Part shown: positions 1 through 64,000 of the stretch, one piece after another | How positions within the stretch are numbered: the first letter of the stretch is position 1 | How the letters are laid out: every line of letters starts with the position of its first letter | Program-made: the position numbers and the translations under genes | The notes under the pieces: generated by a model | Databases searched by the model: none | What the model was told of the DNA's origin: nothing | What the model saw: the letters and a program-made list of their open reading frames with translations, nothing else | Origin: Marinomonas communis | Lineage (GTDB): Bacteria > Pseudomonadota > Gammaproteobacteria > Pseudomonadales > Marinomonadaceae | Assembly (NCBI RefSeq): GCF_004363305.1 | Contig: NZ_SNZA01000002.1 | Span: 186,001-250,000, forward strand | DNA length: 64,000 nucleotides | Direction of reading: 5' to 3'

Positions 1-785
1 GCAAACACAGCCAATTTACCGGCACAACCTGCCGACTCATGCAGACGACGAGGATCGGCATTAAAGCGAGAAGGCGTATCCGCATCCACGTCTCGCACAC
101 GTTGTTCATACTCCACATCCGAAGCACGCTGTTCCGTGTCCAACACATCAGACTCTTGGTAACGTTTGTGCTCTAGGTTGTGCAGGATTTCTTCTGGAGA
201 ATTGCCAAGCTTAATACCTAGATGGTTCACCAGTTCCAGTTTGCCATCTGGCGTAACTTCCGCGTACAAAGACATTTCAGTGTAAGCTGGACCACGCTGA
301 ACCAAAGCCCCACCTGAGTTGTTACAGATACCACCGACAATCGACGCACCGATACAAGATGAGCCAATCACTGAATGAGGCTCGCGACCGTGAGGTTTCA
401 AGTCTTCTTCCAAGCCAAACAAGGTACTGCCTGGTAGACCAATGATCTGCTCACCATTTTTGATAATCTGAACGCCATCCACTCGCATAGTGCTGATGAT
501 CACTACTGGGCGATCATAATCACTGCCACTTGGTGTCGAGCCACCCGTTAGACCGGTGTTCGCCGCTTGCATAATGACGATGACATCAGCGTCAACACAC
601 GCCTGAAGCACATGCCAGATCTCAACTAGACTGCCTGGACGAACTACGGCATAAGCGCCGCCGCTGCCAAAGCGAAAGCCTTTACAGTAAGGCGCTTTCT
701 TTTCTTGATCGGTGTAGATGTACTTAGGCCCAACAATCGCCGCAAGGGTTTCGGCCAGTTGGTTAGGGGAATGTTCTGCGTTCAT
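1..785 (-). CDS. dld: Quinone-dependent D-lactate dehydrogenase, 5' part only
   Basis: This partial reading frame starts at an ATG at 783-785 and runs off the left edge, giving about 261 N-terminal residues. They match the FAD-binding half of Escherichia coli Dld, a peripheral inner-membrane flavoprotein that oxidises D-lactate to pyruvate and passes electrons to quinone. Recognisable stretches are the YCKGFRFG segment, LMQAANTGLT-like text (here IMQAANTGLTGGSTP), GREPHSVIGSSCIGAS, GGICNNSGGALVQRGPAYTE and VRDVDADTPSRFNADP. These belong to the PCMH-type FAD domain. The C-terminal membrane-binding and cap regions lie outside the window. No lactate permease or regulator is visible here. Family assignment is secure from near-continuous similarity. 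Confidence 0.93.
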   Translation of the reverse strand, partial: MNAEHSPNQLAETLAAIVGPKYIYTDQEKKAPYCKGFRFGSGGAYAVVRPGSLVEIWHVLQACVDADVIVIMQAANTGLTGGSTPSGSDYDRPVVIISTMRVDGVQIIKNGEQIIGLPGSTLFGLEEDLKPHGREPHSVIGSSCIGASIVGGICNNSGGALVQRGPAYTEMSLYAEVTPDGKLELVNHLGIKLGNSPEEILHNLEHKRYQESDVLDTEQRASDVEYEQRVRDVDADTPSRFNADPRRLHESAGCAGKLAVF

Positions 786-987
786 GAATTTCAATACCAC
801 TGCTTAGTAAGTCGAAGATGCTCTATGGATGAATAAGGCTTATCTTTTTAATAGGGGTGTGCCAACAACGTCAACATTGTACTACTTTAAAGGCTTTTTT
901 GTGCGATCGATAATCATCTCTAGCTATATGTGAACTAGAAAAAGTTGATGGAAGCCACGAAAAGCTTTGACTATACGCATAATATTG

Positions 988-1006
988 ATAATTATTATCA
1001 TTACCA
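988..1006. promoter_or_regulatory. Fur/Mur-type operator
   Basis: GATAATTATTATCATTACC matches the classical 19-bp Fur box (GATAATGATAATCATTATC) at 16 of 19 positions by eye. It lies 25 bp upstream of the exporter ATG at 1031, where it would cover the promoter. For a predicted Mn exporter, either Fur or a Mn-responsive Mur variant could bind. Binding is inferred. Confidence 0.6.
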
Positions 1007-1030
1007 TATACAAAATAAAGCACTTCAATC

Positions 1031-2227
1031 ATGATGGCCACTATTAAGCTCACTAACCCACATTCGTTACTGCTCGTTATGTCTAATAAGCGAGCCATCG
1101 TACCTCTGCTAGTCGGCTGTCTCTGGCTGGTTCCAGGGCTGCAATCCACTATTAGCAGCGTTCTATCCGAAGCGTTTATACAAGTCTCAGCATTCGTCGC
1201 GGCCACGTTAGCCATCTACTACGGTATTAGCCACCATCTAAATACTCTAGGACTGCAGAAATGGATTAATAATAAGCCTTACCGAGAAGTATTGTTCGCT
1301 AGTCTTATGGGGGTATTACCTGGTTGTGGAGGCGCCATTGTTATCATCACGCAATACACCAAAGGCCAAATTCGCTTCGGTGCGGTGGTTGCTGTACTCA
1401 CCAGTACCATGGGAGACGCGGCGTTCTTATTGGTTAGTCAGCGCCCCCAAGATGCTCTGATCGTTTTGCCTCTATGTATGGCTGTTGGGGTGCTATCTGG
1501 ATTATTCACCAACCGCTTCCTGCCTTCACCGATATTAGCCATGCCCTCAACTAATGAGCAGGATGGGGACACTACCGCAACGTCAAAGCCCTCGTTGCAC
1601 GCGATAGACATTTTGATCGCGAAACTAAGCATTGTCTTCTGGTGCGTCTTGATTGTTCCTATGACAGCGGTGGCATTACTGGTCGCCATGCAGTATGACG
1701 TCAATGGTCTTATTGGATTGCCAGAACATAGTATCGAGACACTTGGCGCCATGGCAGGTTTTAGCTGTTTGTTACTTTGGGCACTGTCTGCCAAAAGCGA
1801 CCGCTACTCAGAATTGACTAGAGAGAACGACAATGAGCTTCCTAAACATTGGCTCAGGAAAGTTGCTCAGGACACTCAATTTGTGACCAGCTGGGTGGTG
1901 CTCGCATTTATCGCTTTTGAGTTGATCATGCTCGCTGGTGGTGAAACGATATTTGAGTTTCTGCACACGTGGCAAAGTGGTTCCATTCTAGTCGCAGCAC
2001 TTATTGGTTTGCTACCGGGATGCGGCCCTCAGATCCTTGTGACCAGTTTCTATATTCAAAATACCATCCCTTTGTCGGCTCTCATCGCTAACGCTGTCAG
2101 CAACGACGGCGATGCACTCTTTCCAGCCATCGCCTTAGCACCGAAAGCCGCCTTTTTAGCGACCCTTTACTCATTTATCCCCGCACTAATCGCAGGCTAT
2201 GGTTTTTATTGGCTGGTTGAAATGTAA
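1031..2227 (+). CDS. Putative Mn/heavy-metal exporter, 10-TM family
   Basis: This 398-residue integral membrane protein is built from two related halves. Each carries a hallmark LPGCG motif: MGVLPGCGGAIVI near residue 95 and IGLLPGCGPQILV near residue 325. Each is followed by a conserved acidic segment (TSTMGDAAF; VSNDGDALFP). This is the arrangement of the putative 10-TM heavy-metal exporter family (ArsP_2, often annotated as putative manganese transporter). Predicted role is efflux of a divalent cation across the inner membrane. A Fur/Mur-like box immediately upstream supports metal control. No strong ribosome-binding site precedes the tandem ATG ATG start. A second in-frame ATG at 1079 is an alternative. 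Substrate is not proven. Confidence 0.75.
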   Translation: MMATIKLTNPHSLLLVMSNKRAIVPLLVGCLWLVPGLQSTISSVLSEAFIQVSAFVAATLAIYYGISHHLNTLGLQKWINNKPYREVLFASLMGVLPGCGGAIVIITQYTKGQIRFGAVVAVLTSTMGDAAFLLVSQRPQDALIVLPLCMAVGVLSGLFTNRFLPSPILAMPSTNEQDGDTTATSKPSLHAIDILIAKLSIVFWCVLIVPMTAVALLVAMQYDVNGLIGLPEHSIETLGAMAGFSCLLLWALSAKSDRYSELTRENDNELPKHWLRKVAQDTQFVTSWVVLAFIAFELIMLAGGETIFEFLHTWQSGSILVAALIGLLPGCGPQILVTSFYIQNTIPLSALIANAVSNDGDALFPAIALAPKAAFLATLYSFIPALIAGYGFYWLVEM

Positions 2228-2231
2228 AAAA

Positions 2232-2259
2232 GCCTGCTGATTCGAAGAACGCAGCAGGC
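2232..2259 (-). terminator. Rho-independent terminator of the NCS1 permease gene
   Basis: An 8-bp perfect stem (GCCTGCTG/CAGCAGGC) with an 12-nt loop is followed on the minus strand by a run of six T. It lies directly past the stop of the minus-strand permease at 2308 and abuts the stop of the convergent exporter. Confidence 0.75.
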
Positions 2260-2268
2260 AAACGAGGC

Positions 2269-2296
2269 AAGGTCAGTCATAGGGACAACTGACCTT
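2269..2296 (+). terminator. Second convergent-region hairpin
   Basis: AAGGTCAGT pairs with ACTGACCTT across a 10-nt loop. The T tract after it on the plus strand is short (TGTTG), so it is a weaker candidate terminator for the exporter gene. Confidence 0.45.
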
Positions 2297-2307
2297 TGTT
2301 GAAGCAA

Positions 2308-3747
2308 TCAGCTTTGCTTGGCAAGGTCTAAGCCGTGCAAGGCAACGCGCTCAGGCTCCATTAGATAGCGGTATAAAAACGCCGCGGTGAAACCGCCAAT
2401 AAACAAAGCGTAGTTCGCCAATGCGGTAAACACGAAGCTGCAGAAGATCGCAACGATGCCTGCAATGACAAGAGCGTAGACACTTTTCTTATTGATACCG
2501 TTGTCGTACCAGTAAATGCCCTGCTCAGATTCTGTATACAGGGAATCGATATCGATTTTGCCTTTCTTAATAAAGAAGTAGTCCACAATGATAATGCCGT
2601 ATAGCGGGCCGATCATGGCTGCTAGCACATCTACGGTGTAATGAATCACTTCTGGATTGTTGAATAGGTTCCAAGGCATTAGCAGCACCGAACCGAATGC
2701 TGCGATAAAACCGCCCGCTTTGAAGCTGATCTTCTGTGGCGATACGTTGGAGAAGTCGAACGCCGGCGCTACAAAGTTCGCTACGATGTTGATACCCACG
2801 GTTGCAAAGATAAACGTCATCGCACCCAATACGGTAATCATACCTGAGTCGAGGCGACGTACCGTTTCTACTGGGTCCGTGATCATTTCACCAAACACCG
2901 GAATCGATGCAGATACAATCACCACACTGAACACTGAGAACAAGATAAAGTTAAATGGCAGGCCAAGCAGGTTGCCGAACTTCAATTGCTTGTAACTGCC
3001 ACAGTAGCGCGAGAAGTCACTAAAGTTCAGCGTTGGCCCTGCAAAGTAGCCCGATACCAGCGCAATCGCAATGATCATCTGCATGATGGCATCCATACCA
3101 GAAAGGCTGGCATCGCCTAGAGTAAAGCTAATGTTTTCCCAACCAGCTAGATTCACCATGTACACACATAAGGCAAACATCGCCACGTAAATAGCAGGAC
3201 CAGACCAATCGATCACTTTACGAATCATGTCCATACCGAACATGAAAACAATGCCTTGTAGGATCCACATAGCAGTGAAACCAATCCAGCCAAGGTAAGA
3301 AAGACCAAGGAAACTGCCGTCTGCCAGCGTCGCCATACCTGGGAAGAAGTACAACAGCAAAATAATGAAAGAGCTGGACGCTAGGAAGGTTTGAATACCG
3401 TACCAAACGACTGCGATCAAACCACGAATCACCGCAGGGATGTTAGCACCAAAGACACCAAATGACATACGAGCGATCACAGGAAAGGGGGCACCTGCTT
3501 TTTGTCCAGGTTTGCCCATCAAGTTAGCAAACACCAAAACAATCGAGATACCGACTAATAAGCTGATAAACACTTGAATGCCATTTAACCCTAAGGCAAA
3601 TAGACTGGCAGCAAATACATACCCCCCAACGCTATGCACATCCGACATCCAAAACGCAAAAATACTGTACCACCCCCACTTTTGCTGGGTATCAGGCTTT
3701 AAGTCCTCATTACTGAGCCGTGGGCTCACCGGTAGTTGTGATTTCAT
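2308..3747 (-). CDS. NCS1-family allantoin/nucleobase:cation symporter
   Basis: A 479-residue polytopic protein with about 12 hydrophobic segments, typical of nucleobase:cation symporter-1 carriers (PucI, Mhp1, CodB relatives). The N-terminal segment with QQKWGWYSIFAFWMSDVHSVGGY and the VPVIARMSFGVFGANIPA-like stretch (here FPVIARMSFGVFGANIPA) are signature NCS1 regions around TM1 and TM3. Likely task: import of allantoin, a hydantoin or a related ureide, because it stands divergent from a GntR regulator followed by a hydantoin/allantoin racemase and an allantoinase. The ATG is preceded by AGGAAC at about 8 nt. A strong terminator follows. NCS1 family is secure; the substrate is inferred from neighbours. 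Confidence 0.85.
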   Translation of the reverse strand: MKSQLPVSPRLSNEDLKPDTQQKWGWYSIFAFWMSDVHSVGGYVFAASLFALGLNGIQVFISLLVGISIVLVFANLMGKPGQKAGAPFPVIARMSFGVFGANIPAVIRGLIAVVWYGIQTFLASSSFIILLLYFFPGMATLADGSFLGLSYLGWIGFTAMWILQGIVFMFGMDMIRKVIDWSGPAIYVAMFALCVYMVNLAGWENISFTLGDASLSGMDAIMQMIIAIALVSGYFAGPTLNFSDFSRYCGSYKQLKFGNLLGLPFNFILFSVFSVVIVSASIPVFGEMITDPVETVRRLDSGMITVLGAMTFIFATVGINIVANFVAPAFDFSNVSPQKISFKAGGFIAAFGSVLLMPWNLFNNPEVIHYTVDVLAAMIGPLYGIIIVDYFFIKKGKIDIDSLYTESEQGIYWYDNGINKKSVYALVIAGIVAIFCSFVFTALANYALFIGGFTAAFLYRYLMEPERVALHGLDLAKQS

Positions 3748-3766
3748 CCGCAGGTTCCTTTTGTTT

Positions 3767-3780
3767 GATTGTATACAATC
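3767..3780. promoter_or_regulatory. GntR operator candidate, perfect palindrome
   Basis: GATTGTATACAATC is a perfect 14-bp palindrome 20 bp upstream of the permease ATG. Its core TGTATACA recurs twice in front of the divergent gntR gene. FadR/FCD-type GntR proteins often bind such NTGTATACAN-like sites. Confidence 0.65.
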
Positions 3781-3973
3781 ATTGAATACAATTTATATGC
3801 CAACTCATCAGAACCCAAAACCACGCATCTTTTCTTCAATTTAAGCGATAAAATATTCAAATCATGCCCCAAAAGGCAACACAAAAAGCATTAAAAGCCT
3901 CATGGTTGTGCACAATTTAATGACCACTAATTAAAGATGCTGAAACATTATTGACGTGCTATATTGAAATCAA

Positions 3974-4008
3974 TGTATACAAATTTATCCGATACATCGT
4001 ATACAATT
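3974..4008. promoter_or_regulatory. Pair of GntR operator copies
   Basis: TGTATACAAA (3974-3983) and CGTATACAAT (3999-4008) repeat the core of the 3767 palindrome, 25 bp apart, just upstream of the gntR start. Their placement suggests autoregulation together with divergent control of the permease. Confidence 0.6.
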
Positions 4009-4027
4009 TATATAGGTGTTAGCGTAT

Positions 4028-4693
4028 ATGTCGAATGACGAAAAGATTTACCAGAAGATATTAAAAGCCATCGTCGAACATCAATTACCCCCTGGTGCTC
4101 GCCTGCCAGAAGACCGTTTATCCGAAGCGTTTGGTGTCAGCCGCACGGGAATACGTAAGGTGCTGCAACGCCTCGCGCTAGAACATTTCGTTGTCATTGC
4201 TCGCAACAAAGGCGCGCAAGTCAATCACCCAAGCGAAGAAGAAGCCCTCGAAGTGCTCGACAGTCGTATCTTAATCGAGCCTCAACTGATCTCCTCATTA
4301 CAGCAACACTGGAGCAAAGAGCACTCAGAGTACTTTCGTGATCTAGTGGAGGACGAGCACCAAGCTGAGCACCAAGGGGATATGGCCACCCAAATCCAAG
4401 CCACAGCTCGCTTTCACTACGAGTTAGCCAAGATCGCTGGCAATAGTGTGCTGGCCGCCTTTGTAGAGCAATTGTGCTATCGCTCCTCGTTGGTCATTGC
4501 CGCGTATGGAACCCGTAGTAGCGTGAGTTGTGATTGCGGTGACCATGCCCAACTTCTGGACTTACTGGATCAACAGGAAACGAAGAAAGCTCGCCAGTGG
4601 ATGACTCATCACCTGCAAGACATCAAAGCCTCGTTAGTTCTGGAAAGCCAAGAAGAACAAAACATCGACTTCCATCGTCTGTTTGCAGAGTGA
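4028..4693 (+). CDS. GntR-family regulator, FadR/FCD subfamily
   Basis: This 221-residue regulator has an N-terminal winged helix (residues 1-70: IYQKILKAIVEHQLPPGARL, then RLSEAFGVSRTGIRKVLQRL as the recognition helix region). An all-helical FCD ligand-binding domain follows (about residues 80-205). Within it, RFHYELAKIAGNSVL and HAQLLDLLDQQ are typical metal/ligand-site helices. The ATG at 4028 is preferred over an upstream GTG at 4016 because TAGGTG sits about 10 nt before it. It is divergent from the NCS1 permease and is followed after 4 bp by the racemase, so it probably controls both transcripts through the TGTATACA-type sites. The ligand is likely allantoin or another pathway intermediate (inference). 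Confidence 0.85.
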   Translation: MSNDEKIYQKILKAIVEHQLPPGARLPEDRLSEAFGVSRTGIRKVLQRLALEHFVVIARNKGAQVNHPSEEEALEVLDSRILIEPQLISSLQQHWSKEHSEYFRDLVEDEHQAEHQGDMATQIQATARFHYELAKIAGNSVLAAFVEQLCYRSSLVIAAYGTRSSVSCDCGDHAQLLDLLDQQETKKARQWMTHHLQDIKASLVLESQEEQNIDFHRLFAE

Positions 4694-4697
4694 CCCC

Positions 4698-5429
4698 ATG
4701 CGTATCCAAATTATTAATCCAAACACCAGCGCGGGTATGACCGACGCCATGGCGGCTAGTGCGCGCCTGATCGCATTGCCAGACAGTGACATCATTGCCA
4801 GCACTCCAGAGCATGGCCCTAAAAGCATCGAATGCGCATTTGATGAAGTCATCGCCGGTGCGGCAATGTTGGATCAAGTTCAAAAAGGCAAAGCAATGGG
4901 CGTCGATGCGCACATTATCGCCTGCTTCGGTGATCCGGCACTGGATGCCGCCCGAGAACTGGCTGATGCCCCTGTGATCGGTATTGCTGAAGCTGCTTTC
5001 AAATTCGCCAGCATGGTCGGCCATAAGTTTGGCGTGGTGACGACATTGTCTCGAACAGTCCCTGCTAGTGAGCACCTACTACACAAATATGGCTACCAAC
5101 ACCTGTGCAGTGGTGTGCGAGCAACGGATATACCAGTACTGGCGTTAGAGCATATTGAACCAAGCGCCTACCGTCAGTTACGCGATGAATGTCTGGCGGC
5201 TATCAATGAAGATGGTGCAGAAGCCATTGTTCTGGGCTGCGCAGGGATGTCCGCCCTAGTGGATCGCCTTAGAGCAGAACTGCCGGTACCAATTGTGGAT
5301 GGCGTTGCCGCGGCGGTAAAACTGGCAGAAAGTTTGCACCAGTTAGGACTTAAGACCGCTAAAACTGGTCAATATGGCGCGCCCGTCAACAAACCTTTTA
5401 TCGGCCGCTATGAGCATTGGAATCGCTAG
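4698..5429 (+). CDS. Hydantoin/allantoin racemase (Asp/Glu racemase superfamily)
   Basis: This 243-residue cytoplasmic enzyme has the paired catalytic cysteines of the cofactor-independent racemases: C76 in IIACFGDP and C181 in VLGCAGMS. The N-terminal INPNTSAGMTDAM stretch and the FGDPALDAARE segment are diagnostic of the hydantoin racemase (HyuE/HpxA) branch. It would interconvert enantiomers of a 5-substituted hydantoin. Beside an allantoinase, allantoin racemase is the most likely role. The start at 4698 lies 4 bp after the gntR stop. An upstream TTG within gntR is rejected. It is probably cotranscribed with gntR and the allantoinase 16 bp downstream. Confidence 0.85.
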   Translation: MRIQIINPNTSAGMTDAMAASARLIALPDSDIIASTPEHGPKSIECAFDEVIAGAAMLDQVQKGKAMGVDAHIIACFGDPALDAARELADAPVIGIAEAAFKFASMVGHKFGVVTTLSRTVPASEHLLHKYGYQHLCSGVRATDIPVLALEHIEPSAYRQLRDECLAAINEDGAEAIVLGCAGMSALVDRLRAELPVPIVDGVAAAVKLAESLHQLGLKTAKTGQYGAPVNKPFIGRYEHWNR

Positions 5430-5445
5430 CATAAGGTAGTACAGC

Positions 5446-6375
5446 ATGAAACATTATTTAGAACGAGATTACGCCGGATACGGTCGCAACAACTTACCCA
5501 AGGTAGAATGGCCGAATAAAGCCCGTATCGCACTGCAATTTGTACTGAACTTCGAAGAAGGTGGCGAGAACTGTGTGTTACACGGAGATGAGCACGCCGA
5601 AACCTTTCTCTCGGAAATCTTTGGGGCACAGCCGTTTAAAGACCGTCATATGAGCATGGAGTCTTTGTACGAATACGGCTCTCGTAATGGTGTGTGGCGC
5701 ATATTGAATGAGTTTGAAAAGCGTGGCTTACCCTTATCAATCTTCGCCATCGCAACGGCGCTGCAACGTAATCCAGACGTCGCAAAAGCCTTCGTCGAAG
5801 GCGGCCACGAGTTGGTGTGCCACGGTCTGAAATGGATCCACTACCAAGAAATGTCCATTGAAGAAGAACGCCAGCACATGCAACAAGCACTACAAATCAT
5901 CAAAGACGTTACTGGCGTCATGCCAATGGGCTGGTACACAGGACGTGACTCGCCAAACACGCGTAAGCTGGTGGCAGAGCAGCCACAGCTCAAATACGAC
6001 TCTGACAATTATGGTGACGATCTTCCTTACTGGGTTGAAGTGCCTCACCACGAAGATGAAAGCAAAACCAAACCGCATCTGATCATCCCTTACACACTGG
6101 ACTGTAACGATATGCGCTTTGCTTCACCGTACGGCTTTAGCCATGGTGATGAATTCTTCCAGTACCTCAAAGACAACTTCGATTGTCTCTACGCCGAAGG
6201 TGAAACAGCACCGAAGATGATGTCAATTGGTATGCACTGTCGCACCTTAGGGAAACCTGCACGCTTTATGGCATTAAAGAAATTCCTTGATTACGTGCAA
6301 TCACATGATGATGTGTGGATAACACGCCGCTGTGATATCGCTGAACACTGGATGACCCATCATCCAGCAAAATAA
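5446..6375 (+). CDS. puuE: Allantoinase, PuuE (polysaccharide-deacetylase-like) type
   Basis: A 309-residue member of the NodB/polysaccharide deacetylase fold in the PuuE branch, the metal-independent allantoinase that hydrolyses allantoin to allantoate. Diagnostic stretches are FVLNFEEGGENCVLHGD near residue 33, the ESLYEYGSRNGVWRIL segment, GHELVCHGLKW, GWYTGRDSPNTR and SIGMHCRTLGKPAR near the C-terminus. Length is as usual for PuuE. It is third in the gntR-racemase-puuE unit. No allantoate-degrading or urate oxidase genes are present here, so the rest of the pathway must lie elsewhere. Some PuuE-like enzymes act on other cyclic amides, which remains an alternative. Confidence 0.87.
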   Translation: MKHYLERDYAGYGRNNLPKVEWPNKARIALQFVLNFEEGGENCVLHGDEHAETFLSEIFGAQPFKDRHMSMESLYEYGSRNGVWRILNEFEKRGLPLSIFAIATALQRNPDVAKAFVEGGHELVCHGLKWIHYQEMSIEEERQHMQQALQIIKDVTGVMPMGWYTGRDSPNTRKLVAEQPQLKYDSDNYGDDLPYWVEVPHHEDESKTKPHLIIPYTLDCNDMRFASPYGFSHGDEFFQYLKDNFDCLYAEGETAPKMMSIGMHCRTLGKPARFMALKKFLDYVQSHDDVWITRRCDIAEHWMTHHPAK

Positions 6376-6380
6376 CGGCG

Positions 6381-6425
6381 GCTGAACCTAAACCACACTT
6401 CAACTCATAAAGGTTTAGGTTCAGC
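6381..6425. terminator. 14-bp perfect inverted repeat after puuE
   Basis: GCTGAACCTAAACC (6381-6394) and its exact complement (6412-6425) are separated by 17 nt just after the allantoinase stop. No T tract follows on either strand. It is a stable hairpin that may end transcription or protect the 3' end. Confidence 0.5.
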
Positions 6426-6502
6426 ACATTCTGTGAAACAATGGCTTACCTTGTCTGTGATCGCTCTGCGGGCATCCTATCCAAACGGAGTTCGTTTTCG
6501 AC

Positions 6503-7138
6503 ATGTCTACAGCCTTATCCATTGAATTCACCAGTGATGTGATCACATTCAACCGCGCTTATCTAGCTTGCTTTTATACCTTTGTGGCACTGTTTTATAC
6601 CACGCGGATTTTGTATTTAAAGCGTGTCACACATACCGAGCGGGTGTTTCATGGTTCAGTGTTTTCCGCCAATTGGTGGCATCACAAGATCTTTGATGTC
6701 TTTCGGGTGTGGATCTGGCTTACCTGCGTCATCCGTTACTTTTATCCCAGTGTCGATCAATACCTTGGCCTCTTGCCTGCTCTCTCAGCAGATTGGGTAA
6801 TCCTTGCTGGTACTGCACTGTTAACCACTGGGTTCGCATGGGCCATCGCTACGCATTTTATACTAGGCCGCTGCTGGACATCTGGGATTAATCAAAAAGG
6901 CCCGACACAACTGGTCACCAATGGGATGTATGGCATCAGCCGCAATCCTATTTACCTTGGTGTTCTTGCCTCCCAAGTGGGATTCTTCTTTGCCTTACCG
7001 TCCCTCTTTTCACTGCTGTGTCTTGCGGTCGGTGTGATCACCATTTTGCGCCAAACAATTGAAGAAGAGCGCCACCTAGCACAGCAGTTTCCAGATACCT
7101 ATCGACAGTATCAAAATGCCGTACCTAGGTGGCTGTAA
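6503..7138 (+). CDS. Isoprenylcysteine carboxyl methyltransferase-like membrane protein
   Basis: A 211-residue protein with about four to five hydrophobic segments. Its C-terminal half carries the ICMT/PEMT signature: LVTNGMYGISRNPIYLGVL near residue 135 (the Y-x-x-x-R-NP-x-Y motif that binds S-adenosylmethionine) and an EEERHLAQQFPDTYRQY segment near the end. Bacterial members are inner-membrane methyltransferases, mostly of unknown acceptor. True isoprenylcysteine substrates are not expected in this bacterium. The gene stands alone between puuE (128 bp upstream) and the convergent hutF, with only a 2-bp gap to hutF. Confidence 0.75.
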   Translation: MSTALSIEFTSDVITFNRAYLACFYTFVALFYTTRILYLKRVTHTERVFHGSVFSANWWHHKIFDVFRVWIWLTCVIRYFYPSVDQYLGLLPALSADWVILAGTALLTTGFAWAIATHFILGRCWTSGINQKGPTQLVTNGMYGISRNPIYLGVLASQVGFFFALPSLFSLLCLAVGVITILRQTIEEERHLAQQFPDTYRQYQNAVPRWL

Positions 7139-7140
7139 GG

Positions 7141-8502
7141 TTATCCAAAATACTTGTCTACGATCTTCGAAAATGCCTGATTGACGTTTGTATCAAGCTC
7201 ATGCTGTCGATCAGTGATCACTGCTTGGCCTGCAACATAAACGTCTTTGATCGGGTTATTACTTAAGGCAAACAACCAACGATTGAGCAAGTCTTTCGAC
7301 TGGCTGGAATGAACAAAAGGCTCAGTTTTGTCCCACACCATAAAGTCGGCGCGATGACCAACGCGAATACCCAACTGTACATTACAGGCTTGATTGCCAC
7401 CCTGTAATGCTTTGGCAAATAAGTGATCCGCAATATGAGGCTGCTGCTCACTGTATAAGCGATTGCGCTTTTGCTGGGCTAAGCGCTGACCATATTCAAA
7501 CCAGCGAAGCTCTTCTTGCAAGGAAGTGCTGACATGACTATCAGAACCAACGCCCCAATGACCACCAGCTTGTTCATAGACGGTGGCGGGAAAGATCCCA
7601 TCGCCCAAGTTAGCTTCCGTGGTTGTACAAATGCCAACGGTCGCACCTGATTGCGCAATGCTTTGCACTTCACTGTCCGAAAGATGCGTTGCATGTATTA
7701 AGGTCCAGCGCGGCGATAGGCCCATTTCTTGGGCCAACCATTCTACTGGACGCTGACCAGAGAACGCCAAGCAGTCTTGCACTTCTTTGTTTTGCTCTGC
7801 AATGTGAATATGAATCGGCTGTCCGGTATCCACTGCCTTGAGCACGTCCTTCATAGCCTTAAAGTCAGTAGCCCGAAGGGAGTGAAAACACACACCTAAT
7901 TTGTGCAACGTCGATCCGGCCACTCGCTTTTCGTAGCCCTTATATTGCTCGATGTACTGTTCGGTGGACTGAATAAAGCGTTGCTGTCCTGTATTGGCAG
8001 GTTGTTGGCCAAACCCCGCGTATTGATACAAGGCCGGTAACAGTGTGACCCCCATTCCTACTCGTGAACCCGCATTGAGTACCGCATCGCCCAAGGCCGT
8101 TGCAGTGGAATACGCTTGCCCGTCGGCTTGGTTATGCAAGTAATGGAACTCCCCAACTTGGCTAAAGCCTCCTTTAAGCAACTCGATGTATAGCTTGCTG
8201 GCAATAACTTCGAGCTTTTCTGGGGTTAGCTGGGTCGCAGTCTTGTACATGACATCGCGCCAGCTCCAGAAACTGTCTTCAGGATTGGCGGCGATTTCCG
8301 CCATCCCCGCCATTAAGCGCTGAAAAGCATGGGAGTGCAGATTGGCAACCGTCGGTAGAACTGGGCCGTCCAGCACAGTGTCTGCTGGAGTCGGAGAAAC
8401 ATTGACGTCTACTTGGGCAAAGTGTCCATTTTCCACCGTAAAGCGAACATTGTCGGCCCAACCGTGTTCTAAATAAGCCCGTTTTGTAAAGTAGCGCGTC
8501 AT
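7141..8502 (-). CDS. hutF: Formimidoylglutamate deiminase
   Basis: This 453-residue amidohydrolase-superfamily enzyme converts N-formimidoyl-L-glutamate to N-formyl-L-glutamate and ammonia, the fourth step of the five-step histidine pathway. Metal ligands H56 and H58 lie in TVANLHSHAFQRLMAG. Later conserved elements are HIHIAEQNKEV, LIHATHLSD and GVGSDSHVSTS. The segment EDSFWSWRDVMY is characteristic of HutF. An AGGTGA ribosome-binding site is 7 nt before the ATG. It is divergent from hutC with a HutC-type palindrome between them, and works with HutG encoded downstream of hutUHI. Confidence 0.95.
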   Translation of the reverse strand: MTRYFTKRAYLEHGWADNVRFTVENGHFAQVDVNVSPTPADTVLDGPVLPTVANLHSHAFQRLMAGMAEIAANPEDSFWSWRDVMYKTATQLTPEKLEVIASKLYIELLKGGFSQVGEFHYLHNQADGQAYSTATALGDAVLNAGSRVGMGVTLLPALYQYAGFGQQPANTGQQRFIQSTEQYIEQYKGYEKRVAGSTLHKLGVCFHSLRATDFKAMKDVLKAVDTGQPIHIHIAEQNKEVQDCLAFSGQRPVEWLAQEMGLSPRWTLIHATHLSDSEVQSIAQSGATVGICTTTEANLGDGIFPATVYEQAGGHWGVGSDSHVSTSLQEELRWFEYGQRLAQQKRNRLYSEQQPHIADHLFAKALQGGNQACNVQLGIRVGHRADFMVWDKTEPFVHSSQSKDLLNRWLFALSNNPIKDVYVAGQAVITDRQHELDTNVNQAFSKIVDKYFG

Positions 8503-8532
8503 AGCAAATCACCTAAACTAAATATTTATTGA

Positions 8533-8544
8533 TTGTATATACAA
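8533..8544. promoter_or_regulatory. HutC operator in the hutF-hutC divergent region
   Basis: TTGTATATACAA is a perfect 12-bp palindrome of the type bound by HutC in pseudomonads. It sits 31 bp from the hutF ATG. A near copy precedes hutU at 9433. Confidence 0.75.
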
Positions 8545-8615
8545 CTTAATGTTTTTAAATACAAGCAACAAAGGTATACTTTTGGTTTGTTTTTAATCGC
8601 GATGTAGGACGATAC

Positions 8616-9371
8616 GTGGCCAACTCGATCCATCCTTTGCTAGTGAATTTCTTTGCCGATCTGCCAGACACGCCTGCGCCGATTTATGCCAGACTCAAAC
8701 AAGCCATCACTCAAAAAGTGACTTCTGGGGAATGGCAAGCGAACCAACGTGTGCCATCAGAGGCAGAGATCGTTAAAGCGCTGAACGTCAGTAGAATGAC
8801 CGTAAACCGTGCCTTACGTGAGCTGACGGCAGAGGGGCTACTCACTCGACAGCAAGGACTCGGTACATTTGTGGCACAAAAAAAGGCTCACTCTGCCCTG
8901 TTTGAAGTGCACAACATCGCCGAAGAAGTGGCCTCACGAGGCGGTCAGTACCACGCCAAACAATTGCAACTCACCAAAAGCAAAGCCTCTGTCGAAGAAG
9001 CCATCAACTTAGGAATGCGCACCAACCAAGAGATTTTCCGTTCAGTGATCCTGCACTTCGAGGACAATCAACCGATTCAATTGGAAGAGCGTGTCGTCAA
9101 CGCAACCCTTGCACCAGAATATGGTGAGCAAGATTTCACTCAAGAAACGCCGTACGTCTACTTGATGAAAGCCGCACCAATGACCGAAGGGGAACACTTA
9201 GTCGAAGCAGTGTTACCTAACGCTCGAGAATGTGAACTGCTGGACATTAATGACCACGAGCCTTGTCTACAGATCAAGCGCCGCACCTGGTCAGGGGATC
9301 AAATCGTCACTGCTGCACGCCTACTTCACCCAGGTAATCGCTTCCAATTATTCGGGCATTTTTCCAGCTAA
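8616..9371 (+). CDS. hutC: Histidine utilisation repressor
   Basis: A 251-residue GntR-family regulator of the HutC subfamily. The winged helix spans roughly residues 18-88 (PIYARLKQAITQKVTSGEW, then ALNVSRMTVNRALRELTAEG and RQQGLGTFVA). A UTRA effector domain fills about residues 105-245, with IQLEERVVNATLAPEYGEQDF typical of urocanate-responsive members. It normally represses hut genes and is released by urocanate. The GTG start at 8616 is supported by AGGAC 6-7 nt upstream. It lies between hutF and hutU with palindromic TGTATATACA sites on both sides, implying control of hutF, itself and hutUHIG. Confidence 0.93.
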   Translation: MANSIHPLLVNFFADLPDTPAPIYARLKQAITQKVTSGEWQANQRVPSEAEIVKALNVSRMTVNRALRELTAEGLLTRQQGLGTFVAQKKAHSALFEVHNIAEEVASRGGQYHAKQLQLTKSKASVEEAINLGMRTNQEIFRSVILHFEDNQPIQLEERVVNATLAPEYGEQDFTQETPYVYLMKAAPMTEGEHLVEAVLPNARECELLDINDHEPCLQIKRRTWSGDQIVTAARLLHPGNRFQLFGHFSS

Positions 9372-9432
9372 GGGACTTCCGCTGTAAAAAATCCTTGCGC
9401 AAAGCAGAAATTCCTTTTATGTTTAAATTGAG

Positions 9433-9444
9433 TTGTATATACAT
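9433..9444. promoter_or_regulatory. HutC operator upstream of hutU
   Basis: TTGTATATACAT repeats the hutF-hutC palindrome with one mismatch in the last base. It lies 41 bp upstream of the hutU ATG, in the only intergenic gap inside the hut plus-strand block. Confidence 0.7.
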
Positions 9445-9484
9445 GTTTACACATAGAACACAGATTCATTAAAAGGAACACATC

Positions 9485-11164
9485 ATGTCGAACAATCGCT
9501 ACCGCCAAGGTGAAATTCGCGCGCCACACGGCACCACTCTTAATGCAAAAAGCTGGCTGACTGAAGCGCCGCTGCGCATGCTAATGAACAACCTAGATCC
9601 AGATGTGGCCGAAAACCCAGAAGAACTAGTAGTGTACGGTGGTATCGGCCGCGCCGCGCGTAACTGGGAATGTTACGACAAGATTGTTGAAACACTGAAA
9701 AACCTAGAAACCGACGAAACGCTACTGGTGCAATCTGGCAAGCCTGCTGGTGTATTCAAGACCCATGAAAATGCGCCGCGCGTATTGATCGCCAACTCCA
9801 ACCTAGTGCCACACTGGGCGACTTGGGAGCACTTCAACGAGCTAGACGCCAAAGGCTTGGCTATGTACGGCCAAATGACGGCGGGATCCTGGATCTACAT
9901 CGGCAGCCAAGGCATCGTACAGGGTACGTATGAAACCTTCGTAGAAGCGGGTCGCCAACATTACGATGGTAACTTAACAGGACGCTGGATCTTGACCGCT
10001 GGACTTGGTGGCATGGGTGGCGCGCAACCTTTAGCAGCAACCTTAGCTGGCGCTTGTTCTTTAAACATTGAATGTCAGCAAAGCCGTATCGATTTCCGTC
10101 TGCGTACACGCTACGTGGATGAGCAAGCGACCGATCTAGACGATGCCCTAGCCCGCATCAAACGTTACACCGAAGAAGGTAAAGCCATCTCTATCGCGCT
10201 GTGTGGTAACGCAGCAGACATTTTGCCAGAGTTGGTAAAACGTGGCGTTCGCCCAGACATGGTGACAGACCAAACCTCTGCCCACGATCCATTGAATGGT
10301 TACTTGCCTCAAGGCATGAGCTGGGAAGAATACAAAGACGCAGCACAGAAAGACCCAGCAGGCACAACGAAAGCCGCGAAACAAACCATGGCGGTACACG
10401 TTGAAGCCATGCTTGCCTTCCAAAAAATGGGCGTACCGACGTTTGACTACGGCAATAACATTCGCCAGATGGCTTTAGAAGAAGGCGTCGACAATGCGTT
10501 CGATTTCCCAGGTTTCGTTCCTGCTTACATTCGTCCGCTATTCTGTCGCGGTATTGGCCCATTCCGCTGGGCAGCCCTATCCGGCAACCCAGAAGACATT
10601 TACAAAACCGATGCCAAAGTTAAAGAGTTGATTCCAGACGATGAGCACCTTCATCATTGGCTAGATATGGCTCGCGAACGTATTCAGTTCCAAGGCTTGC
10701 CTGCACGTATTTGTTGGGTAGGTCTTGGTCAACGCGCCAAACTTGGCCTAGCCTTCAATGAAATGGTGCGTTCAGGTGAACTGTCAGCGCCAGTTGTGAT
10801 TGGGCGAGATCACCTAGACTCAGGTTCGGTTGCCAGCCCTAATCGTGAAACGGAAGGCATGCAAGATGGTTCGGATGCAGTGTCCGACTGGCCATTACTT
10901 AATGCGCTGCTTAACACAGCCTCTGGCGCAACATGGGTATCACTGCACCATGGTGGCGGTGTCGGCATGGGCTTCTCACAACACTCAGGTGTGGTGATTG
11001 TCTGTGACGGTACCGATGAAGCCGCTGAGCGTATTGCTCGTGTCTTGCATAATGACCCAGCAACTGGGGTGATGCGTCATGCGGATGCCGGTTACGATAT
11101 TGCCGTTGATTGCGCTAAAGAGCAGGGTTTGCACCTGCCAATGATTACTACTCCAGCAAAATAA
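9485..11164 (+). CDS. hutU: Urocanate hydratase
   Basis: This 559-residue cytoplasmic enzyme hydrates urocanate to imidazolonepropionate using tightly bound NAD+ as an electrophile, the second step of histidine breakdown. Family signatures are visible along its length: [60 protein letters not shown] (NAD-binding glycine-rich segment), [19 protein letters not shown], and [18 protein letters not shown] near the C-terminus. Length equals that of well-known HutU proteins. A GGAACACATC leader gives a ribosome-binding site before the ATG. It is the first gene of the hutUHIG run and is preceded by a HutC operator. Confidence 0.97.
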
Positions 11165-11182
11165 TAAGAGCGACGAAATAAC

Positions 11183-12721
11183 ATGTTTGAATTCACTATT
11201 AATCCCGGCCAACTTACCCTAGCGGACTTGCGCCAAATCAGTCGTCGTAAGGTGAAATTAAGCCTAGACCCTGCTGCGATTCCTGCGATCGAAGCCAGCA
11301 CAAAAGTCGTCGATGATGTGATCCGTGAAGATCGCACCGTCTACGGCATCAACACGGGCTTTGGTCTATTGGCAAATACGCGTATTGCCCCTGATGATCT
11401 CGAAGAGCTACAACGCAGTATCGTGTTATCCCATGCGGCGGGTACTGGCGATTTGATGGATGATGCCACCGTAAAAATGGTGATGGCCCTTAAAGTGAAT
11501 AGCTTGGCGCGTGGTTTCTCTGGCATTCGCCTTTCTGTGATCGAAGCCTTGATCACACTGATTAATAAAGAAGTTTACCCATGCATTCCGAAAAAAGGTT
11601 CGGTGGGCGCGTCAGGTGACTTGGCTCCTTTAGCGCATATGAGCGCGGTATTACTTGGGGAAGGCAAAGCGCGCTACAAAGGCGAAATCCTATCTGGCCA
11701 AGCAGCTCTTGCGGTAGCGGGATTAGAACCGATTACCCTTGCGCCAAAAGAAGGTTTAGCCCTACTTAATGGTACTCAAGCTTCGACGGCGTTCGCTCTG
11801 GAAGGCCTATTCGAAGCGGAAGATCTGTTTGCCAGCGCCATTACCTGTGGTGCGTTTTCAGTCGAAGCGGCTTTGGGTAGCCGTCGTCCATTTGACGAGC
11901 GTATCCATCTGGTTCGCGGTCATCAAACGCAAATCGATGTGGCGGCGGCATACCGTCACCTTCTTGGCGATACCAGTGATATCGGCAGCTCCCATGTGGG
12001 CTGTGAAAAGGTACAAGACCCATACTCTCTGCGTTGCCAGCCACAAGTCATGGGCGCTTGCTTAGAGCAAATCCGTAATGCGGCGAACACACTGCGTGTG
12101 GAAGCGAACTCGGTATCAGACAACCCATTGGTGTTTGCCGAAGATGGCGACATCATTTCAGGGGGTAACTTCCACGCTGAGCCCGTTGCTATGGCAGCCG
12201 ATAACTTGGCCCTCGCCATTGCTGAAATCGGCAGTCTTTCGGAGCGCCGTATGGCACTTCTGATCGACAGCGGCCTAAGTAAATTACCGCCGTTCCTAGT
12301 GGATAATGGCGGCGTCAACTCTGGCTTTATGATTGCGCAAGTCACCGCTGCAGCGCTTGCCAGTGAGAACAAAACCTTTGCTCACCCTGCTTCAGTAGAC
12401 AGCTTGCCTACCTCAGCCAACCAAGAAGACCACGTTTCGATGGCCACCTTTGCAGCACGCCGTCTACGTGATATGTCAGAAAATACTCGCGGCATTTTAG
12501 CTGTCGAAATCTTGGCAGCCGCTCAAGGTCTGGATTTCCGTGCGCCATTGAAATCGACCACGATCCTTGAACAAGCGAAAGCGGAACTGCGTTCCCATGT
12601 ACCGTTCTATGACAAAGATCGTTACTTCGCTGCAGACATTGAGAAAGCCACGTCCTTGTTAAAAGAAGCGGCGCACAATGGCTTGATGCCAGCTGGCTTG
12701 TTACCAAGCTTGAGCGCATAA
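11183..12721 (+). CDS. hutH: Histidine ammonia-lyase
   Basis: A 512-residue enzyme that deaminates L-histidine to trans-urocanate, the entry step of the pathway. The Ala143-Ser144-Gly145 triad in [14 protein letters not shown] cyclises to the MIO electrophile typical of the family. The YGINTGFG segment near residue 54, the Tyr-containing [15 protein letters not shown] stretch and [14 protein letters not shown] are further signatures. It lies 18 bp after hutU with a GAGCGACG leader. It is probably translated from the same mRNA. Confidence 0.97.
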
Positions 12722-12745
12722 AGAGAGAAGGACAGACCAAACAAA

Positions 12746-13975
12746 ATGAGTAAGGCAGACACCATGATGGATTGGGACAGTGTATGGATTGGCGCTCAGA
12801 TTGCGACCCTAGAAAACGGCCAATACAACGTTATTGAAGACGGTGCGTTGGCGGTTAAACAAGGCCGCATCGCTTGGCTGGGCGCAAAGCAAGACTTGCC
12901 CGCGCATCAAGCCCAACACACCTATCAACTGGAAGGTGGGGTAATCACACCGGGCTTGGTGGACTGTCATACCCATTTGGTTTTTGGTGGTAATCGCGCC
13001 AATGAGTTTGAAATGCGACTCAATGGTGCGACTTACCAAGAGATCGCCAAAGCAGGAGGCGGCATTGTCTCTTCTGTTAATGCCACCCGTGCCGCCAGTG
13101 TTGACGAACTGGTGGACACTGCACAGAAACGTCTGAATAGCTTGATGGCGGACGGCGTGACAAGCGTGGAAATTAAGTCCGGTTATGGCTTGAACGCTCA
13201 AAGTGAAATAGCCATGCTGCAGGCGGCCAAAACACTGCTCGACAATAATCCGGTGGATATCAAAACCACCTGCCTAGCAGCCCATGCCTTGCCACCAGAG
13301 TTTGCCGGGCGTCCAGACGATTACATCGATTACGTGTGCCAAGAGATCCTGCCTCAGGTGGCGCAACTCGGGCTAGCCGATGCAGTGGATGCTTTTTGTG
13401 AAGGCATTGGTTTCTCTGTGGCGCAGACTCAGCGTTACTTCGAGGCAGCGAAAGCGCTTGGTTTACCGGTAAAACTGCATGCGGAGCAACTTTCTTCCCT
13501 AGGTGGTTCCTCCATGGCGGCCGGTTATCAGGCTCTATCAGCAGATCATTTGGAGTACGTGACCGAGGACGATGTCAAAGCCATGGCGGATGCCGGTACC
13601 GTCGCCGTGATTTTGCCGGGCGCCTACTATGTTTTACGTGAAACACAAAAACCGCCCATTGATTTGTTCCGTAAACACAAGGTACCCATGGCCATCGCGA
13701 CCGATGCCAACCCTGGTACAGCCCCTGTGTTGTCCTTGCGTCTGATGATGAACATGGCCTGCACCTTGTTTGGTATGACCCCAGAAGAAGCCTTAGCAGG
13801 GGCGACCATTCATGCTGCTAAAGCATTAGGGATGGAACAGCAGGTCGGCACGTTAGCGGTTGGTAAACAAGCCAACTTTGTCCATTGGGATGTGCAAACC
13901 CCTGGAGAATTGAGCTATTGGCTAGGGGGGCAATTTGTCTTACAACGGGTTTATCAAGGGGAAGTTTGTTCATGA
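12746..13975 (+). CDS. hutI: Imidazolonepropionase
   Basis: A 409-residue metal-dependent amidohydrolase that opens the imidazolone ring of imidazolonepropionate to N-formimidoyl-L-glutamate. Metal ligands H75 and H77 lie in VDCHTHLVFGGNRANEF. VEIKSGYGL, KLHAEQLSSLGG, SADHLEYV and AIATDANPGTAP are conserved active-site segments. AGAAGGA lies about 13 nt before the chosen ATG, so an in-frame ATG at 12764 is a possible alternative start. Its stop overlaps the hutG start by 4 nt (ATGA), implying coupled translation. Confidence 0.96.
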   Translation: MSKADTMMDWDSVWIGAQIATLENGQYNVIEDGALAVKQGRIAWLGAKQDLPAHQAQHTYQLEGGVITPGLVDCHTHLVFGGNRANEFEMRLNGATYQEIAKAGGGIVSSVNATRAASVDELVDTAQKRLNSLMADGVTSVEIKSGYGLNAQSEIAMLQAAKTLLDNNPVDIKTTCLAAHALPPEFAGRPDDYIDYVCQEILPQVAQLGLADAVDAFCEGIGFSVAQTQRYFEAAKALGLPVKLHAEQLSSLGGSSMAAGYQALSADHLEYVTEDDVKAMADAGTVAVILPGAYYVLRETQKPPIDLFRKHKVPMAIATDANPGTAPVLSLRLMMNMACTLFGMTPEEALAGATIHAAKALGMEQQVGTLAVGKQANFVHWDVQTPGELSYWLGGQFVLQRVYQGEVCS

Positions 13976-14781
13976 GCGCAGCACTGAAAACACCAGCCTT
14001 TCACTTTCAACAAGGTGAGACCCCTTTACTGGTCAGCATGCCTCACTCTGGCACGCAGCTCACCGATGACGTCAACGCAGGACTGACAGGTGACGCTCAA
14101 TGTTTGCCGGATACGGATTGGTTTATTCCCGAGCTCTACCCATTTTTAGAGACTTTGGGCGTCGGCGTTATCCAAGCCAACTATTCTCGGTTTGTCATCG
14201 ACTTAAACCGCCCTTATGACGATAAACCATTGTACCAAACGAAAACCACTGGCCTGTTCCCAGACATCCTATTTGCCGATCAGCCCGTGTTCCAGTCGGG
14301 CCATGAGCCTTCTGCAGAACATCGCCAGTTTTGCAAAGACCATATTTGGCGCCCTTATCATGACACCATCACCCAAGAACTCGCTCGGCTAAAGGACAAA
14401 TTTGGCTACGCCATTTTATTTGATGCCCACAGTATCGCGGCGCAGGTGCCTATGCTGTTTGAAGGCACCTTACCGGACTTTAACTGGGGAACGAATGAAG
14501 GCTTGTCTTGTGATGAGCGTATTCGTCATGCGGTGAATCAAGTGATCGAGCCACACTACAGCCAAGTGACCAATGGCCGTTTTAAAGGGGGCTACATTAC
14601 CCGTCATTTCGGACAGCCTGAGCAAGGTATCCACGCTATTCAACTAGAGCTTTCCCAAGCCACGTACCTCGACACTGACAAAGCCGCCCATCATGAGTAC
14701 GCTTTAGACCAGAATAAACTGCCTCATATACAAAACCAGCTACAAAAGGTCATTGGAGCGATTCTTGCTACAAAGCTATAG
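13972..14781 (+). CDS. hutG: N-formylglutamate deformylase
   Basis: This 269-residue N-formylglutamate amidohydrolase family enzyme releases formate and L-glutamate from N-formylglutamate, the last step of the HutF/HutG route. Typical motifs are LLVSMPHSGTQLTDDV, PDTDWFIPELY, DLNRPYDDKPLY, LFDAHSIAAQVP and GGYITRHFGQPEQGIHAIQLEL. The ATG at 13972 overlaps the hutI stop by 4 nt. A longer upstream frame start inside hutI is rejected. No transporter for histidine or urocanate is in this hut cluster. Confidence 0.95.
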   Translation: MSAALKTPAFHFQQGETPLLVSMPHSGTQLTDDVNAGLTGDAQCLPDTDWFIPELYPFLETLGVGVIQANYSRFVIDLNRPYDDKPLYQTKTTGLFPDILFADQPVFQSGHEPSAEHRQFCKDHIWRPYHDTITQELARLKDKFGYAILFDAHSIAAQVPMLFEGTLPDFNWGTNEGLSCDERIRHAVNQVIEPHYSQVTNGRFKGGYITRHFGQPEQGIHAIQLELSQATYLDTDKAAHHEYALDQNKLPHIQNQLQKVIGAILATKL

Positions 14782-14805
14782 CCCTATTTAAAAAGAGTTG
14801 TAGCA

Positions 14806-15267
14806 ATGGATATTAAAATTGATGATCTTTCTTGTGGTGAAGTGATCAAATTATTGGAAGAGCATCTTGCAGATATGTATGCAGTATCTCCTCCTGAGTG
14901 TGTCCATGCCTTGGATGTAGAAGCATTGAGATCACCAGATATCACCTTTTTCAGCGGCTGGATAAATGGCGTGTTGCAAGGATGCTTAGCAATCAAGCAA
15001 CTCACGCCAAACCATATTGAATTAAAATCAATGCGAACCTCCAGCGCTGTACGCCAATCTGGCATTGCAACAAAACTCTTGAGACATACTTTGAACGTTG
15101 CAGCAGAACGTGGCTATTCATATGCAAGCCTAGAAACAGGGACACAAGACTTTTTCCTGCCTGCGCGCAGACTCTATGAAAAGTTTGGCTTCGAGTATTG
15201 CGGCCCCTTCGCAAATTACAAAGAAGATCCGCATAGCTGCTTCATGACAAAGTGCCTGACAAAATAA
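14806..15267 (+). CDS. GNAT-family N-acetyltransferase
   Basis: A 153-residue single-domain GNAT protein. The acetyl-CoA binding motif is VRQSGIATKLLRHTLN near residue 85, followed by the YASLETGTQDFFLPARRLYEKFGF motif B region. This pattern is seen in the YafP/PhnO-like and argininosuccinate-type small acetyltransferases. The acceptor substrate cannot be read from the sequence. It starts 24 bp after hutG in the same direction and could be at the end of the hut transcript, but nothing ties it to histidine metabolism. Confidence 0.82.
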   Translation: MDIKIDDLSCGEVIKLLEEHLADMYAVSPPECVHALDVEALRSPDITFFSGWINGVLQGCLAIKQLTPNHIELKSMRTSSAVRQSGIATKLLRHTLNVAAERGYSYASLETGTQDFFLPARRLYEKFGFEYCGPFANYKEDPHSCFMTKCLTK

Positions 15268-15282
15268 TTGGAGACTAACTGA

Positions 15283-15744
15283 CTACTCCAAAGGCAGCCG
15301 CGTCGAAGACTTCACTTCTCTTAAAGAGATATTGGAGCGAATGGCAGACACACCAGGTAGCTTGCGCAAGGTATTTTCGACAAAAGCACTGTAGTCGTCT
15401 AAATCCTTCGCAACGACTTGTAGCATAAAATCCGCTTCCCCTGTGGTGTTATGACAAGCCTGTACGTTTTCTGACTCTTCAATGATGCGTTCAAACAACA
15501 AAGTACTTTCTTCATCGTGGCTGGTACATGAGATTTGGACAAACGCCATCACACCAAACCCGACCTTACGGCGATCAATATTCGCCTGATAACTGCTGAT
15601 CACCTTCTCTTCTTCGAGCTTTTTTAAACGTCGCCAGCAAGGCGTCTCGCTTAAAGACAACGCTTCGGCCAATTTTGCATTGGAGAGGCGACCATTTTTC
15701 TGTAATAGGGCCAAAAGCTGAATATCGGTTCTATCTAATGCCAT
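15283..15744 (-). CDS. Lrp/AsnC-family transcriptional regulator
   Basis: A 153-residue Lrp/AsnC protein with an N-terminal helix-turn-helix (residues 4-60: LALLQKNGRLSNAKLAEALS, CWRRLKKLEEE) and a C-terminal RAM/AsnC effector domain (about 70-148) containing CHNTTGEADFMLQVVAKD. Members form octamers and respond to amino acids. It is divergent from the zinc alcohol dehydrogenase with 152 bp between the two starts, and that gene with proC is the most likely target. Convergent with the GNAT gene at a 15-bp gap. Confidence 0.88.
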   Translation of the reverse strand: MALDRTDIQLLALLQKNGRLSNAKLAEALSLSETPCWRRLKKLEEEKVISSYQANIDRRKVGFGVMAFVQISCTSHDEESTLLFERIIEESENVQACHNTTGEADFMLQVVAKDLDDYSAFVENTLRKLPGVSAIRSNISLREVKSSTRLPLE

Positions 15745-15896
15745 TATTGAAACACTCTTACAAATATAAGGTTAAATAAGAAAGACTCTTTTAAAAAGGA
15801 TGGCATTTCTGAGGTAAATAGCAAGGTAATTCCTCACCACTTTCGTACACTGAAGTCTGTAGATTGATACCTAGCCAACAGATTAAGAGGTGTGCC

Positions 15897-16937
15897 ATGA
15901 AAGCCGTAGTGATCGAACAATTTTCATCTTTACCGACCATTCAGACCGTTGCAGATCCGACGCCTGCGTCCCATGGTGTTGTGATCAAAGTGGAAGCAAC
16001 CGGTGTTTGCCGCAGCGATTGGCATTGCTGGCAAGGGCACGATACGGACGTGGTATTACCTCATGTTCCGGGCCACGAATTCGCGGGCGTCATCGCAGAA
16101 GTCGGTAAAGACGTGACGCGTTTTAAAGTCGGTGATCGTGTCACCGTTCCCTTTATCAACGCTTGTGGCGGCTGTCCAGAATGTAACTCTGGCAATCATC
16201 AAGTCTGTGGCAACCAAACACAACCAGGCTTCACCCACTGGGGTTCCTTTGCTGAATACACCACAGTGGATCAAGCAGATGTGAACCTTGTTGCTATGCC
16301 TGAAGACCTAGAGTTCACCACAGCAGCGAGCCTAGGCTGTCGTTTCGCTACCTCATTCCGTGCTGTGGTCGATCAAGGTAAAGTCTCTGCTGGACAATGG
16401 GTGGCGGTCCACGGTTGTGGTGGTGTCGGTTTATCTGCCGTCATGATTGCGCAATCACTGGGTGCTAATGTCATCGCGATTGATATTGACCAAGGCAAGC
16501 TGGAATTGGCGAAATCCCTAGGTGCAGTAGCGACCATCAACGCAAATCAAGTAGCCGATGTCGCTGAAGCGGTGGTCGAAATCACTAAAGGTGGCGCTCA
16601 CGTTTCATTAGACGCATTAGGCCATTCTATTACCGCTTTCAACTCTGTAAGAAGCCTGCGTAAGTTGGGCAAACACATTCAAGTCGGGCTACTGCTCGCA
16701 GACCATGCTGCTCCGCCGATGCCCATGGCGAAAGTGATTGCTGACGAACTTGAAATCATCGGTAGCCACGGCATGCAAGCCTACCGCTACGACGCCATGT
16801 TAAGCATGATGCTTTCAGGCAAATTGGCGCCACAGAAGCTTTTAGGCCGCACGATCAGCCTAGAACAATCCATTGAAGCACTTACCACGATGGATACTGC
16901 CAGCGCGACAGGCGTTACCATTGTTACCGAGTTTTAG
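15897..16937 (+). CDS. Zinc-dependent alcohol dehydrogenase family protein
   Basis: A 346-residue medium-chain dehydrogenase. Catalytic zinc residues C38, H60 and E61 (VPGHEFAGV) and a structural zinc lobe C90, C93, C96, C104 are present. The Rossmann segment is [20 protein letters not shown]. Substrate is probably an alcohol or aldehyde, and the subgroup includes threonine dehydrogenase-like enzymes. The ATG at 15897 has AAGAGG about 7 nt upstream, and an extended frame starting at 15864 lacks support. It is followed after 9 bp by proC, so an amino-acid-related role under the divergent Lrp regulator is plausible (inference). Confidence 0.87.
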
Positions 16938-16946
16938 GAGCCAGAA

Positions 16947-17771
16947 GTGTCGATTAAGCAAAGTAAGATCGCCTTTATTGGCGGTGGAAATATGGCCGCA
17001 GCGATCGTCCAAGGCCTGCTCAAACAAGGTCATACAGAGCAAAGCATCGTTATCTGCGAACCCAACGCTAAGCGTGCTGAATGGCTGAAGAGTTCCTTTA
17101 ATGTCCCTGTGACGGACTCAGCCGAAGTCGCTGTCTCCTTTGCAGATGCCGTAGTCTTGGCAGTGAAACCACAAGTCATGCTTTCTGTTATCGAGCCTTT
17201 GGCTCAAACAGATGCCTCAGCAGGAAAGGTCTTTATTTCTATCGCCGCGGGTACAAGTGTGCAGACGCTGGCAAGTGGACTGGGGCAAGACACTGCGATT
17301 GTGCGTCTTATGCCAAATATGCCTGCGCTGGTTAATGCAGGCATGACTGGCCTCTATGCCAACGAGCATACAGACGACCAGCAAAAAGAGATCGCGAAGT
17401 GGGTTGCTCAAGCCTGCGGAGCACTGATTGAACTAGAAGATGAAAACCAGATTAACGCTGTCACCGCGCTTTCAGGAAGTGGCCCAGCGTATTTCTTATT
17501 GATGATGCAGGCAATGCAGGAACAAGGTCGTAGCCTTGGGTTGTCTAATCAACAAATCAAAACGCTGGTCACGCAAACTGCAATTGGTGCGGGGCAACTT
17601 GCACAGGCTTCCGAATATAGCCCTGAAGAACTTTGCCAACAAATTGCATCGAAAGGTGGGACAACCGAAGCCGCCTTAAATGTGCTTAAACGCGCTAATG
17701 TAGACGGCGCTACACGACAGGCGGTCAAAGCGGCCTATGACCGCTCAATTGAATTAAGTGGAGCAAAATAA
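16947..17771 (+). CDS. proC: Pyrroline-5-carboxylate reductase
   Basis: A 274-residue enzyme that reduces 1-pyrroline-5-carboxylate to L-proline with NAD(P)H. The N-terminal dinucleotide site is AFIGGGNMAAAIVQGLL. AVKPQVM, RLMPNMPALVNAGMTGL, and the C-terminal TALSGSGPAYFLLMMQAM and ASKGGTTEAALNVL motifs are ProC hallmarks. It uses a GTG start with TAGGAG 7 nt upstream. It ends exactly where ppnP begins. Whether it is the main biosynthetic ProC or a second copy serving catabolism cannot be told here. Confidence 0.94.
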   Translation: MSIKQSKIAFIGGGNMAAAIVQGLLKQGHTEQSIVICEPNAKRAEWLKSSFNVPVTDSAEVAVSFADAVVLAVKPQVMLSVIEPLAQTDASAGKVFISIAAGTSVQTLASGLGQDTAIVRLMPNMPALVNAGMTGLYANEHTDDQQKEIAKWVAQACGALIELEDENQINAVTALSGSGPAYFLLMMQAMQEQGRSLGLSNQQIKTLVTQTAIGAGQLAQASEYSPEELCQQIASKGGTTEAALNVLKRANVDGATRQAVKAAYDRSIELSGAK

Positions 17772-18083
17772 ATGTCTCAATATGACAATGTCACAGTAAT
17801 CAAAAAAGCGAATCAATACTTTGACGGACAAGTCACAAGTAGAAGCTTGGAGCTTAGTGATGGTAGCAAAGTAACTCTTGGTATTATGAACCCAGGAGAA
17901 TTTGAGTTCAGCACTAGTGCCAAAGAACGCATGGAAATCCTGAACGGAGATCTTTTAGTTCTGCTGCCAAACGAAACAACTTGGCAGTCATACTCCAGTG
18001 GTGACGTCTTTTACGTACCAGAAAACGCTAGTTTTCAGGTGATTGCAAACAGCGTTGTAGACTACTGCTGCGCCTATCTTTAA
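17772..18083 (+). CDS. ppnP: Pyrimidine/purine nucleoside phosphorylase
   Basis: A 103-residue small cupin-fold protein of the former DUF1255 group. In Escherichia coli PpnP is a broad nucleoside phosphorylase that splits purine and pyrimidine nucleosides to base and ribose 1-phosphate. Matching stretches are NQYFDGQVTSRSLE, GIMNPGEFEFSTSAKE, MEILNGDLLVLLPNETTWQSY and GDVFYVPENASF. The ATG follows the proC stop with no gap, implying coupled translation. A hairpin terminator follows. Confidence 0.9.
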   Translation: MSQYDNVTVIKKANQYFDGQVTSRSLELSDGSKVTLGIMNPGEFEFSTSAKERMEILNGDLLVLLPNETTWQSYSSGDVFYVPENASFQVIANSVVDYCCAYL

Positions 18084-18130
18084 TAGCACTTTCAACCAAG
18101 TTCAGAGCAAGTAGGCACTGAAAATAAAAG

Positions 18131-18160
18131 CGTAGCGCTCTTAGGGACGCTACGTTTTAC
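18131..18160 (+). terminator. Terminator after ppnP
   Basis: CGTAGCG (18131-18137) pairs with CGCTACG (18148-18154) across a 10-nt loop and is followed by TTTT on the plus strand. It overlaps the last codons of the convergent EamA gene. Confidence 0.7.
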
Positions 18161-19031
18161 TTCTGCCATTTATCACCAAATAAATCCCACCAAGAATCAG
18201 TGCGGCTGAGATGATCAGTCGCATAGTGAGTGGCTCTGCGACAAAGAGAACTCCTCCGATCGCGGCGATTACTGGCACCAATAACTGCAACACACCGGCT
18301 TGGGTTGCACTTAAGTGTCTCAGTACGCGATACCAAATACTATAGCCGACACCAGAAGCCAGACCGCCAGATAGCGCAGCCAAGAGCAGGCCTTGTGGTG
18401 TGGCGAACCATTGATCCAGCGTTATCACCCCAAGTAAGACTGCCATGGGTACCGTGCGTAAAAAGTTGAAGCTGGTGTCTGCCAAAGGTGCGTTAGAACC
18501 TCTGCCTAATAAGGTATAACCGGCCCACGCCATCCCTGCTAACGCCATAAGCACTACTCCCATAATCGAAGGCGTTGATACTTGTGGTAGGACTAAATAC
18601 ACCAGCCCAGCAAAAGCGATCAATATGCCTATGACCTCAAGCCCTCGCAATCGATGCCCCTCTAGAAAGGTGGCAACCACCATGGTGAGCTGCACCATAC
18701 CGAATAACACCAAGGCGCCACTGCCGGTTTCCAGTTGCAAATAGGCGTAAGAAAAGGCCACCGCGTAGGCAAACAACATCAAGGCTGCTAGCCAGCTACC
18801 TCGTTTAGAAGGCGCTGCTTCAGAGCCCATTGGACTCGTTGCCTTTAGCGCACGTTTAGAAGATAAGCGATTAAAGTACAGCAACAGCAGTAAAACCAAT
18901 GCGCCTGTTATAAGCCGTACAATGGTAAACCCCGCTGCATCAATCCACTGCTCCGCCAACGCCAGTCGGGAAAAAACAGAGTTCGCAGCGAACGCAACAA
19001 GAGCCAAAACCGTCAGCCAAACCGTGGTCAT
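18150..19031 (-). CDS. EamA/DMT-family transporter
   Basis: A 293-residue inner-membrane protein with ten predicted hydrophobic segments and two EamA repeats. The N-terminus TVLALVAFAANSVFSRLALAE is the usual first helix. LLVPVIAAIGGVLFVAEPLTMRL is the diagnostic second-repeat end. DMT members export amino acids or other small metabolites. The ATG at 19031 is chosen because an upstream TTG frame extension adds an atypical polar leader. No regulator is directly coupled, although an AraC gene on the same strand lies 132 bp upstream. Confidence 0.85.
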   Translation of the reverse strand: MTTVWLTVLALVAFAANSVFSRLALAEQWIDAAGFTIVRLITGALVLLLLLYFNRLSSKRALKATSPMGSEAAPSKRGSWLAALMLFAYAVAFSYAYLQLETGSGALVLFGMVQLTMVVATFLEGHRLRGLEVIGILIAFAGLVYLVLPQVSTPSIMGVVLMALAGMAWAGYTLLGRGSNAPLADTSFNFLRTVPMAVLLGVITLDQWFATPQGLLLAALSGGLASGVGYSIWYRVLRHLSATQAGVLQLLVPVIAAIGGVLFVAEPLTMRLIISAALILGGIYLVINGRSKT

Positions 19032-19163
19032 AAGCGGAAAATCGTCCGAATTATTCAAAAAGAACCATGGTTATATCATGTTATTTGTTCAACAGATGCC
19101 CGAGAAGCGAGAAAAAACCGCACAAGGAATGTGCGAGGTGAGTACAACGCGCCCTAGTCTTGA

Positions 19164-19997
19164 TCAAAAATGCTGTATACGTTCGAGGTAAGTTTGCTGC
19201 TTTACACGGTTTTGATAAGTCATTGGCGTAGCATGAACGAGCTTTTTAAACTCTCTTAAGAAGTGCGGTTGGTCACTAAAACCTAGATCAAACGCCATAT
19301 CAGAAAACACCACCTGATCACTGTGATTGATCTGATAAACCGCCGATTGGCAACGCACAATTCGTCCAAATTGCTTGGGGGTCATGCCCATATCTGCTCG
19401 AAATTGACGTTGAATGGTACGCGTGGTGTAGCCAGTTAATTCGGCTAATTCATCGATCCTAACATTGCCCTGTAAAGCAAAAATTCGTTGCACCACAGCC
19501 TGTGTTAATGGGGCCAATTGCCGAGCACTTTTGCCTTCAAAAAACTGCTGAAATGACGCTACTTGATCGGAAAAGTTCGACTGACTGACAACCGTCTCAA
19601 ACAGTTGATCTGCATGGGGAATAACGTCTTGTAAGCTAAAGTGGTGCTCTATTAACTCCTGCGCTGACACCCTTAAACAATCTGGAATTATGCCTGACGC
19701 AAATCGCACGCCGAAGTAACGATGATCTTCGACCAAATGAATATCAATGGCCTCCATGGGCGTACCAAACACTTCTGCTGTGGGACGACTCGCATCGCAG
19801 TCAAAGATGATGTCGACACAACCATCAGGTATGGCAATGGTTTCTTGCTTGGAGCGAGACATTTCAAAACTGTAAAAATGCGATATGGCTGGGTTCGTAG
19901 AACTGGCCACCGAAAACTTTTCTGCCGCACTTAATACCAGCCAAGGCTGCTTCGAACGAATTTTACCGAGACGATCAATCGTATTTTGATGAGCCAT
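19164..19997 (-). CDS. AraC-family transcriptional regulator
   Basis: A 277-residue regulator. The C-terminal AraC DNA-binding domain spans about residues 165-265, with IDELAELTGYTTRTIQRQFRADMGMTPKQFGRIVRCQ and SDMAFDLGFSDQPHFLREFKKLVHATPMTY as the two helix-turn-helices. The N-terminal part resembles the DUF6597-type sensor domain (FYSFEMSR, IPDGCVDIIFDC, VFGTPMEA, FGVRFASGIIP). ATG at 19997 has AAGGTG 7 nt upstream and is preferred over a farther TTG. It is divergent from the OCD-like/RidA/oxidase/permease unit starting at 20214 and is the natural candidate regulator for it. Confidence 0.87.
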   Translation of the reverse strand: MAHQNTIDRLGKIRSKQPWLVLSAAEKFSVASSTNPAISHFYSFEMSRSKQETIAIPDGCVDIIFDCDASRPTAEVFGTPMEAIDIHLVEDHRYFGVRFASGIIPDCLRVSAQELIEHHFSLQDVIPHADQLFETVVSQSNFSDQVASFQQFFEGKSARQLAPLTQAVVQRIFALQGNVRIDELAELTGYTTRTIQRQFRADMGMTPKQFGRIVRCQSAVYQINHSDQVVFSDMAFDLGFSDQPHFLREFKKLVHATPMTYQNRVKQQTYLERIQHF

Positions 19998-20213
19998 ACC
20001 CACACCTTGCAAAAATAGACGATAGCGTCACGTTGCAAGCAAGATGCCATATTTTCTCTCAATTTAAAGACATTTAATCGTGTCGCAAAAATTCAATACC
20101 CGCCATTTTTTACACCCTAGGATGAAATGAATCCGATCCGAAGCACATTTCTTCAATCGGCAAAACAGCACATTAGACGTTCTCGTCATGACCAAATTTG
20201 AGGGGTTAAAACC

Positions 20214-21353
20214 ATGTCCGACAACACAAAAATCGATTTCATTTACCTATCAGAACCAGACATGATCAAAGCCGGCGTGACCAACATGCCGACTTGTGTC
20301 GACACAATGGAAGATATGTTCGCCCTACTGCACAAAGGCGACTACCGCATGGCGGGACCAAACAACGACTCTCACGGTGCCATGGTCACCTTTCCTGAGC
20401 AGCCTGACATTCCAACCATGCCACGACACACCCCTGATCGACGCTTAATGGCGATGCCAGCATACCTGGGTGGCGACTACCAGACTTGCGGCGTGAAATG
20501 GTACGGCTCCAACATTGAGAACCGTGAAAAAGGCTTACCTCGCTCGATCTTAATGTTCACTTTGAACGACGCCGACACCGGAGCACCGCTTGCTCACATG
20601 TCCGCTAATCTACTGTCTGCGTACCGTACCGGTGCCGTCCCAGGCGTTGGCGCAAAACACCTCGCCCGTAAAGACTCAAAAGTCGTTGGTTTGTTAGGCC
20701 CTGGGGTGATGGGCAAAACGTCTATCGCAGCCTTCATGGCCGTTTGCCCAAATATCGATACCTTGAAGGTAAAAGGACGTGGTCAGAAAAGCTTGGACAG
20801 CTTCTTAACATGGGTTAACCAAACCTTCCCGCAAATCACCAATGTTCAAGTGGTTGATACCTTAGAAGACGTCGTCCGTGACGCCGACATCGTTACCTAC
20901 TGCAACTCAGGTGAAACCGGCGATGTCAGCACTTATCCAATCGTAAAACGCGAGTGGGTCAAACCTGGCGCATACATTTCCATGCCTGCCTATTGCCGCT
21001 TTGATGCGGAGCTAGAAGCCAATGATGTTCGCAAAGTCATGGACAACATCGGCCTGTACGAAGCGTGGCACGAAGAAGCACCAAAACCTGCTCACATGTA
21101 CATCCCAATCATTGGTTGCCGTTTTATGGACATGATTGACGAAGGTTTAATGACCAAAGATCAACTGGAAGATCTGGGAGCCATTTGTGCTGGTGAGGCA
21201 CCTGGACGTCAGAATGACGATGAAATCATCGTGCTCTCAGTTGGCGGCCTACCTACAGAAGACGTGGCTTGGGCGACCAAGATTTATCAAAACGCCATTG
21301 ACCAAAACATCGGCGTCAAACTGAACCTTTGGGACACACCAACACTGCGCTAA
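20214..21353 (+). CDS. Ornithine cyclodeaminase/mu-crystallin family protein
   Basis: A 379-residue member of the OCD/mu-crystallin family, with a Rossmann segment KVVGLLGPGVMGKTSIAAF near residue 160 and an N-terminal half containing MAMPAYLGGDYQTCGVKWYGSN. Annotators often call this branch tyramine oxidase subunit B. The name rests on association with an FAD oxidase, not on a conserved mechanism. Conventional members cyclise ornithine or reduce imines with NAD(P)H. It is followed after 22 bp by a RidA protein, then an FAD oxidoreductase and an APC permease. A role in handling an imine or amine product is inferred. Confidence 0.82.
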   Translation: MSDNTKIDFIYLSEPDMIKAGVTNMPTCVDTMEDMFALLHKGDYRMAGPNNDSHGAMVTFPEQPDIPTMPRHTPDRRLMAMPAYLGGDYQTCGVKWYGSNIENREKGLPRSILMFTLNDADTGAPLAHMSANLLSAYRTGAVPGVGAKHLARKDSKVVGLLGPGVMGKTSIAAFMAVCPNIDTLKVKGRGQKSLDSFLTWVNQTFPQITNVQVVDTLEDVVRDADIVTYCNSGETGDVSTYPIVKREWVKPGAYISMPAYCRFDAELEANDVRKVMDNIGLYEAWHEEAPKPAHMYIPIIGCRFMDMIDEGLMTKDQLEDLGAICAGEAPGRQNDDEIIVLSVGGLPTEDVAWATKIYQNAIDQNIGVKLNLWDTPTLR

Positions 21354-21375
21354 TCAAATACGCTGAGAGCATTTT

Positions 21376-21798
21376 ATGACCGATATTATCAAAGTAAAAA
21401 CTGGCAACGTGTTTGAAGAAAAAGCCAGTTATTCAAGAGTGGTGGCAGTAGAAGACTGGATCTTTGTTTCCAATACCGCCGGCAGACACCCAGTTACCAA
21501 AGAGATTCCCGAAGATGTCACGGCACAGACACTACAAGTCTTTGCCAACATCGAAAGCGCTTTGCATAGCGTTGATGCTTCTCTTGGTGATGTGGTGATG
21601 TCTCGCGTATTTATTCAAAACCCAGTGGATACCGAGGTTGTGATGGCCGTCATTGGGGAGAAGTTTAAAGGCATCAACCCAGCGACAACCGTGACTTGCC
21701 CACCACTTGGTTCAACCATTTATAAAGTGGAATTAGAGCTGACGGCTTATCGCGGCTCCGCTAAAGCAAAAGTCAAAGAAGTCCTATTGACCCAGTAA
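21376..21798 (+). CDS. RidA-family enamine/imine deaminase
   Basis: A 140-residue Rid-family protein (YjgF/YER057c/UK114). Members hydrolyse reactive enamines/imines formed by amine- and amino-acid-oxidising enzymes to the ketone and ammonia. Visible features are WIFVSNTAGRHP, the TLQVFANIESALHSVDASLGDVVMSRVFI helix-strand stretch and the C-terminal INPATTVTCPPLGSTIYKVELELTA, where the conserved Arg of classical RidA (usually RxxV) is replaced by T-T-V-T, so it may belong to another Rid subgroup. It is followed by a strong terminator. It sits between an OCD-like protein and an FAD oxidoreductase, which fits imine clean-up. Confidence 0.88.
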   Translation: MTDIIKVKTGNVFEEKASYSRVVAVEDWIFVSNTAGRHPVTKEIPEDVTAQTLQVFANIESALHSVDASLGDVVMSRVFIQNPVDTEVVMAVIGEKFKGINPATTVTCPPLGSTIYKVELELTAYRGSAKAKVKEVLLTQ

Positions 21799-21805
21799 TA
21801 CAGCC

Positions 21806-21836
21806 AAAGCGCTAAGCCCTCTTAGCGCTTTTTTGT
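21806..21836 (+). terminator. Terminator/attenuator after the RidA gene
   Basis: AGCGCTAAG and CTTAGCGCT form a 9-bp perfect stem with a 4-nt loop, followed by TTTTTTGTTTT. It precedes the FAD oxidoreductase start by about 14 bp, so downstream genes depend on readthrough or another promoter. Confidence 0.85.
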
Positions 21837-21849
21837 TTTGGAAAACGCC

Positions 21850-23142
21850 ATGTTAAAAACACTTGTCAAAGTTAACACCAGCAATCAACTGCCGGATTCA
21901 ACCTCTGTCGTCATCATCGGCGGTGGCATTGTCGGCATTTGTGCGGCGCTGACACTAGCAGAGCGCGGAGTACCCGTCGTGGTGCTTGAAAAAGGTCACA
22001 TTGCTGCCGAGCAGTCTTCGCGAAATCTGGGCTGGATTCGTAAAACCAGCCGCCACGCAGAAGATGTTCCATTGGCGCAAGCCGCTGACAAAATTTGGAG
22101 CAACCTGTCTGAACGAGTTGATGCGCCCGTTGGCTATCGTCAGGCAGGCATCATGTTCCTTGGAGACACCGATGAGCAGATGGCCATTCATGAAAAATGG
22201 TTGGACTCTGTCGCAGGTCTGGATCTCGATTCCACTCTCTTAAGCAAAGCAGAGCTAGATAAGCTTGTTCCCGGCGGGAATGGCTCTTGGAAAGGAGCGG
22301 TATATACCCCATCGGATGGTCGCGGTGAACCAACGTTAGCAACCAGCGCCATAGCTAATGCTGCCATCAAATATGGCGCGACCATCGTGCAGCAGTGCGC
22401 CGTTCGAACGCTGAGTATGCAAGCCGGCAAAGTCTCTGGTGTTATCACCGAGCTGGGGGAAATTCGCTGTGACCAAGTCCTCCTAGCCGGCGGTGCTTGG
22501 TCCCGAAGATTTTTGGGTAATCTGGGTGTGCAACTGCCTACGCTACCGGTCATTGCTTCGGTGTTGAGAACCAAGCCGATCAAAGGTCCCACTGAGATTG
22601 CCGTAGGAGGCTCAGACTTCTCATTTCGTAAGCACCAAGATGGTGGCTTTATCATCATGCAACGGGGCAAAGTCGATGCTCCATTGACCTTGGATCACCT
22701 TAAGATCGGTCTGCAATTCAAAGACCAATTACGCTTCGGGAAAGACGCGTTAAACATTTCATTTGGCAAAGAGTTTTTTGAAGACTTATCAACGCCTCGA
22801 TCTTGGACAGCCAACAAGCGCTCTCCATTTGAATCCATTCGTGTTCGCGAACCCAGAATAAATCATGGCTTATTGGATGATGCCATGCGCAATACCATCA
22901 ACGCTTGGCCCATTTTCAAAGACGCAGAATTAGAAGAATCGTGGGCAGGTTTGATTGATGTGACCCCGGACTCCATGCCGGTGATTGACCGTGTCCAAGA
23001 CATTCCTGGATTGACTGTTGCGACAGGCTTCTCGGGACATGGCTTTGGTACTGGCCCAGCGGCGGGACAACTCGCAGCGGATATTGTCATGAACGACTCG
23101 CCGCTCGTCGACCCCGCTCCGTATCGATTTAACCGATTTTAG
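21850..23142 (+). CDS. FAD-dependent oxidoreductase, DAO family
   Basis: A 430-residue D-amino-acid-oxidase-fold enzyme. The N-terminal FAD site is VVIIGGGIVGICAALTLAERGVPVVVLEKG near residue 25 (first 20 residues given: VVIIGGGIVGICAALTLAER). RNLGWIRKTSRH follows and the C-terminal VATGFSGHGFGTGPAAGQLAA is the second FAD segment. Such enzymes oxidise primary/secondary amines or D-amino acids. The ATG at 21850 has a weak GGA upstream. A terminator hairpin lies immediately before it. Function is likely coupled to the preceding RidA and OCD-like proteins and to the APC permease that follows. Confidence 0.85.
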   Translation: MLKTLVKVNTSNQLPDSTSVVIIGGGIVGICAALTLAERGVPVVVLEKGHIAAEQSSRNLGWIRKTSRHAEDVPLAQAADKIWSNLSERVDAPVGYRQAGIMFLGDTDEQMAIHEKWLDSVAGLDLDSTLLSKAELDKLVPGGNGSWKGAVYTPSDGRGEPTLATSAIANAAIKYGATIVQQCAVRTLSMQAGKVSGVITELGEIRCDQVLLAGGAWSRRFLGNLGVQLPTLPVIASVLRTKPIKGPTEIAVGGSDFSFRKHQDGGFIIMQRGKVDAPLTLDHLKIGLQFKDQLRFGKDALNISFGKEFFEDLSTPRSWTANKRSPFESIRVREPRINHGLLDDAMRNTINAWPIFKDAELEESWAGLIDVTPDSMPVIDRVQDIPGLTVATGFSGHGFGTGPAAGQLAADIVMNDSPLVDPAPYRFNRF

Positions 23143-23180
23143 GTTTAGCACATTGTGTCATTCACAAGAGGAACAGAATA

Positions 23181-24572
23181 ATGAGTGATATTACCACCAC
23201 CGATGAGTTAAGCATGGCGTCGCCTTCGACCATGCAAAAAAGTACTAAGATAGGCCTAATCACGATGATGGCGATCTGTATAGGATTGGTCATTGTCCAA
23301 GGCGCGATGATTTCGGCCCTGCAAGGTATCGGAATGGGCGGCACGACGTTTGTGTTTGCAATGATTGCGGCTCTGATTATCTCCCAGTGTAATGCGATGA
23401 GCTTTGCAGAGCTTTCGCTAATGTTCCCCCAAGAAGGCACGTTAGCCACTTACACACAAAAGGCCATTGGCCACTTCCCAGCGATCGTTGCGGTCTTTGC
23501 CGGATACGTTATCGTCGCCAGCTTAGCGGTTCCTATTGAAATGTTTTTAGTAGATGCCATGCTCGCAGAGCTTCTACCTGGTATGTTTCCAGAAAAGCTT
23601 GTTCCTCTACTGATCTTAGCCGTACTCGCCATCACTAACCTAGTCGGGGCAGATGTGTTTGCCAAAGTGCAAAACTTCATTGCCTTTGTTTTGGTTAGCG
23701 CAATGGTTTTGCTGGGATTAGCAGCCATCTCGGGCGGCTCGGAGTCTGTTCAAACGCTACAAGGCACCTCAGTCGACTGGGGATTTGCCGGGGTGCTAGA
23801 CGGTAGTTTCATTGGCCTAATCGCGTTGGCAATGTGGCTGTTTGTGGGGGCAGAATACATTTGCCCTATGATTAACGAAGTCAAAGACCCCAACAAAAAT
23901 ATTCCAAGAGCAATGAACCTATCTTTGTTCGCTATTTTCGGAATATTTTTGGCGTTTGTCTTTGGTGCCAGCTTAGTCCTTGATACAGAAACCTTGCTTG
24001 GTTCACCGATCCCTTACTTAGATTATGCCAATGCGGTATTTGGTAAATCAGGTCTGTTTATCGCCACAGTAATGGCCCTTGCCGCTACCTGTAGCACAAT
24101 CAATACGATCCTAGCGGGTCTTCCGCGTATGCTTCACGGTATGGCTCAACAGAAACAAGCGTTCCCAATGCTAAAAGCGGTCAACCGCTATAATACGCCT
24201 TGGGTAGGCATCATCATGATGGCGCTGTTTACATCGATCCCGTTTGTGACGTTGGACATCGACTCGCTGATCGTTCTCGTCATTGCGGCAACCACCAGTT
24301 ACCTATTGGCGTACATCATCTCTCATATTGATGTGATCGTACTACGACGCCGCTTTCCTAACCTGAAGCGCCCATACAAAACGCCGTTTTACCCCATTCC
24401 GCAAATTGTAGGGATCGTCTCAATGCTGTATGTCATTATCAATAACTCTCCCGCGCCAGAAATGACCCAAATGGTCTTTACCATTGCAGGAAGCATGCTG
24501 GCGGTCGTTGCCATCATCGGCGCACTTTGGGTGAAGTTCTACATGAAAAAAGGGCTATTCGAAGCCGATTAA
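23181..24572 (+). CDS. APC-superfamily amino acid/amine permease
   Basis: A 463-residue protein with about 12 hydrophobic segments. The motif GLVIVQGAMISALQGIGMGG near residue 35 forms the unwound TM1 substrate segment, and LAMWLFVGAEYICPMINEVKDPNKNIPRAM around residue 215 is the TM6 region of APC carriers. It would take up an amino acid or polyamine-like amine. It is last in the OCD-like, RidA, oxidoreductase, permease set (38 bp after the oxidoreductase), and a hairpin follows. The substrate is likely that of the oxidoreductase (inference). Confidence 0.86.
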   Translation: MSDITTTDELSMASPSTMQKSTKIGLITMMAICIGLVIVQGAMISALQGIGMGGTTFVFAMIAALIISQCNAMSFAELSLMFPQEGTLATYTQKAIGHFPAIVAVFAGYVIVASLAVPIEMFLVDAMLAELLPGMFPEKLVPLLILAVLAITNLVGADVFAKVQNFIAFVLVSAMVLLGLAAISGGSESVQTLQGTSVDWGFAGVLDGSFIGLIALAMWLFVGAEYICPMINEVKDPNKNIPRAMNLSLFAIFGIFLAFVFGASLVLDTETLLGSPIPYLDYANAVFGKSGLFIATVMALAATCSTINTILAGLPRMLHGMAQQKQAFPMLKAVNRYNTPWVGIIMMALFTSIPFVTLDIDSLIVLVIAATTSYLLAYIISHIDVIVLRRRFPNLKRPYKTPFYPIPQIVGIVSMLYVIINNSPAPEMTQMVFTIAGSMLAVVAIIGALWVKFYMKKGLFEAD

Positions 24573-24588
24573 TCTCGCTTGATACCAT

Positions 24589-24614
24589 AAGCGCTCCAGA
24601 TATTTGGGGCGCTT
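24589..24614 (+). terminator. Terminator-like hairpin after the APC permease
   Basis: AAGCGCTCC pairs with GGGGCGCTT (one G-U wobble) across an 8-nt loop between the convergent permease and LysE genes. Only a short pyrimidine tract follows. Confidence 0.55.
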
Positions 24615-24633
24615 CCTCGTCCCGGCAATAAGG

Positions 24634-25251
24634 TTACTCCGATAGCACTATCATGATGGCAAACAACACAAAGATTACCGCGCTAAAACGGTCGATCAAA
24701 CGTACGTGTTTAGCAAGGAAATGCTGAGCGGCTGCGCCAAACCACACCAAGGCTAACTCTACACCTGCCTCAACCAGGGCAAATGTGGCAATGACCACAG
24801 CCATGTCCACTGCTGTTAATGCATCCACTGCCACGATAGATGGCATAAACGCTAACCAAAACAGCACAATTTTAGGGTTAGACAAGGCGATCAAGAAACC
24901 GCGCACAACTGTATGATGCCGAGATAACGATTTCTGCTGAGCAACCTCCATGTGTGGTTCATTAGCGTTGACAGAGCGCCACAATGTAAACGCCAACCAA
25001 AGTAAATACAGTGCCCCGATCCCTTTCATAAATGACACTAGCCAAGGCAGTGTGGCCACAAAAGCCGTGAGACCAACTAGGGCAATTAAGATCAAAGTCG
25101 AAAAACCCAGCGTACTGCCTAGCACCGCTTTGAAGCCTGCGGTTGCCCCTTGACGAATCGACGTCGCCAAAGCGTATGTGGAGCTTGGCCCAGGGCTTAG
25201 TGAAAGAGCGACACAGGTGATAAACAGTGCGACCCAGCTTTCCAACGTCAT
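24634..25251 (-). CDS. LysE/RhtB-family amino acid exporter
   Basis: A 205-residue membrane protein with six hydrophobic segments. The start MTLESWVALFITCVALSLSPGPSSTYALATSIRQG and the later RGFLIALSNPKIVLFWLAFMPSIV are LysE/RhtB hallmarks. These proteins export amino acids such as threonine, homoserine, lysine or arginine. It is divergent from a GlxA-type AraC regulator 103 bp away, its likely controller. The exact substrate cannot be read. Confidence 0.87.
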   Translation of the reverse strand: MTLESWVALFITCVALSLSPGPSSTYALATSIRQGATAGFKAVLGSTLGFSTLILIALVGLTAFVATLPWLVSFMKGIGALYLLWLAFTLWRSVNANEPHMEVAQQKSLSRHHTVVRGFLIALSNPKIVLFWLAFMPSIVAVDALTAVDMAVVIATFALVEAGVELALVWFGAAAQHFLAKHVRLIDRFSAVIFVLFAIMIVLSE

Positions 25252-25354
25252 AACATTCTTTCTCTTTGGTAATGATTGTTAAGAGCTATCCTAGTGAATC
25301 CTACTCAGAAAGGTGCTAGCTTAAATAGACATAATTCAGCGCTATTTGGACAAA

Positions 25355-26326
25355 ATGACTACGCCACACTTTGACTTAATCTTGTTTCCTGAGGTGACGT
25401 TACTGCCCTACGCAGGTTTCACAGATAAACTGCGCTTTAGCTCCGATGAAGACGACCGCAGTCGTCAACGTTATTGTTCTTGGCGAAGCTATCAACTGAC
25501 TCAGCATCCCTTACAAGCCAGCAGTGGCTTAGGTATCGATGTTGCCCCTCTTAGCGAGAAACATGATTTTCGCAATACAGATTTTGTGGTGCTGTTTGGT
25601 GGACGCACTGCTCAGTCGGCCATTGAGCAAGCAGCTCTCTTTCGTCCGCTGTTAAAACAGATTTATCGCGCTAATACCCATATTGTTGCCATCGACAACG
25701 CGGTCTTTTGTTTAGCCGAGTGTGGCCTGCTTGATCATAAAGCGGTGACACTTCATTGGCGTCATCAACAGCAGCTAAAAGAACGCTACCCAGCAGTCAA
25801 ACTTCAAGAAAAAGGATTATTTGTCACCGACGGACGCATCACCACCAGCGTGGGAGGCACTGCGACCATTGAGTTAGCTCAGGCGTTGTTGGCAAAAAAG
25901 ATGAATGCACAGCGAGCAGCCAAAGGGCTGGCGGATATGATGATCACGGAGTCCCGCAATCCATTGGCGTTTATGACATGGAACAATGCGCCAGCGGTTT
26001 CGGACGCCTACGTTCATCGTGCTTTGGTATTGATGTTCGAGCATATGTCGCACCCAATCAATGTCACCGATATCAGCGCACAAGTGGGACTTAGCCGACG
26101 CCAACTGGATCGCAAATTTTTAAGTCTCTTTGGTCAATCTGCAGCCGCCTATTGGCAAAGTGTTCGCTTAGAGCAAGGTGCTTGGCTACTCACCCATTCC
26201 ACACAAACGATCGAACACATTGCCGCGCAATTAGGCTATCAGCACGATGGTAACTTTCGTCAGCAATTTCGCCGCCAATTTGGTTGCACTCCAACCGAAT
26301 ATCGACGTCAGCCAGAGCAGCACTAA
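25355..26326 (+). CDS. GlxA-type regulator (DJ-1/PfpI domain + AraC HTH)
   Basis: This 323-residue regulator has an N-terminal class-I glutamine-amidotransferase-like (DJ-1/PfpI) sensor domain (about residues 5-180; LFPEVTLLPYAGFTDKL, FVVLFGGRT, DNAVFCLAECGLL) and a C-terminal AraC domain (about 215-320) with INVTDISAQVGLSRRQLDRKF and TQTIEHIAAQLGYQHDGNFRQQFRRQFGCTPTEYR. The nucleophile-type position is a Cys in VFCLAECG, but whether it is functional is unknown. Relatives regulate arginine, carnitine and glycine-betaine metabolism. Start at 25355 is chosen over an upstream TTG. It is divergent from LysE, which is likely its target. Confidence 0.88.
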   Translation: MTTPHFDLILFPEVTLLPYAGFTDKLRFSSDEDDRSRQRYCSWRSYQLTQHPLQASSGLGIDVAPLSEKHDFRNTDFVVLFGGRTAQSAIEQAALFRPLLKQIYRANTHIVAIDNAVFCLAECGLLDHKAVTLHWRHQQQLKERYPAVKLQEKGLFVTDGRITTSVGGTATIELAQALLAKKMNAQRAAKGLADMMITESRNPLAFMTWNNAPAVSDAYVHRALVLMFEHMSHPINVTDISAQVGLSRRQLDRKFLSLFGQSAAAYWQSVRLEQGAWLLTHSTQTIEHIAAQLGYQHDGNFRQQFRRQFGCTPTEYRRQPEQH

Positions 26327-26396
26327 GCACCTCCAATGATCGGGTATCAAAGCCCAACCATTACCATAGAGGCGCTGCATAGCCATGGTGGATAGT

Positions 26397-27563
26397 TTAT
26401 TGGTTCAAACGTTGTACGAGGCGAGCGCCTGCTTGAGCAGTAATTCGCTGGGTTAATAGCTGACCAAGCTCTGCCATTTGATCGTCTGAAACCCCTGCGT
26501 TTCGTGCCATATTGATGTGCGCATTCAGCTGACCATCGGTGTTTGGCATCACCGCTAAAATAGCTAAAGTTAGCAGTTCCCGATCCTGATGGGATAACAC
26601 ACCACGGGCAAAGACATCACCAAACAAGTGCTTTTGCAGGAACACATTGGCTCCCGGAGCGAAATCAAACAATGGACCGCCCACTGGCGCACCGACTAGG
26701 GCCGTTTGTACCGATTGCCCTAATGCTTGTGCGTCATCCTTATCTGATAAAAGTGTCGCTGGTTTGCCTTCCGCCGTGTCATATCCTGCAGCGTTACGGG
26801 CCTCGACTACTTGCATCAGAGTGTTCAAAGCATTCAGAGAACGGGGAAAACCTGCGTAGGGATACAAGTGAATCATAGCTTCTCTCAAATCACTGACTGG
26901 GACACCGTTTGCAAGAGCCACATCCAACGTATCCATTAACGCATGAGATTGACCTAATGTTGCTAAGGCAATGGTGTAAGTCAGGTGTTGCTGTCGTTCA
27001 TCCAAAGCTGTGAAGTGTGTATGCTCATCCTGCAACGATGCCACCGCGGCCTGATACACCTCGTCACTGACCTTATCTTTCCAGTTAACATTTTGTCCGT
27101 CTTGGCTCGCTGTCACGACAAAGTGCGTCATCGCAGCATCAGGGGTTGCCCCATGCCAATGATCCACACCATCAGGACACCAAACCGCCTCGCCTTCATG
27201 GAATTGGATCACCTGCCCATCACGGGTTCCGGTTAAAGCAGTGCCTTGGGTGACGATCATATGTTGTCCCGCAGGGTGATCATGCCAAGCAGTTCTAGCC
27301 CCAGCTTGAAAGGTGACATAAGCACCTGAATAGGGCACGCCTTCGCGCTCAGGAAACACCACTTGTACATCGACTTGACCATCGAAAAATGCCTCAGGCC
27401 CAGAAAAAGCTGGCTGACTGCCTGCAGGATATATTTCCTGCTCCTTTGCGATGGCCTCCCCTGATAGCCCCGCGAGGGCTAGCAAAGCCGCAGGACTGAG
27501 TCGTGCCTTACGGGAACGTGCTTTATGAGCGTTTGTGTCTTGAGAGTTTGCTTGGTTAGACAT
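26397..27563 (-). CDS. Cupin-carboxymuconolactone decarboxylase fusion protein
   Basis: This 388-residue protein combines a cupin domain (about residues 60-160; metal-site motifs HDHPAGQHMIVTQG and DHWHGATPDAAMTHFVV) with one or two carboxymuconolactone decarboxylase-like helical units (about 170-265 and 300-385; REAMIHLYPYAGFPRSLNAL and LGDVF..., DRELLTLAILAVMPNTDGQLNAHINMARNAG). CMD-like domains can act as alkylhydroperoxidases when a CxxC pair is present. No such pair is obvious here. The ATG at 27563 is supported by a GGAGGT site. A moderately hydrophobic N-terminal stretch ending GEAIAKE could be a signal peptide. Its substrate is unknown. Confidence 0.83.
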   Translation of the reverse strand: MSNQANSQDTNAHKARSRKARLSPAALLALAGLSGEAIAKEQEIYPAGSQPAFSGPEAFFDGQVDVQVVFPEREGVPYSGAYVTFQAGARTAWHDHPAGQHMIVTQGTALTGTRDGQVIQFHEGEAVWCPDGVDHWHGATPDAAMTHFVVTASQDGQNVNWKDKVSDEVYQAAVASLQDEHTHFTALDERQQHLTYTIALATLGQSHALMDTLDVALANGVPVSDLREAMIHLYPYAGFPRSLNALNTLMQVVEARNAAGYDTAEGKPATLLSDKDDAQALGQSVQTALVGAPVGGPLFDFAPGANVFLQKHLFGDVFARGVLSHQDRELLTLAILAVMPNTDGQLNAHINMARNAGVSDDQMAELGQLLTQRITAQAGARLVQRLNQ

Positions 27564-27695
27564 CGAGACCTCCAATATCGTTGTGAAATGGTTAACACAA
27601 GATCATTAGAGCATCAGCGCCTTGGGGACATTTGAAGGATTCTCCAGCATTTTTGCCTAATCCTCCAAGCCCCTTAAGAAGTCACTATTGCTGCA

Positions 27696-28292
27696 TTATT
27701 GTTGAGATTTGAAGTGTTGCGCGACCAATTGCTTAGCATGCTGCCACAACGCTTTAGAGCCTTTTACGATGACTTGGCCATAACGTGTCTGCACTTGCGG
27801 TTCGGTTACTTGCCCTTCGACCCAAGTGCCACCTTGCGTGGCGACGTTATGAATCAAAGGCTGAAGGCGGTCGAGGGATTTAGCGAATTGGGCGTCATCC
27901 GTTTCAGCAGCCTCAAACTCAAGCCACAGCGCTTTCAGCTCTTCCCCTTGCGCCTCAGGCAATAAACCAAAGATACGCTCAGCCGCCTGAAGCTCAGCGG
28001 CTTCTTGCGCGGAAGTATCACCGGTTTCATGAATTGGGTGATCGCCCGCATCAATTTCCACTACGTCATGCAGTAGCAGCATCTTGATCACACGATCGAT
28101 GTTCACCGTCGTATTCGCACTATCTTGCAGAATGAGCGCATACATTGCCAAATGCCAAGAATGCTCCGCCGAGTTTTCTTTGCGGGACTGATCAATCAGA
28201 GGAGATTTGCGCACGACGCTTTTCAGCTGATCGATTTCTCGTAGGAAGTTTAACTGCTGTTCTAAATGAGAAAGAGGCGTTGCATCGGACAT
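27696..28292 (-). CDS. HD-domain phosphohydrolase, YfbR-like
   Basis: A 198-residue HD-domain protein. The metal-binding His and Asp residues are visible in the order EHSWHLAMYALIL, then KMLLLHDVVEIDAGDHPI (HD plus following Asp/His). Length and pattern fit HD_3 domain proteins related to YfbR, a 5'-deoxynucleotidase. Likely hydrolyses a phosphate ester of a small nucleotide. It lies 44 bp upstream of, and on the same strand as, the nitronate monooxygenase gene's 3' end region. No further context. Confidence 0.82.
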   Translation of the reverse strand: MSDATPLSHLEQQLNFLREIDQLKSVVRKSPLIDQSRKENSAEHSWHLAMYALILQDSANTTVNIDRVIKMLLLHDVVEIDAGDHPIHETGDTSAQEAAELQAAERIFGLLPEAQGEELKALWLEFEAAETDDAQFAKSLDRLQPLIHNVATQGGTWVEGQVTEPQVQTRYGQVIVKGSKALWQHAKQLVAQHFKSQQ

Positions 28293-28335
28293 AGGGATAA
28301 GCTTCCAAACAGGGATTCAAAGAGAATGCGCTACC

Positions 28336-29382
28336 CTAACGCATCTCTTCAATATTCGCCAAGGCTTGTGTTATGACCTGAGCTGAGACGGCGCGGCACC
28401 CAGTCACATTCTGCCCTGCCCAAAGCGGTGAAAAATCGCCTGACTGCTGCGCTTCGGCCGCTGCTCGCAAAGGCGCTATCGCAGGTGTCGCCAATGGAAA
28501 CTGCGGTGCGTCTGCACTCATCGGACCAAGCTCTTGCATCACACGATTAACGATGCCACGGGCCGCACCGCCACTGAATAAATTCGTCAATGCAGTCGTG
28601 TTAGCGGCTTCAGACTGAAGTGCAGCGCGATGTACCTCACTGGTTTGCGCTTCATCGCATAGCAAATAAGCCGTACCCACCTGTACGCCAGCGGCCCCTA
28701 GGGCCATCATGGCCGCCACGCCTTGTGCATCCGCAATACCGCCTGCTGCGATGACTGGCACGGACACTGCTTGAATGATTTGCGGTAACAGCGCAAAGAT
28801 ACCCACTTGCGTGGCAATGCTTTTGTCTAAGAAAAAGCCGCGATGGCCACCCGCTTCTAGGCCCTGAGCAATGATCGCATCTACCCCATGCTGCTCTAGC
28901 CAGATGGCCTCTTGCACCGTTGTCGCGCTGGCAATGATTTTCCCACCCCATGCGCGGATAGGAGCCAGTAATTCTGGATCTGGCAACCCGAAGTGAAAGC
29001 TCACCACTGGGGGCTTAAAGGCTTCTAAAACCGCCAAGGCTTGCTGGTTAAACGGCGTACGACTTGGACCAGAGGTAATGGAGGTAAGCTCAAGTCCAAG
29101 TTCTTCATAGTAAGGTAACAACGTGGCGCGCCAGCGCCCTTCGACGCCACTGTCGGGTTCAGGCGGAGTGTGACAAAAGAAATTTACGTTGTATGGGCGA
29201 TCCGTCTGTTGGCTTAGGCTTTCCAGCTCCTGCGCTAAGCGCTCTTCACTCAGCATGGCACAAGGTAATGACCCAAGTCCTCCGGCATTAGACACCGCAA
29301 CAGCTAATCGGTAGTCTTGAACGCCCGCCATGGGCGCTTGAATAATCGGCAGTTCAATTCCAAACAATTCCTCGATACGCAC
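28336..29382 (-). CDS. Nitronate monooxygenase family FMN enzyme
   Basis: About 348 residues of TIM-barrel FMN enzyme, 2-nitropropane dioxygenase/nitronate monooxygenase family. It has the N-terminal LPIIQAPMAGVQDYRLAVAVSNAGGLGSL, VNFFCHTPPEPD, IAQGLEAGGHRGFF, and PVIAAGGIADAQGVAAMMALGAAGVQVGTAYL segments, which hold the FMN phosphate and the catalytic His (GGHRG). It oxidises nitronates such as propionate 3-nitronate. Start is uncertain. An ATG at 29395-29397 has no ribosome-binding site, whereas the GTG at 29380-29382 follows GGAGG at about 9 nt, so it is preferred. Divergent from the aldo/keto reductase. Confidence 0.85.
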   Translation of the reverse strand: MRIEELFGIELPIIQAPMAGVQDYRLAVAVSNAGGLGSLPCAMLSEERLAQELESLSQQTDRPYNVNFFCHTPPEPDSGVEGRWRATLLPYYEELGLELTSITSGPSRTPFNQQALAVLEAFKPPVVSFHFGLPDPELLAPIRAWGGKIIASATTVQEAIWLEQHGVDAIIAQGLEAGGHRGFFLDKSIATQVGIFALLPQIIQAVSVPVIAAGGIADAQGVAAMMALGAAGVQVGTAYLLCDEAQTSEVHRAALQSEAANTTALTNLFSGGAARGIVNRVMQELGPMSADAPQFPLATPAIAPLRAAAEAQQSGDFSPLWAGQNVTGCRAVSAQVITQALANIEEMR

Positions 29383-29547
29383 AGTCAAACCCTCCATGAA
29401 ATCTACTCACTAGGCTAGCACGTCTCATGCTGAAGTCATATGACAGCAAAGGAATCCTCATCTGGGAACCTTTCATCGCTAGGCAGTCCAATAGTGAGTT
29501 GCTACAGTAACCACACATAAATTTTGTGATCACCTAAGGATTATCCT

Positions 29548-30444
29548 ATGACGCACACCTATCACCCACTAGGTTTTACCGGCTCTCGCATTGCTCAAGG
29601 CTACTGGCGTTTGGCCGAATGGGGCATGTCAGATCAAGAATTGCTTAGCTTTATTGAGCAAAGCCTTGAAGCCGGGATCACCACCGTCGACCACGCAGAT
29701 ATTTATGGTGATTATCAGTGCGAAACTTTATTTGGCCGCGCCTTAGCATTGAAACCTTCATTGCGCGACAAACTGCAAATCATCAGTAAGTGCGGCATCT
29801 TACTTCCAAGCCAGCAACGTCCAGAGATCAGCAGCCACCGATACGATCAAAGTACCGGACACATTATTCAAAGCGTTGATCAATCTCTTAAAAACTTAAA
29901 CGTAGATTCCCTGGATATGCTCTTGATTCACCGCCCTTCGCCATTGATGGACCCAGATCATGTAAGCGAAGCATTTGAGCACCTTTATACCGTCGGAAAA
30001 GTGAAGCACTTTGGCGTGTCGAATTTTTCTGCACAGCAGTTTGATTTGCTGCAATCTCGTATCGATATGCCACTGCTCGTCAACCAAGTGGAGCTGTCAC
30101 CTTTGGAGCTAAAACACTTCAAAGACGGCACCCTAGAGCACGCTCAGCAACATGCTGTGACGCCTATGGCTTGGTCGCCCTTTGCTGGCGGTGACTTATT
30201 TAAGCTAGAAGGCATTAACCCAACCCTTTACCAAGCCATGTCTGACGTCGCAGAAGCTCATCAAGCCAGCTTTGACCAAATCGCCCTTGCTTGGCTGATG
30301 CGCCACCCTTCAGGCATTGCCCCCGTACTTGGTTCGGGCAAAATTGAGCGTGTATTGGCTGCACAGCAAGCGCTGACGATGACATTAAGCGACCATGAGT
30401 GGTTCGCCATTTGGGTGGCATCACAAGGTCATCCTGTCCCTTAA
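29548..30444 (+). CDS. Aldo/keto reductase
   Basis: This 298-residue (alpha/beta)8 NADPH-dependent reductase has the YdhF-like aldo/keto reductase pattern: TTVDHADIYGDYQCETLFGRALAL near residue 48 holds the catalytic Asp and Tyr. The cofactor-binding half contains LLIHRPSPLMDPDHVSEAFEHL, KHFGVSNFSAQQFDLLQ and PVLGSGKIERVLAA. Substrate is unknown. It stands on its own transcript divergent from the nitronate monooxygenase and 29 bp before Spo0M. Confidence 0.9.
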   Translation: MTHTYHPLGFTGSRIAQGYWRLAEWGMSDQELLSFIEQSLEAGITTVDHADIYGDYQCETLFGRALALKPSLRDKLQIISKCGILLPSQQRPEISSHRYDQSTGHIIQSVDQSLKNLNVDSLDMLLIHRPSPLMDPDHVSEAFEHLYTVGKVKHFGVSNFSAQQFDLLQSRIDMPLLVNQVELSPLELKHFKDGTLEHAQQHAVTPMAWSPFAGGDLFKLEGINPTLYQAMSDVAEAHQASFDQIALAWLMRHPSGIAPVLGSGKIERVLAAQQALTMTLSDHEWFAIWVASQGHPVP

Positions 30445-30473
30445 TCGTTCCCCAAAATAACTAGAGACATCCT

Positions 30474-31226
30474 ATGTTTAAAAAATTACTCGCAAGTGTT
30501 GGCATTGGCAAAGCCAATGTGGATGCCATCTTGAAAAGTGACAGCCTGCAAGCTGGCGCACCGTTTGAGGTAGAAGTCGTCATTAAAGGCGGCGATGTCG
30601 CGCAGGAAATCCAAGGGCTGTCTTTTGCCGTGATGACCAAAGCAAAAGCTACCGTTGAAACCAAAGAACATGAGCGTGAGGTGCAACGCAGTGTCGTGCT
30701 ACAAGAATGGTGGCAACCGTTGGCGCTGACCGTAGAGGCGGGAGAAACCTTAACTAAAACATTCTCACTGATGCTGCATCCAGAAATCCCTGCCAGCGAA
30801 TTAGCAGGGGTGACGATTGCAAAAATGTGGCTACAAACAGGCATCGACATTAAAAACGGTATCGATGGTTCTGACAAAGACCCTCTGACGATTCTGCCGT
30901 CAGCAACGCAACGAGCGGTCTTAGACTTCATTAGCCAAAGCGGCTACCGCTTGTTCAAATCGGACATTGAAGCGGGCAAGGTATCAGCACCGGGCTTCAC
31001 CTCGCACCTACCTTGTTATCAAGAGTACGAATTCAAACCGGACAGTTTTTCATTGTTTGGCGTGCGTGAAATCGAAGTCACCTTCGTCGACAACGGCCAA
31101 GAAACAGGCGTTTTACTCGAAGTGGATCGTGCCTTCAAAGGCGATGGTTACCGCAGTATTTCAATCCCGAATCATTGCACCACCGTCGCCGACGTTAAGC
31201 CTTATGTTGAGAGAGTACTGGGGTAG
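30474..31226 (+). CDS. SpoOM (sporulation-control) family protein
   Basis: A 250-residue member of the SpoOM family (an arrestin-like beta-sandwich). N-terminal MFKKLLASVGIGKANVDAIL, FEVEVVIKGGDVAQEIQGLSF, and VQRSVVLQEWWQPLALTVEAGE match the family. In Bacillus Spo0M affects sporulation and division. Homologues in non-sporulating gammaproteobacteria, as here, are of unknown function. It follows the aldo/keto reductase by 29 bp and is convergent with the response regulator at a 1-bp gap. No operon partner is clear. Confidence 0.85.
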   Translation: MFKKLLASVGIGKANVDAILKSDSLQAGAPFEVEVVIKGGDVAQEIQGLSFAVMTKAKATVETKEHEREVQRSVVLQEWWQPLALTVEAGETLTKTFSLMLHPEIPASELAGVTIAKMWLQTGIDIKNGIDGSDKDPLTILPSATQRAVLDFISQSGYRLFKSDIEAGKVSAPGFTSHLPCYQEYEFKPDSFSLFGVREIEVTFVDNGQETGVLLEVDRAFKGDGYRSISIPNHCTTVADVKPYVERVLG

Positions 31227-31227
31227 T

Positions 31228-32142
31228 TTAGGCGCTCTCGCGCGTCATGATACGTAATGCTACACCCGCAGCCGCCGTACGGTTTTCAACGCCAAGTTTG
31301 GGAAAGATTTGTTCCAAATGCTTGTTAACGGTACGGGGGCTCATTTCTAAGATTTCTGCAATCTCGCGGTTGGTCTTGCCGTTCGCTATCCAGTGTAAAA
31401 CGTGGGATTCACGTTCGGTCAAACCCAACTCGACTTTGAGTAACTCCGGCCCAAGCGGACGGTCCCCGTCCTCCAGTTTCACCAACGCTTCCGACTGTTC
31501 GGTGTATCCCAGAAACTTCAAGGTAAGTGGATAGTCGAGCTCTTGAAGTGGCAGACGATTCCCTTCTTCAGGTCGATGACTTAACCAGCTCCGTACCTGA
31601 GGTGCTAGATGCTCAACCTGCCAAGCGGACGTTAAGCGAGCCTTGGCCAATAGGGCATGCGCTTGTGGCGTGGCCCAAGCAACGTCGCCTTGCCCATTAA
31701 ACGTCATCAAGAATTGCCCCATGCTATCAAGAGCTGACTGAGCGTTATTACTCAAGCGGGCATTGTTTAAATGCACTCGCATGCGCGCGATTAACTCATT
31801 CGGTTGAATAGGCTTGGTCAAATAATCCACCCCACCCGCTTCAAGACCGCGAACGATATCATTGGTATCAGACAAGCCCGTCATAAAGATGACAGGAATA
31901 CTCGACAAGTTGGGATCCGCCTTGAGCGCATGACACGTCTCGAAACCATCCATATTTGGCATTACCGCATCGAGCAAAATGATGTCCGGTCGAATTCGCT
32001 TCGCTATGGTTAACGCCTGTCGGCCTTCTAAAGCGACTAAAACATCCATGTTGGCTTGCTCCAAAGTGTCATGGATCAGACTCAGCGCATCAGGAGAGTC
32101 GTCGACTACCAACACAATGTCATTCTTAGGGTTCGCCTTCAT
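31228..32142 (-). CDS. Response regulator with receiver and LuxR-type DNA-binding domain
   Basis: A roughly 304-residue two-component response regulator. The receiver domain occupies about residues 8-125 with phospho-acceptor D58 in ILLDAVMPNMDG, and an acidic pocket at VLVVDDSPD. A middle region of about 100 residues (PAS-like in appearance, uncertain) follows. The C-terminal LuxR HTH spans about 235-300 (LTERESHVLHWIANGKTNREIAEILEMSPRTVNKHLEQIFPKL in part). The ATG at 32142 with GGAA upstream is chosen. A GTG at 32157 that immediately follows the sensor-kinase stop is an alternative. It lies directly downstream of the NCS1-sensor kinase, so it is almost certainly its partner and DNA-binding output. 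Confidence 0.88.
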   Translation of the reverse strand: MKANPKNDIVLVVDDSPDALSLIHDTLEQANMDVLVALEGRQALTIAKRIRPDIILLDAVMPNMDGFETCHALKADPNLSSIPVIFMTGLSDTNDIVRGLEAGGVDYLTKPIQPNELIARMRVHLNNARLSNNAQSALDSMGQFLMTFNGQGDVAWATPQAHALLAKARLTSAWQVEHLAPQVRSWLSHRPEEGNRLPLQELDYPLTLKFLGYTEQSEALVKLEDGDRPLGPELLKVELGLTERESHVLHWIANGKTNREIAEILEMSPRTVNKHLEQIFPKLGVENRTAAAGVALRIMTRESA

Positions 32143-32158
32143 TTTCAAAAGTTCCACA

Positions 32159-35100
32159 TCACACGGTGTGCTGTTTTAAGTAAGTTGCAATGCCATCAAA
32201 TTGGAAGCTTTTATAGAGCGCTTCCAACTGTGCTAAATGTTGTGGATCAACAATCCCCTTGTCAGGAAGCTGATCCAAAACGCCACGTACTCCCTTTTTA
32301 TACCCCATTTCCGCAAACGCCGTTAGTTCCCTGATCACTTCATGATCGGGTATGGGGACAGGTAACTCATCCGCCGCCGCGCGTTTCGGAGTTTGTTTAG
32401 ACATGTCCTCTAAAGCCGACAGCGAGACAGAGTCTTCTGCTGAAACGGTTTCTTGATACACCCATTCGATCTTCAGCCACTGTTGAATCGCATCCAATAA
32501 AGCGGTGTTTTTAATGGGCTTGACCAAATATTGATTAAACGCATTTTGCTCATCGGGGCGCCTTTGGTTCTCCTGCGCATCCGCTGACAGCATGACAATC
32601 GGCACAGCATAACCTTGCTCACGCAAGACTTTAGCAAGACTTAAGCCGTTCATGCCCGGCATCGAGACATCCAGTACAAACAAGTCAGGCGAGCACGAAT
32701 CCAACTCATCCAGACACAGCTTTGCATCGGCCGCTTCAACAACGTTAAAGCCTATGGGGGTTAAAATATCCGCGAGCAGACCACGCACCACGGGATCATC
32801 GTCGACCACCATAATAGTTCTTTGATAACCACGGTAACTGACTATTTTCTTGGACATTGGTGTTGCTTCTTGTCCTTGTGACACCCATGGCAACATCAAA
32901 CTTACTTTGAATTCACTGCCTTCTCCGACCACCGACTTGGCTTGCAGGTCGCCCCCCATGATTTCAGTCAGTAGCTTAACAATGGTCAACCCCAAGCCCG
33001 TCCCCGGAAGGTTAGCGGTGGCGACATCACGCACCCGCTCAAAAGGATCAAAGATTCGCTGTAAATGCTCCTGCTTGATCCCAAGCCCGGTATCACGAAT
33101 CACGAACTCCGCCACCTGATTACGATAATTCACTTCAAATACCACGTTACCTTTAGGCGTGTACTTCACCGCATTGGACAGCAAATTAATCAGAATTTGT
33201 CGCAAGCGCTTTTCATCTGTGACCACTTGGTTGGGCAACGGTGCTAGGATTTTTGCCTGAAAGCCAATACCTTTGCCCTGCGCTTGCATGGCAAACATAC
33301 TGTTTAATTGATCAATCAGCTTCGGTAAATCCACGGTGTTTCGGTATAAGTCAAAACGCCCCGCTTCAATCTTAGAAATATCCAGCAACCCTTCAATTAG
33401 ATCGGCTAAATACAAACCGCTACGATGAATAATGTCCAAGCCGTTTTGGTGCCCTGATGGGGTATTGTCTTTTTCTGAGAGTAATTGGGCATAGCCAATA
33501 ATCGACTGCAAAGGCGTGCGCAGTTCATGACTGATCCCGCTTAGATAACGGCTTTTGGCTTCATTTGCCTGCTCTGCTTGTTCTTTAGCACTCTGTAGTG
33601 CCAAATCGGTTTCTTTGTGTGCCTCTACTTCTTGGGTCAACTTACGAGTTTGGCGGTTCGATTCTTTTTGCGCCACCACGCGACTTTCATGGGCCAACAA
33701 AAACAACCACGACAGCACCCCGGATACAATCAACAAAGTGAAGAACAACGCATACATAGCTTGCTCCAGCAACGCGGCTTCGCTCTCTGTTTGCGGCGCC
33801 ATTTGCCGATAAATCAGCATCATCAACGCCGCGTTAATGATGTTGATCACCACCAGCATGGAGGCAAACCGTCCTAGCCGCGAGCTGATCGCGCGCACCA
33901 GTCGCTTTGGTAAAAACAGTTTCAGAAAGTAGTCACTTTGTTGAGAAATACTGGCCTGCGGCTTACAACTGTCCAAACAACGCACGTCGAGGGAACAACA
34001 AAGAGAACAAATCGGCTGTTGGTAAGCAGAACAGAAGCTCATGTCTTCGCTTTCAAACTCATTTTCACAGATACCGCACTTTAACGTGACTACAGAGTGT
34101 GCGTGAGGGTGAGAGATTGGATTGGCTTGCTTCGCTGTCGCAATCAGAGGAATTAACTCAGGGCTTTGTCGCGCAATGTAATACTTTCCTTTGGTAAGCA
34201 TCGCAATCAGCGGTACACAAATAAAGCAGGCTGCAATGGCAATAAAATGCGACAGACTTTTTGCCACCTCACCAAAGATGCCCAAATAACACAGCAATCC
34301 AAGCGTGGTGGCGATTAACATCGAGCCAGTACCTACTGGATTAATGTCGTACAAATGCGCACGTTTAAACTCCACATAGTTTGGACTTAACCCTAGCGGC
34401 TTATTGATCAATAAATCCGCCGACAAGCTCGACAACCAACTCACGGCACTGATGGCAAATACGCTTAAAATCGCACCTAACGCTTGGTAAATACCCAGCT
34501 CCATCAATAGGAGCGCAATGGTAACGTTAAAGATTAGCCAGACCACGCGACCGGGGTGAGAGTGTGTAAGACGAGAGAAGAAATTCGACCACGCGATGGA
34601 CCCTGCATAAGCATTGGTCAAGTTGATTTTCATCTGACAAATAAACACGAAGACAGCGGCTAAAATCAAAGCCGTCGTCGGAGAAGTCGTTAAGAACAGA
34701 AAGATTCGTTGATACAGATAAGTTGGATCGGTTGCCTGTAGGACCGTGGCACCATCAGAAATAGCCAAGTAAGCCAAAAATGACCCCAGCAGCATTTTGA
34801 TCGCACCAATAAAGACCCACCCGGGCCCCGCCAATACCAGCCAAAACCACCAGCGATTGCGATTCTCTTTGGTCTTTTTCGGAAAGAAACGAAGGTAATC
34901 GACCTGTTCACCAATTTGCGCCATCAATGCAAACAACACCGAGGCCGCCGCACCAAACAGCAGCCAATCAAACCCCGTGTCTTGAGGCAAATGGCCGGGG
35001 ACATACTCCGTCCAACCATAAAAATTTTGATATTCCTGCGTCACCACCACACCAATGGCCGCGACTTGTAAAACTAACCAAATCCATTGCGTGCCAGTTT

Positions 35101-35623
35101 GAAAGCGACTGATCGCTCTAATACCATGGGTCACAATGGGAATGACGAATAACGCTGATAAGGCATAGCCAATGGGTAAGGGAATCCCAAGCAAGACTTC
35201 CAATGCAGAGGCTAAAATGGCCGCTTCGATAGCAAAAAAGATGAAAGTGAAAGTGGCATAGATCAGCGAAGTAATCGTAGAGCCAAGATAGCCAAAGCCT
35301 GCCCCGCGTGTCAGCAGATCAATGTCTAAGCCATGTTTGGCTGAGTAATAAGCAATGGGAAAGCCAGTGATAAAGAAAACCGCAAGCACCGTCAAAATAG
35401 CAGCTACGGCATTGGTGAAGCCATAGGTAAGCGTGATAACCGCTGCCAACCCTTCTAACGCCAGAAATGCCGCCGCGCCTAGGGCGGTATGACCAACGCG
35501 GTCAATACTCATGGAATGACCTTGCTTAGCCGTATAGCGCAGCGCGTAATCTTCCATGGTTTGGTCAGCGACCCACTTGTTGTAGTGGCGCCTTACTTTG
35601 AAGATTTTCTGAGCAGCAGCCAT
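32159..35623 (-). CDS. NCS1-permease-type hybrid sensor histidine kinase
   Basis: A 1154-residue fusion. Residues 1-480 form a polytopic NCS1-like domain (about 12 hydrophobic segments, including LPIGYALSALFVIPIVTHGI). A Cys-rich segment (about 514-551) holds CGICENEF, FCSAYQQPICSLCC and RCLDSC, resembling a zinc or metal knuckle. Two more TM helices (about 578-642) and a coiled coil lead to a histidine kinase core: SHELRTPLQS near 699 (phospho-His), N-box NLLSNAVKYT near 812, DTGLGI near 844 and GTGLGL near 872. A receiver domain begins near 936, with LFVLDVSMPGMNG near 981. A C-terminal region (1055-1154) resembles no domain I know. It lies downstream of ureJ with its response regulator after it, so a role in sensing a ureide or urea is inferred. 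Confidence 0.88.
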   Translation of the reverse strand: MAAAQKIFKVRRHYNKWVADQTMEDYALRYTAKQGHSMSIDRVGHTALGAAAFLALEGLAAVITLTYGFTNAVAAILTVLAVFFITGFPIAYYSAKHGLDIDLLTRGAGFGYLGSTITSLIYATFTFIFFAIEAAILASALEVLLGIPLPIGYALSALFVIPIVTHGIRAISRFQTGTQWIWLVLQVAAIGVVVTQEYQNFYGWTEYVPGHLPQDTGFDWLLFGAAASVLFALMAQIGEQVDYLRFFPKKTKENRNRWWFWLVLAGPGWVFIGAIKMLLGSFLAYLAISDGATVLQATDPTYLYQRIFLFLTTSPTTALILAAVFVFICQMKINLTNAYAGSIAWSNFFSRLTHSHPGRVVWLIFNVTIALLLMELGIYQALGAILSVFAISAVSWLSSLSADLLINKPLGLSPNYVEFKRAHLYDINPVGTGSMLIATTLGLLCYLGIFGEVAKSLSHFIAIAACFICVPLIAMLTKGKYYIARQSPELIPLIATAKQANPISHPHAHSVVTLKCGICENEFESEDMSFCSAYQQPICSLCCSLDVRCLDSCKPQASISQQSDYFLKLFLPKRLVRAISSRLGRFASMLVVINIINAALMMLIYRQMAPQTESEAALLEQAMYALFFTLLIVSGVLSWLFLLAHESRVVAQKESNRQTRKLTQEVEAHKETDLALQSAKEQAEQANEAKSRYLSGISHELRTPLQSIIGYAQLLSEKDNTPSGHQNGLDIIHRSGLYLADLIEGLLDISKIEAGRFDLYRNTVDLPKLIDQLNSMFAMQAQGKGIGFQAKILAPLPNQVVTDEKRLRQILINLLSNAVKYTPKGNVVFEVNYRNQVAEFVIRDTGLGIKQEHLQRIFDPFERVRDVATANLPGTGLGLTIVKLLTEIMGGDLQAKSVVGEGSEFKVSLMLPWVSQGQEATPMSKKIVSYRGYQRTIMVVDDDPVVRGLLADILTPIGFNVVEAADAKLCLDELDSCSPDLFVLDVSMPGMNGLSLAKVLREQGYAVPIVMLSADAQENQRRPDEQNAFNQYLVKPIKNTALLDAIQQWLKIEWVYQETVSAEDSVSLSALEDMSKQTPKRAAADELPVPIPDHEVIRELTAFAEMGYKKGVRGVLDQLPDKGIVDPQHLAQLEALYKSFQFDGIATYLKQHTV

Positions 35624-35642
35624 CTCACTTCACCCCATCGTA

Positions 35643-35674
35643 AAACGCCAAGAACAGACAAGTTCTTGGCGTTT
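35643..35674 (-). terminator. Strong terminator after the ure operon
   Basis: AAACGCCAAGAAC (35643-35655) and its exact complement (35662-35674) form a 13-bp stem with a 6-nt loop. It is followed by TTTTACG on the minus strand and TTTATTTT on the plus strand. It lies between the ureJ stop and the sensor kinase ATG 19 nt later. Confidence 0.85.
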
Positions 35675-35720
35675 ATTTTGGGTGTCGAACTACCCTACAA
35701 CACCCCTATCTACTGGTAGA

Positions 35721-36305
35721 TTATGCGATTGCTAATACCATACCCAATACAGCAATTACAGAGCCGCTAATACGTGTCACAAGTGGCGTACCCAGACGAG
35801 CCATCAGTTGACCAAAGCCAACACCCACCAAATGAAGAGCAGTTGTCGCAACGGCAAAACCTAGAGCGTACTGAGCTGCTGCACCGTTCGCAGGCATCTC
35901 CATACCATGCGCCACACCGTGGAAAACCGCAAAGCCGCCAGCAATGGCTGCACAAGCTGCCACAGGTAGACGTTTCGCACCCAATACCAATGCACCTAAT
36001 ACCATTACTGATAACAAGATACCCTGCTCAACAAATGGCACTTCTAGACCAGCCATCGCAGCACCGCCACCTAATAGCATCATGGCAACAAATGCCATCG
36101 GCACAGCCCAAAGAGCGCGACCACCCATGCTAGCAGCCCAAAGACCTACCGCAACCATCGCCAACAAGTGGTCTAAACCGCCCATTGGGTGCAGGAAGCC
36201 AGACATAAAACTAGACGTGTGCTCGTGTCCTGTGTGCGCCATCGCGACTGTTGATCCGACTGTTAGCGCTGCGACCGTCGCAGCTTTACTCATTGATATA
36301 CGCAT
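35721..36305 (-). CDS. ureJ: UreJ/HupE-family nickel-associated membrane protein
   Basis: This 194-residue polytopic protein belongs to the HupE/UreJ family. After a signal-like start (MRISMSKAATVAALTVGSTV), it carries HTGHEHTSSFMSGFLHPMGGLDHLLAMVAVGLWA in part, where HPxGGLDHLLAM is the metal-contact signature. It also contains the later GFAVFHGVAHGMEMP. Members are predicted nickel permeases that serve urease or hydrogenase. The ATG is supported by TAGGAG 8 nt upstream. It is the last gene of the ure cluster, 41 bp after ureG, and a strong terminator follows. Confidence 0.9.
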   Translation of the reverse strand: MRISMSKAATVAALTVGSTVAMAHTGHEHTSSFMSGFLHPMGGLDHLLAMVAVGLWAASMGGRALWAVPMAFVAMMLLGGGAAMAGLEVPFVEQGILLSVMVLGALVLGAKRLPVAACAAIAGGFAVFHGVAHGMEMPANGAAAQYALGFAVATTALHLVGVGFGQLMARLGTPLVTRISGSVIAVLGMVLAIA

Positions 36306-36346
36306 TAAATTTCTCCTAATGTTGCGTTAGCCGTAGGGATTCTACC

Positions 36347-36994
36347 TTATACCACAGCTTTTGCAGGTGGGATTTCTTTCGCTTCAAGCATGCCTTCTGT
36401 GACAATGAACTGAATGATGTCATCCAAGCCTTGTGCGGCTTTTAAATTCGAGAACACAAATGGGCGTTCTCCACGTTGCGCTTTGGCATCTTGATCCATG
36501 ACTTCCAGTGATGCGCCTACCAATGGAGCAAGGTCGATCTTGTTAATGATCAGCAAGTCTGACTTGGTAATGCCGGGGCCACCTTTGCGTGGAATCTTAT
36601 CTCCGGCAGACACGTCGATCACGTAGATGGTCAGATCAGATAATTCCGGACTAAACGTGGCACTCAAGTTATCGCCACCCGATTCTACAAACACCACGTC
36701 CAGCTCGCCGTGACGATCCAACAACTGATCAATCGCCGCCAAGTTCATCGACGCATCTTCACGAATCGCTGTATGAGGACAGCCACCGGTTTCCACACCA
36801 ATGATGCGATCGGCTTCTAACGCTTCATGACGCGTTAAAAACTTGGCATCCTCTTGGGTATAAATATCATTTGTTACCACAGCGATGTTGTAGTGTTCAC
36901 GCATCGCAGAACACAAAGAGCGCAATAATGCTGTCTTGCCCGAACCGACTGGGCCACCTACACCGACTCGTAGGGTTTGTTTTGGTTTACTCAT
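36347..36994 (-). CDS. ureG: Urease accessory GTPase UreG
   Basis: A 215-residue SIMIBI-class GTPase that, with UreF, UreD and UreE, drives carbamylation and nickel insertion in urease. The P-loop is [12 protein letters not shown] near residue 13. [14 protein letters not shown], the metal-binding [13 protein letters not shown] (Cys-Pro-His nickel/zinc site), [18 protein letters not shown] and INKIDLAP are the standard UreG elements. Length is typical. It lies 83 bp after ureF in the operon. Confidence 0.97.
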
Positions 36995-37077
36995 GTTTCG
37001 CTCCTATTGCGATATCACTTTGTCAGTTTCGAATTGATGTTAACCCGATAAATTGGCTATAGAGTTAGGGGAATCCT

Positions 37078-37755
37078 CTAAGAACGGAACAACCTCGAAT
37101 ATTGGGTTTCATGTAAACAACTGGCGATAGCTACCGCTGGTAGGCCCGCGCCAATATCGTCTTCGCCGATGGTTTTCGACAAGGCAATTGCTTCCGATAA
37201 AGTCGGTTGCAATTCCCCCAGTAATAACTGTGCTTGGGTTTGCCCTAGAGGCACGAGCTTGGTCGCCGCAGCGATTTGGTTCTCAAGCCAAGACCATGAA
37301 AAACCCAATGCTGCGCTATCAAACTCCACTTGCCAGTGCGTCGCGGCAATCGCAAACAGCACGACAAAGCTAATGTCTTCCAAGCGTACAAACGGTGTTT
37401 CGATCTCCAAACTACGTAACAAACGCGCCAAGGCTTCGCCCATAGCTGTGTCGTTCAAACGTAATTCTTTGGTCTCACGACACGCTAAGATCAAATCGTT
37501 CAGCTCAACAATACGCGCTTCATCTCGTGTAGCCCAAGCCGCCATGGCCAAACGCAATACAGGCAAATCCACACGTGCTAACGACTGCAATAGCTGAAGC
37601 TGCGTCCAATCCGCGACCTGCGCTTGCTTTGTCACCCAACCTTTGTCAATGGCGTACTCCATGCCTTGCGAAAAGGCATAGCCACCAACAGGCAAACTGA
37701 CACTACTAAGCTGCAATAAGCGCAGCAGTCCGTGATCAGTGGTGGTGATGACCAT
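37078..37755 (-). CDS. ureF: Urease accessory protein UreF
   Basis: A 225-residue helical urease chaperone that works with UreD and UreG in nickel loading. LQLSSVSLPVGGYAFSQGMEYAID near the N-terminus and the GEALARLLRSL and AIATHWQVEFDSAAL regions are family features. The ATG at 37755 is chosen because GGAG lies 9 nt upstream and the length is then normal. A longer frame from 37797 overlaps ureE as an out-of-frame shadow. The true start overlaps the end of ureE by 20 nt, over the His-tail codons. Confidence 0.93.
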   Translation of the reverse strand: MVITTTDHGLLRLLQLSSVSLPVGGYAFSQGMEYAIDKGWVTKQAQVADWTQLQLLQSLARVDLPVLRLAMAAWATRDEARIVELNDLILACRETKELRLNDTAMGEALARLLRSLEIETPFVRLEDISFVVLFAIAATHWQVEFDSAALGFSWSWLENQIAAATKLVPLGQTQAQLLLGELQPTLSEAIALSKTIGEDDIGAGLPAVAIASCLHETQYSRLFRS

Positions 37756-38179
37756 GGCTGTACGCTCCAGATTCTGGATTGAAAATGCCTTGCTCATGAG
37801 TGACGACCAATCCTAGCAAGTGCAGCATCTCTTCCAACACGTGATCTGGCTTAATTCGCAACCAACGCTCACCGACTTCCACTTTGGTGTGACGGTTGCC
37901 TAAGTGGTAACAAGCTTTAGCAAAGGTCGTCCAATCCTCGCAGCTGGCATGAGCGATGTCTTCGACCGCACCAACAATTTGAATGGTCTTGCCGCATTCA
38001 GAGCGCAAATATTCGCCCACTAACAAAGGCTTACCACGATCTAAAAACACACGAACCTCTTCACCGTTTTCGCCAACGAGTTTTAGGCGGCCGCGTTCGC
38101 GTTGTTCATGGGTCAAAATCACAGTGGTGTACACCTCATCGTGGCAATGTGTGCCGAGGCGAGTGTAAATATCTAACAT
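37736..38179 (-). CDS. ureE: Urease accessory protein UreE
   Basis: A 147-residue nickel metallochaperone. It has VILTHEQRERGRLKLVGENGEEVRVFLDRGKPLLVGEYL (the N-terminal peptide-binding domain start) and a C-terminal ferredoxin-like domain with CYHLGNRHTKVEVGERWLRI, where the conserved His contributes to Ni binding. The C-terminus ends in a short His-rich tail (SHGHHHH). It lies 31 bp after ureC and overlaps ureF. Confidence 0.96.
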   Translation of the reverse strand: MLDIYTRLGTHCHDEVYTTVILTHEQRERGRLKLVGENGEEVRVFLDRGKPLLVGEYLRSECGKTIQIVGAVEDIAHASCEDWTTFAKACYHLGNRHTKVEVGERWLRIKPDHVLEEMLHLLGLVVTHEQGIFNPESGAYSHGHHHH

Positions 38180-38209
38180 AGGGCTACCCCAATTCTTCGC
38201 GCTAAGCGA

Positions 38210-39916
38210 TTAAAACAAGTTGTACAGTTGCGCCAAAGGCAAGCTTTCCGCTGGCTCACAAGTCAGTAATTCACCGTCTGCACGCACTTCATAAGTCTGT
38301 GGGTCGACGGTGATATTCGGCATCCACGCATTATGAATCATGTCTGTTTTACGGATGTTGCGGGTGTTCTTACACGCCACCAAAGTACGATCTAAGCCAA
38401 GCGATTCTTTAATGCCATTATTCAATGCTGCTTCTGAAACAAAGGTCACAGACGTGGCCGCAGGGGCTTTGCCGAACGAGCCAAACATAGGGCGGTAATG
38501 TACTGGTTGTGGCGTTGGGATCGACGCGTTCGGGTCGCCCATGGGTGCGCTGGCAATCATGCCGCCTTTAATAATCATCGACGGTTTCACTGCAAAGAAC
38601 GCAGGTTTCCATAACACCAAATCCGCCAATTTACCCGGCTCAATTGAGCCGACTTCGTGGCTGATACCGTGCGCGATCGCAGGGTTAATGGTGTATTTGG
38701 CAACATAACGTTTGGCTCGGAAGTTATCAGCCCCCACTTCTGTGTCTTCTGGCAACAAACCAAACTGTTGCTTCATCTTGTGCGCCGTTTGCCACGTACG
38801 AGTAACCACTTCCCCCACTCGGCCCATGGCTTGCGAGTCTGAGGAGATCATTGAGAAGGCACCGCGATCGTGGAAGATGTCTTCCGCCGCAATGGTTTCT
38901 TTACGAATACGCGAGTCTGCAAAGGCCACGTCCTCAGGGATGTTGCTGTCTAGGTGGTGACACACCATCAACATATCCAAATGCTCATCCACGGTGTTGT
39001 GCGTGTACGGACGTGTTGGATTGGTGGAAGACGGTAAAACGTTCGCTAAGCCTGCCGCACGAATGATGTCCGGTGCGTGACCGCCCCCTGCACCTTCCGT
39101 ATGGTAGGTGTGAATCACACGGTCTTTGAAGGCATCAATGGTACTGTCGACAAAGCCTGACTCATTCAAAGTATCCGTATGGATCGCCACTTGTACGTCG
39201 TACTTTTCGGCAACCGATAAACAGCAATCAATCGAGGCCGGTGTCGTACCCCAGTCTTCGTGCAGCTTTAGACCACAAGCGCCCGCTTCTAATTGCTCTT
39301 CCAAAGCATCAGGCAAACTCGCGTTCCCTTTGCCCAAGAAACCTAAGTTCATCGGCATGCTATCAGTGGCTTGTAACATCTTACCTAAGTACCAAGGACC
39401 AGACGTACAGGTCGTAGCATTGGTACCTGTCGCAGGGCCGGTACCGCCACCAATCATTGTCGTTACACCAGACGTCAGGGCTTCTTCGATTTGCTGTGGA
39501 CAAATAAAGTGAATGTGCGCATCAATGCCACCCGCCGTCAGGATCGAACCTTCACCGGCGATGACTTCAGTACCGGGTCCCACAACGATATCAACATTGT
39601 CTTGGACGTCTGGGTTACCCGCTTTACCGACTTTAAAGATACGGCCATTTTTGATACCGACATCACCTTTGACGATGCCCCAGTGATCCAACACAAGGGC
39701 ATTAGTGATCACTAAATCTACCGCCACATCATTGGTTAATTGGCTTTGTCCCATGCCGTCACGGATGACTTTACCGCCACCAAACTTCACTTCGTCGCCG
39801 TACGTGGTGAAATCTTTTTCTACCTGAATCCAAAGGTCGGTATCCCCTAAACGCACGCGATCGCCGGTCGTTGGACCAAACATCTGTGCGTAGCTTTGTC
39901 TGTCCATTATCGCCAT
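38210..39916 (-). CDS. ureC: Urease alpha subunit
   Basis: This 568-residue catalytic subunit keeps the whole nickel active site. Ligands are H134 and H136 (IDAHIHF), the carbamylated K217 with H219 (GLKLHED), H246 (AIHTDT), H272 (TYHTEG) and D360 (ISSDSQ). Flap residues C319 and H320 (VCHHLD) are also intact. It hydrolyses urea to ammonia and carbamate. The ATG overlaps the ureB stop by 1 nt (TAATG), so subunit translation is coupled. An internal Met4 is an alternative start. It is preceded by ureD, ureA and ureB and followed by ureEFG. Confidence 0.98.
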
Positions 39917-40236
39917 TATTCTGCTCCCTCTGCCAAGCTGCCCATCACTTCACCACGAAAGCCATAAATCGTTTTCGTACCTGCGTATTCGACTAATTCC
40001 ACTTCACGCCCTTGGCCCGGTTCAAAACGCACCGCGGTTCCTGAAGCAATGTTCAAGCGGTAACCTTTGGCTTGGTCGCGATCAAATACCAGAGCAGGGT
40101 TCACTTCATAAAAATGGTAATGGGAGCCAATTTGTACTGGGCGATCGCCGGTATTTTCAACACGTAATGTCAGTGTCTTACGACCTTCGTTTAGCTCGAT
40201 CACTCCATCAGCGACCTGAATTTCACCTGGAATCAT
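39916..40236 (-). CDS. ureB: Urease beta subunit
   Basis: A 106-residue structural subunit of bacterial (three-subunit) urease. [46 protein letters not shown] covers the conserved N-terminal half ([11 protein letters not shown]), and [16 protein letters not shown] the C-terminal half. It lies 14 bp after ureA and overlaps ureC by 1 nt. Confidence 0.97.
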
Positions 40237-40250
40237 GTTGCCTCCGTGAG

Positions 40251-40553
40251 TTAGTTAATCGGGTTATGCACAGTGACCAATTTCGTGCCGTCTGGGAACG
40301 TCGCTTCCACCTGTACTTCGTGGATCAAATCCGCGACGCCATCCATCACTTGTTCCGCACTCAATAAGGTCTTACCAAATGCCATCAGCTCGGCCACGGT
40401 TTTACCATCTCGTGCACCTTCAATAATTTCCATGGTGATGTAGGCCATGGCTTCGGGGTAGTTCAACTTCAGGCCACGATTTAAACGTCGTTCAGCCAAC
40501 AAGGCTGCTGTGAACACCAGCAGCTTGTCCTTTTCTCTTGGTAGTAATTCCAT
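40251..40553 (-). CDS. ureA: Urease gamma subunit
   Basis: A 100-residue small subunit with [49 protein letters not shown] and [21 protein letters not shown], the standard UreA signatures. It lies 58 bp after the ureD stop and is followed closely by ureB. Confidence 0.97.
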
Positions 40554-40611
40554 CGTTCAACCCTTTATTCGTTATCATTTTGCTTCGCGCATGGCGGTAG
40601 CAGCCTTTGGT

Positions 40612-41493
40612 TTAGGTTGCCCAAATTCTCGGCGCACACGCTGTTTTATCGATCAATACTGGGCGTAGCACTTCCCAGCATCGCGTAAACAATCGCTTCA
40701 TTTTTTCGCTGTCATGACTCAAGCTACGCAGCACAATAAACTCATCCACTTGGGTCACGCCGGACAAGCCATCGTTGTCTTGGCAAAGACCTCTCAGGGT
40801 CTCCAGCACTCCCTCTTCCACGTTCAAAAATGGTCCAGCCAGCAATAAGCCGTTCACTGGGTTGCCTTGCAAACCCGCTTTGCCTGCCATCAAGCCACGA
40901 CTGTATTCATCGACCAATAAGCGCTCACGCAAGCGCAAACGCCCATCGACACGAATCTGAAAGCTTTGATCGGCTTGCCCAGTTCCAAAATCCAATTGGT
41001 TAGCCGGTAAACCAAAGCAAGTAATCTCCCAGCCAATGAAGCGCGCACTGCCATGCAGCTCAATCTGGTTACGTAGTCGTGTGTTGGCATCAGGGTAAAG
41101 AATGGTTTCTTGTGGCAGCCATTCCATGATGGCGTCTTTCGGCACATGCAAACGAGTCGTTTGACGTTGTAAGGTTCGATCTGGACGCGCTTTGTATACG
41201 CGCCCCGCACCAGGGGTAGTAATCAGCACATGGGTGTCCGGAGCTTGGTTGGATTCGATCACTAGCTCATCACCCGATACCAAACCGCCAGGGGGATGCA
41301 ATAAGTACACATGAGCCGTGTCTTTGCCTTCTGGATAAAAGGGCTTTTGCACATACAAAGGCCCCTTGTGGTCACAGGTTTTTAATACGGTGCCACGAGC
41401 ACTCTTAGTGAAACCAAGCGTTAAATACGCCTGCCACTGACTGGCAGGTGAAACGGTTTCTATTGAGGGCAACGCATCTTTTACAACACTCAT
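40612..41493 (-). CDS. ureD: Urease accessory protein UreD
   Basis: A 293-residue urease maturation scaffold, part of the UreD-UreF-UreG complex on apo-urease. Recognisable are SARGTVLKTCDHKGPLYVQKPFYPEG near residue 30, VYLLHPPGGLVSGDELVIES, THVLITTPGAGRVYKA and the central LHVPKDAIMEWLPQETILYPD stretch. It is the first ure gene, 26 bp after urtE, which suggests continuous transcription from the urt genes. Confidence 0.95.
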   Translation of the reverse strand: MSVVKDALPSIETVSPASQWQAYLTLGFTKSARGTVLKTCDHKGPLYVQKPFYPEGKDTAHVYLLHPPGGLVSGDELVIESNQAPDTHVLITTPGAGRVYKARPDRTLQRQTTRLHVPKDAIMEWLPQETILYPDANTRLRNQIELHGSARFIGWEITCFGLPANQLDFGTGQADQSFQIRVDGRLRLRERLLVDEYSRGLMAGKAGLQGNPVNGLLLAGPFLNVEEGVLETLRGLCQDNDGLSGVTQVDEFIVLRSLSHDSEKMKRLFTRCWEVLRPVLIDKTACAPRIWAT

Positions 41494-41519
41494 GCAATTC
41501 CTTAGCTTGCTTTCAAAGT

Positions 41520-42209
41520 CTATACCGCGAGGTATTGCTTAATCAGATCGTCATTCAAGTTTTCCATCTTGTCAGCCGCGACGATACGACCCTTTTCCAT
41601 CAGACGAAACTCTTTGCCTACGCGGCGGGCGAACCCCAATTTCTGTTCGATTAAGATCACGGTGAGGCCTTCCTCCTCATTGAGCTTAAGAATCACGTCG
41701 CCAATCTGCTTCACAATGTTTGGTTGAATACCTTCATTTGGCTCATCCAAGATCAACACCTTTGGCTCAAGCACCAAAGCGCGACCAATCGCTAATTGTT
41801 GTTGCTGACCACCGGATAAATCACCGCCGCGGCGGTGCAACATTTCTTTGAGCACCGGAAACAATTCAAAAATCTTTTCCGGAATCTCTTTGCTTTTGCG
41901 AACTGGCAGACCGATACGTAAGTTTTCTTCGACCGTTAGCATGGGAAAGATATCGCGCCCTTGGGGTACATAGCCGATCCCTTCATAAGCTCGACGTTCA
42001 GCACTCAGCTTGTGCAGCGCTTGGTTATTCATCGTGATTTCACCGCTTTTAATCGGTAACAACCCCATGATGGCTTTCATTAACGTGGTTTTGCCCACAC
42101 CGTTGCGCCCCATGATGCAGGTGATTGAGCCCGGCTCGATGTCTAAGTCCAAATCCCAGAGTATTTGCGTGCCACCGTAAAGTTGGCTCACTTTGTTCAT
42201 TGAAATCAT
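41520..42209 (-). CDS. urtE: Urea ABC transporter ATP-binding subunit UrtE
   Basis: A 229-residue ATPase of the branched-chain-amino-acid-type family, UrtE branch. Walker A is GRNGVGKTTLMKAIMG, the signature LSGGQQQQLAIGRALV and Walker B LILDEPNEG, followed by the conserved tail ELFRLMEKGRIVAADK-like stretch. Pairs with UrtD to energise urea import. GGAGG lies 8 nt before the ATG. The ORF follows the urtD stop by 2 bp, and ureD follows after 26 bp. Confidence 0.96.
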   Translation of the reverse strand: MISMNKVSQLYGGTQILWDLDLDIEPGSITCIMGRNGVGKTTLMKAIMGLLPIKSGEITMNNQALHKLSAERRAYEGIGYVPQGRDIFPMLTVEENLRIGLPVRKSKEIPEKIFELFPVLKEMLHRRGGDLSGGQQQQLAIGRALVLEPKVLILDEPNEGIQPNIVKQIGDVILKLNEEEGLTVILIEQKLGFARRVGKEFRLMEKGRIVAADKMENLNDDLIKQYLAV

Positions 42210-42211
42210 AC

Positions 42212-43069
42212 TTAGGCCTCCACCGCTTCTTCACCGAGGTAAACCTCGATCACATCTTTATTGCTTTGAATCTGATCCATAGTGCCTTCTGCGAGCACCG
42301 AGCCTTGGTGAAGCACCGTTACAGTGCGTGCAATGCTGCGCACAAACTCCATATCGTGCTCCACTACAATCACCGTTCGCTCTCCTGCTAACGATGTCAG
42401 CAGCTCTGCAGTCCGCTCAGTCTCTTGTGCGGTCATCCCAGCAACCGGTTCGTCGATCAATAACAAACGCGGATCCGATACCAACAACATGCCAATTTCG
42501 AGCCATTGTTTCTGGCCATGTGACAAAGCACCCGCCTTCATAAAACGCTGTTGCTTCAAGCCAATGATGGCGAGCACTTCATCAATACGATCAATTTCAG
42601 AAGGGGATAAGTTGGCAAACAAGGTCGGCAGCACACGCTTATCGGTTTTCAAGGACAGCTCTAAGTTGTCAAACACGGTTTGTTCTTCAAACACGGTCGG
42701 CTTTTGGAATTTACGCCCAATGCCAAGTTGCGCAATGTCGGCCTCGTCTTTGGTCAGCAGGTTATGCGTCTGACCAAAATACACCGACCCTGCATCAGGT
42801 TTGGATTTACCTGTAATCACGTCCATCAGTGTGGTTTTGCCCGCGCCATTGGCACCAATTAAGCAACGCAACTCCCCATCGTTGACATACAGGTTCAGAT
42901 CATTAAGCGCTTTGAAGCCATCAAAACTGAGATTTAAGCCCTCTACGTACAGAATCATTTGATTCGATACGTCGATCTTAGCCGCTTGTTCCGGGGCTAA
43001 GAATGGCCAAACTTGATCTCGACGAAAGGTCTCTCGTAGCCCTTGGATCGAATTATCGAATGCACTCAT
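42212..43069 (-). CDS. urtD: Urea ABC transporter ATP-binding subunit UrtD
   Basis: This 285-residue ATPase starts with the UrtD-type leader MSAFDNSIQGLRETF and then has Walker A GANGAGKTTLMDVITG, a LSHGQKQWLEIGMLL signature and Walker B RLLLIDEPVAGM. The ATG at 43069 overlaps the urtC stop by 4 nt (ATGA) and follows a GAGGTGA site. A longer frame extends into urtC and is rejected. Confidence 0.95.
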   Translation of the reverse strand: MSAFDNSIQGLRETFRRDQVWPFLAPEQAAKIDVSNQMILYVEGLNLSFDGFKALNDLNLYVNDGELRCLIGANGAGKTTLMDVITGKSKPDAGSVYFGQTHNLLTKDEADIAQLGIGRKFQKPTVFEEQTVFDNLELSLKTDKRVLPTLFANLSPSEIDRIDEVLAIIGLKQQRFMKAGALSHGQKQWLEIGMLLVSDPRLLLIDEPVAGMTAQETERTAELLTSLAGERTVIVVEHDMEFVRSIARTVTVLHQGSVLAEGTMDQIQSNKDVIEVYLGEEAVEA

Positions 43070-44199
43070 GATGTCACCTCCTGAGATGAAGCGGGCTGAC
43101 GTTTCGATTTCAGCTGCCCGTAAAGGCCAATCAATCCTTTTGGTAAGAACAAGGTGACTAGGACAAATAAAGCCCCCAGTGCAAACAACCAACCATCCGG
43201 CATAATGGCGGTGAAACGGGTTTTCGCATAATTCACCAATAACGCTCCGATAATGGCGCCAATCAAGGTGCCACGGCCACCAACCGCTACCCAAATCACC
43301 ACTTCAATAGAATTGATAGGAGAGAATTCACCCGGGTTAATGATGCCAACCTGAGGTACGTACAAGGCCCCTGCCACACCCGCAATCACAGCTGAATAAA
43401 CAAACAGCCACACTTTATAGCGCTCAGTGCGATAGCCGATAAAACGGGTACGTGCTTCGGCATCGCGCACCGCCAAAGTAACCTTACCTAAGCGTGACGA
43501 CAGGATACGTTGGCTCAGCATCAACACGACTGCCAATAAGACCGCGGTAATGATAAACAGCGACACTCGCGTGCTGTCGGACTGCAAATCAAAGCCTAGG
43601 ATCTCTTTAAAGTCGGTCAGACCGTTGTTACCGCCGAAGCCCATTTCGTTACGAAAGAAGGCCAGCAACAGAGCATAAGTCAACGCTTGCGTCATGATCG
43701 ATAGGTACACCCCCGTCACACGAGAACGGAACGCCAACCACCCAAAGACAAAGGCTAATAACCCCGGAACCAGTACTGCCATGATCATGGCAAACCAAAA
43801 TTGATCCATACCATGCCAAAACCAAGGCAACTCCTGCCAATCTAGAAACACCATAAAATCAGGCAGAATTGGATGCCCATACACACCACGATCACCGATC
43901 TGACGCATGAGGTACATGCCCATGGCATAGCCGCCCAGCGCAAAGAATGCGCCGTGGCCTAAGCTCAAAATACCGCAGTAACCCCAGATAATATCCACCG
44001 CCAGTGCTAGCATGGCGTAGCACAAATATTTGCCTAACAAGGTAATACTGTAAGTACTCACATACAGCGCAGAGTCTTGCGGTAATAACAAGTTAGCGGC
44101 TGAAGCCAAAACCGTGACCGCTAAAAGAAGGATGACAAACGGCAGCGTGTATTTGCCTGATGAGCGACCTTCGGAAAACCAGTTGATCAGCTTGCTCAT
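43066..44199 (-). CDS. urtC: Urea ABC transporter permease subunit UrtC
   Basis: This 377-residue permease (LivM-type) has about ten hydrophobic segments. Signature text is LAVDIIWGYCGILSLGHGAFFALGGYAMGMYLMRQ, and EVVIWVAVGGRGTLIGAIIGALLVNYAKTRF. It pairs with UrtB as the transmembrane channel for urea. The ATG overlaps the urtB stop by 4 nt. A GGTGACATC site then launches urtD. Confidence 0.95.
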   Translation of the reverse strand: MSKLINWFSEGRSSGKYTLPFVILLLAVTVLASAANLLLPQDSALYVSTYSITLLGKYLCYAMLALAVDIIWGYCGILSLGHGAFFALGGYAMGMYLMRQIGDRGVYGHPILPDFMVFLDWQELPWFWHGMDQFWFAMIMAVLVPGLLAFVFGWLAFRSRVTGVYLSIMTQALTYALLLAFFRNEMGFGGNNGLTDFKEILGFDLQSDSTRVSLFIITAVLLAVVLMLSQRILSSRLGKVTLAVRDAEARTRFIGYRTERYKVWLFVYSAVIAGVAGALYVPQVGIINPGEFSPINSIEVVIWVAVGGRGTLIGAIIGALLVNYAKTRFTAIMPDGWLFALGALFVLVTLFLPKGLIGLYGQLKSKRQPASSQEVTS

Positions 44200-45785
44200 T
44201 CTGCTGCTCTCCCTTTTTGTGGGAACAATCCTTTAGGACGTTTCTGAATAAATAGGATGATGAAGACCAACACCAAGATCGCAGCCAACACCGCGCCCGT
44301 GGTTGGCTCTAGGAATTTGTTTGCGATACCTAAGGTAAACGCAGCGACTAACGTACCCAGTAAGTTACCCACGCCACCGAAGACCACCACCATGAACGAG
44401 TCAATGATGTACGCTTGGCCAAGGTTTGGCCCAACGTTGGTTAATTGAGACAAAGCCACCCCAGCGATACCCGCAATGCCTGAACCCAAACCAAAGGTCA
44501 TCGCATCGACCCACTCGGTTTTAACCCCCATGGCTTTGGCCATACTGCGGTTTTGCGACACAGCGCGTACGTTTAGACCTAATGAACTTTTCTTCAAAAT
44601 GAACACCAGTGCCAAGAACACCAGCAAAGCAAACGCTAAGATATATAAACGGTTCAACGTCAAAGACAGCACTGGGTTAATTTCCCAAGAACCACTCATC
44701 CAGCTCGGTGTTGACACTTGACGGTTAAGCGGAGAGAAAATCGTACGCACCAGCTGTTGTAAAATCAGGCTGATACCAAAAGTCGCTAACAAGGTTTCCA
44801 ATGGACGACCATGCAGTCGACAAATGACTAGACGCTCAATCAATACGCCCATCAGACCAGAGACAAGGAACGCAGCAGGAATCGCTACCCAAATGGAGTA
44901 GTCGATATAGTTCGGCATGATCAGCTGCACAACATAAGTGGTGTAAGCACCCAACATGATCATTTCACCGTGCGCCATGTTGATCACACCCATCACACCA
45001 AAGGTGATCGCCAAACCAATCGATGCCAACAGTAAGACTGAGCCAAGGCTCAAACCAAAGAACAGCTGATCCACCAACGCGTAACGTTCTACCTGTCGGT
45101 TAATGTTCACAAGCGCCTTGTCTGCCGCCGCAGCCACCACTTCATTGCTATCTCGGGACAGTTTTAATAAGACGTTGCGTACATCGTTTTCTAAACTGCC
45201 TCCTAAAAACTCAATCGCCGTCACACGAGTAATTTGGCTATTGCTTTTATCCGTTGCCGTGTAAATCGATAATGCAGTTTGCATCATCTGCTTCACATCG
45301 CTGTTCGACTCTTTGGGGAATAAGGTTTCTAGCGTTGCAAAAGTGTCCTCATCAATGTCTGACAACAGCTCACGCACCGCCCCTTCGCGCACATCAGCAT
45401 TGTTTGAGGTTAACTGGATACGCGCGATCACACCACGCAACAAGCCACGCAACTTATTGTTTACTTTGATTTTCTTGACGTCTTTACTGGAAAGACCCAA
45501 CAGCTGCTCTTGGCTAAATGGGTCGATATAGACCTCTTTACCTTGCACATCGGTTTCCACCACAATGGTTTTGCTGTCTTTAACAAAATGCAGATCACCC
45601 GCGAGCCAAGCTCGAAATACTGGCAACAGGGATTCGTCCCCTTGCGCTTCGAGTTGCTCAACCATATCGGGTAATTTGGAAAGCTTGGTTGTTGTTAATT
45701 GTTCAAGTAGAACCTCAGTTGTCGCCGCATGTACTGGCATCCAACTGGCAAACATTAACAAACAAAATGAGATGAGATATTTCAC
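44196..45785 (-). CDS. urtB: Urea ABC transporter permease subunit UrtB
   Basis: A 529-residue LivH-type permease with a long N-terminal extension. A signal peptide (MKYLISFCLLMFASWMPVHA) and a soluble helical/HEAT-like region of about 200 residues precede the membrane domain, as is usual in proteobacterial UrtB. The permease half holds FGLSLGSVLLLASIGLAITFGVMGVINMAHGEMIMLGAYTTY and SRRSLGLNVRAVSQ-like text (here SLGLNVRAVSQNRSMAKAMG), then GGVGNLLGTLVAA. It uses a GTG start with GGAGTATTTC upstream. It is separated from urtA by a terminator-like hairpin. Confidence 0.94.
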   Translation of the reverse strand: MKYLISFCLLMFASWMPVHAATTEVLLEQLTTTKLSKLPDMVEQLEAQGDESLLPVFRAWLAGDLHFVKDSKTIVVETDVQGKEVYIDPFSQEQLLGLSSKDVKKIKVNNKLRGLLRGVIARIQLTSNNADVREGAVRELLSDIDEDTFATLETLFPKESNSDVKQMMQTALSIYTATDKSNSQITRVTAIEFLGGSLENDVRNVLLKLSRDSNEVVAAAADKALVNINRQVERYALVDQLFFGLSLGSVLLLASIGLAITFGVMGVINMAHGEMIMLGAYTTYVVQLIMPNYIDYSIWVAIPAAFLVSGLMGVLIERLVICRLHGRPLETLLATFGISLILQQLVRTIFSPLNRQVSTPSWMSGSWEINPVLSLTLNRLYILAFALLVFLALVFILKKSSLGLNVRAVSQNRSMAKAMGVKTEWVDAMTFGLGSGIAGIAGVALSQLTNVGPNLGQAYIIDSFMVVVFGGVGNLLGTLVAAFTLGIANKFLEPTTGAVLAAILVLVFIILFIQKRPKGLFPQKGRAAE

Positions 45786-45826
45786 GAAATACTCCAGGAT
45801 TGAGAAGAATGGGGCGTTAGAAAAGA

Positions 45827-45846
45827 CCCTCAGATTGCTCTGAGGG
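45827..45846 (-). terminator. Attenuator hairpin between urtA and urtB
   Basis: CCCTCAG and CTGAGGG pair with a 6-nt loop; on the minus strand TCTTTTCT follows. It sits in the 90-bp gap after the urtA stop. It may raise urtA mRNA relative to the permease genes, as is common for periplasmic binding proteins. Confidence 0.65.
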
Positions 45847-45875
45847 CCAAGTTTTAACCCTGGGACATGGTCAAA

Positions 45876-47162
45876 TTAGTAGTTCTGACCTGAACACGTT
45901 TTCGTTTCCGTGTTGTAGTTGCCACACTTCACTGGATCCGTCCAATCGGCAATCAGGTCTTTAGAACCTGGTAGGAAGTCAGACCACGCGTCGCCTGGTA
46001 CAACGCCTTCTGTTTCCCATACAGTCTCAAACTGACCGTCGTCTTGGATTTCACCAATCAGAACCGGCTTGCTCAAGTGGTGGTTTTTGTTCATCACAGC
46101 CACACCGCCTGTTAGGTTAGGTGTTTCTTGGCCGATCATTGCTTGCTCAACCGCATCCACGTCCGTCGTACCCGCTTCCGTTACCGCGTTAGCCCACATG
46201 TTGAAACCGATGTAAGTCGCTTCCATTGGGTCATTCGTTACACGATCTGGGTTCTTAGTGAAAGCTTTCCATTGAGTGATGAACTCTTCGTTTTCTTCTG
46301 TCTCAACGCTCTGGAAGTAGTTCCAAGCCGCTAAGTGACCCACTAGAGGAGCGGTATCTAGACCAGAAAGCTCTTCTTCACCTACAGAGAATGCAACAAC
46401 TGGGATATCTTCAGAAGAGATACCTTGGTTACCTAGCTCTTTGTAGAAAGGCACGTTTGCGTCACCGTTGATGGTAGAAACAACGGCTGTTTTCTTACCT
46501 TCAGAACCGAATTTAGCGATATCCGCTACGATCGACTGCCAATCAGAATGACCAAAAGGCGTGTAGTTGATCATGATGTCTTCTTCTGCGACACCCATGT
46601 CTTTTAGGTAAGCTTCAAGAATTTTGTTAGTGGTACGTGGGTAAACGTAGTCCGTACCCGCTAGCACCCAACGCTCAACACCGAGCTCATCCTTTAGGTA
46701 GTTAACCGCTGGAATCGCTTGTTGGTTCGGCGCAGCGCCTGTGTAGAACACGTTTTTAGACGACTCTTCACCTTCGTACTGAACTGGGTAGAACATCAAA
46801 CCGTTAAGTTCTTCGATAACCGGTAGAACCGATTTACGAGAAACCGATGTCCAGCAACCGAAAATCACGTCTACGTCTTTTTCAGTAATCAACTCACGCG
46901 CTTTCTCTGCAAACAAAGGCCAGTTTGACGCAGGGTCAACGACCACAGCTTCTAGTTTTTTACCTAGCAAACCACCTTTCTTGTTTTGCTCTTCTACCAT
47001 CATTAGAACAGTGTCTTTTAATGTGGTTTCAGAAATCGCCATCGTGCCAGACAAAGAGTGCAGCACACCTACTTTGATCGTGTCATCAGCAGCCATCGAA
47101 GGAAAAGCGATAAGCGTTGCACCGGAGAGCGCAATCGCAGAAGCAAGCGTTTTAAGTTTCAT
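45876..47162 (-). CDS. urtA: Urea ABC transporter substrate-binding protein UrtA
   Basis: A 428-residue periplasmic urea-binding protein of the Leu/Ile/Val-binding class. The N-terminal signal peptide is MKLKTLASAIALSGATLIAF with processing after PSMA. Then follow KVGVLHSLSGTMAISETTLKD, VDVIFGCWTSVSRKSVLPVIEE, NGLMFYPVQYEGEESSKNVFYTGAAPNQQ and PFGHSDWQSIVADI, which are UrtA-specific. Nitrogen control is normal for urtA, but no sigma-54 site could be confirmed upstream. A 16-bp palindrome lies about 139-154 bp upstream. The first gene of the urtABCDE-ureDABCEFGJ block. Confidence 0.96.
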   Translation of the reverse strand: MKLKTLASAIALSGATLIAFPSMAADDTIKVGVLHSLSGTMAISETTLKDTVLMMVEEQNKKGGLLGKKLEAVVVDPASNWPLFAEKARELITEKDVDVIFGCWTSVSRKSVLPVIEELNGLMFYPVQYEGEESSKNVFYTGAAPNQQAIPAVNYLKDELGVERWVLAGTDYVYPRTTNKILEAYLKDMGVAEEDIMINYTPFGHSDWQSIVADIAKFGSEGKKTAVVSTINGDANVPFYKELGNQGISSEDIPVVAFSVGEEELSGLDTAPLVGHLAAWNYFQSVETEENEEFITQWKAFTKNPDRVTNDPMEATYIGFNMWANAVTEAGTTDVDAVEQAMIGQETPNLTGGVAVMNKNHHLSKPVLIGEIQDDGQFETVWETEGVVPGDAWSDFLPGSKDLIADWTDPVKCGNYNTETKTCSGQNY

Positions 47163-47300
47163 GATTGGAGTCGTCCTTTGTGATAGTGATTTTTTTGAGC
47201 TGATAAGCAGACCTAACTAAAACCTGCGACGCTGCATATCAGTACAACCAGTATTCAAAAATCACATCCAAAACGGTATGCGCGAAACACCCTAGGCGCA

Positions 47301-47316
47301 TACGTCATTTGACGTA
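47301..47316. promoter_or_regulatory. 16-bp palindrome upstream of urtA
   Basis: TACGTCA-TT-TGACGTA is a perfect 7+2+7 inverted repeat between the aldehyde dehydrogenase stop and the urtA start. It is 139 bp upstream of the urtA ATG. It is a good candidate operator, possibly for the LuxR-type regulator at 31228. No experimental support exists. Confidence 0.45.
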
Positions 47317-47341
47317 GTCGTTCTTAAAATGCGTTTTCTAT

Positions 47342-48775
47342 TTAGCTCCCACTGGAAGGCATCTCGACAATGATGTGTTTAAGCTCGGTGAACGAATGTA
47401 GACCATTGATGCCCAGTTCACGGCCGATACCACTTTGACCGAAGCCGCCCCATGATAGCTGTGGCAAGACGATTTGATCGGTGTTTATCCAGATCACGCC
47501 TGCACGCAGCTGATTGGCAATATCTAGTGCCGTTGCCTTGTCTTTGGCAACAACAGAGCCCGCAAGGCCGAACTCACTGTCATTGGATTTTGCAATCGCT
47601 TCATCAAGTGTCGAATACGGAGCCACACACAAGACGGGGCCAAAGATTTCTTCATTCCATAGCACGCTGCTTGTCGGTACATTTTCGTAAACCGTTGGCG
47701 AAACGAAAAAGCCCTCTTTCACCTGCCCACCGATAAGACAGGATAAGCCCTCTTGCTTTGCTTGAGCGAAGTAGCTTGAGACTTTGTCAAACTGCATAGC
47801 ACAACTCAAAGGCCCCATATCCGTGCTCTCCAGTAAGGGGTCGCCTAATGATAAAGCTGCAACTTTGTTTTTCAGTGCAACGAGAAATGGCTCATACAAT
47901 GAGGTATGAACGTGAACACGTGAGGTAGCAGAACACATTTGCCCAGCGTTGAAGAAAATTCCGTTCGCCGCCAATTGTGCGGCTTCATCGATGTCAGCAT
48001 CGGCACACACGATCAAAGAGGACTTCCCCCCCAACTCTAAACTCAAGTTTTTCAATGTCGGCGCGCTGGCCGCCATAATCTTCTGGCCAACACGCGTACT
48101 ACCGGTAAAAGACACCTTGTCGACTTTTGGGCTGTCGACAAGATATTGCCCCACCTCAGCTTCACCGAATACGATATTGAGTACGCCTTTAGGCAATTGA
48201 ATATCATCACAAATATCCGCCAATATACTCTCCGGCCAAGGCGATATCTCTGACGGTTTTAAAATCACCGTACAACCTGCAGCGAGCGCTGGTGCCAGCT
48301 TCCATGCGGTGGTCACCGTTGGAAAGTTCCATGGCACAATCAACCCAACTACACCTACGGGAGCGTAGTGCTTAATCGCACCATAACCTGTTCCTTCAAC
48401 CGCCTCAGGCAGTTCATTACCGAGACAGTTTGTGTCTAACAAACCTGCGTAATATTCGTAACACGCGATGGCATCTTCGACATCTAGGCGAGCTTCGACA
48501 ATCGGTTTACCAACACTCACGACAATACTGTTTGCAAGCGCCTCTTGGCGGGCTCGAAAGCCCTCTGCAATGCCTTTTAAATATTGCGCGCGAATGGCCT
48601 TTGTACTCTCTGACCAACCTTTAAAAGCGCGATGTGCAGCACTGATCGCCGTGTCAATCTGGTCCGTTGAAGCAGTCGGCATGGAGCCAAACGCTTGCTG
48701 TGAGAAGGGGTTGATCAGTGGTCGAGTTGTATCCGAATCAGTATGACGGGACTCAATGTAATGCTTCAAATTCAT
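47342..48775 (-). CDS. Aldehyde dehydrogenase
   Basis: This 477-residue NAD(P)-dependent aldehyde dehydrogenase has catalytic C281 (NAGQMCSATSR) and general base E247 (SLELGGKSS). VPWNFPTVTTAWKLAPALAAG, ILKPSEISP and VSFTGSTRVGQKI are the cofactor segments. It resembles betaine- and aminobutyraldehyde-type enzymes. Downstream of an NCS1 permease and a ureohydrolase, a role in oxidising 4-guanidinobutyraldehyde or 4-aminobutyraldehyde is plausible, but betaine aldehyde and others remain open. It follows the permease by 18 bp. Confidence 0.87.
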   Translation of the reverse strand: MNLKHYIESRHTDSDTTRPLINPFSQQAFGSMPTASTDQIDTAISAAHRAFKGWSESTKAIRAQYLKGIAEGFRARQEALANSIVVSVGKPIVEARLDVEDAIACYEYYAGLLDTNCLGNELPEAVEGTGYGAIKHYAPVGVVGLIVPWNFPTVTTAWKLAPALAAGCTVILKPSEISPWPESILADICDDIQLPKGVLNIVFGEAEVGQYLVDSPKVDKVSFTGSTRVGQKIMAASAPTLKNLSLELGGKSSLIVCADADIDEAAQLAANGIFFNAGQMCSATSRVHVHTSLYEPFLVALKNKVAALSLGDPLLESTDMGPLSCAMQFDKVSSYFAQAKQEGLSCLIGGQVKEGFFVSPTVYENVPTSSVLWNEEIFGPVLCVAPYSTLDEAIAKSNDSEFGLAGSVVAKDKATALDIANQLRAGVIWINTDQIVLPQLSWGGFGQSGIGRELGINGLHSFTELKHIIVEMPSSGS

Positions 48776-48793
48776 AAAACTATCCAGTCTCTA

Positions 48794-50080
48794 TTAAGCA
48801 ACAGCGTTGTTGGTCTTGAATGCCACTTTCGACAAGGTGAAATACAAAACGCCGGAAATAACGAAGGTAAACGCCGTGACAAATTCCAATGGGTGAACAT
48901 AAGTAAAGTACAACGAAGCAAACACACTAATCAGGTAAGCTAACAGTGCGCCATAACTGATGTTAACGCTCACGTCCTCTGCCATTGTTTTGTTGTTGAG
49001 CACGTAGTAATCCACCAGCATGATCGCAAAAACAGGGATCATGAAAGCGCCAACCAATAAGATCCAATCAAAGAACGACGCCATAAGCAGCTCTTGTAAC
49101 AGGGAGGCCAGCAATGCAACCGCACCAAATACAAATACCACTGCCTTAAAGGAAAATTGACGAGATAAAGACATCGCACTCATGGTGATACTGTAGAGCG
49201 TCATAATGTTGGTCGTAACAACCGATAGAAACATCACCAGTGCTGCTGCCGCCGCAAACCCAGGTGTTAACAGTTCAGAAGGATCATAAGTAGAAGGCTG
49301 ACCATTCAAAATAGAGATCGAAGCCACCAAAATGCCCAATCCCATCGCGACCAAGGTACCGACCATATAACCGATGGAAATACCTGCTACACTTGTCTTG
49401 ACCGATTTACAGTAGCGGTTGTAGTCACAAGGTAACGCCATCCAAGAAAACGCTGTCGCTAAGACAATATCGAATACGATGGAACCTGTTAGACCTGGCT
49501 CTTCTGATAAAGGCACCTCTTTTAGGTCGGTTAAACCGTTCATATCCAGCAGGTAATAGATAACACCCAACGCCAAGATCAGCATCAAACCTGACGCCCA
49601 ACCTTCAATCTTTTGAATCCCTGAATGCCCAAGCATGGTGACAAATAAGACAATACCCTGGGTAATGATGATCGACAGTACGATATGGTCGAACCCAAAC
49701 CAGATACTCAGCACTTTATTTAATGCGATACCACCTAAATAGCCTTGAATAATGCCCCAGCCCATCAATAGCACTAAGTTCAATGCGGCAAACGCCTTCG
49801 CCCCAGATGTTCCAAAGACATTGCGAGCATAAACAAAAGTGGTCAAGCCGGTACGCGTTCCAATGGCGGCAATCGATGCCAGTGCTATACAGCCAAAAAC
49901 GGAACCAACAAAAACAATGCTAATGGCAGAAATAGGGTCAACATCGGGAATAAACATCTGCCCAGTCATGACGGTTGGCACCACCAATGCGCCTGCTAAC
50001 CAAAGAAAGATTGTGCTAATTAAACCGACATTGCGCTCATTTGCGGAGCACGCGCTTACCGTATCGTGGGACTGACTCAT
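48794..50080 (-). CDS. NCS1-family cytosine/purine permease-like transporter
   Basis: A 428-residue polytopic carrier of the CodB-like NCS1 branch, with about 12 hydrophobic segments. Notable stretches are FLWLAGALVVPTVMTGQMFIPDV near the N-terminus, ALNLVLLMGWGIIQGYLGGIALNK and DIVLATAFSWMALPCDYNRYCKS. Genes of this type accompany ureohydrolase genes in pseudomonads, near gbuA. It probably takes up a guanidino compound or nucleobase. It lies between the ureohydrolase (162 bp upstream) and the aldehyde dehydrogenase. Confidence 0.85.
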   Translation of the reverse strand: MSQSHDTVSACSANERNVGLISTIFLWLAGALVVPTVMTGQMFIPDVDPISAISIVFVGSVFGCIALASIAAIGTRTGLTTFVYARNVFGTSGAKAFAALNLVLLMGWGIIQGYLGGIALNKVLSIWFGFDHIVLSIIITQGIVLFVTMLGHSGIQKIEGWASGLMLILALGVIYYLLDMNGLTDLKEVPLSEEPGLTGSIVFDIVLATAFSWMALPCDYNRYCKSVKTSVAGISIGYMVGTLVAMGLGILVASISILNGQPSTYDPSELLTPGFAAAAALVMFLSVVTTNIMTLYSITMSAMSLSRQFSFKAVVFVFGAVALLASLLQELLMASFFDWILLVGAFMIPVFAIMLVDYYVLNNKTMAEDVSVNISYGALLAYLISVFASLYFTYVHPLEFVTAFTFVISGVLYFTLSKVAFKTNNAVA

Positions 50081-50137
50081 AATAGGCCTCGTTCATTTGT
50101 GATATTTAAATATTATTTTTTGGCACACTTTAAAAGC

Positions 50138-50204
50138 CTGATGCTTATTTCTTCTGGGGAGGAGGGCTAGTTGCGAAACCCAATAGAAAGATAACAAGCA
50201 TCAG
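50138..50204. repeat. Spaced 9-bp inverted repeat
   Basis: CTGATGCTT (50138-50146) and AAGCATCAG (50196-50204) are perfect complements separated by 49 nt in the gap between gbuA and the permease gene. It may be an operator dyad or a long-loop RNA structure. Confidence 0.35.
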
Positions 50205-50242
50205 ACAAACTCTAAATTATTGTTATGTTTAGAAAAATGACG

Positions 50243-51193
50243 TTATCTGTAAGCAACGCCCGGTAAGACACAGAGCATTTCATACAGTAGATTGGCTGCC
50301 AGCTGAGAGGTATTCCCGCTGACATCATAAGGCGGCGACACTTCCACAAGATCCCCCCCGACAATGTTAAGCCCTTTACAACCGCGCACGATCTCTAGTG
50401 CTTGGATAGAAGTTAATCCCCCTACTTCTGGTGTTCCGGTACCTGGTGCCCAAGCAGGGTCAATACCGTCGATATCGAAAGAAATGTAGATTGGCGTATC
50501 GCCTACTTTTTCACGGATCTCTGCCATCAAAGGCTCAAGAGACTTATGCCAGCAATCTTCTGCTGTGTATAAGGTGAAGCCTTGCTGAGTTCCCCATTTA
50601 AAGTCTTCCGCAGAGTAGCCTTGTGCGCGTTGACCGATTTGAAACACACGATCGCAGTCCAGTAGGCCTTCTTCTACTGCTCGACGGAACGTCGTTCCAT
50701 GAGCAATTTTTTCACCAAACATATTGTCGTTGGTGTCCGTGTGAGCATCGATGTGAATCAAAGCCACGGGGCCATGTTTTTCTTTAATCGCACGTAAAAT
50801 GGGTAGCGTAAGCGTGTGATCGCCGCCCAAGGTCAATGGAATCAGCGAGTATTGGTTCAAGGCTTTGTAATACTGCTCGATGATGTCGACTGACTTAAGC
50901 AGGTTATAAGTGTTAATGGGCACATCACCGATATCCGCAACCGACAATGCATCAAAAGGCGCTGCGCCCGTCGCCATGTTATATGGGCGAATCATTACCG
51001 ACTCCGCACGGATTTGACGTGGACCGTAGCGAGTACCTGCGCGTTGCGATGTCCCCACATCCAAAGGAATACCTATGAAAGCAGCATCTAGCCCTTCCAG
51101 CTGCTCTGTAAACGGCAGTCTCATCATAGTGGCACGCCCTGCGAAGCGAGGGACATCGTTACCGCTTTGTGGTTGATGAAGTACTTTTTCCAT
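50243..51193 (-). CDS. gbuA: Guanidinobutyrase-type ureohydrolase (agmatinase/arginase family)
   Basis: A 316-residue Mn-dependent ureohydrolase. All six metal-bridging residues are visible: H126 (GGDHTLT), D149, H151, D153 (HIDAHTDTND) and D240, D242 (SFDIDGIDP). It matches Pseudomonas guanidinobutyrase and guanidinopropionase over nearly the whole length, including GTRYGPRQIRAESVMIRPYNM and CHELLED... replaced by EVSPPYDVSGNTSQLAANLLYEML. Expected reaction: 4-guanidinobutyrate to 4-aminobutyrate plus urea. Agmatine is less likely. It is divergent from a LysR regulator as gbuA/gpuA are in Pseudomonas. Gene symbol is moderate confidence; gpuA is the alternative. Confidence 0.78.
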   Translation of the reverse strand: MEKVLHQPQSGNDVPRFAGRATMMRLPFTEQLEGLDAAFIGIPLDVGTSQRAGTRYGPRQIRAESVMIRPYNMATGAAPFDALSVADIGDVPINTYNLLKSVDIIEQYYKALNQYSLIPLTLGGDHTLTLPILRAIKEKHGPVALIHIDAHTDTNDNMFGEKIAHGTTFRRAVEEGLLDCDRVFQIGQRAQGYSAEDFKWGTQQGFTLYTAEDCWHKSLEPLMAEIREKVGDTPIYISFDIDGIDPAWAPGTGTPEVGGLTSIQALEIVRGCKGLNIVGGDLVEVSPPYDVSGNTSQLAANLLYEMLCVLPGVAYR

Positions 51194-51344
51194 ATTGAAT
51201 TAACCTTAAATTTTTCTAGCGAAATGGGTTCTATAAATTGGTTAATTTCAATATTGTTAAATTAATATTTCTTGTTAAATAGCATATTTGAAAAAATTAC
51301 TTCACAAATTACTGAAGTAAAAACAACGAAGAGTTCACAACAAT

Positions 51345-52250
51345 ATGAAGCATAAAAGAGTCAACATTCGCCTACTCGAAGTTTTTGTGTCTGTGGTTCG
51401 CCATCAAGGTTATTCCGGAGCGCAGCAGGATCTAAACCTAACCACATCAGCAATCAGTAACTACATGAGCGAGCTGGAAGAACATGTTGGTTTTATCTTA
51501 TGCCGACGTGGGCGCTCAGGCTTTATGCTGACTGAAAAAGGTCAAAAGTATCTGCAATATGTGGAAACTTTTTTGGAAGAGTATGACCAACTCGAAAAGG
51601 CCTCCCTCGCGTTGGATGGCAATGAAGTGGGCGCCTTTAATCTCGCAATTTTAGATGCAACGGTGATGGACAAAACCCTCAACTTGCCTGAGATTTTGCG
51701 TGCGTTTCACGATGAATTTCCGGGAACTCAGTTAAATCTATTAACTCGTGGTCCACATGAGTTGGTTCAAGGGGTGCTGGATGAGCGCTTTGATGCAGCA
51801 ATTGGCACTTTCCCTTCAAAAGTTAGCAACTTAATCGACATCCCGCTCTACAAAGAACAGCACTGGCTCTATTGCAGCCACCAGCATCCCTTATTCAATG
51901 AGCATTTACCGTCTATCGAAGAAGTGAAAAAGTTCGGAGTGGTGAGTCGTAGCTATTGGAAAAGTGCGGATTTGAGAAAGCGTGGTTTTGGTTACAGCAC
52001 CGCGACCGTTGATACTATGGAAGCCCAGCTCGCTTTGATTCTTTCGGGAAGATACGTTGGCTATCTTCCCGAAAACTACGCCGAGCTTTACATGCAGAAA
52101 AATTTATTGAAACCCATTACCCCTAGTGAATTCGGCTTCCAAGCCCCCTTCTCCTTAGTCTTTAAACGCGGTCGAGCACGAGAGCTTCCGATCAAGAAGC
52201 TACGCGAATTAGCCAAGGAGCATGCACAAAAGTCTTACCGCAATGCTTAA
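51345..52250 (+). CDS. LysR-type regulator
   Basis: A 301-residue LysR protein. The winged helix covers residues 1-65 (NIRLLEVFVSVVRHQGYSGAQQDLNLTTSAISNYMSELEEHVGF...). The type 2 periplasmic-binding-like effector domain spans about 90-290 with PGTQLNLLTRGPHELVQGVLDERFDAAIGT. It is divergent from gbuA with 151 bp between them, matching the GbuR/GpuR position in Pseudomonas, so it likely activates the guanidino genes. Its 3' end overlaps the convergent EamA gene by 4 bp. Confidence 0.87.
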   Translation: MKHKRVNIRLLEVFVSVVRHQGYSGAQQDLNLTTSAISNYMSELEEHVGFILCRRGRSGFMLTEKGQKYLQYVETFLEEYDQLEKASLALDGNEVGAFNLAILDATVMDKTLNLPEILRAFHDEFPGTQLNLLTRGPHELVQGVLDERFDAAIGTFPSKVSNLIDIPLYKEQHWLYCSHQHPLFNEHLPSIEEVKKFGVVSRSYWKSADLRKRGFGYSTATVDTMEAQLALILSGRYVGYLPENYAELYMQKNLLKPITPSEFGFQAPFSLVFKRGRARELPIKKLRELAKEHAQKSYRNA

Positions 52251-53107
52251 GCAAAACGCTTTGCGCCCGCCACACACAGCACTGCGACTAAGGTGATCCA
52301 CAACATGGTCAGACTGATGCTTTCTTGCAGTAACCATGCAGCTAACACGAATCCAATAAATGGTTGAATCAATTGCAGCTGACTGACCGCTGCAATGCCT
52401 CCTAATGCCAAGCCTCGATACCAAAAGACAAAACCAAACAGCATGCTAAACAAGGATACATAACCTAAGCCTAGCCACGCTGACGTGGACACCTCTGCAA
52501 AAGAGCTTGGCCAAAGGATCAACGTCAATGGCAACATAACAGGGAGAGAAACCACCAAGGACCAACAAATCACCTGCCATCCACCTAGCACTCGTGACAA
52601 ACGTGCGCCTTCGGCATAGCCCATGCCGCATGCCACAATCGCCGCCAGCATCAGTCCATCACCCACCAAAGAGGCTTCGCCTGATCCTAGTGTTGCATAG
52701 CCCGCCACCAGCACCGCACCCACCAAAGAAAACAGCCAAAATGGCCAACTCGGGCGTTCGCCGCCTCTTAACACCGCAAACAATGCTGTGCAGATTGGTA
52801 GCAAGCCGACAAATACCACGCAGTGTGCCGAGGTGACGTATAACAGTGCGAAGCCTGTTAATAATGGAAATCCCACCACTACGCCCAAAGCACTCAATAA
52901 TAGCGTCGAAATTTGTGAGGCATTGGGACGAGGTTGTTTTAGTAAATACAAACATAACAACGCTAGGATTCCCGCAATCGACGCACGTGCAACGGTTAAA
53001 AATGTTGGGTCAAAGCCCTGTAAGGCAATTCGAGTAGCGGGCAATGAGCCCGCAAATGTCGTTACCCCAACAAAACCACTGAGCCAACCTTGAGTTGTTT
53101 TCTTCAT
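52247..53107 (-). CDS. EamA/DMT-family transporter
   Basis: A 286-residue membrane protein with ten hydrophobic segments and two EamA units, starting GWLSGFVGVTTFAGSLPATRIALQGFDPTFLTVARASIAG and ending AAVSQLQLIQPFIGFVLAAWLLQESI in part. It exports small metabolites. It is divergent from a MocR regulator 97 bp from its start and tail-to-tail with LysR (overlap 4 bp). The MocR protein is a likely controller. Confidence 0.85.
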   Translation of the reverse strand: MKKTTQGWLSGFVGVTTFAGSLPATRIALQGFDPTFLTVARASIAGILALLCLYLLKQPRPNASQISTLLLSALGVVVGFPLLTGFALLYVTSAHCVVFVGLLPICTALFAVLRGGERPSWPFWLFSLVGAVLVAGYATLGSGEASLVGDGLMLAAIVACGMGYAEGARLSRVLGGWQVICWSLVVSLPVMLPLTLILWPSSFAEVSTSAWLGLGYVSLFSMLFGFVFWYRGLALGGIAAVSQLQLIQPFIGFVLAAWLLQESISLTMLWITLVAVLCVAGAKRFA

Positions 53108-53237
53108 AATGTTCTCCCTTTATCAATCATCTTATAAAACCGAAAAAAGACTCTTAAAAGGAGACACAAACCGATACAATTTTAAAAAACTGTTATGGTA
53201 ATTTTTGCAATACAGTGAATTCACGAGGAGGCGTTAC

Positions 53238-54638
53238 ATGGCCCGCACAGGCACTTTAATCGAAGCGGTAATGGCAGATATTGAATCGAAAATCGCATCG
53301 CGGGCTTACTTGCCCAATACACGTTTGCCGTCGGTTCGCGCGCAAGCCAAAGCCATGCAAGTGTCTGTGTCTACCGTCGTTGAAGCTTATGATCGACTCG
53401 TTGCAGAAGGCTCTATTATTTCGCGCCCAGGAGCAGGCTTTTATACCTCGGGCCACATTGCGCCGTTAGACTTAAACCAAATTGGTCCTAAAGTCGCTCG
53501 TGAAATTGATCCGTTATGGGTGTCGAAAGAATCCTTGGAGGCTGCTCCAGATTCTTTGATGCCAGGCTGTGGCTGGTTGCCTTCTGAGTGGCTTTATCAA
53601 ACGGGGATTAAGCGCGCTTTGCGTCATCTCGCTAGAAGCAACTCCCCAGATTTAACTGAATACGCCTCCCCTAAAGGCTCTTTGGCCTTTCGGCAATTTC
53701 TGCAACGTCGTTTGTTAGGGCAAAATATCGAAGCCTCCTCGGAGCAAATTATGCTGACCGAATCCGGCACGCATGCCATTGATCTGATTGGTCGCTTCCT
53801 CCTCTCACCAGGTGATACCGTGCTCGTGGACGATCCTTGTTACTTTAACTTTCATGCCTTGCTAAAAGCCCACCGAGTGAACATTTTTGGCATCCCTTAT
53901 TCCCCCAATGGTCCAGATATTGAGTGTTTTGAACGAGCGTTATCGGAGTATCAACCAAGGCTTTATCTGACCAATTCTGGTGTGCATAACCCCACTGGCG
54001 CGCACTTAAGTCATAGCGTTGCTCATCGTTTACTGACATTGGCGAAAGCTTCCGAATTGGTGATCGTTGAAGACGATATTTTTGCCGATTTAGAAACCAC
54101 CCGTACGCCACGATTAGCGGCCTTTGACGGTTTAGATCAAGTGATTGAGATTGGTAGTTTTTCAAAAACAGTCTCCGCATCCGTACGTTGTGGCTACATC
54201 GCAGCGAAACAGGACTGGATCGAACAACTGGTGGATCTAAAGATAGCCACCTCTTTCAGTGGCAACCGTCTAGACAGTGAAATAGTCCTGCAAACGCTCA
54301 CCGACAGTGGCTATCGTAAACATATGGAGAGGCTTCACGGATGGCTCGCCAAGCAGCGTATCAGTGTTTCAAAACGACTAGTCAGCTTGGGAATAGAGCC
54401 TTGGATCCAACCAAAAGACGGCATGTTCCTATGGTGTCGTTTACCCACAGGAACGAATGCAACGCAATTGGCTCAAGATTGCTTAAGTAAAGGTGTAGTA
54501 CTGGCTCCAGGCAATGTGTTTAGCCAATCGCAAAGTGCTCATGATTACCTGCGTTTCAATGTCGCCCAATGCACAGATCCAAAGATTTTTGAAACATTGG
54601 AATGGGCGTTAGAGCGCCAAATGCAAGAAGGCCCCTAA
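53238..54638 (+). CDS. MocR-type GntR regulator with aminotransferase domain
   Basis: A 466-residue MocR/PdxR-type protein: an N-terminal GntR winged helix (about 1-75; RLPSVRAQAKAMQVSVSTVVEAYDRLV) joined to a fold-type I aminotransferase (about 105-460). The PLP-binding motif is GSFSKTVSASVRCGYIA with the SxSK lysine. TNSGVHNPTGA and VEDDIFADLE are the other cofactor contacts. Such regulators respond to PLP and amino acids. The ATG at 53238 follows GAGGAGG by 6 nt, and an upstream extension to 53205 is rejected. Divergent from the EamA exporter, its likely target. Confidence 0.9.
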   Translation: MARTGTLIEAVMADIESKIASRAYLPNTRLPSVRAQAKAMQVSVSTVVEAYDRLVAEGSIISRPGAGFYTSGHIAPLDLNQIGPKVAREIDPLWVSKESLEAAPDSLMPGCGWLPSEWLYQTGIKRALRHLARSNSPDLTEYASPKGSLAFRQFLQRRLLGQNIEASSEQIMLTESGTHAIDLIGRFLLSPGDTVLVDDPCYFNFHALLKAHRVNIFGIPYSPNGPDIECFERALSEYQPRLYLTNSGVHNPTGAHLSHSVAHRLLTLAKASELVIVEDDIFADLETTRTPRLAAFDGLDQVIEIGSFSKTVSASVRCGYIAAKQDWIEQLVDLKIATSFSGNRLDSEIVLQTLTDSGYRKHMERLHGWLAKQRISVSKRLVSLGIEPWIQPKDGMFLWCRLPTGTNATQLAQDCLSKGVVLAPGNVFSQSQSAHDYLRFNVAQCTDPKIFETLEWALERQMQEGP

Positions 54639-54650
54639 TTAGGAGCCTTC
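54627..54650 (+). terminator. Terminator at the end of the MocR gene
   Basis: GAAGGCCCCT pairs with AGGAGCCTTC (one mismatch) with a 4-nt AATT loop. It overlaps the stop codon and is followed by TTAAATCATTTT. The T run is interrupted. The convergent YjdM gene may share it. Confidence 0.5.
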
Positions 54651-54677
54651 TTAAATCATTTTAATTCGCTGAACAAA

Positions 54678-55013
54678 TTACGCTTTCTTAACGAACTTAG
54701 ATTTCAGCATCATGTCACCAGCGCCGTCGACTTTACAGTCGATGTCATGGTCGCCGTCGACGAAGCGTTTGATGGTCGCTTTCGTGCCGACTTTCAGTAC
54801 TTGAGAAGAGCCTTTTACTTTCAGGTCTTTGGTCAAGGTTACCTTGTCACCTTCCGCTAGCAGGTTGCCAACTGCGTCTTTTAGGATCAGCGCGTCTTCG
54901 TCTACCACTTCTTCATTCGGGTTCCACTCGTGAGCACACTCAGGGCAGATCAACATGGCCTGATCTTCATAAACGTATTCAGAGTTGCACTTTGGGCAAG
55001 CTGGAAGACTCAT
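54678..55013 (-). CDS. yjdM: Zinc-ribbon protein YjdM (PhnA family)
   Basis: A 111-residue protein with an N-terminal zinc ribbon whose cysteines are C6, C9, C23 and C26 ([16 protein letters not shown]). The C-terminal PhnA domain holds [28 protein letters not shown]. Historically labelled phosphonate utilisation, but its true role is unknown. It stands alone next to an RHH protein on the same strand, 84 bp upstream. Confidence 0.92.
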
Positions 55014-55097
55014 ACTTCAATAACCTCAATAGAAATAGGGAATAATGTGCGCGGCATTATAACGCAATGACAATAACATGATAATGCTTTTGGCAAA

Positions 55098-55286
55098 TTA
55101 GCCTTTCTTAGGGGCTTCTTCTAGTACTTCTTTGGTGAAATCCACATCGTGATCTTCTAAATAACCACGTATCAGCTGACGCACCACTTGTGAGGGCGTT
55201 AAGTCTTTTTCAGCACATAGTTTCTCAAACGCCTTCTTTTTACGAGGGTCGAGCAATACAGTAAAACGGGCAGTTTTGCTTTCCAT
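55098..55286 (-). CDS. Small ribbon-helix-helix-like protein
   Basis: A 62-residue protein: MESKTARFTVLLDPRKKKAFEKLCAEKD (first strand and helix A), then LTPSQVVRQLIRGYLEDH (helix B). The strand, TPSQ turn and paired helices fit a ribbon-helix-helix DNA-binding fold such as seen in antitoxins and small repressors. No toxin is adjacent on the same strand. Target unknown. It is divergent from the COG0523 GTPase gene. Confidence 0.6.
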   Translation of the reverse strand: MESKTARFTVLLDPRKKKAFEKLCAEKDLTPSQVVRQLIRGYLEDHDVDFTKEVLEEAPKKG

Positions 55287-55509
55287 TAGGCATCCTTAGA
55301 ACGTCTATTCATTATCATTTGATTATAATACCCGATAAGGAATTTCATCTCTATACATTGTATTTTCTCCCTATAATCGCCATGAACAGGACAGGGTATT
55401 GAAGATCATGAAAAAACTGTCGGAATAGGGATAGTCCGCCCGCGTAAAACGTTTCAAACTATTCGTCATAGCCGTCGCCACCCGTACCATTGATAAACGA
55501 AGAGATTTT

Positions 55510-56547
55510 ATGAACGAGCAAGCCAACGCCATTCCTACCAACATCATCACTGGGTTTCTTGGTGTTGGCAAAACCACAACCATTAACGGGCTTTTGGCAA
55601 ATAAGCCCGAGGGCGAGTCTTGGGCAGTACTGGTCAATGAGTTTGGCCAAGTCGGCATTGACCAAGAAATGATGCCGAATGAAGAAGGCCTTCATATCAA
55701 AGAGCTAGCGGGTGGCTGTATCTGTTGCACCATGGGCGCATCATTAACCCCCACCTTGAAGTCTCTGATTGAACATGCGAAGCCCGACCGTTTGATCATC
55801 GAACCCACTGGAATAGGCCACCCGGAGGGGATTATCGATACGTTAATGGGGCCGTCTTTCAAGGACAAGCTCGACCTACGCGCCACCATTTGCATCCTTG
55901 ATCCCCGCTCGCTTGAACTGGAAGACGTCGCCAACAGCAATATCCTCCACGACCAGCTGAATTTATCCGATGTGGTAATTATCAATAAATGCGATATCGC
56001 AGAGCCAGAACTGGTCGAGTTTGTGGAAACCAGCTTGCATGGCATGTTTCCACCGAGACAGCATATTGGTCGAAGCATCAAAGGCGAGATCGACCCAGCG
56101 CTATTGGACTTGGTACGCAATGGTCAGCTTAAGGCACAATTTCCTGAAGCCCATTCTCATACTCATCATGATCACAGCCATTCACATAGCCATGATCACA
56201 CACATGAACACCATCACCATGAACCAGAAGCCATCGCAGAACCTGGCAAACCCATTCGAAAAACGGGCAATGGCAGTGGCTTATTCAGCTGTGGTTGGAT
56301 TTTCCATCGAGACGATTGCTTCGATTATTGGCAACTGGAAGAAACCCTAAACGGCATCGAAGGTGTTAGTCGCATCAAAGGGGTGATCCGCATTGGTCAT
56401 GCTTGGGTGTTCTACAACCGAGTGAACGATGAACACGACTTCGACAAAGTGGCTTACCGCCGCGATTCACGCATTGAAATCATCAGTCCACAAGAACTGG
56501 ATTGGGAAGCATTAGAACAACAAATGCTAGCCTGTTTGCAAAAATAG
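55510..56547 (+). CDS. COG0523 (CobW/ZNG1-like) GTPase with His-rich loop
   Basis: A 345-residue P-loop metallochaperone-type GTPase. Walker A is GFLGVGKTTTIN near residue 15, the metal-coordinating CxCC motif is GGCICCT with C70, C72 and C73, then VLVNEFGQVGIDQ, NKCD near residue 162, and a His-rich linker (about residues 214-238; alternating His with Asp/Ser/Thr) before the C-terminal CobW_C domain. Members such as YjiA, ZigA and ZNG1 deliver zinc or other metals under limitation. The exact metal is unclear. A poorly matched AT-rich dyad upstream could be a Zur site but is not convincing. Confidence 0.87.
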   Translation: MNEQANAIPTNIITGFLGVGKTTTINGLLANKPEGESWAVLVNEFGQVGIDQEMMPNEEGLHIKELAGGCICCTMGASLTPTLKSLIEHAKPDRLIIEPTGIGHPEGIIDTLMGPSFKDKLDLRATICILDPRSLELEDVANSNILHDQLNLSDVVIINKCDIAEPELVEFVETSLHGMFPPRQHIGRSIKGEIDPALLDLVRNGQLKAQFPEAHSHTHHDHSHSHSHDHTHEHHHHEPEAIAEPGKPIRKTGNGSGLFSCGWIFHRDDCFDYWQLEETLNGIEGVSRIKGVIRIGHAWVFYNRVNDEHDFDKVAYRRDSRIEIISPQELDWEALEQQMLACLQK

Positions 56548-56593
56548 CCCCCCATTTTCTCTTGATTTGCGCATTTCAATTGCGAGACTTAAT

Positions 56594-56634
56594 ATAATAT
56601 GATCCATATACGTTTTATGTATGGATCATATTAT
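56594..56634. promoter_or_regulatory. Long inverted repeat overlapping the ParD-like start
   Basis: The arms are 15 nt each (56594-56608 and 56620-56634; the left one reads ATAATATGATCCATA) and are perfect complements around an 11-nt spacer. The repeat ends on the first bases of the ParD-like ATG (56633). It is positioned for autorepression by a ribbon-helix-helix-type protein, or as an RNA hairpin that masks the start. Confidence 0.7.
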
Positions 56635-56854
56635 GGGAATCATCAAAATCTCCGACGACGTACATGACGATGTGCGCCGCGCCTCTCAAGTCATGTCACG
56701 CTCCATCAATGCTCAAGCTGAGTTCTGGATTAAGATTGGCCGCCTTGCAGAACGAAATCCAACCATGAGCTTCTCGGAAATCATTCAAATGGAGTTGGAC
56801 AAAGCCGATGCCCTAGAAGCGGCTGAAATGATCGATCAGCAGGCCCTAGCATGA
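56633..56854 (+). CDS. ParD-like antitoxin family protein
   Basis: A 73-residue protein beginning MGIIKISDDVHDDVRRASQVMSRSINAQAEFWIKIG. The start and the RSINAQAEFWIKIG stretch are the hallmark of the ParD-like (PF11903-type) family, tentatively linked to toxin-antitoxin antitoxins. The ATG at 56633 fits other family members. An ATG at 56621 adds MDHI and is less likely. Its stop overlaps the methionine aminopeptidase start by 4 nt (ATGA). It has no RelE/ParE-type toxin beside it. Confidence 0.82.
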   Translation: MGIIKISDDVHDDVRRASQVMSRSINAQAEFWIKIGRLAERNPTMSFSEIIQMELDKADALEAAEMIDQQALA

Positions 56855-57633
56855 ACAGAGAAACCGTTCATATCAAAAGCCCTGCGGAAATCGAGCTAAT
56901 GCGCGAATCGGGCCGACTACTTGCGAAGGTCTTTAAGCACCTAGACAGTTTTGTCAAAGAAGATGTCACCACCATGGCCATCAATAATGAAGTAGAGCGC
57001 TACATTCGTCAGGAGCTCAATGCTCGACCAGCCAGCCTTGGTCAATATGATTATCCGTACTCACTCAACACATCCGTCAACGAAGTCGTTTGCCACGGCA
57101 TGCCTAGTGAACACTATGCCCTACGCCCGCGAGATATAATTAATCTAGACATCACTTTGGAAAAGAATGGCTTTATTGCTGATTCAAGCAAAATGTACGT
57201 GATGCCTAGTGCAGGGCCTGAAGCCAGACGCCTCGTTAAAGCCACCTATGAGGCCATGTGGCAAGGCATCAAACAAGTGAAACCTGGTGCAACACTAGGG
57301 GATATCGGTCATGCCATCGCCAGCTTCGCCCAAGAGAATCGCTACACCGTCGTACAAGAATACTGCGGCCACGGTATTGGCCGAGAAATGCACGAAGCAC
57401 CACAAGTCATGCACGTAGGACGCCGAGGACAAGGCTTAAAACTTAAACCCGGCATGACGTTTACCATAGAACCAATGATCAACCAGGGCCGAGCCAAAAC
57501 GAAAACCAAGAAGGACGGCTGGACCGTCATCACCGCAGATCGAAAGCTATCTGCCCAATGGGAACACACGATTCTCGTCACCGATACAGGCTACGAAGTG
57601 TTAACCCTTCGAGAAGAAGAGCAGCCGCTTTAG
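56851..57633 (+). CDS. map: Type I methionine aminopeptidase
   Basis: A 260-residue type I methionyl aminopeptidase that removes N-terminal Met from nascent proteins. All five metal ligands are visible: D100 and D111 (NLDITLEKNGFIADSS), H174 (GHGIGREMHEAP), E207 (TIEPMI) and E238 (QWEHT). The substrate-positioning H82 (CHGMPS) is kept. Its start overlaps the ParD-like gene by 4 nt. It is probably a second copy, because housekeeping map usually lies by rpsB/tsf, not beside a ParD-like gene. It ends at a strong hairpin. Confidence 0.92.
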   Translation: MNRETVHIKSPAEIELMRESGRLLAKVFKHLDSFVKEDVTTMAINNEVERYIRQELNARPASLGQYDYPYSLNTSVNEVVCHGMPSEHYALRPRDIINLDITLEKNGFIADSSKMYVMPSAGPEARRLVKATYEAMWQGIKQVKPGATLGDIGHAIASFAQENRYTVVQEYCGHGIGREMHEAPQVMHVGRRGQGLKLKPGMTFTIEPMINQGRAKTKTKKDGWTVITADRKLSAQWEHTILVTDTGYEVLTLREEEQPL

Positions 57634-57645
57634 CTGTCATGACAA

Positions 57646-57676
57646 GAGTTAGTAAAGGGATTTCCTTTACTAACTC
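57646..57676. terminator. Bidirectional hairpin between map and the bestrophin gene
   Basis: GAGTTAGTAAAGG (57646-57658) and CCTTTACTAACTC (57664-57676) form a perfect 13-bp stem with a 5-nt loop in the convergent gap. No long T run follows. It overlaps the bestrophin stop. Confidence 0.6.
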
Positions 57677-58569
57677 AACACATGGTCAACGGGTTTTAAT
57701 GCTGGCGGTAAGTCCTCATGACCCAATGACCTCAGCACATCACGTTCGATCACCCTAACCATCGCATTGGTCGGTAGATCATTCACATCGTTACCAAATG
57801 GGTCTTCTAACTCATTGCCAATCGCATCCAAGCCAAAGAAGGTATAGCTCACCACTGCGGTAATAAATGGTGCTAACCAGCCCAGTGGCTGCGCCATCGC
57901 GAATGGCAACAACAAGCAGAAAATAAAGGTCGTCCGATGCAGCATCAGAGTATAAGGGAAAGGCAGCGGCGTATTTTTAATGCGCTCACAGTTGGCATGG
58001 GCTTCGGATAAACTTCTTAGGCGCTTTTCTAGCTCCAAGTAACGTAACTCACTGATAGCACCTTCGGCCTGCAACATGGCAAAGCGCTTCGCGATCGCGT
58101 TCAGAAGCGTGTCAGACAGATTATCAACGTACTCGAAATCTTTATTAGCAACCCAAGGCTTAGCCGCTTCCCACTCATCTTGTCGGCGCAAATGGGCGTT
58201 CAAAGCATGGGCAAAACCACAGATCAACTTCATGATCTCTTCCCTTAAAGGGTGCCCTGCAATACTGACGGTTTCACGCCCCATTGCCCGAGCTTCGATC
58301 ACGATCAATCCCCACATTTTACGCCCTTCCCACCAACGCTCGTAGCAGGAGCTATTGCGAAAACTCATAAAGATCGACAACGACAAACCCAACAACGTCA
58401 ATGGCGTCGCACTAACATTAATGAACACATCTGGGTACAACTTCTCGACAAAAACAATCACCACCGCCAACAGCGTAATCATCAGAATGCGCGGCGCAAT
58501 GCGCATTAAAATGGCGCCTTTCAACGTCGTCAGCACCACGATCCAATTATGATTGGGGTAAACAACCAT
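57670..58569 (-). CDS. Bestrophin-like (YneE) chloride channel family protein
   Basis: A 299-residue membrane protein with four hydrophobic helices. Sequence features are SFRNSSCYERWWEGRKMWGLIV near residue 70 (the RNSxCYERWWExR signature of the bestrophin family), LEKRLRSLSEAHANCERIKNTPLPFPY, and GLDAIGNELEDPFGNDVNDLP in the C-terminal half. Bacterial relatives form pentameric ion channels, some sodium-selective. An AGAGGTAGG site precedes the ATG. The gene stands alone on the minus strand. Confidence 0.9.
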   Translation of the reverse strand: MVVYPNHNWIVVLTTLKGAILMRIAPRILMITLLAVVIVFVEKLYPDVFINVSATPLTLLGLSLSIFMSFRNSSCYERWWEGRKMWGLIVIEARAMGRETVSIAGHPLREEIMKLICGFAHALNAHLRRQDEWEAAKPWVANKDFEYVDNLSDTLLNAIAKRFAMLQAEGAISELRYLELEKRLRSLSEAHANCERIKNTPLPFPYTLMLHRTTFIFCLLLPFAMAQPLGWLAPFITAVVSYTFFGLDAIGNELEDPFGNDVNDLPTNAMVRVIERDVLRSLGHEDLPPALKPVDHVLS

Positions 58570-58868
58570 TACCTACCTCTATAAAAACAAACGAAAGCAA
58601 AAAATGACCGAAAAAGCTCAGACAACACCATTCACAAAGCCCAAATACTAAGGCTTCGAACACTTTCAATATTGTTTTTATAAACACTCATCGGAGCGCT
58701 GAAAGGATGCTTTTTATAATACAAAACACATACTAAAGACATGCCTAAAAGCGCCGATTTTTGAGAAGGGAAGCAGCTGAGTTACGCGAAAATTAATTGA
58801 GAAGATAAGTAGTACCAACACCTGATACAAAGCAAGGTGTCTGTAGGCAATGAAGCCCTGCTAAAACA
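58570..58868. other. Intergenic region without recognised gene
   Basis: This 299-bp A+T-rich stretch separates the bestrophin start from the end of the D-Ala-D-Ala dipeptidase gene, both on the minus strand. It must hold the bestrophin promoter. Apart from a short imperfect ACACCT/AGGTGT dyad near 58818, I see no ORF, RNA gene or repeat. Confidence 0.5.
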
Positions 58869-59621
58869 TCAGATAAATTGATTATCAACTATTTCGTTTT
58901 CCCACTGCTTAATAATATCGCGAGGCTTTGAGATACCATAAAAAGCTTCAGATTGGTTTTTACGGTATGACCATAATTGATTTCCATAGTCGAAATGCCA
59001 CCACTCACTAGGTAAGTTTGTAAACCCCGCAGCCATCATTGCATGATATAGAACACGTCGATTAAATCGAGCTTGCTCATGGCCTTGAAGGTTTTCAAAT
59101 GCATCCGTCCAAGATAACTTACTAGCTTCATCAAATTCCGTTCCCATATCTAAAAGACGTCCATTTGTGTCACACAATGTGACATCTACAGACCCGCCAG
59201 TTAAATGAGGACTAGGAGAAAGCTTATCGCTGCTTGGCGGTGATACAAGACTCTTTGCTTGATTAAATAAATGCTGTTCATCGTGGTTCGGGAATGACTT
59301 CCGCAAAATATTAATTAAGCTATCGAAGAAATGTTGTTGTACAGAGAACGGTCGCCAACCATCCAATACTACAAGCTTAAAGCAATCTGGCAGAGCTCTC
59401 GCAGCGTGGTGAAGCTTTTCAAAAACAGTCTCGCGAACAAAGCATTCAGGTATCGCATTTGCTATACCCATTTTTGCGTAAAATGGGTAGGTCACGAGAT
59501 GCTGAGATGTACTCAAAGGAATTAGACGCTCTCCATTGTCGACAATTGGAATGCTTTTGTAATCAACCCAGGAGAAATCATCAGTTGCAGGAATTTTCAT
59601 ATCCACTAGATCATTGTTCAC
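58869..59621 (-). CDS. D-alanyl-D-alanine dipeptidase (VanX/DdpX family)
   Basis: A roughly 250-residue M15D zinc metallopeptidase. Zinc ligands are H139 and D146 (SPHLTGGSVDVTL) and H209, with catalytic E206 (SEWWHFDYG) and the transition-state R90 (VLDGWRPF). This is the VanX set, so it should split D-Ala-D-Ala dipeptide. No export signal is seen, so it is cytoplasmic, as for DdpX. Start is probably the GTG at 59621, which overlaps the TRAP permease stop (GTGA) with GGGG upstream, implying coupling. An ATG at 59600 is an alternative. No vanH/vanA-like ligases nearby, so catabolism rather than vancomycin resistance is expected. Confidence 0.88.
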   Translation of the reverse strand: MNNDLVDMKIPATDDFSWVDYKSIPIVDNGERLIPLSTSQHLVTYPFYAKMGIANAIPECFVRETVFEKLHHAARALPDCFKLVVLDGWRPFSVQQHFFDSLINILRKSFPNHDEQHLFNQAKSLVSPPSSDKLSPSPHLTGGSVDVTLCDTNGRLLDMGTEFDEASKLSWTDAFENLQGHEQARFNRRVLYHAMMAAGFTNLPSEWWHFDYGNQLWSYRKNQSEAFYGISKPRDIIKQWENEIVDNQFI

Positions 59622-60895
59622 TGAAATATCCCCGGTAATGATAATGTTAACGCTGGAAAGCAAATAACGAAGATCTGAACAAACACCGCAACCAATACAA
59701 ACGGCCAGATGCTTTTAAACATCTCACTGATTTGTAATTTACTAACGGCAGCAGCCACAAATACACAGGCACCCATTGGAGGAGTGATCAATGCAATCGT
59801 AATATTAACAGTAATAACCACGCCTAAATGAACAGGATCGATTCCTGATGCAATTGCTACAGGAAAAAAGACCGGAGTCAGTAACATCAAGGCAGACACT
59901 TCTTCCATCAGCATACCGATAAAGAAAGTAATCAAACTTAATATCAGTAACACCATAGTTGGGTTATTTTTAAAAGGCGCCAAATACTCAACTAGTTGAT
60001 TAGGTAACTGGGCATAAGCCAGTAACCAACTCACGACAGCTGAAGCTGCAATGATGACAAAGATAGAGCAACTTAATAGAGCGGTATCTACGAGCGCTTC
60101 TTTTAACTTTTGCCAGTTTAAAGTACGGTTGATCATCCCTAGAATCAACGCATAAGCAACGATTAAAGCACCAGATTCAGTGGGTGTTACAAACCCGAAT
60201 ACAATACTGGCTACAATAATAAATGGGGCAATCAGCGCAGGGGCAGAAAACCAGAATGCCGTTAAAATGCCCCGCAGAGTGGACCTTTCATTTTGGCTTT
60301 GTATCCCAGCCTTTCGCACATACAGATAGTTCATCGCTACAAAGGCACCGCCCAACAGTAGGCCTGGAATCACACCCGCAAGAAATAAATCTCCCACTGA
60401 TGTATTCGTAAGAGACGCATACAGAATCATAAATATGCTTGGTGGAATAATCGGGCCGATTAGAGAGCTGGCAGCTGTCAATCCTGCAGCATAGCTCGTG
60501 CTATACCCTTCTTTTTTCATCGCTGGAACTAATAAGGAGCCTAAAGCAGAGGTGTCTGCAACCGCAGAGCCATTGACGCCAGCAAAAAACACACTAGAGA
60601 CAACATTGACATAACCTAGCCCACCTCGTAGATGTCCCACTAAAGAGTTTGCAAGACGAATCAGTTGAGTGGTTAGTCCAGAGGAGTTCATCAAATTGCC
60701 AGCAAAGATAAAGAGCGGAATAGCCATCAATGCAAACGAATTAATCCCGCCAAAAAATTGCTGTGGCAATATGCGAAATACGAGTGAAAAATCTACAAAA
60801 TAAAACCCTACGATGGCTGCCAACATTAAACAGATAAATAAAGGCACACCTAAAATAAGGTTGAGTAAAAACGTACCGATTAGGGCAACTAACAT
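59618..60895 (-). CDS. TRAP transporter large permease (DctM)
   Basis: A 425-residue polytopic protein with about 12 hydrophobic segments. It starts VALIGTFLLNLILGVPLFICLMLAAIVGFY and contains FFAGVNGSAVADTSALGSLLVPAMKKEGY, which is the DctM signature, and LIGPIIPPSIFMILYAS. With the DctQ and DctP proteins it forms a sodium-driven uptake system for a small organic solute. It overlaps the dipeptidase start by 4 nt and dctQ by 7 nt. Confidence 0.95.
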   Translation of the reverse strand: MLVALIGTFLLNLILGVPLFICLMLAAIVGFYFVDFSLVFRILPQQFFGGINSFALMAIPLFIFAGNLMNSSGLTTQLIRLANSLVGHLRGGLGYVNVVSSVFFAGVNGSAVADTSALGSLLVPAMKKEGYSTSYAAGLTAASSLIGPIIPPSIFMILYASLTNTSVGDLFLAGVIPGLLLGGAFVAMNYLYVRKAGIQSQNERSTLRGILTAFWFSAPALIAPFIIVASIVFGFVTPTESGALIVAYALILGMINRTLNWQKLKEALVDTALLSCSIFVIIAASAVVSWLLAYAQLPNQLVEYLAPFKNNPTMVLLILSLITFFIGMLMEEVSALMLLTPVFFPVAIASGIDPVHLGVVITVNITIALITPPMGACVFVAAAVSKLQISEMFKSIWPFVLVAVFVQIFVICFPALTLSLPGIFQ

Positions 60896-61374
60896 ATTTC
60901 ACCCTCGTTGGTTGGCTTTTTAAATGGCCCCTGTAGGGATGACATTAGAAATAAAGATATAAACCCAACAGGTAGAGACATAAGGGGAATGGTTTTACTG
61001 ATACTTAATCCCATACTTGTGAATTTACTTAACGATAACGCGTATTTAAAACTGACATACGCGAAGAAAAGAGAAACGGCCGTCACAACCAACCATTGGT
61101 ATAACTCAATTAAACGACGTGGCGTTTGTGAGACAGATTGCTCAATAATAGAAACCCTCATGTGCCTCCCATCAACGTAGGCACAAGACACTGCCAACAT
61201 CACGCTGGCAACAATGGCATAACGAGATAATTCATCAGACCAAATGGGGGAATGATTGAGTGCATATCGAGTGAAAACACTGTACAGAATAATCAACACA
61301 TTCAACGCCAAAATACTGACAGAGCAGAGCAGAAATAAGCGATACAACCGCTCACAGAGAAACTGAAACTTCAT
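60889..61374 (-). CDS. TRAP transporter small permease (DctQ)
   Basis: A 161-residue protein with four hydrophobic segments (first LYRLFLLCSVSILALNVLII). FTRYALNHSPIWSDELSRYAIVASVMLAVSCAYVDGRHM matches the DctQ W-x-E-E-like pattern (here SPIWSDELSRY). ATG at 61374 has AGAGG 5 nt upstream and is preferred over an upstream extension. It bridges the DctP and DctM genes. Confidence 0.88.
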   Translation of the reverse strand: MKFQFLCERLYRLFLLCSVSILALNVLIILYSVFTRYALNHSPIWSDELSRYAIVASVMLAVSCAYVDGRHMRVSIIEQSVSQTPRRLIELYQWLVVTAVSLFFAYVSFKYALSLSKFTSMGLSISKTIPLMSLPVGFISLFLMSSLQGPFKKPTNEGEIC

Positions 61375-61388
61375 ACGAACCTCTAAAG

Positions 61389-61410
61389 AAAGGCGCCCTA
61401 GAGCGCCTTT
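61389..61410 (-). terminator. Attenuator hairpin between dctP and dctQ
   Basis: AAAGGCGC and GCGCCTTT form an 8-bp perfect stem with a 6-nt loop, followed on the minus strand by CTTTAG. It sits just after the solute-binding protein gene, where partial termination would favour dctP expression. Confidence 0.6.
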
Positions 61411-61419
61411 GAACAAGTC

Positions 61420-62454
61420 TTACTTTTGAACGCCTGCGTCTTTAAAGGCGAGATCAATCCACTTTTGGTCAATCCCTTCTTCTTGCAACCATTTCAAGTA
61501 CGAAGGCTGTCCAATCTCTTGAAACTGTTGCAGCTCCGAAGCTGTAGGTCGATATACGTCCATGCCTTTCTCCTCAAGGAAGGCAATACGCTCTTCTACC
61601 TGACTCTGTACCGCTTTACGGTTGATATCATTAGCTTCTTTCACCGCCTCTTCCAAGGCTTCTCGCTCACTATCGGAAAGCGACTTAAGCAGTTCATCGT
61701 TTGCAACTAAAAATTGGTCAGAGTATTGAACGTTAGCAAGAGTTGCGTATTTTTGAACTTCGAATAAGCTGCCAAGAATAATGTACATTGGCGGGTTCAT
61801 CTGGCCATCAGCAACGCCGGTTTTTAAAGATAAGTAAACTTCTGTCCAAGGGATTGGCGTTCCAGAAGCCCCAAAGGCTTCATAAAGTGCTACTTGACTC
61901 TTATCCATCGCACGAAAACGTAAACCATCGAAGTCTTTTGGAGATTTGATAGGGCGCTCATTATTGGTAAACGCTAGAAAGCCACCTTCTTCAACGACCG
62001 CCAACAAATGGCCACCCGTACGCTCATAAAAAGCTTCTTTAGCTTCTTGCCAATATTGGCCCTCATCAAAAAACTGGCGGGCATGATCGAAATCAGAAAA
62101 CAGGAATGGAATAGAACTAACAAAAATTTCAGGAAACAGCGGAGAGACGCCACCAAATGATGCGATATTCAAGCTCGGCGTGTTTAGCACCTGCTCCATG
62201 CGCTCTTCTTCTTCCCCAAGCATACTGTTCGGATACAATTTTAATTCAAGCTCTCCATCCGTTTTTTTAGCTACTAGTTGCTGTAGATTTGAGGCAAACA
62301 GGTGCACTGCATTCTTGTCTGCGTCAGGTGCACCGTTATAACTAAGATTAATTGTTTGAGCATGAATAGAAGCGGATAAGGCTGTTAGAGCAAGCCCTGT
62401 TGCAAGAGGCTTGAGCATAGATTTTGTCAACGCAAGTTTGTTTAGCATGTTCAT
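61420..62454 (-). CDS. TRAP transporter solute-binding protein (DctP)
   Basis: A 344-residue periplasmic binding protein of the DctP family. The signal peptide runs to about residue 32 (TGLALTALSASIHAQ). Landmarks include YNGAPDADKNAVHLFASNLQQL, KLYPNSMLGEEEERMEQVLN, GLRFRAMDKSQVALYEAFGASGTPIPWTEVYLSLKTGVADGQMNP (with the conserved Arg of the carboxylate-binding site near residue 177). It follows a good AAGGACG site. A carboxylate of the substrate, as in a dipeptide, would be compatible with this Arg (inference). Confidence 0.94.
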   Translation of the reverse strand: MNMLNKLALTKSMLKPLATGLALTALSASIHAQTINLSYNGAPDADKNAVHLFASNLQQLVAKKTDGELELKLYPNSMLGEEEERMEQVLNTPSLNIASFGGVSPLFPEIFVSSIPFLFSDFDHARQFFDEGQYWQEAKEAFYERTGGHLLAVVEEGGFLAFTNNERPIKSPKDFDGLRFRAMDKSQVALYEAFGASGTPIPWTEVYLSLKTGVADGQMNPPMYIILGSLFEVQKYATLANVQYSDQFLVANDELLKSLSDSEREALEEAVKEANDINRKAVQSQVEERIAFLEEKGMDVYRPTASELQQFQEIGQPSYLKWLQEEGIDQKWIDLAFKDAGVQK

Positions 62455-62595
62455 TATTTCGTCCTTTTGTCACCTTGAGCGATCATTATCTTTGGCGGCT
62501 ATGTCATTTTTTTGTAGCACCTTTAAGACGTTATCCTTGATATGTTGACACCACAATAGTCAAAGTGTTGATTTTTAGTCCACACAGTAGTTTCT

Positions 62596-63507
62596 CTAAT
62601 CATGCAGAAAATTCATGGTTTCAGATAAGTGTTCAAGTAACGCTTGGGCCGCTAAGGTCAACTCTCTCCCCTCTAAACTCAATACTCTGACTTTAGCCTG
62701 CTCAAAAATTGGGTTGTGCATTGGAACCACTTCTATCTTATGACTCGCGATCTCGTCATGCACCGTTTGCAAGGGCATGAATGTAATCCCCAGCCCAGAC
62801 ACAACAAAGTTTTTCAAAGCAGCTACAGAGTTAGACCTGAGTCGCGGCACTAGTTTTTGATGATGAATTTCTTCGCAAAGAGTCACCAGACGTCCCATGC
62901 CTGTAGACTTATCTATTAACGCCATTGGGTAATGTGTCAGCTCCTCAAACGTGACAGGCTCTTTTGCTCTTGTTAGTTCATGACCAAAGGGTACGATGAG
63001 TTCTAACGGGTGATTAGTTTCTAAATGACAAAACAATTTTGGATGGTTCACAGAGGCATACGTTAAAGCAAAATCAATATGCTCTTCCTGTAGTAACTGA
63101 ACAGCATCTTGCGCCCCAGCCATTTCAACCGTTAACTGAATGTCTTTGTGAAGTTCAAGAAAAGACTGTAGAGAAGAAGAGATTAAGTCACCTAAGATAC
63201 CTTCCCCCACCGCTATTCTAACCTCCCCAGTACGAAGGTTTAGCAGATCATCAATGCGAGAAAGCGTCGCCTGCTCACTAGACGTCATCTTTCGATAATA
63301 CTGAAGTAACTCTTCTCCAGCAGGCGTGATCGGGTTTCGATTATTTGTACGGTCCCATACAGGCAACCTAAGCGTCGCTTCCAGCTGTGAAATTTGCCGA
63401 CTCACCGCGGAAGGGTCAATATTCAGACGAGCAGCGGCCTTCCTTAGAGTTTTATAACGCGCAATAGCATTTAAATACTCTAGTGTTCTAGGGGACAACT
63501 TATGCAT
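62596..63507 (-). CDS. LysR-type transcriptional regulator
   Basis: A 303-residue LysR protein. The DNA-binding winged helix covers about residues 1-62 (YLNAIARYKTLRKAAARLNIDPSAVSRQISQLE). The effector domain spans about 90-300 with EVRIAVGEGILGDLISSSLQSFLELHKDIQLTVEMAGAQDAVQLL. It lies 141 bp upstream of the TRAP genes on the same strand, so it is probably their regulator, acting on the promoter upstream of dctP. Confidence 0.87.
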   Translation of the reverse strand: MHKLSPRTLEYLNAIARYKTLRKAAARLNIDPSAVSRQISQLEATLRLPVWDRTNNRNPITPAGEELLQYYRKMTSSEQATLSRIDDLLNLRTGEVRIAVGEGILGDLISSSLQSFLELHKDIQLTVEMAGAQDAVQLLQEEHIDFALTYASVNHPKLFCHLETNHPLELIVPFGHELTRAKEPVTFEELTHYPMALIDKSTGMGRLVTLCEEIHHQKLVPRLRSNSVAALKNFVVSGLGITFMPLQTVHDEIASHKIEVVPMHNPIFEQAKVRVLSLEGRELTLAAQALLEHLSETMNFLHD

Positions 63508-63595
63508 CTGGGTGGCACTCCATATAAATAACTAGAATATTTCAGCGTTTATTTATATTACGAGAAACAGAGACAATTGAAATGCCTGCATACTC

Positions 63596-63913
63596 CTAAA
63601 GGCCGTAATCTCGCTCTACCTTTGCAATACGAACTTTGAAGGTTTCATACCATTGCTCACGGCCCATTTTCTGAGCGCCTAAATGCTCTACATTTTGCTT
63701 CCATTGCTTAATCGAATCCAAGTCTTGCCAGTAGGAGACAGTGACTCCCACGTCCTCCCGCGCTGACTCCATCCCTAAAAAGCCTGGCTGCTGCTCAGCA
63801 AGCGTGACCATCTTGTCCGCGACCTCACCGTAGCCGTTATCACCAGCTGTTCGAACCGATGTAAAAATCACCGCATAGTAAGGGGGTGAGGGGGTCTTTG
63901 CTAAAAGCATCAT
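63596..63913 (-). CDS. Antibiotic-biosynthesis-monooxygenase-family protein
   Basis: A 105-residue ABM-domain protein: YYAVIFTSVRTAGDNGYGEVADKMVTLAEQQPGFLGMESAREDVGVTVSYWQDLDSIKQWKQNVEHLGAQ. The residues ESARE, VTVSYWQDLDSIKQWK are the family hallmark. Fold is a dimeric ferredoxin-like barrel. Function of single-domain bacterial ABM proteins varies (quinone, heme or other small aromatic oxidation), so no reaction is claimed. ATG at 63913 has AAGGAC 7 nt upstream. A longer frame from 63937 is rejected. Confidence 0.82.
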   Translation of the reverse strand: MMLLAKTPSPPYYAVIFTSVRTAGDNGYGEVADKMVTLAEQQPGFLGMESAREDVGVTVSYWQDLDSIKQWKQNVEHLGAQKMGREQWYETFKVRIAKVERDYGL

Positions 63914-63974
63914 GGGTTGTCCTTCGATAGTAAGCACTTAATTAATCATGTGATTTCACTAATTTTATCATCCC

Positions 63975-64000
63975 ACTAACAGGGGTCAGACTCCTTACAT
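63975..64000. repeat. REP-like GGGGTCAGACTCC motif at right edge
   Basis: The last bases hold AGGGGTCAGACTCCTTACAT. GGGGTCAGACTCC (near 63980-63993) is the near-palindromic sequence typically found next to REP-associated transposases in marine gammaproteobacteria. Its context lies outside the window, so this is only a hint. Confidence 0.3.

Follow-up and report, generated by a model that had tools for sequence, protein, structure and literature searches.

NCS1-type permease–histidine kinase fusions linked to urea and short-chain amide genes: a putative family of transporter-derived sensors

The window analysed here, a 64,000-nucleotide stretch of the Marinomonas communis genome (contig NZ_SNZA01000002.1, positions 186,001 to 250,000), encodes an NCS1-type permease domain in one chain with a hybrid sensor histidine kinase, and the comparative evidence, which is strong as to function, suggests that this protein senses urea and that related versions sense formamide. 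The mechanism we propose is precise, though still putative: a transceptor-type two-component system in which the NCS1-fold domain would bind urea, and the kinase and a LuxR-type regulator would activate the urt–ure genes via a promoter palindrome. The probability of this reading is put at about 0.7.

The protein comprises an NCS1-type permease domain, a cysteine cluster, a transmembrane (TM) hairpin, a kinase core and a receiver, with a LuxR-type regulator gene alongside (Table 1), which confirms what the earlier note had observed. The features of a hybrid histidine kinase are all present, namely the HisKA histidine, the HATPase_c domain, the receiver aspartate and a partner regulator, and across the family a response regulator lies at most 500 bp from the kinase in 148 of 162 loci. 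Comparison of the permease domain with a profile of 32 NCS1 sequences gave an hhalign probability of 99.5 (E 3.9e-22), and the domain is predicted to adopt a LeuT-type fold that is nearest to the solved NCS1 structures. A Pfam search at E 10 with the window protein yielded no PF02133 row, and this family is also absent from those listed for 33 members, which suggests a divergent NCS1-type branch rather than a standard NCS1 member. The domain is not an SLC5 (SSS) transporter domain, and no PAS domain was found in the kinase; the linker between permease and kinase contains the eight-cysteine segment, modelled as short strands and one short helix.

A single strand carries, in order, urtABCDE, ureDABCEFG, ureJ, the kinase gene and the regulator gene. 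Between ureJ and the kinase gene lies a hairpin, which may uncouple their transcription to some degree, and a common urt–ure–kinase–regulator transcript therefore stays only presumptive. None of the 79 other kinase or receiver matches in this genome lies within 10 kb of urt or ure genes.

Table 1. Features of the window (positions counted from its first nucleotide).
Feature	Position	Strand	Remark
Predicted regulator box TACGTCATTTGACGTA, 139 bp upstream of urtA	47301..47316	.	the genome's only perfect copy
urtA, urea ABC transporter binding protein	45876..47162	-	TIGR03407
urtBCDE	41520..45785	-	urtB TIGR03409; urtC, urtD, urtE by gene order and annotated relatives
ureD-A-B-C-E-F-G (urease)	36347..41493	-	named by order and annotated relatives
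HupE/UreJ family protein (ureJ)	35721..36305	-	
Hairpin, 13-bp stem, between ureJ and kinase gene	35643..35674	.	
NCS1-type permease / hybrid sensor histidine kinase, 1154 aa	32159..35623	-	
NCS1-fold permease domain (predicted), residues 26-486	34166..35548	-	
Lys332 codon, aligned with CodB Thr278 (Na2 site)	34628..34630	-	Lys in 160/160 relatives
8-Cys zinc-finger-like segment, residues 505-560	33944..34111	-	zinc inferred
TM hairpin, residues about 582-648	33680..33880	-	runs into signalling helix
HisKA + HATPase_c kinase core, residues 689-910	32894..33559	-	His699
Receiver domain of kinase, residues 937-1047	32483..32815	-	Asp985
LuxR-type response regulator (REC + GerE)	31228..32157	-	Asp63; presumed partner

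The family is common. Across 398 evenly drawn Pseudomonadota genomes the kinase scored above 500 bits at 57 places in 52 genomes, and 532 plasmid records carry the family, 342 of them from Klebsiella. A scan of named genomes, from which the best 80 of 84 relatives were kept, returned in the main Marinomonas and further Oceanospirillales, along with some MAGs of alpha- and betaproteobacteria. Loci were typed within 10.5 kb by matches to urea and amide reference proteins, under fixed limits on identity and coverage, and other neighbours were judged from 11 annotated plasmid loci. In the phylum sample, urt/ure or fmd/amidase/AmiS genes were found within this distance at 55 of the 57 loci, and the remaining two stop at contig edges. 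Up to 20 kb was fetched around 55 of these loci, of which 15 were linked to urea genes, 37 to formamide or amide genes and one to both (contig end, two); the other two, the window and G107 (L127), are of urea type. The named loci (best 80 of 84) comprised 51 urea, five amide, one mixed and 23 with neither; 12 of these 23 were followed into their genomes, the other 11 being left out, and urtA was found elsewhere in all 12. The 18 class-level loci (urea five, amide five, none seven, unscored one) and the 11 plasmid loci (four, five, one and one, respectively) complete the set, and the locus-type counts take in two kinase-free permeases, L133 and L209. Tabulated in this way, homologues do not consistently adjoin unrelated loci. 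The suggestion in the earlier note of a sensor serving urt and ure is well supported by the conserved neighbourhood, together with the common promoter palindrome and the co-occurrence described below. Its ureide theme needs revision: amide loci outnumber urea loci 37 to 15 among the 55, which points to small amides, and not to ureides, as what the family has in common.

The amide loci contain genes for formamidase (FmdA-type or nitrilase-type), FmdB, AmiS/UreI and an aliphatic amidase, together with an ABC transporter resembling Urt, the binding protein of which is 36–45% identical to the window UrtA. Formamide has been proposed by others as the substrate of such a transporter, in the portion of that study cited here (PMC13209695). 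Purine-type genes (xanthine dehydrogenase-like) adjoin one kinase copy among the plasmid loci (L207), and the copies in G137 and G032 have no amide neighbour within the fetched stretches. In the two Klebsiella plasmids examined the kinase adjoins a urt–formamidase cluster. A 2026 preprint ties what looks like a cluster of this type to urinary-tract lineages; no histidine kinase or two-component system is mentioned in its main text (PMC13060141). Three variants of 887–899 residues (L178, L191 and L208) have a different kinase core and no receiver, adjoin fmdA and amiS, and show no box in the fetched stretches.

The distribution of these associations within the family was examined on an alignment of 160 rows, from which rows below 200 bits and incomplete frames had been removed, and on a permease-domain tree of the 116 rows that remained after removal of near-identical ones. 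The amide label changes 10 times on this tree, whereas shuffled labels change 36.7 times on average (0 of 500 shuffles as low), and with urea and amide rows only there are six label changes. The window's own branch of 35 rows (SH-aLRT 99) holds 23 urea-linked, 12 unassigned and no amide-linked members, and no alignment column cleanly splits urea from amide members. Moreover, four of the five two-copy genomes in the phylum sample (G509, G596, G575 and G728) have one urea-linked and one amide-linked copy; in the fifth, G446, both copies are amide-linked and differ in make-up. The Fmd-type binding protein (E<=1e-120) occurs in 37 of the 398 genomes, all 37 being among the 52 with the kinase (Fisher p 2e-40, kinship ignored). 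Kinase-free permeases of the family are also found within such clusters, at the head of a urease cluster in Acinetobacter (L209) and at the tail of one in L133, and at L124 the kinase and regulator genes run one way, a cluster headed by a kinase-free permease gene and followed by formamidase, FmdB and amidase genes runs the other way, and the box lies between. This suggests that the permease itself tracks the substrate.

Nitrogen control of urea and amide genes is common, and loss of the Na+ site (see below) would suit a permease domain that is a non-sensing relic in a system reporting general nitrogen status, such as ammonium or glutamine. However, the urea/amide-split copies in four genomes favour the sensing of a particular ligand rather than of nitrogen supply in general, branches of the tree hold to one association, six residues of the pocket region (E133, Q236, E239, K332, N334 and N337) are identical in all 160 rows, and the genome has a single perfect box, which does not look like a broad regulon. 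A general nitrogen signal is thus improbable, although it fares best among the alternatives to direct sensing of urea or amides.

The promoter palindrome comes from a comparison of the 430 bp that precede urtA, or the Fmd counterpart of urtA, at kinase loci. The dyad TACG-N8-CGTA was present in 51 of the 68 regions (from 92) kept after redundancy removal, against about 0.07 expected from dinucleotide shuffles, and was found separately in urtA regions (22/28) and Fmd regions (29/40); the consensus is TACGTCA-N2-TGACGTA. A site scoring at least 14 was found in 79 of the 92 regions, with a matrix built from these same promoters. The 12 genomes followed above for their unlinked kinase, and the kinase-less controls, were kept out of matrix building: a perfect box lies about 96–159 bp before urtA in 11 of the 12, and none of 68 kinase-less gammaproteobacterial urtA promoters (0/22, 0/19 and 0/27) scored at least 12, the best reaching 5.4. 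These 68 came from 72 kinase-less UrtA genomes, G208, G163 and G318 being left out for contig ends and G055 for a start off the contig. The remaining unlinked-kinase genome, Saccharospirillum (G768), has the kinase and urtA and no box; in G107, where 100 kb separates urtA and the kinase, the box at urtA scores 13.9. As a separate observation, the kinase-less genome G321 carries a bare TACG-N8-CGTA before urtA.

In the window's own genome the exact box occurs once and no one-mismatch site was found; with up to three mismatches the pattern is not enriched (111 places versus 158 for the reversed control), so that only the perfect site stands out. The exact box occurs in 10 of the 398 genomes, eight of which have the kinase (Fisher p 1.9e-6), and all eight exact sites of kinase-bearing genomes adjoin the kinase or urtA; the reversed pattern occurs in one of the 398. 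A site scoring at least 12 within 0.7 kb upstream of the kinase was found at 41 of 52 amide, eight of 73 urea, three of 31 unassigned and one of two mixed loci, many urea loci having been fetched without the urtA promoter. The DNA-binding segment of the regulator is much alike in the urea- and amide-linked groups (four amide rows aligned), and the adjacent LuxR-type regulator is the natural candidate for binding the predicted box.

The palindrome might instead belong to another regulator that travels with urt and fmd, the kinase being a passenger with other targets. Binding of the box by the adjacent regulator is a prediction, and in the class sample the box was found at urtA in only two of the 12 kinase-bearing genomes examined (G000 and G107). 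Of the other ten, G138, G249 and G070 have an amide-linked kinase, the box adjoins the kinase rather than urtA in G048, G009 and G052, and no box was found in G038, G197, G032 and G128. This extended promoter count slightly lowers the probability of the preferred reading and raises that of its rivals. Nevertheless, the box tracks the kinase and not urtA, as seen in the kinase-less and unlinked-kinase genomes, and is lacking at the kinase-free permease–urease loci L209 and L133. LuxR-type regulators bind inverted repeats, and one of them, CrbR, needs such a repeat in the portion of its published account cited here (PMC5715377). Control by some other regulator is therefore about as poorly favoured as a general nitrogen signal, and slightly more so.

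Of the invariant pocket residues, E133, Q236, E239 and K332 map to the stretch that aligns with the substrate-binding and Na2 sites. As given in the cited part of the CodB study, the Na+ ligands of that protein are Gly29, Phe32, Asn275, Thr278 and Thr279, and its cytosine ligands are Gln105, Trp108 and Phe204 (PMC9379551). At the Thr278 and Thr279 positions the family has lysine (K332, 160/160) and isoleucine (I333, 159/160); the Na2 cation-site residues of CodB are not kept in the window permease domain, the Na2 site not being known as common to all NCS1 proteins. A basic residue at the Lys332 position is also present in four of 32 kinase-free NCS1 proteins, which suggests that the lysine may predate the kinase fusion. 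T126, at another aligned CodB-site position, is kept in 158 of 160 relatives, and E133 should correspond to Mhp1 Gln121, as judged through CodB; this position is glutamine in 20 of the 32 NCS1 rows. The CodB Trp108 position, tryptophan in 29 of 32 NCS1 proteins, is phenylalanine (F129, 145/160) or leucine (15/160) in the kinase family, and position 234, aromatic in 27 of 32 NCS1 proteins, is V, M, I, L, A, S or T in 151 of 160 and F in nine. These changes at positions 129 and 234 fit a small, non-aromatic ligand. CodB and Mhp1, which lack the C-terminal cysteine segment and kinase of the window protein, transport cytosine and hydantoins, and the NCS1 fold might be taken to indicate a nucleobase, hydantoin or ureide ligand, with the urea genes induced as a downstream pathway. 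This is very unlikely, given that the aromatic sandwich is altered and that the other partner genes, as judged from the urea and amide reference proteins and the 11 annotated plasmid loci, encode formamidase, amidase and AmiS.

All eight cysteines of the linker are kept in 158 of 160 relatives, and a fold search with the segment gave weak matches. C516, C519, C539 and C542 are tentatively assigned to one site and C531, C543, C549 and C553 to a second. The two exceptions are L209 (Acinetobacter plasmid) and L133, the kinase-free permeases in urease clusters, which retain the first four and have lost the second four together, as would be expected of a structural second zinc site. In addition, kinase-free NCS1 permeases of Paracoccus aminophilus (L214, beside a hydantoinase-type gene) and Streptomyces (L264) carry a C-terminal CxxC...CxxC with the same PIC-x2-C. 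Since four-cysteine forms occur on kinase-free NCS1 permeases, the segment seems to have come with the permease, and it is most likely an inherited zinc site rather than a urease-linked nickel sensor. Urease requires nickel and the eight cysteines are near-invariant, yet the nickel or redox control of urease expression raised in the earlier note is scarcely credible, because amide-linked members carry the identical eight cysteines, the Acinetobacter, Paracoccus and Streptomyces permeases have four-cysteine forms, and the second four are lost as a unit.

Under the preferred reading, direct sensing by the permease domain, urea would bind in the substrate pocket, with Lys332 occupying the Na+ site, and the domain may retain transport. 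The bound state would be relayed by way of the cytoplasmic cysteine segment and TM hairpin to the kinase, whose core and attached receiver would signal to the adjacent LuxR-type regulator. On TACGTCA-N2-TGACGTA before urtA, this regulator would switch on urt–ure, and perhaps also the kinase and regulator genes that close the run. Where formamide or another short-chain amide is the ligand, the relatives would control fmd and ami genes likewise. More broadly, the family may constitute an undescribed class of NCS1 transceptor kinases that have a lysine-held cation site and bind urea or formamide-type amides directly as receptors, with about six switches of ligand class on the tree, the fold, cysteine linker and box being largely kept, and with kinase-free members that are urea or amide permeases. 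This broader proposal stands at little better than even odds; if true, the family would be a natural experiment in the ligand retuning of a transporter-receptor.

The window kinase extends a known kind of transporter–kinase fusion, of which the NCS1-based version appears to be new among the literature matches listed. In the cited parts of the published accounts, CbrA, CrbS and RpuS (SLC5/STAC) likewise join a transporter domain of the LeuT fold to a histidine kinase that works with a partner regulator. The window kinase differs in having an NCS1 rather than an SLC5 domain, an eight-cysteine segment and TM hairpin at the linker position, no PAS domain having been found, and partner genes that, across its family, serve small amides. 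In CbrA, the corresponding part of the account has lysine K196 filling the Na2 site and transport that is proton-driven (PMC13022988); the window lysine lies at the TM8 position of CodB Thr278, a comparison that does not extend to the helix of CbrA K196. This suggests that a Na2-site lysine is present in a second, independent transporter–kinase fusion, a hint that losing Na+ coupling belongs to the change from transporter to receptor. By eye, the window box looks unlike the CrbR ACTU sequences in the portion that lists them. An Amt-fused kinase of Kuenenia reportedly likewise employs a transporter as a sensor of a nitrogen compound, but with the Amt fold and for ammonium (PMC5764959). Among the matches listed, no two-component sensor was described for urea or formamide, nor was there a description of NCS1–kinase fusions, of formamidase regulation or of the box. 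With a candidate receptor, the regulator that partners it and a predicted operator, the family makes bacterial urea sensing directly testable.

By pSymB gene order, SMb20609/SMb20610 of S. meliloti (L184) is an apparent member of the family with urtA nearby, its neighbour presumably being dctA (SMb20611). In the parts of a recent study cited here, these genes are up in phaR mutants, fall in one module with UreA/UreB and are termed functionally uncharacterised, with no mention of a permease domain in those parts (PMC12542648). At this locus, too, the box is present before urtA.

In three members (L178, L191 and L208) the permease and Cys segment of the family are fused to a different kinase core, which has no receiver, and each is adjoined by fmdA and amiS. 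These three loci represent an exchange of the kinase inside the family. In the assemblies of L068, L077 and L086 the reading frame of the kinase gene is interrupted, which may reflect sequencing errors or decay. No urea or amide genes were present in the stretches fetched around the deep family members L131, L132 (G137) and L129 (G032).

Relatives of the permease part are also carried on plasmids. A search of plasmid records recovered 342 Klebsiella records encoding a relative of the permease part and, in the two plasmids inspected (L206 and L211), this relative adjoins urtABCDE and a formamidase gene, with the predicted regulator palindrome (the box) lying in between. On an Acinetobacter lwoffii plasmid (L209:9950-17735), a urease cluster is headed by a kinase-free, Cys-tailed NCS1 permease annotated as 'hypothetical', which is a candidate urea permease.

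In the window, the genes upstream of urt encode a stand-alone CytX/NCS1-type permease, an aldehyde dehydrogenase and a ureohydrolase-like protein, and together these could possibly constitute a urea-releasing pathway adjoining the urea operon.

Features of the window upstream of urt and elsewhere
Feature	Position	Strand	Remark
Region upstream of urt	47342-51193	-	
CytX/NCS1-type permease	48794-50080	-	stand-alone; within region
Aldehyde dehydrogenase	within 47342-51193	-	
Ureohydrolase-like protein	50243-51193	-	named from sequence alone
NCS1 permease	about 2362-3696	-	PF02133, E 5e-85
urtB ORF	44196-45785	-	

Another stand-alone NCS1 permease is encoded at the opposite end of the window. The urtB product has an N-terminal extension of ~235 residues ahead of its permease part.
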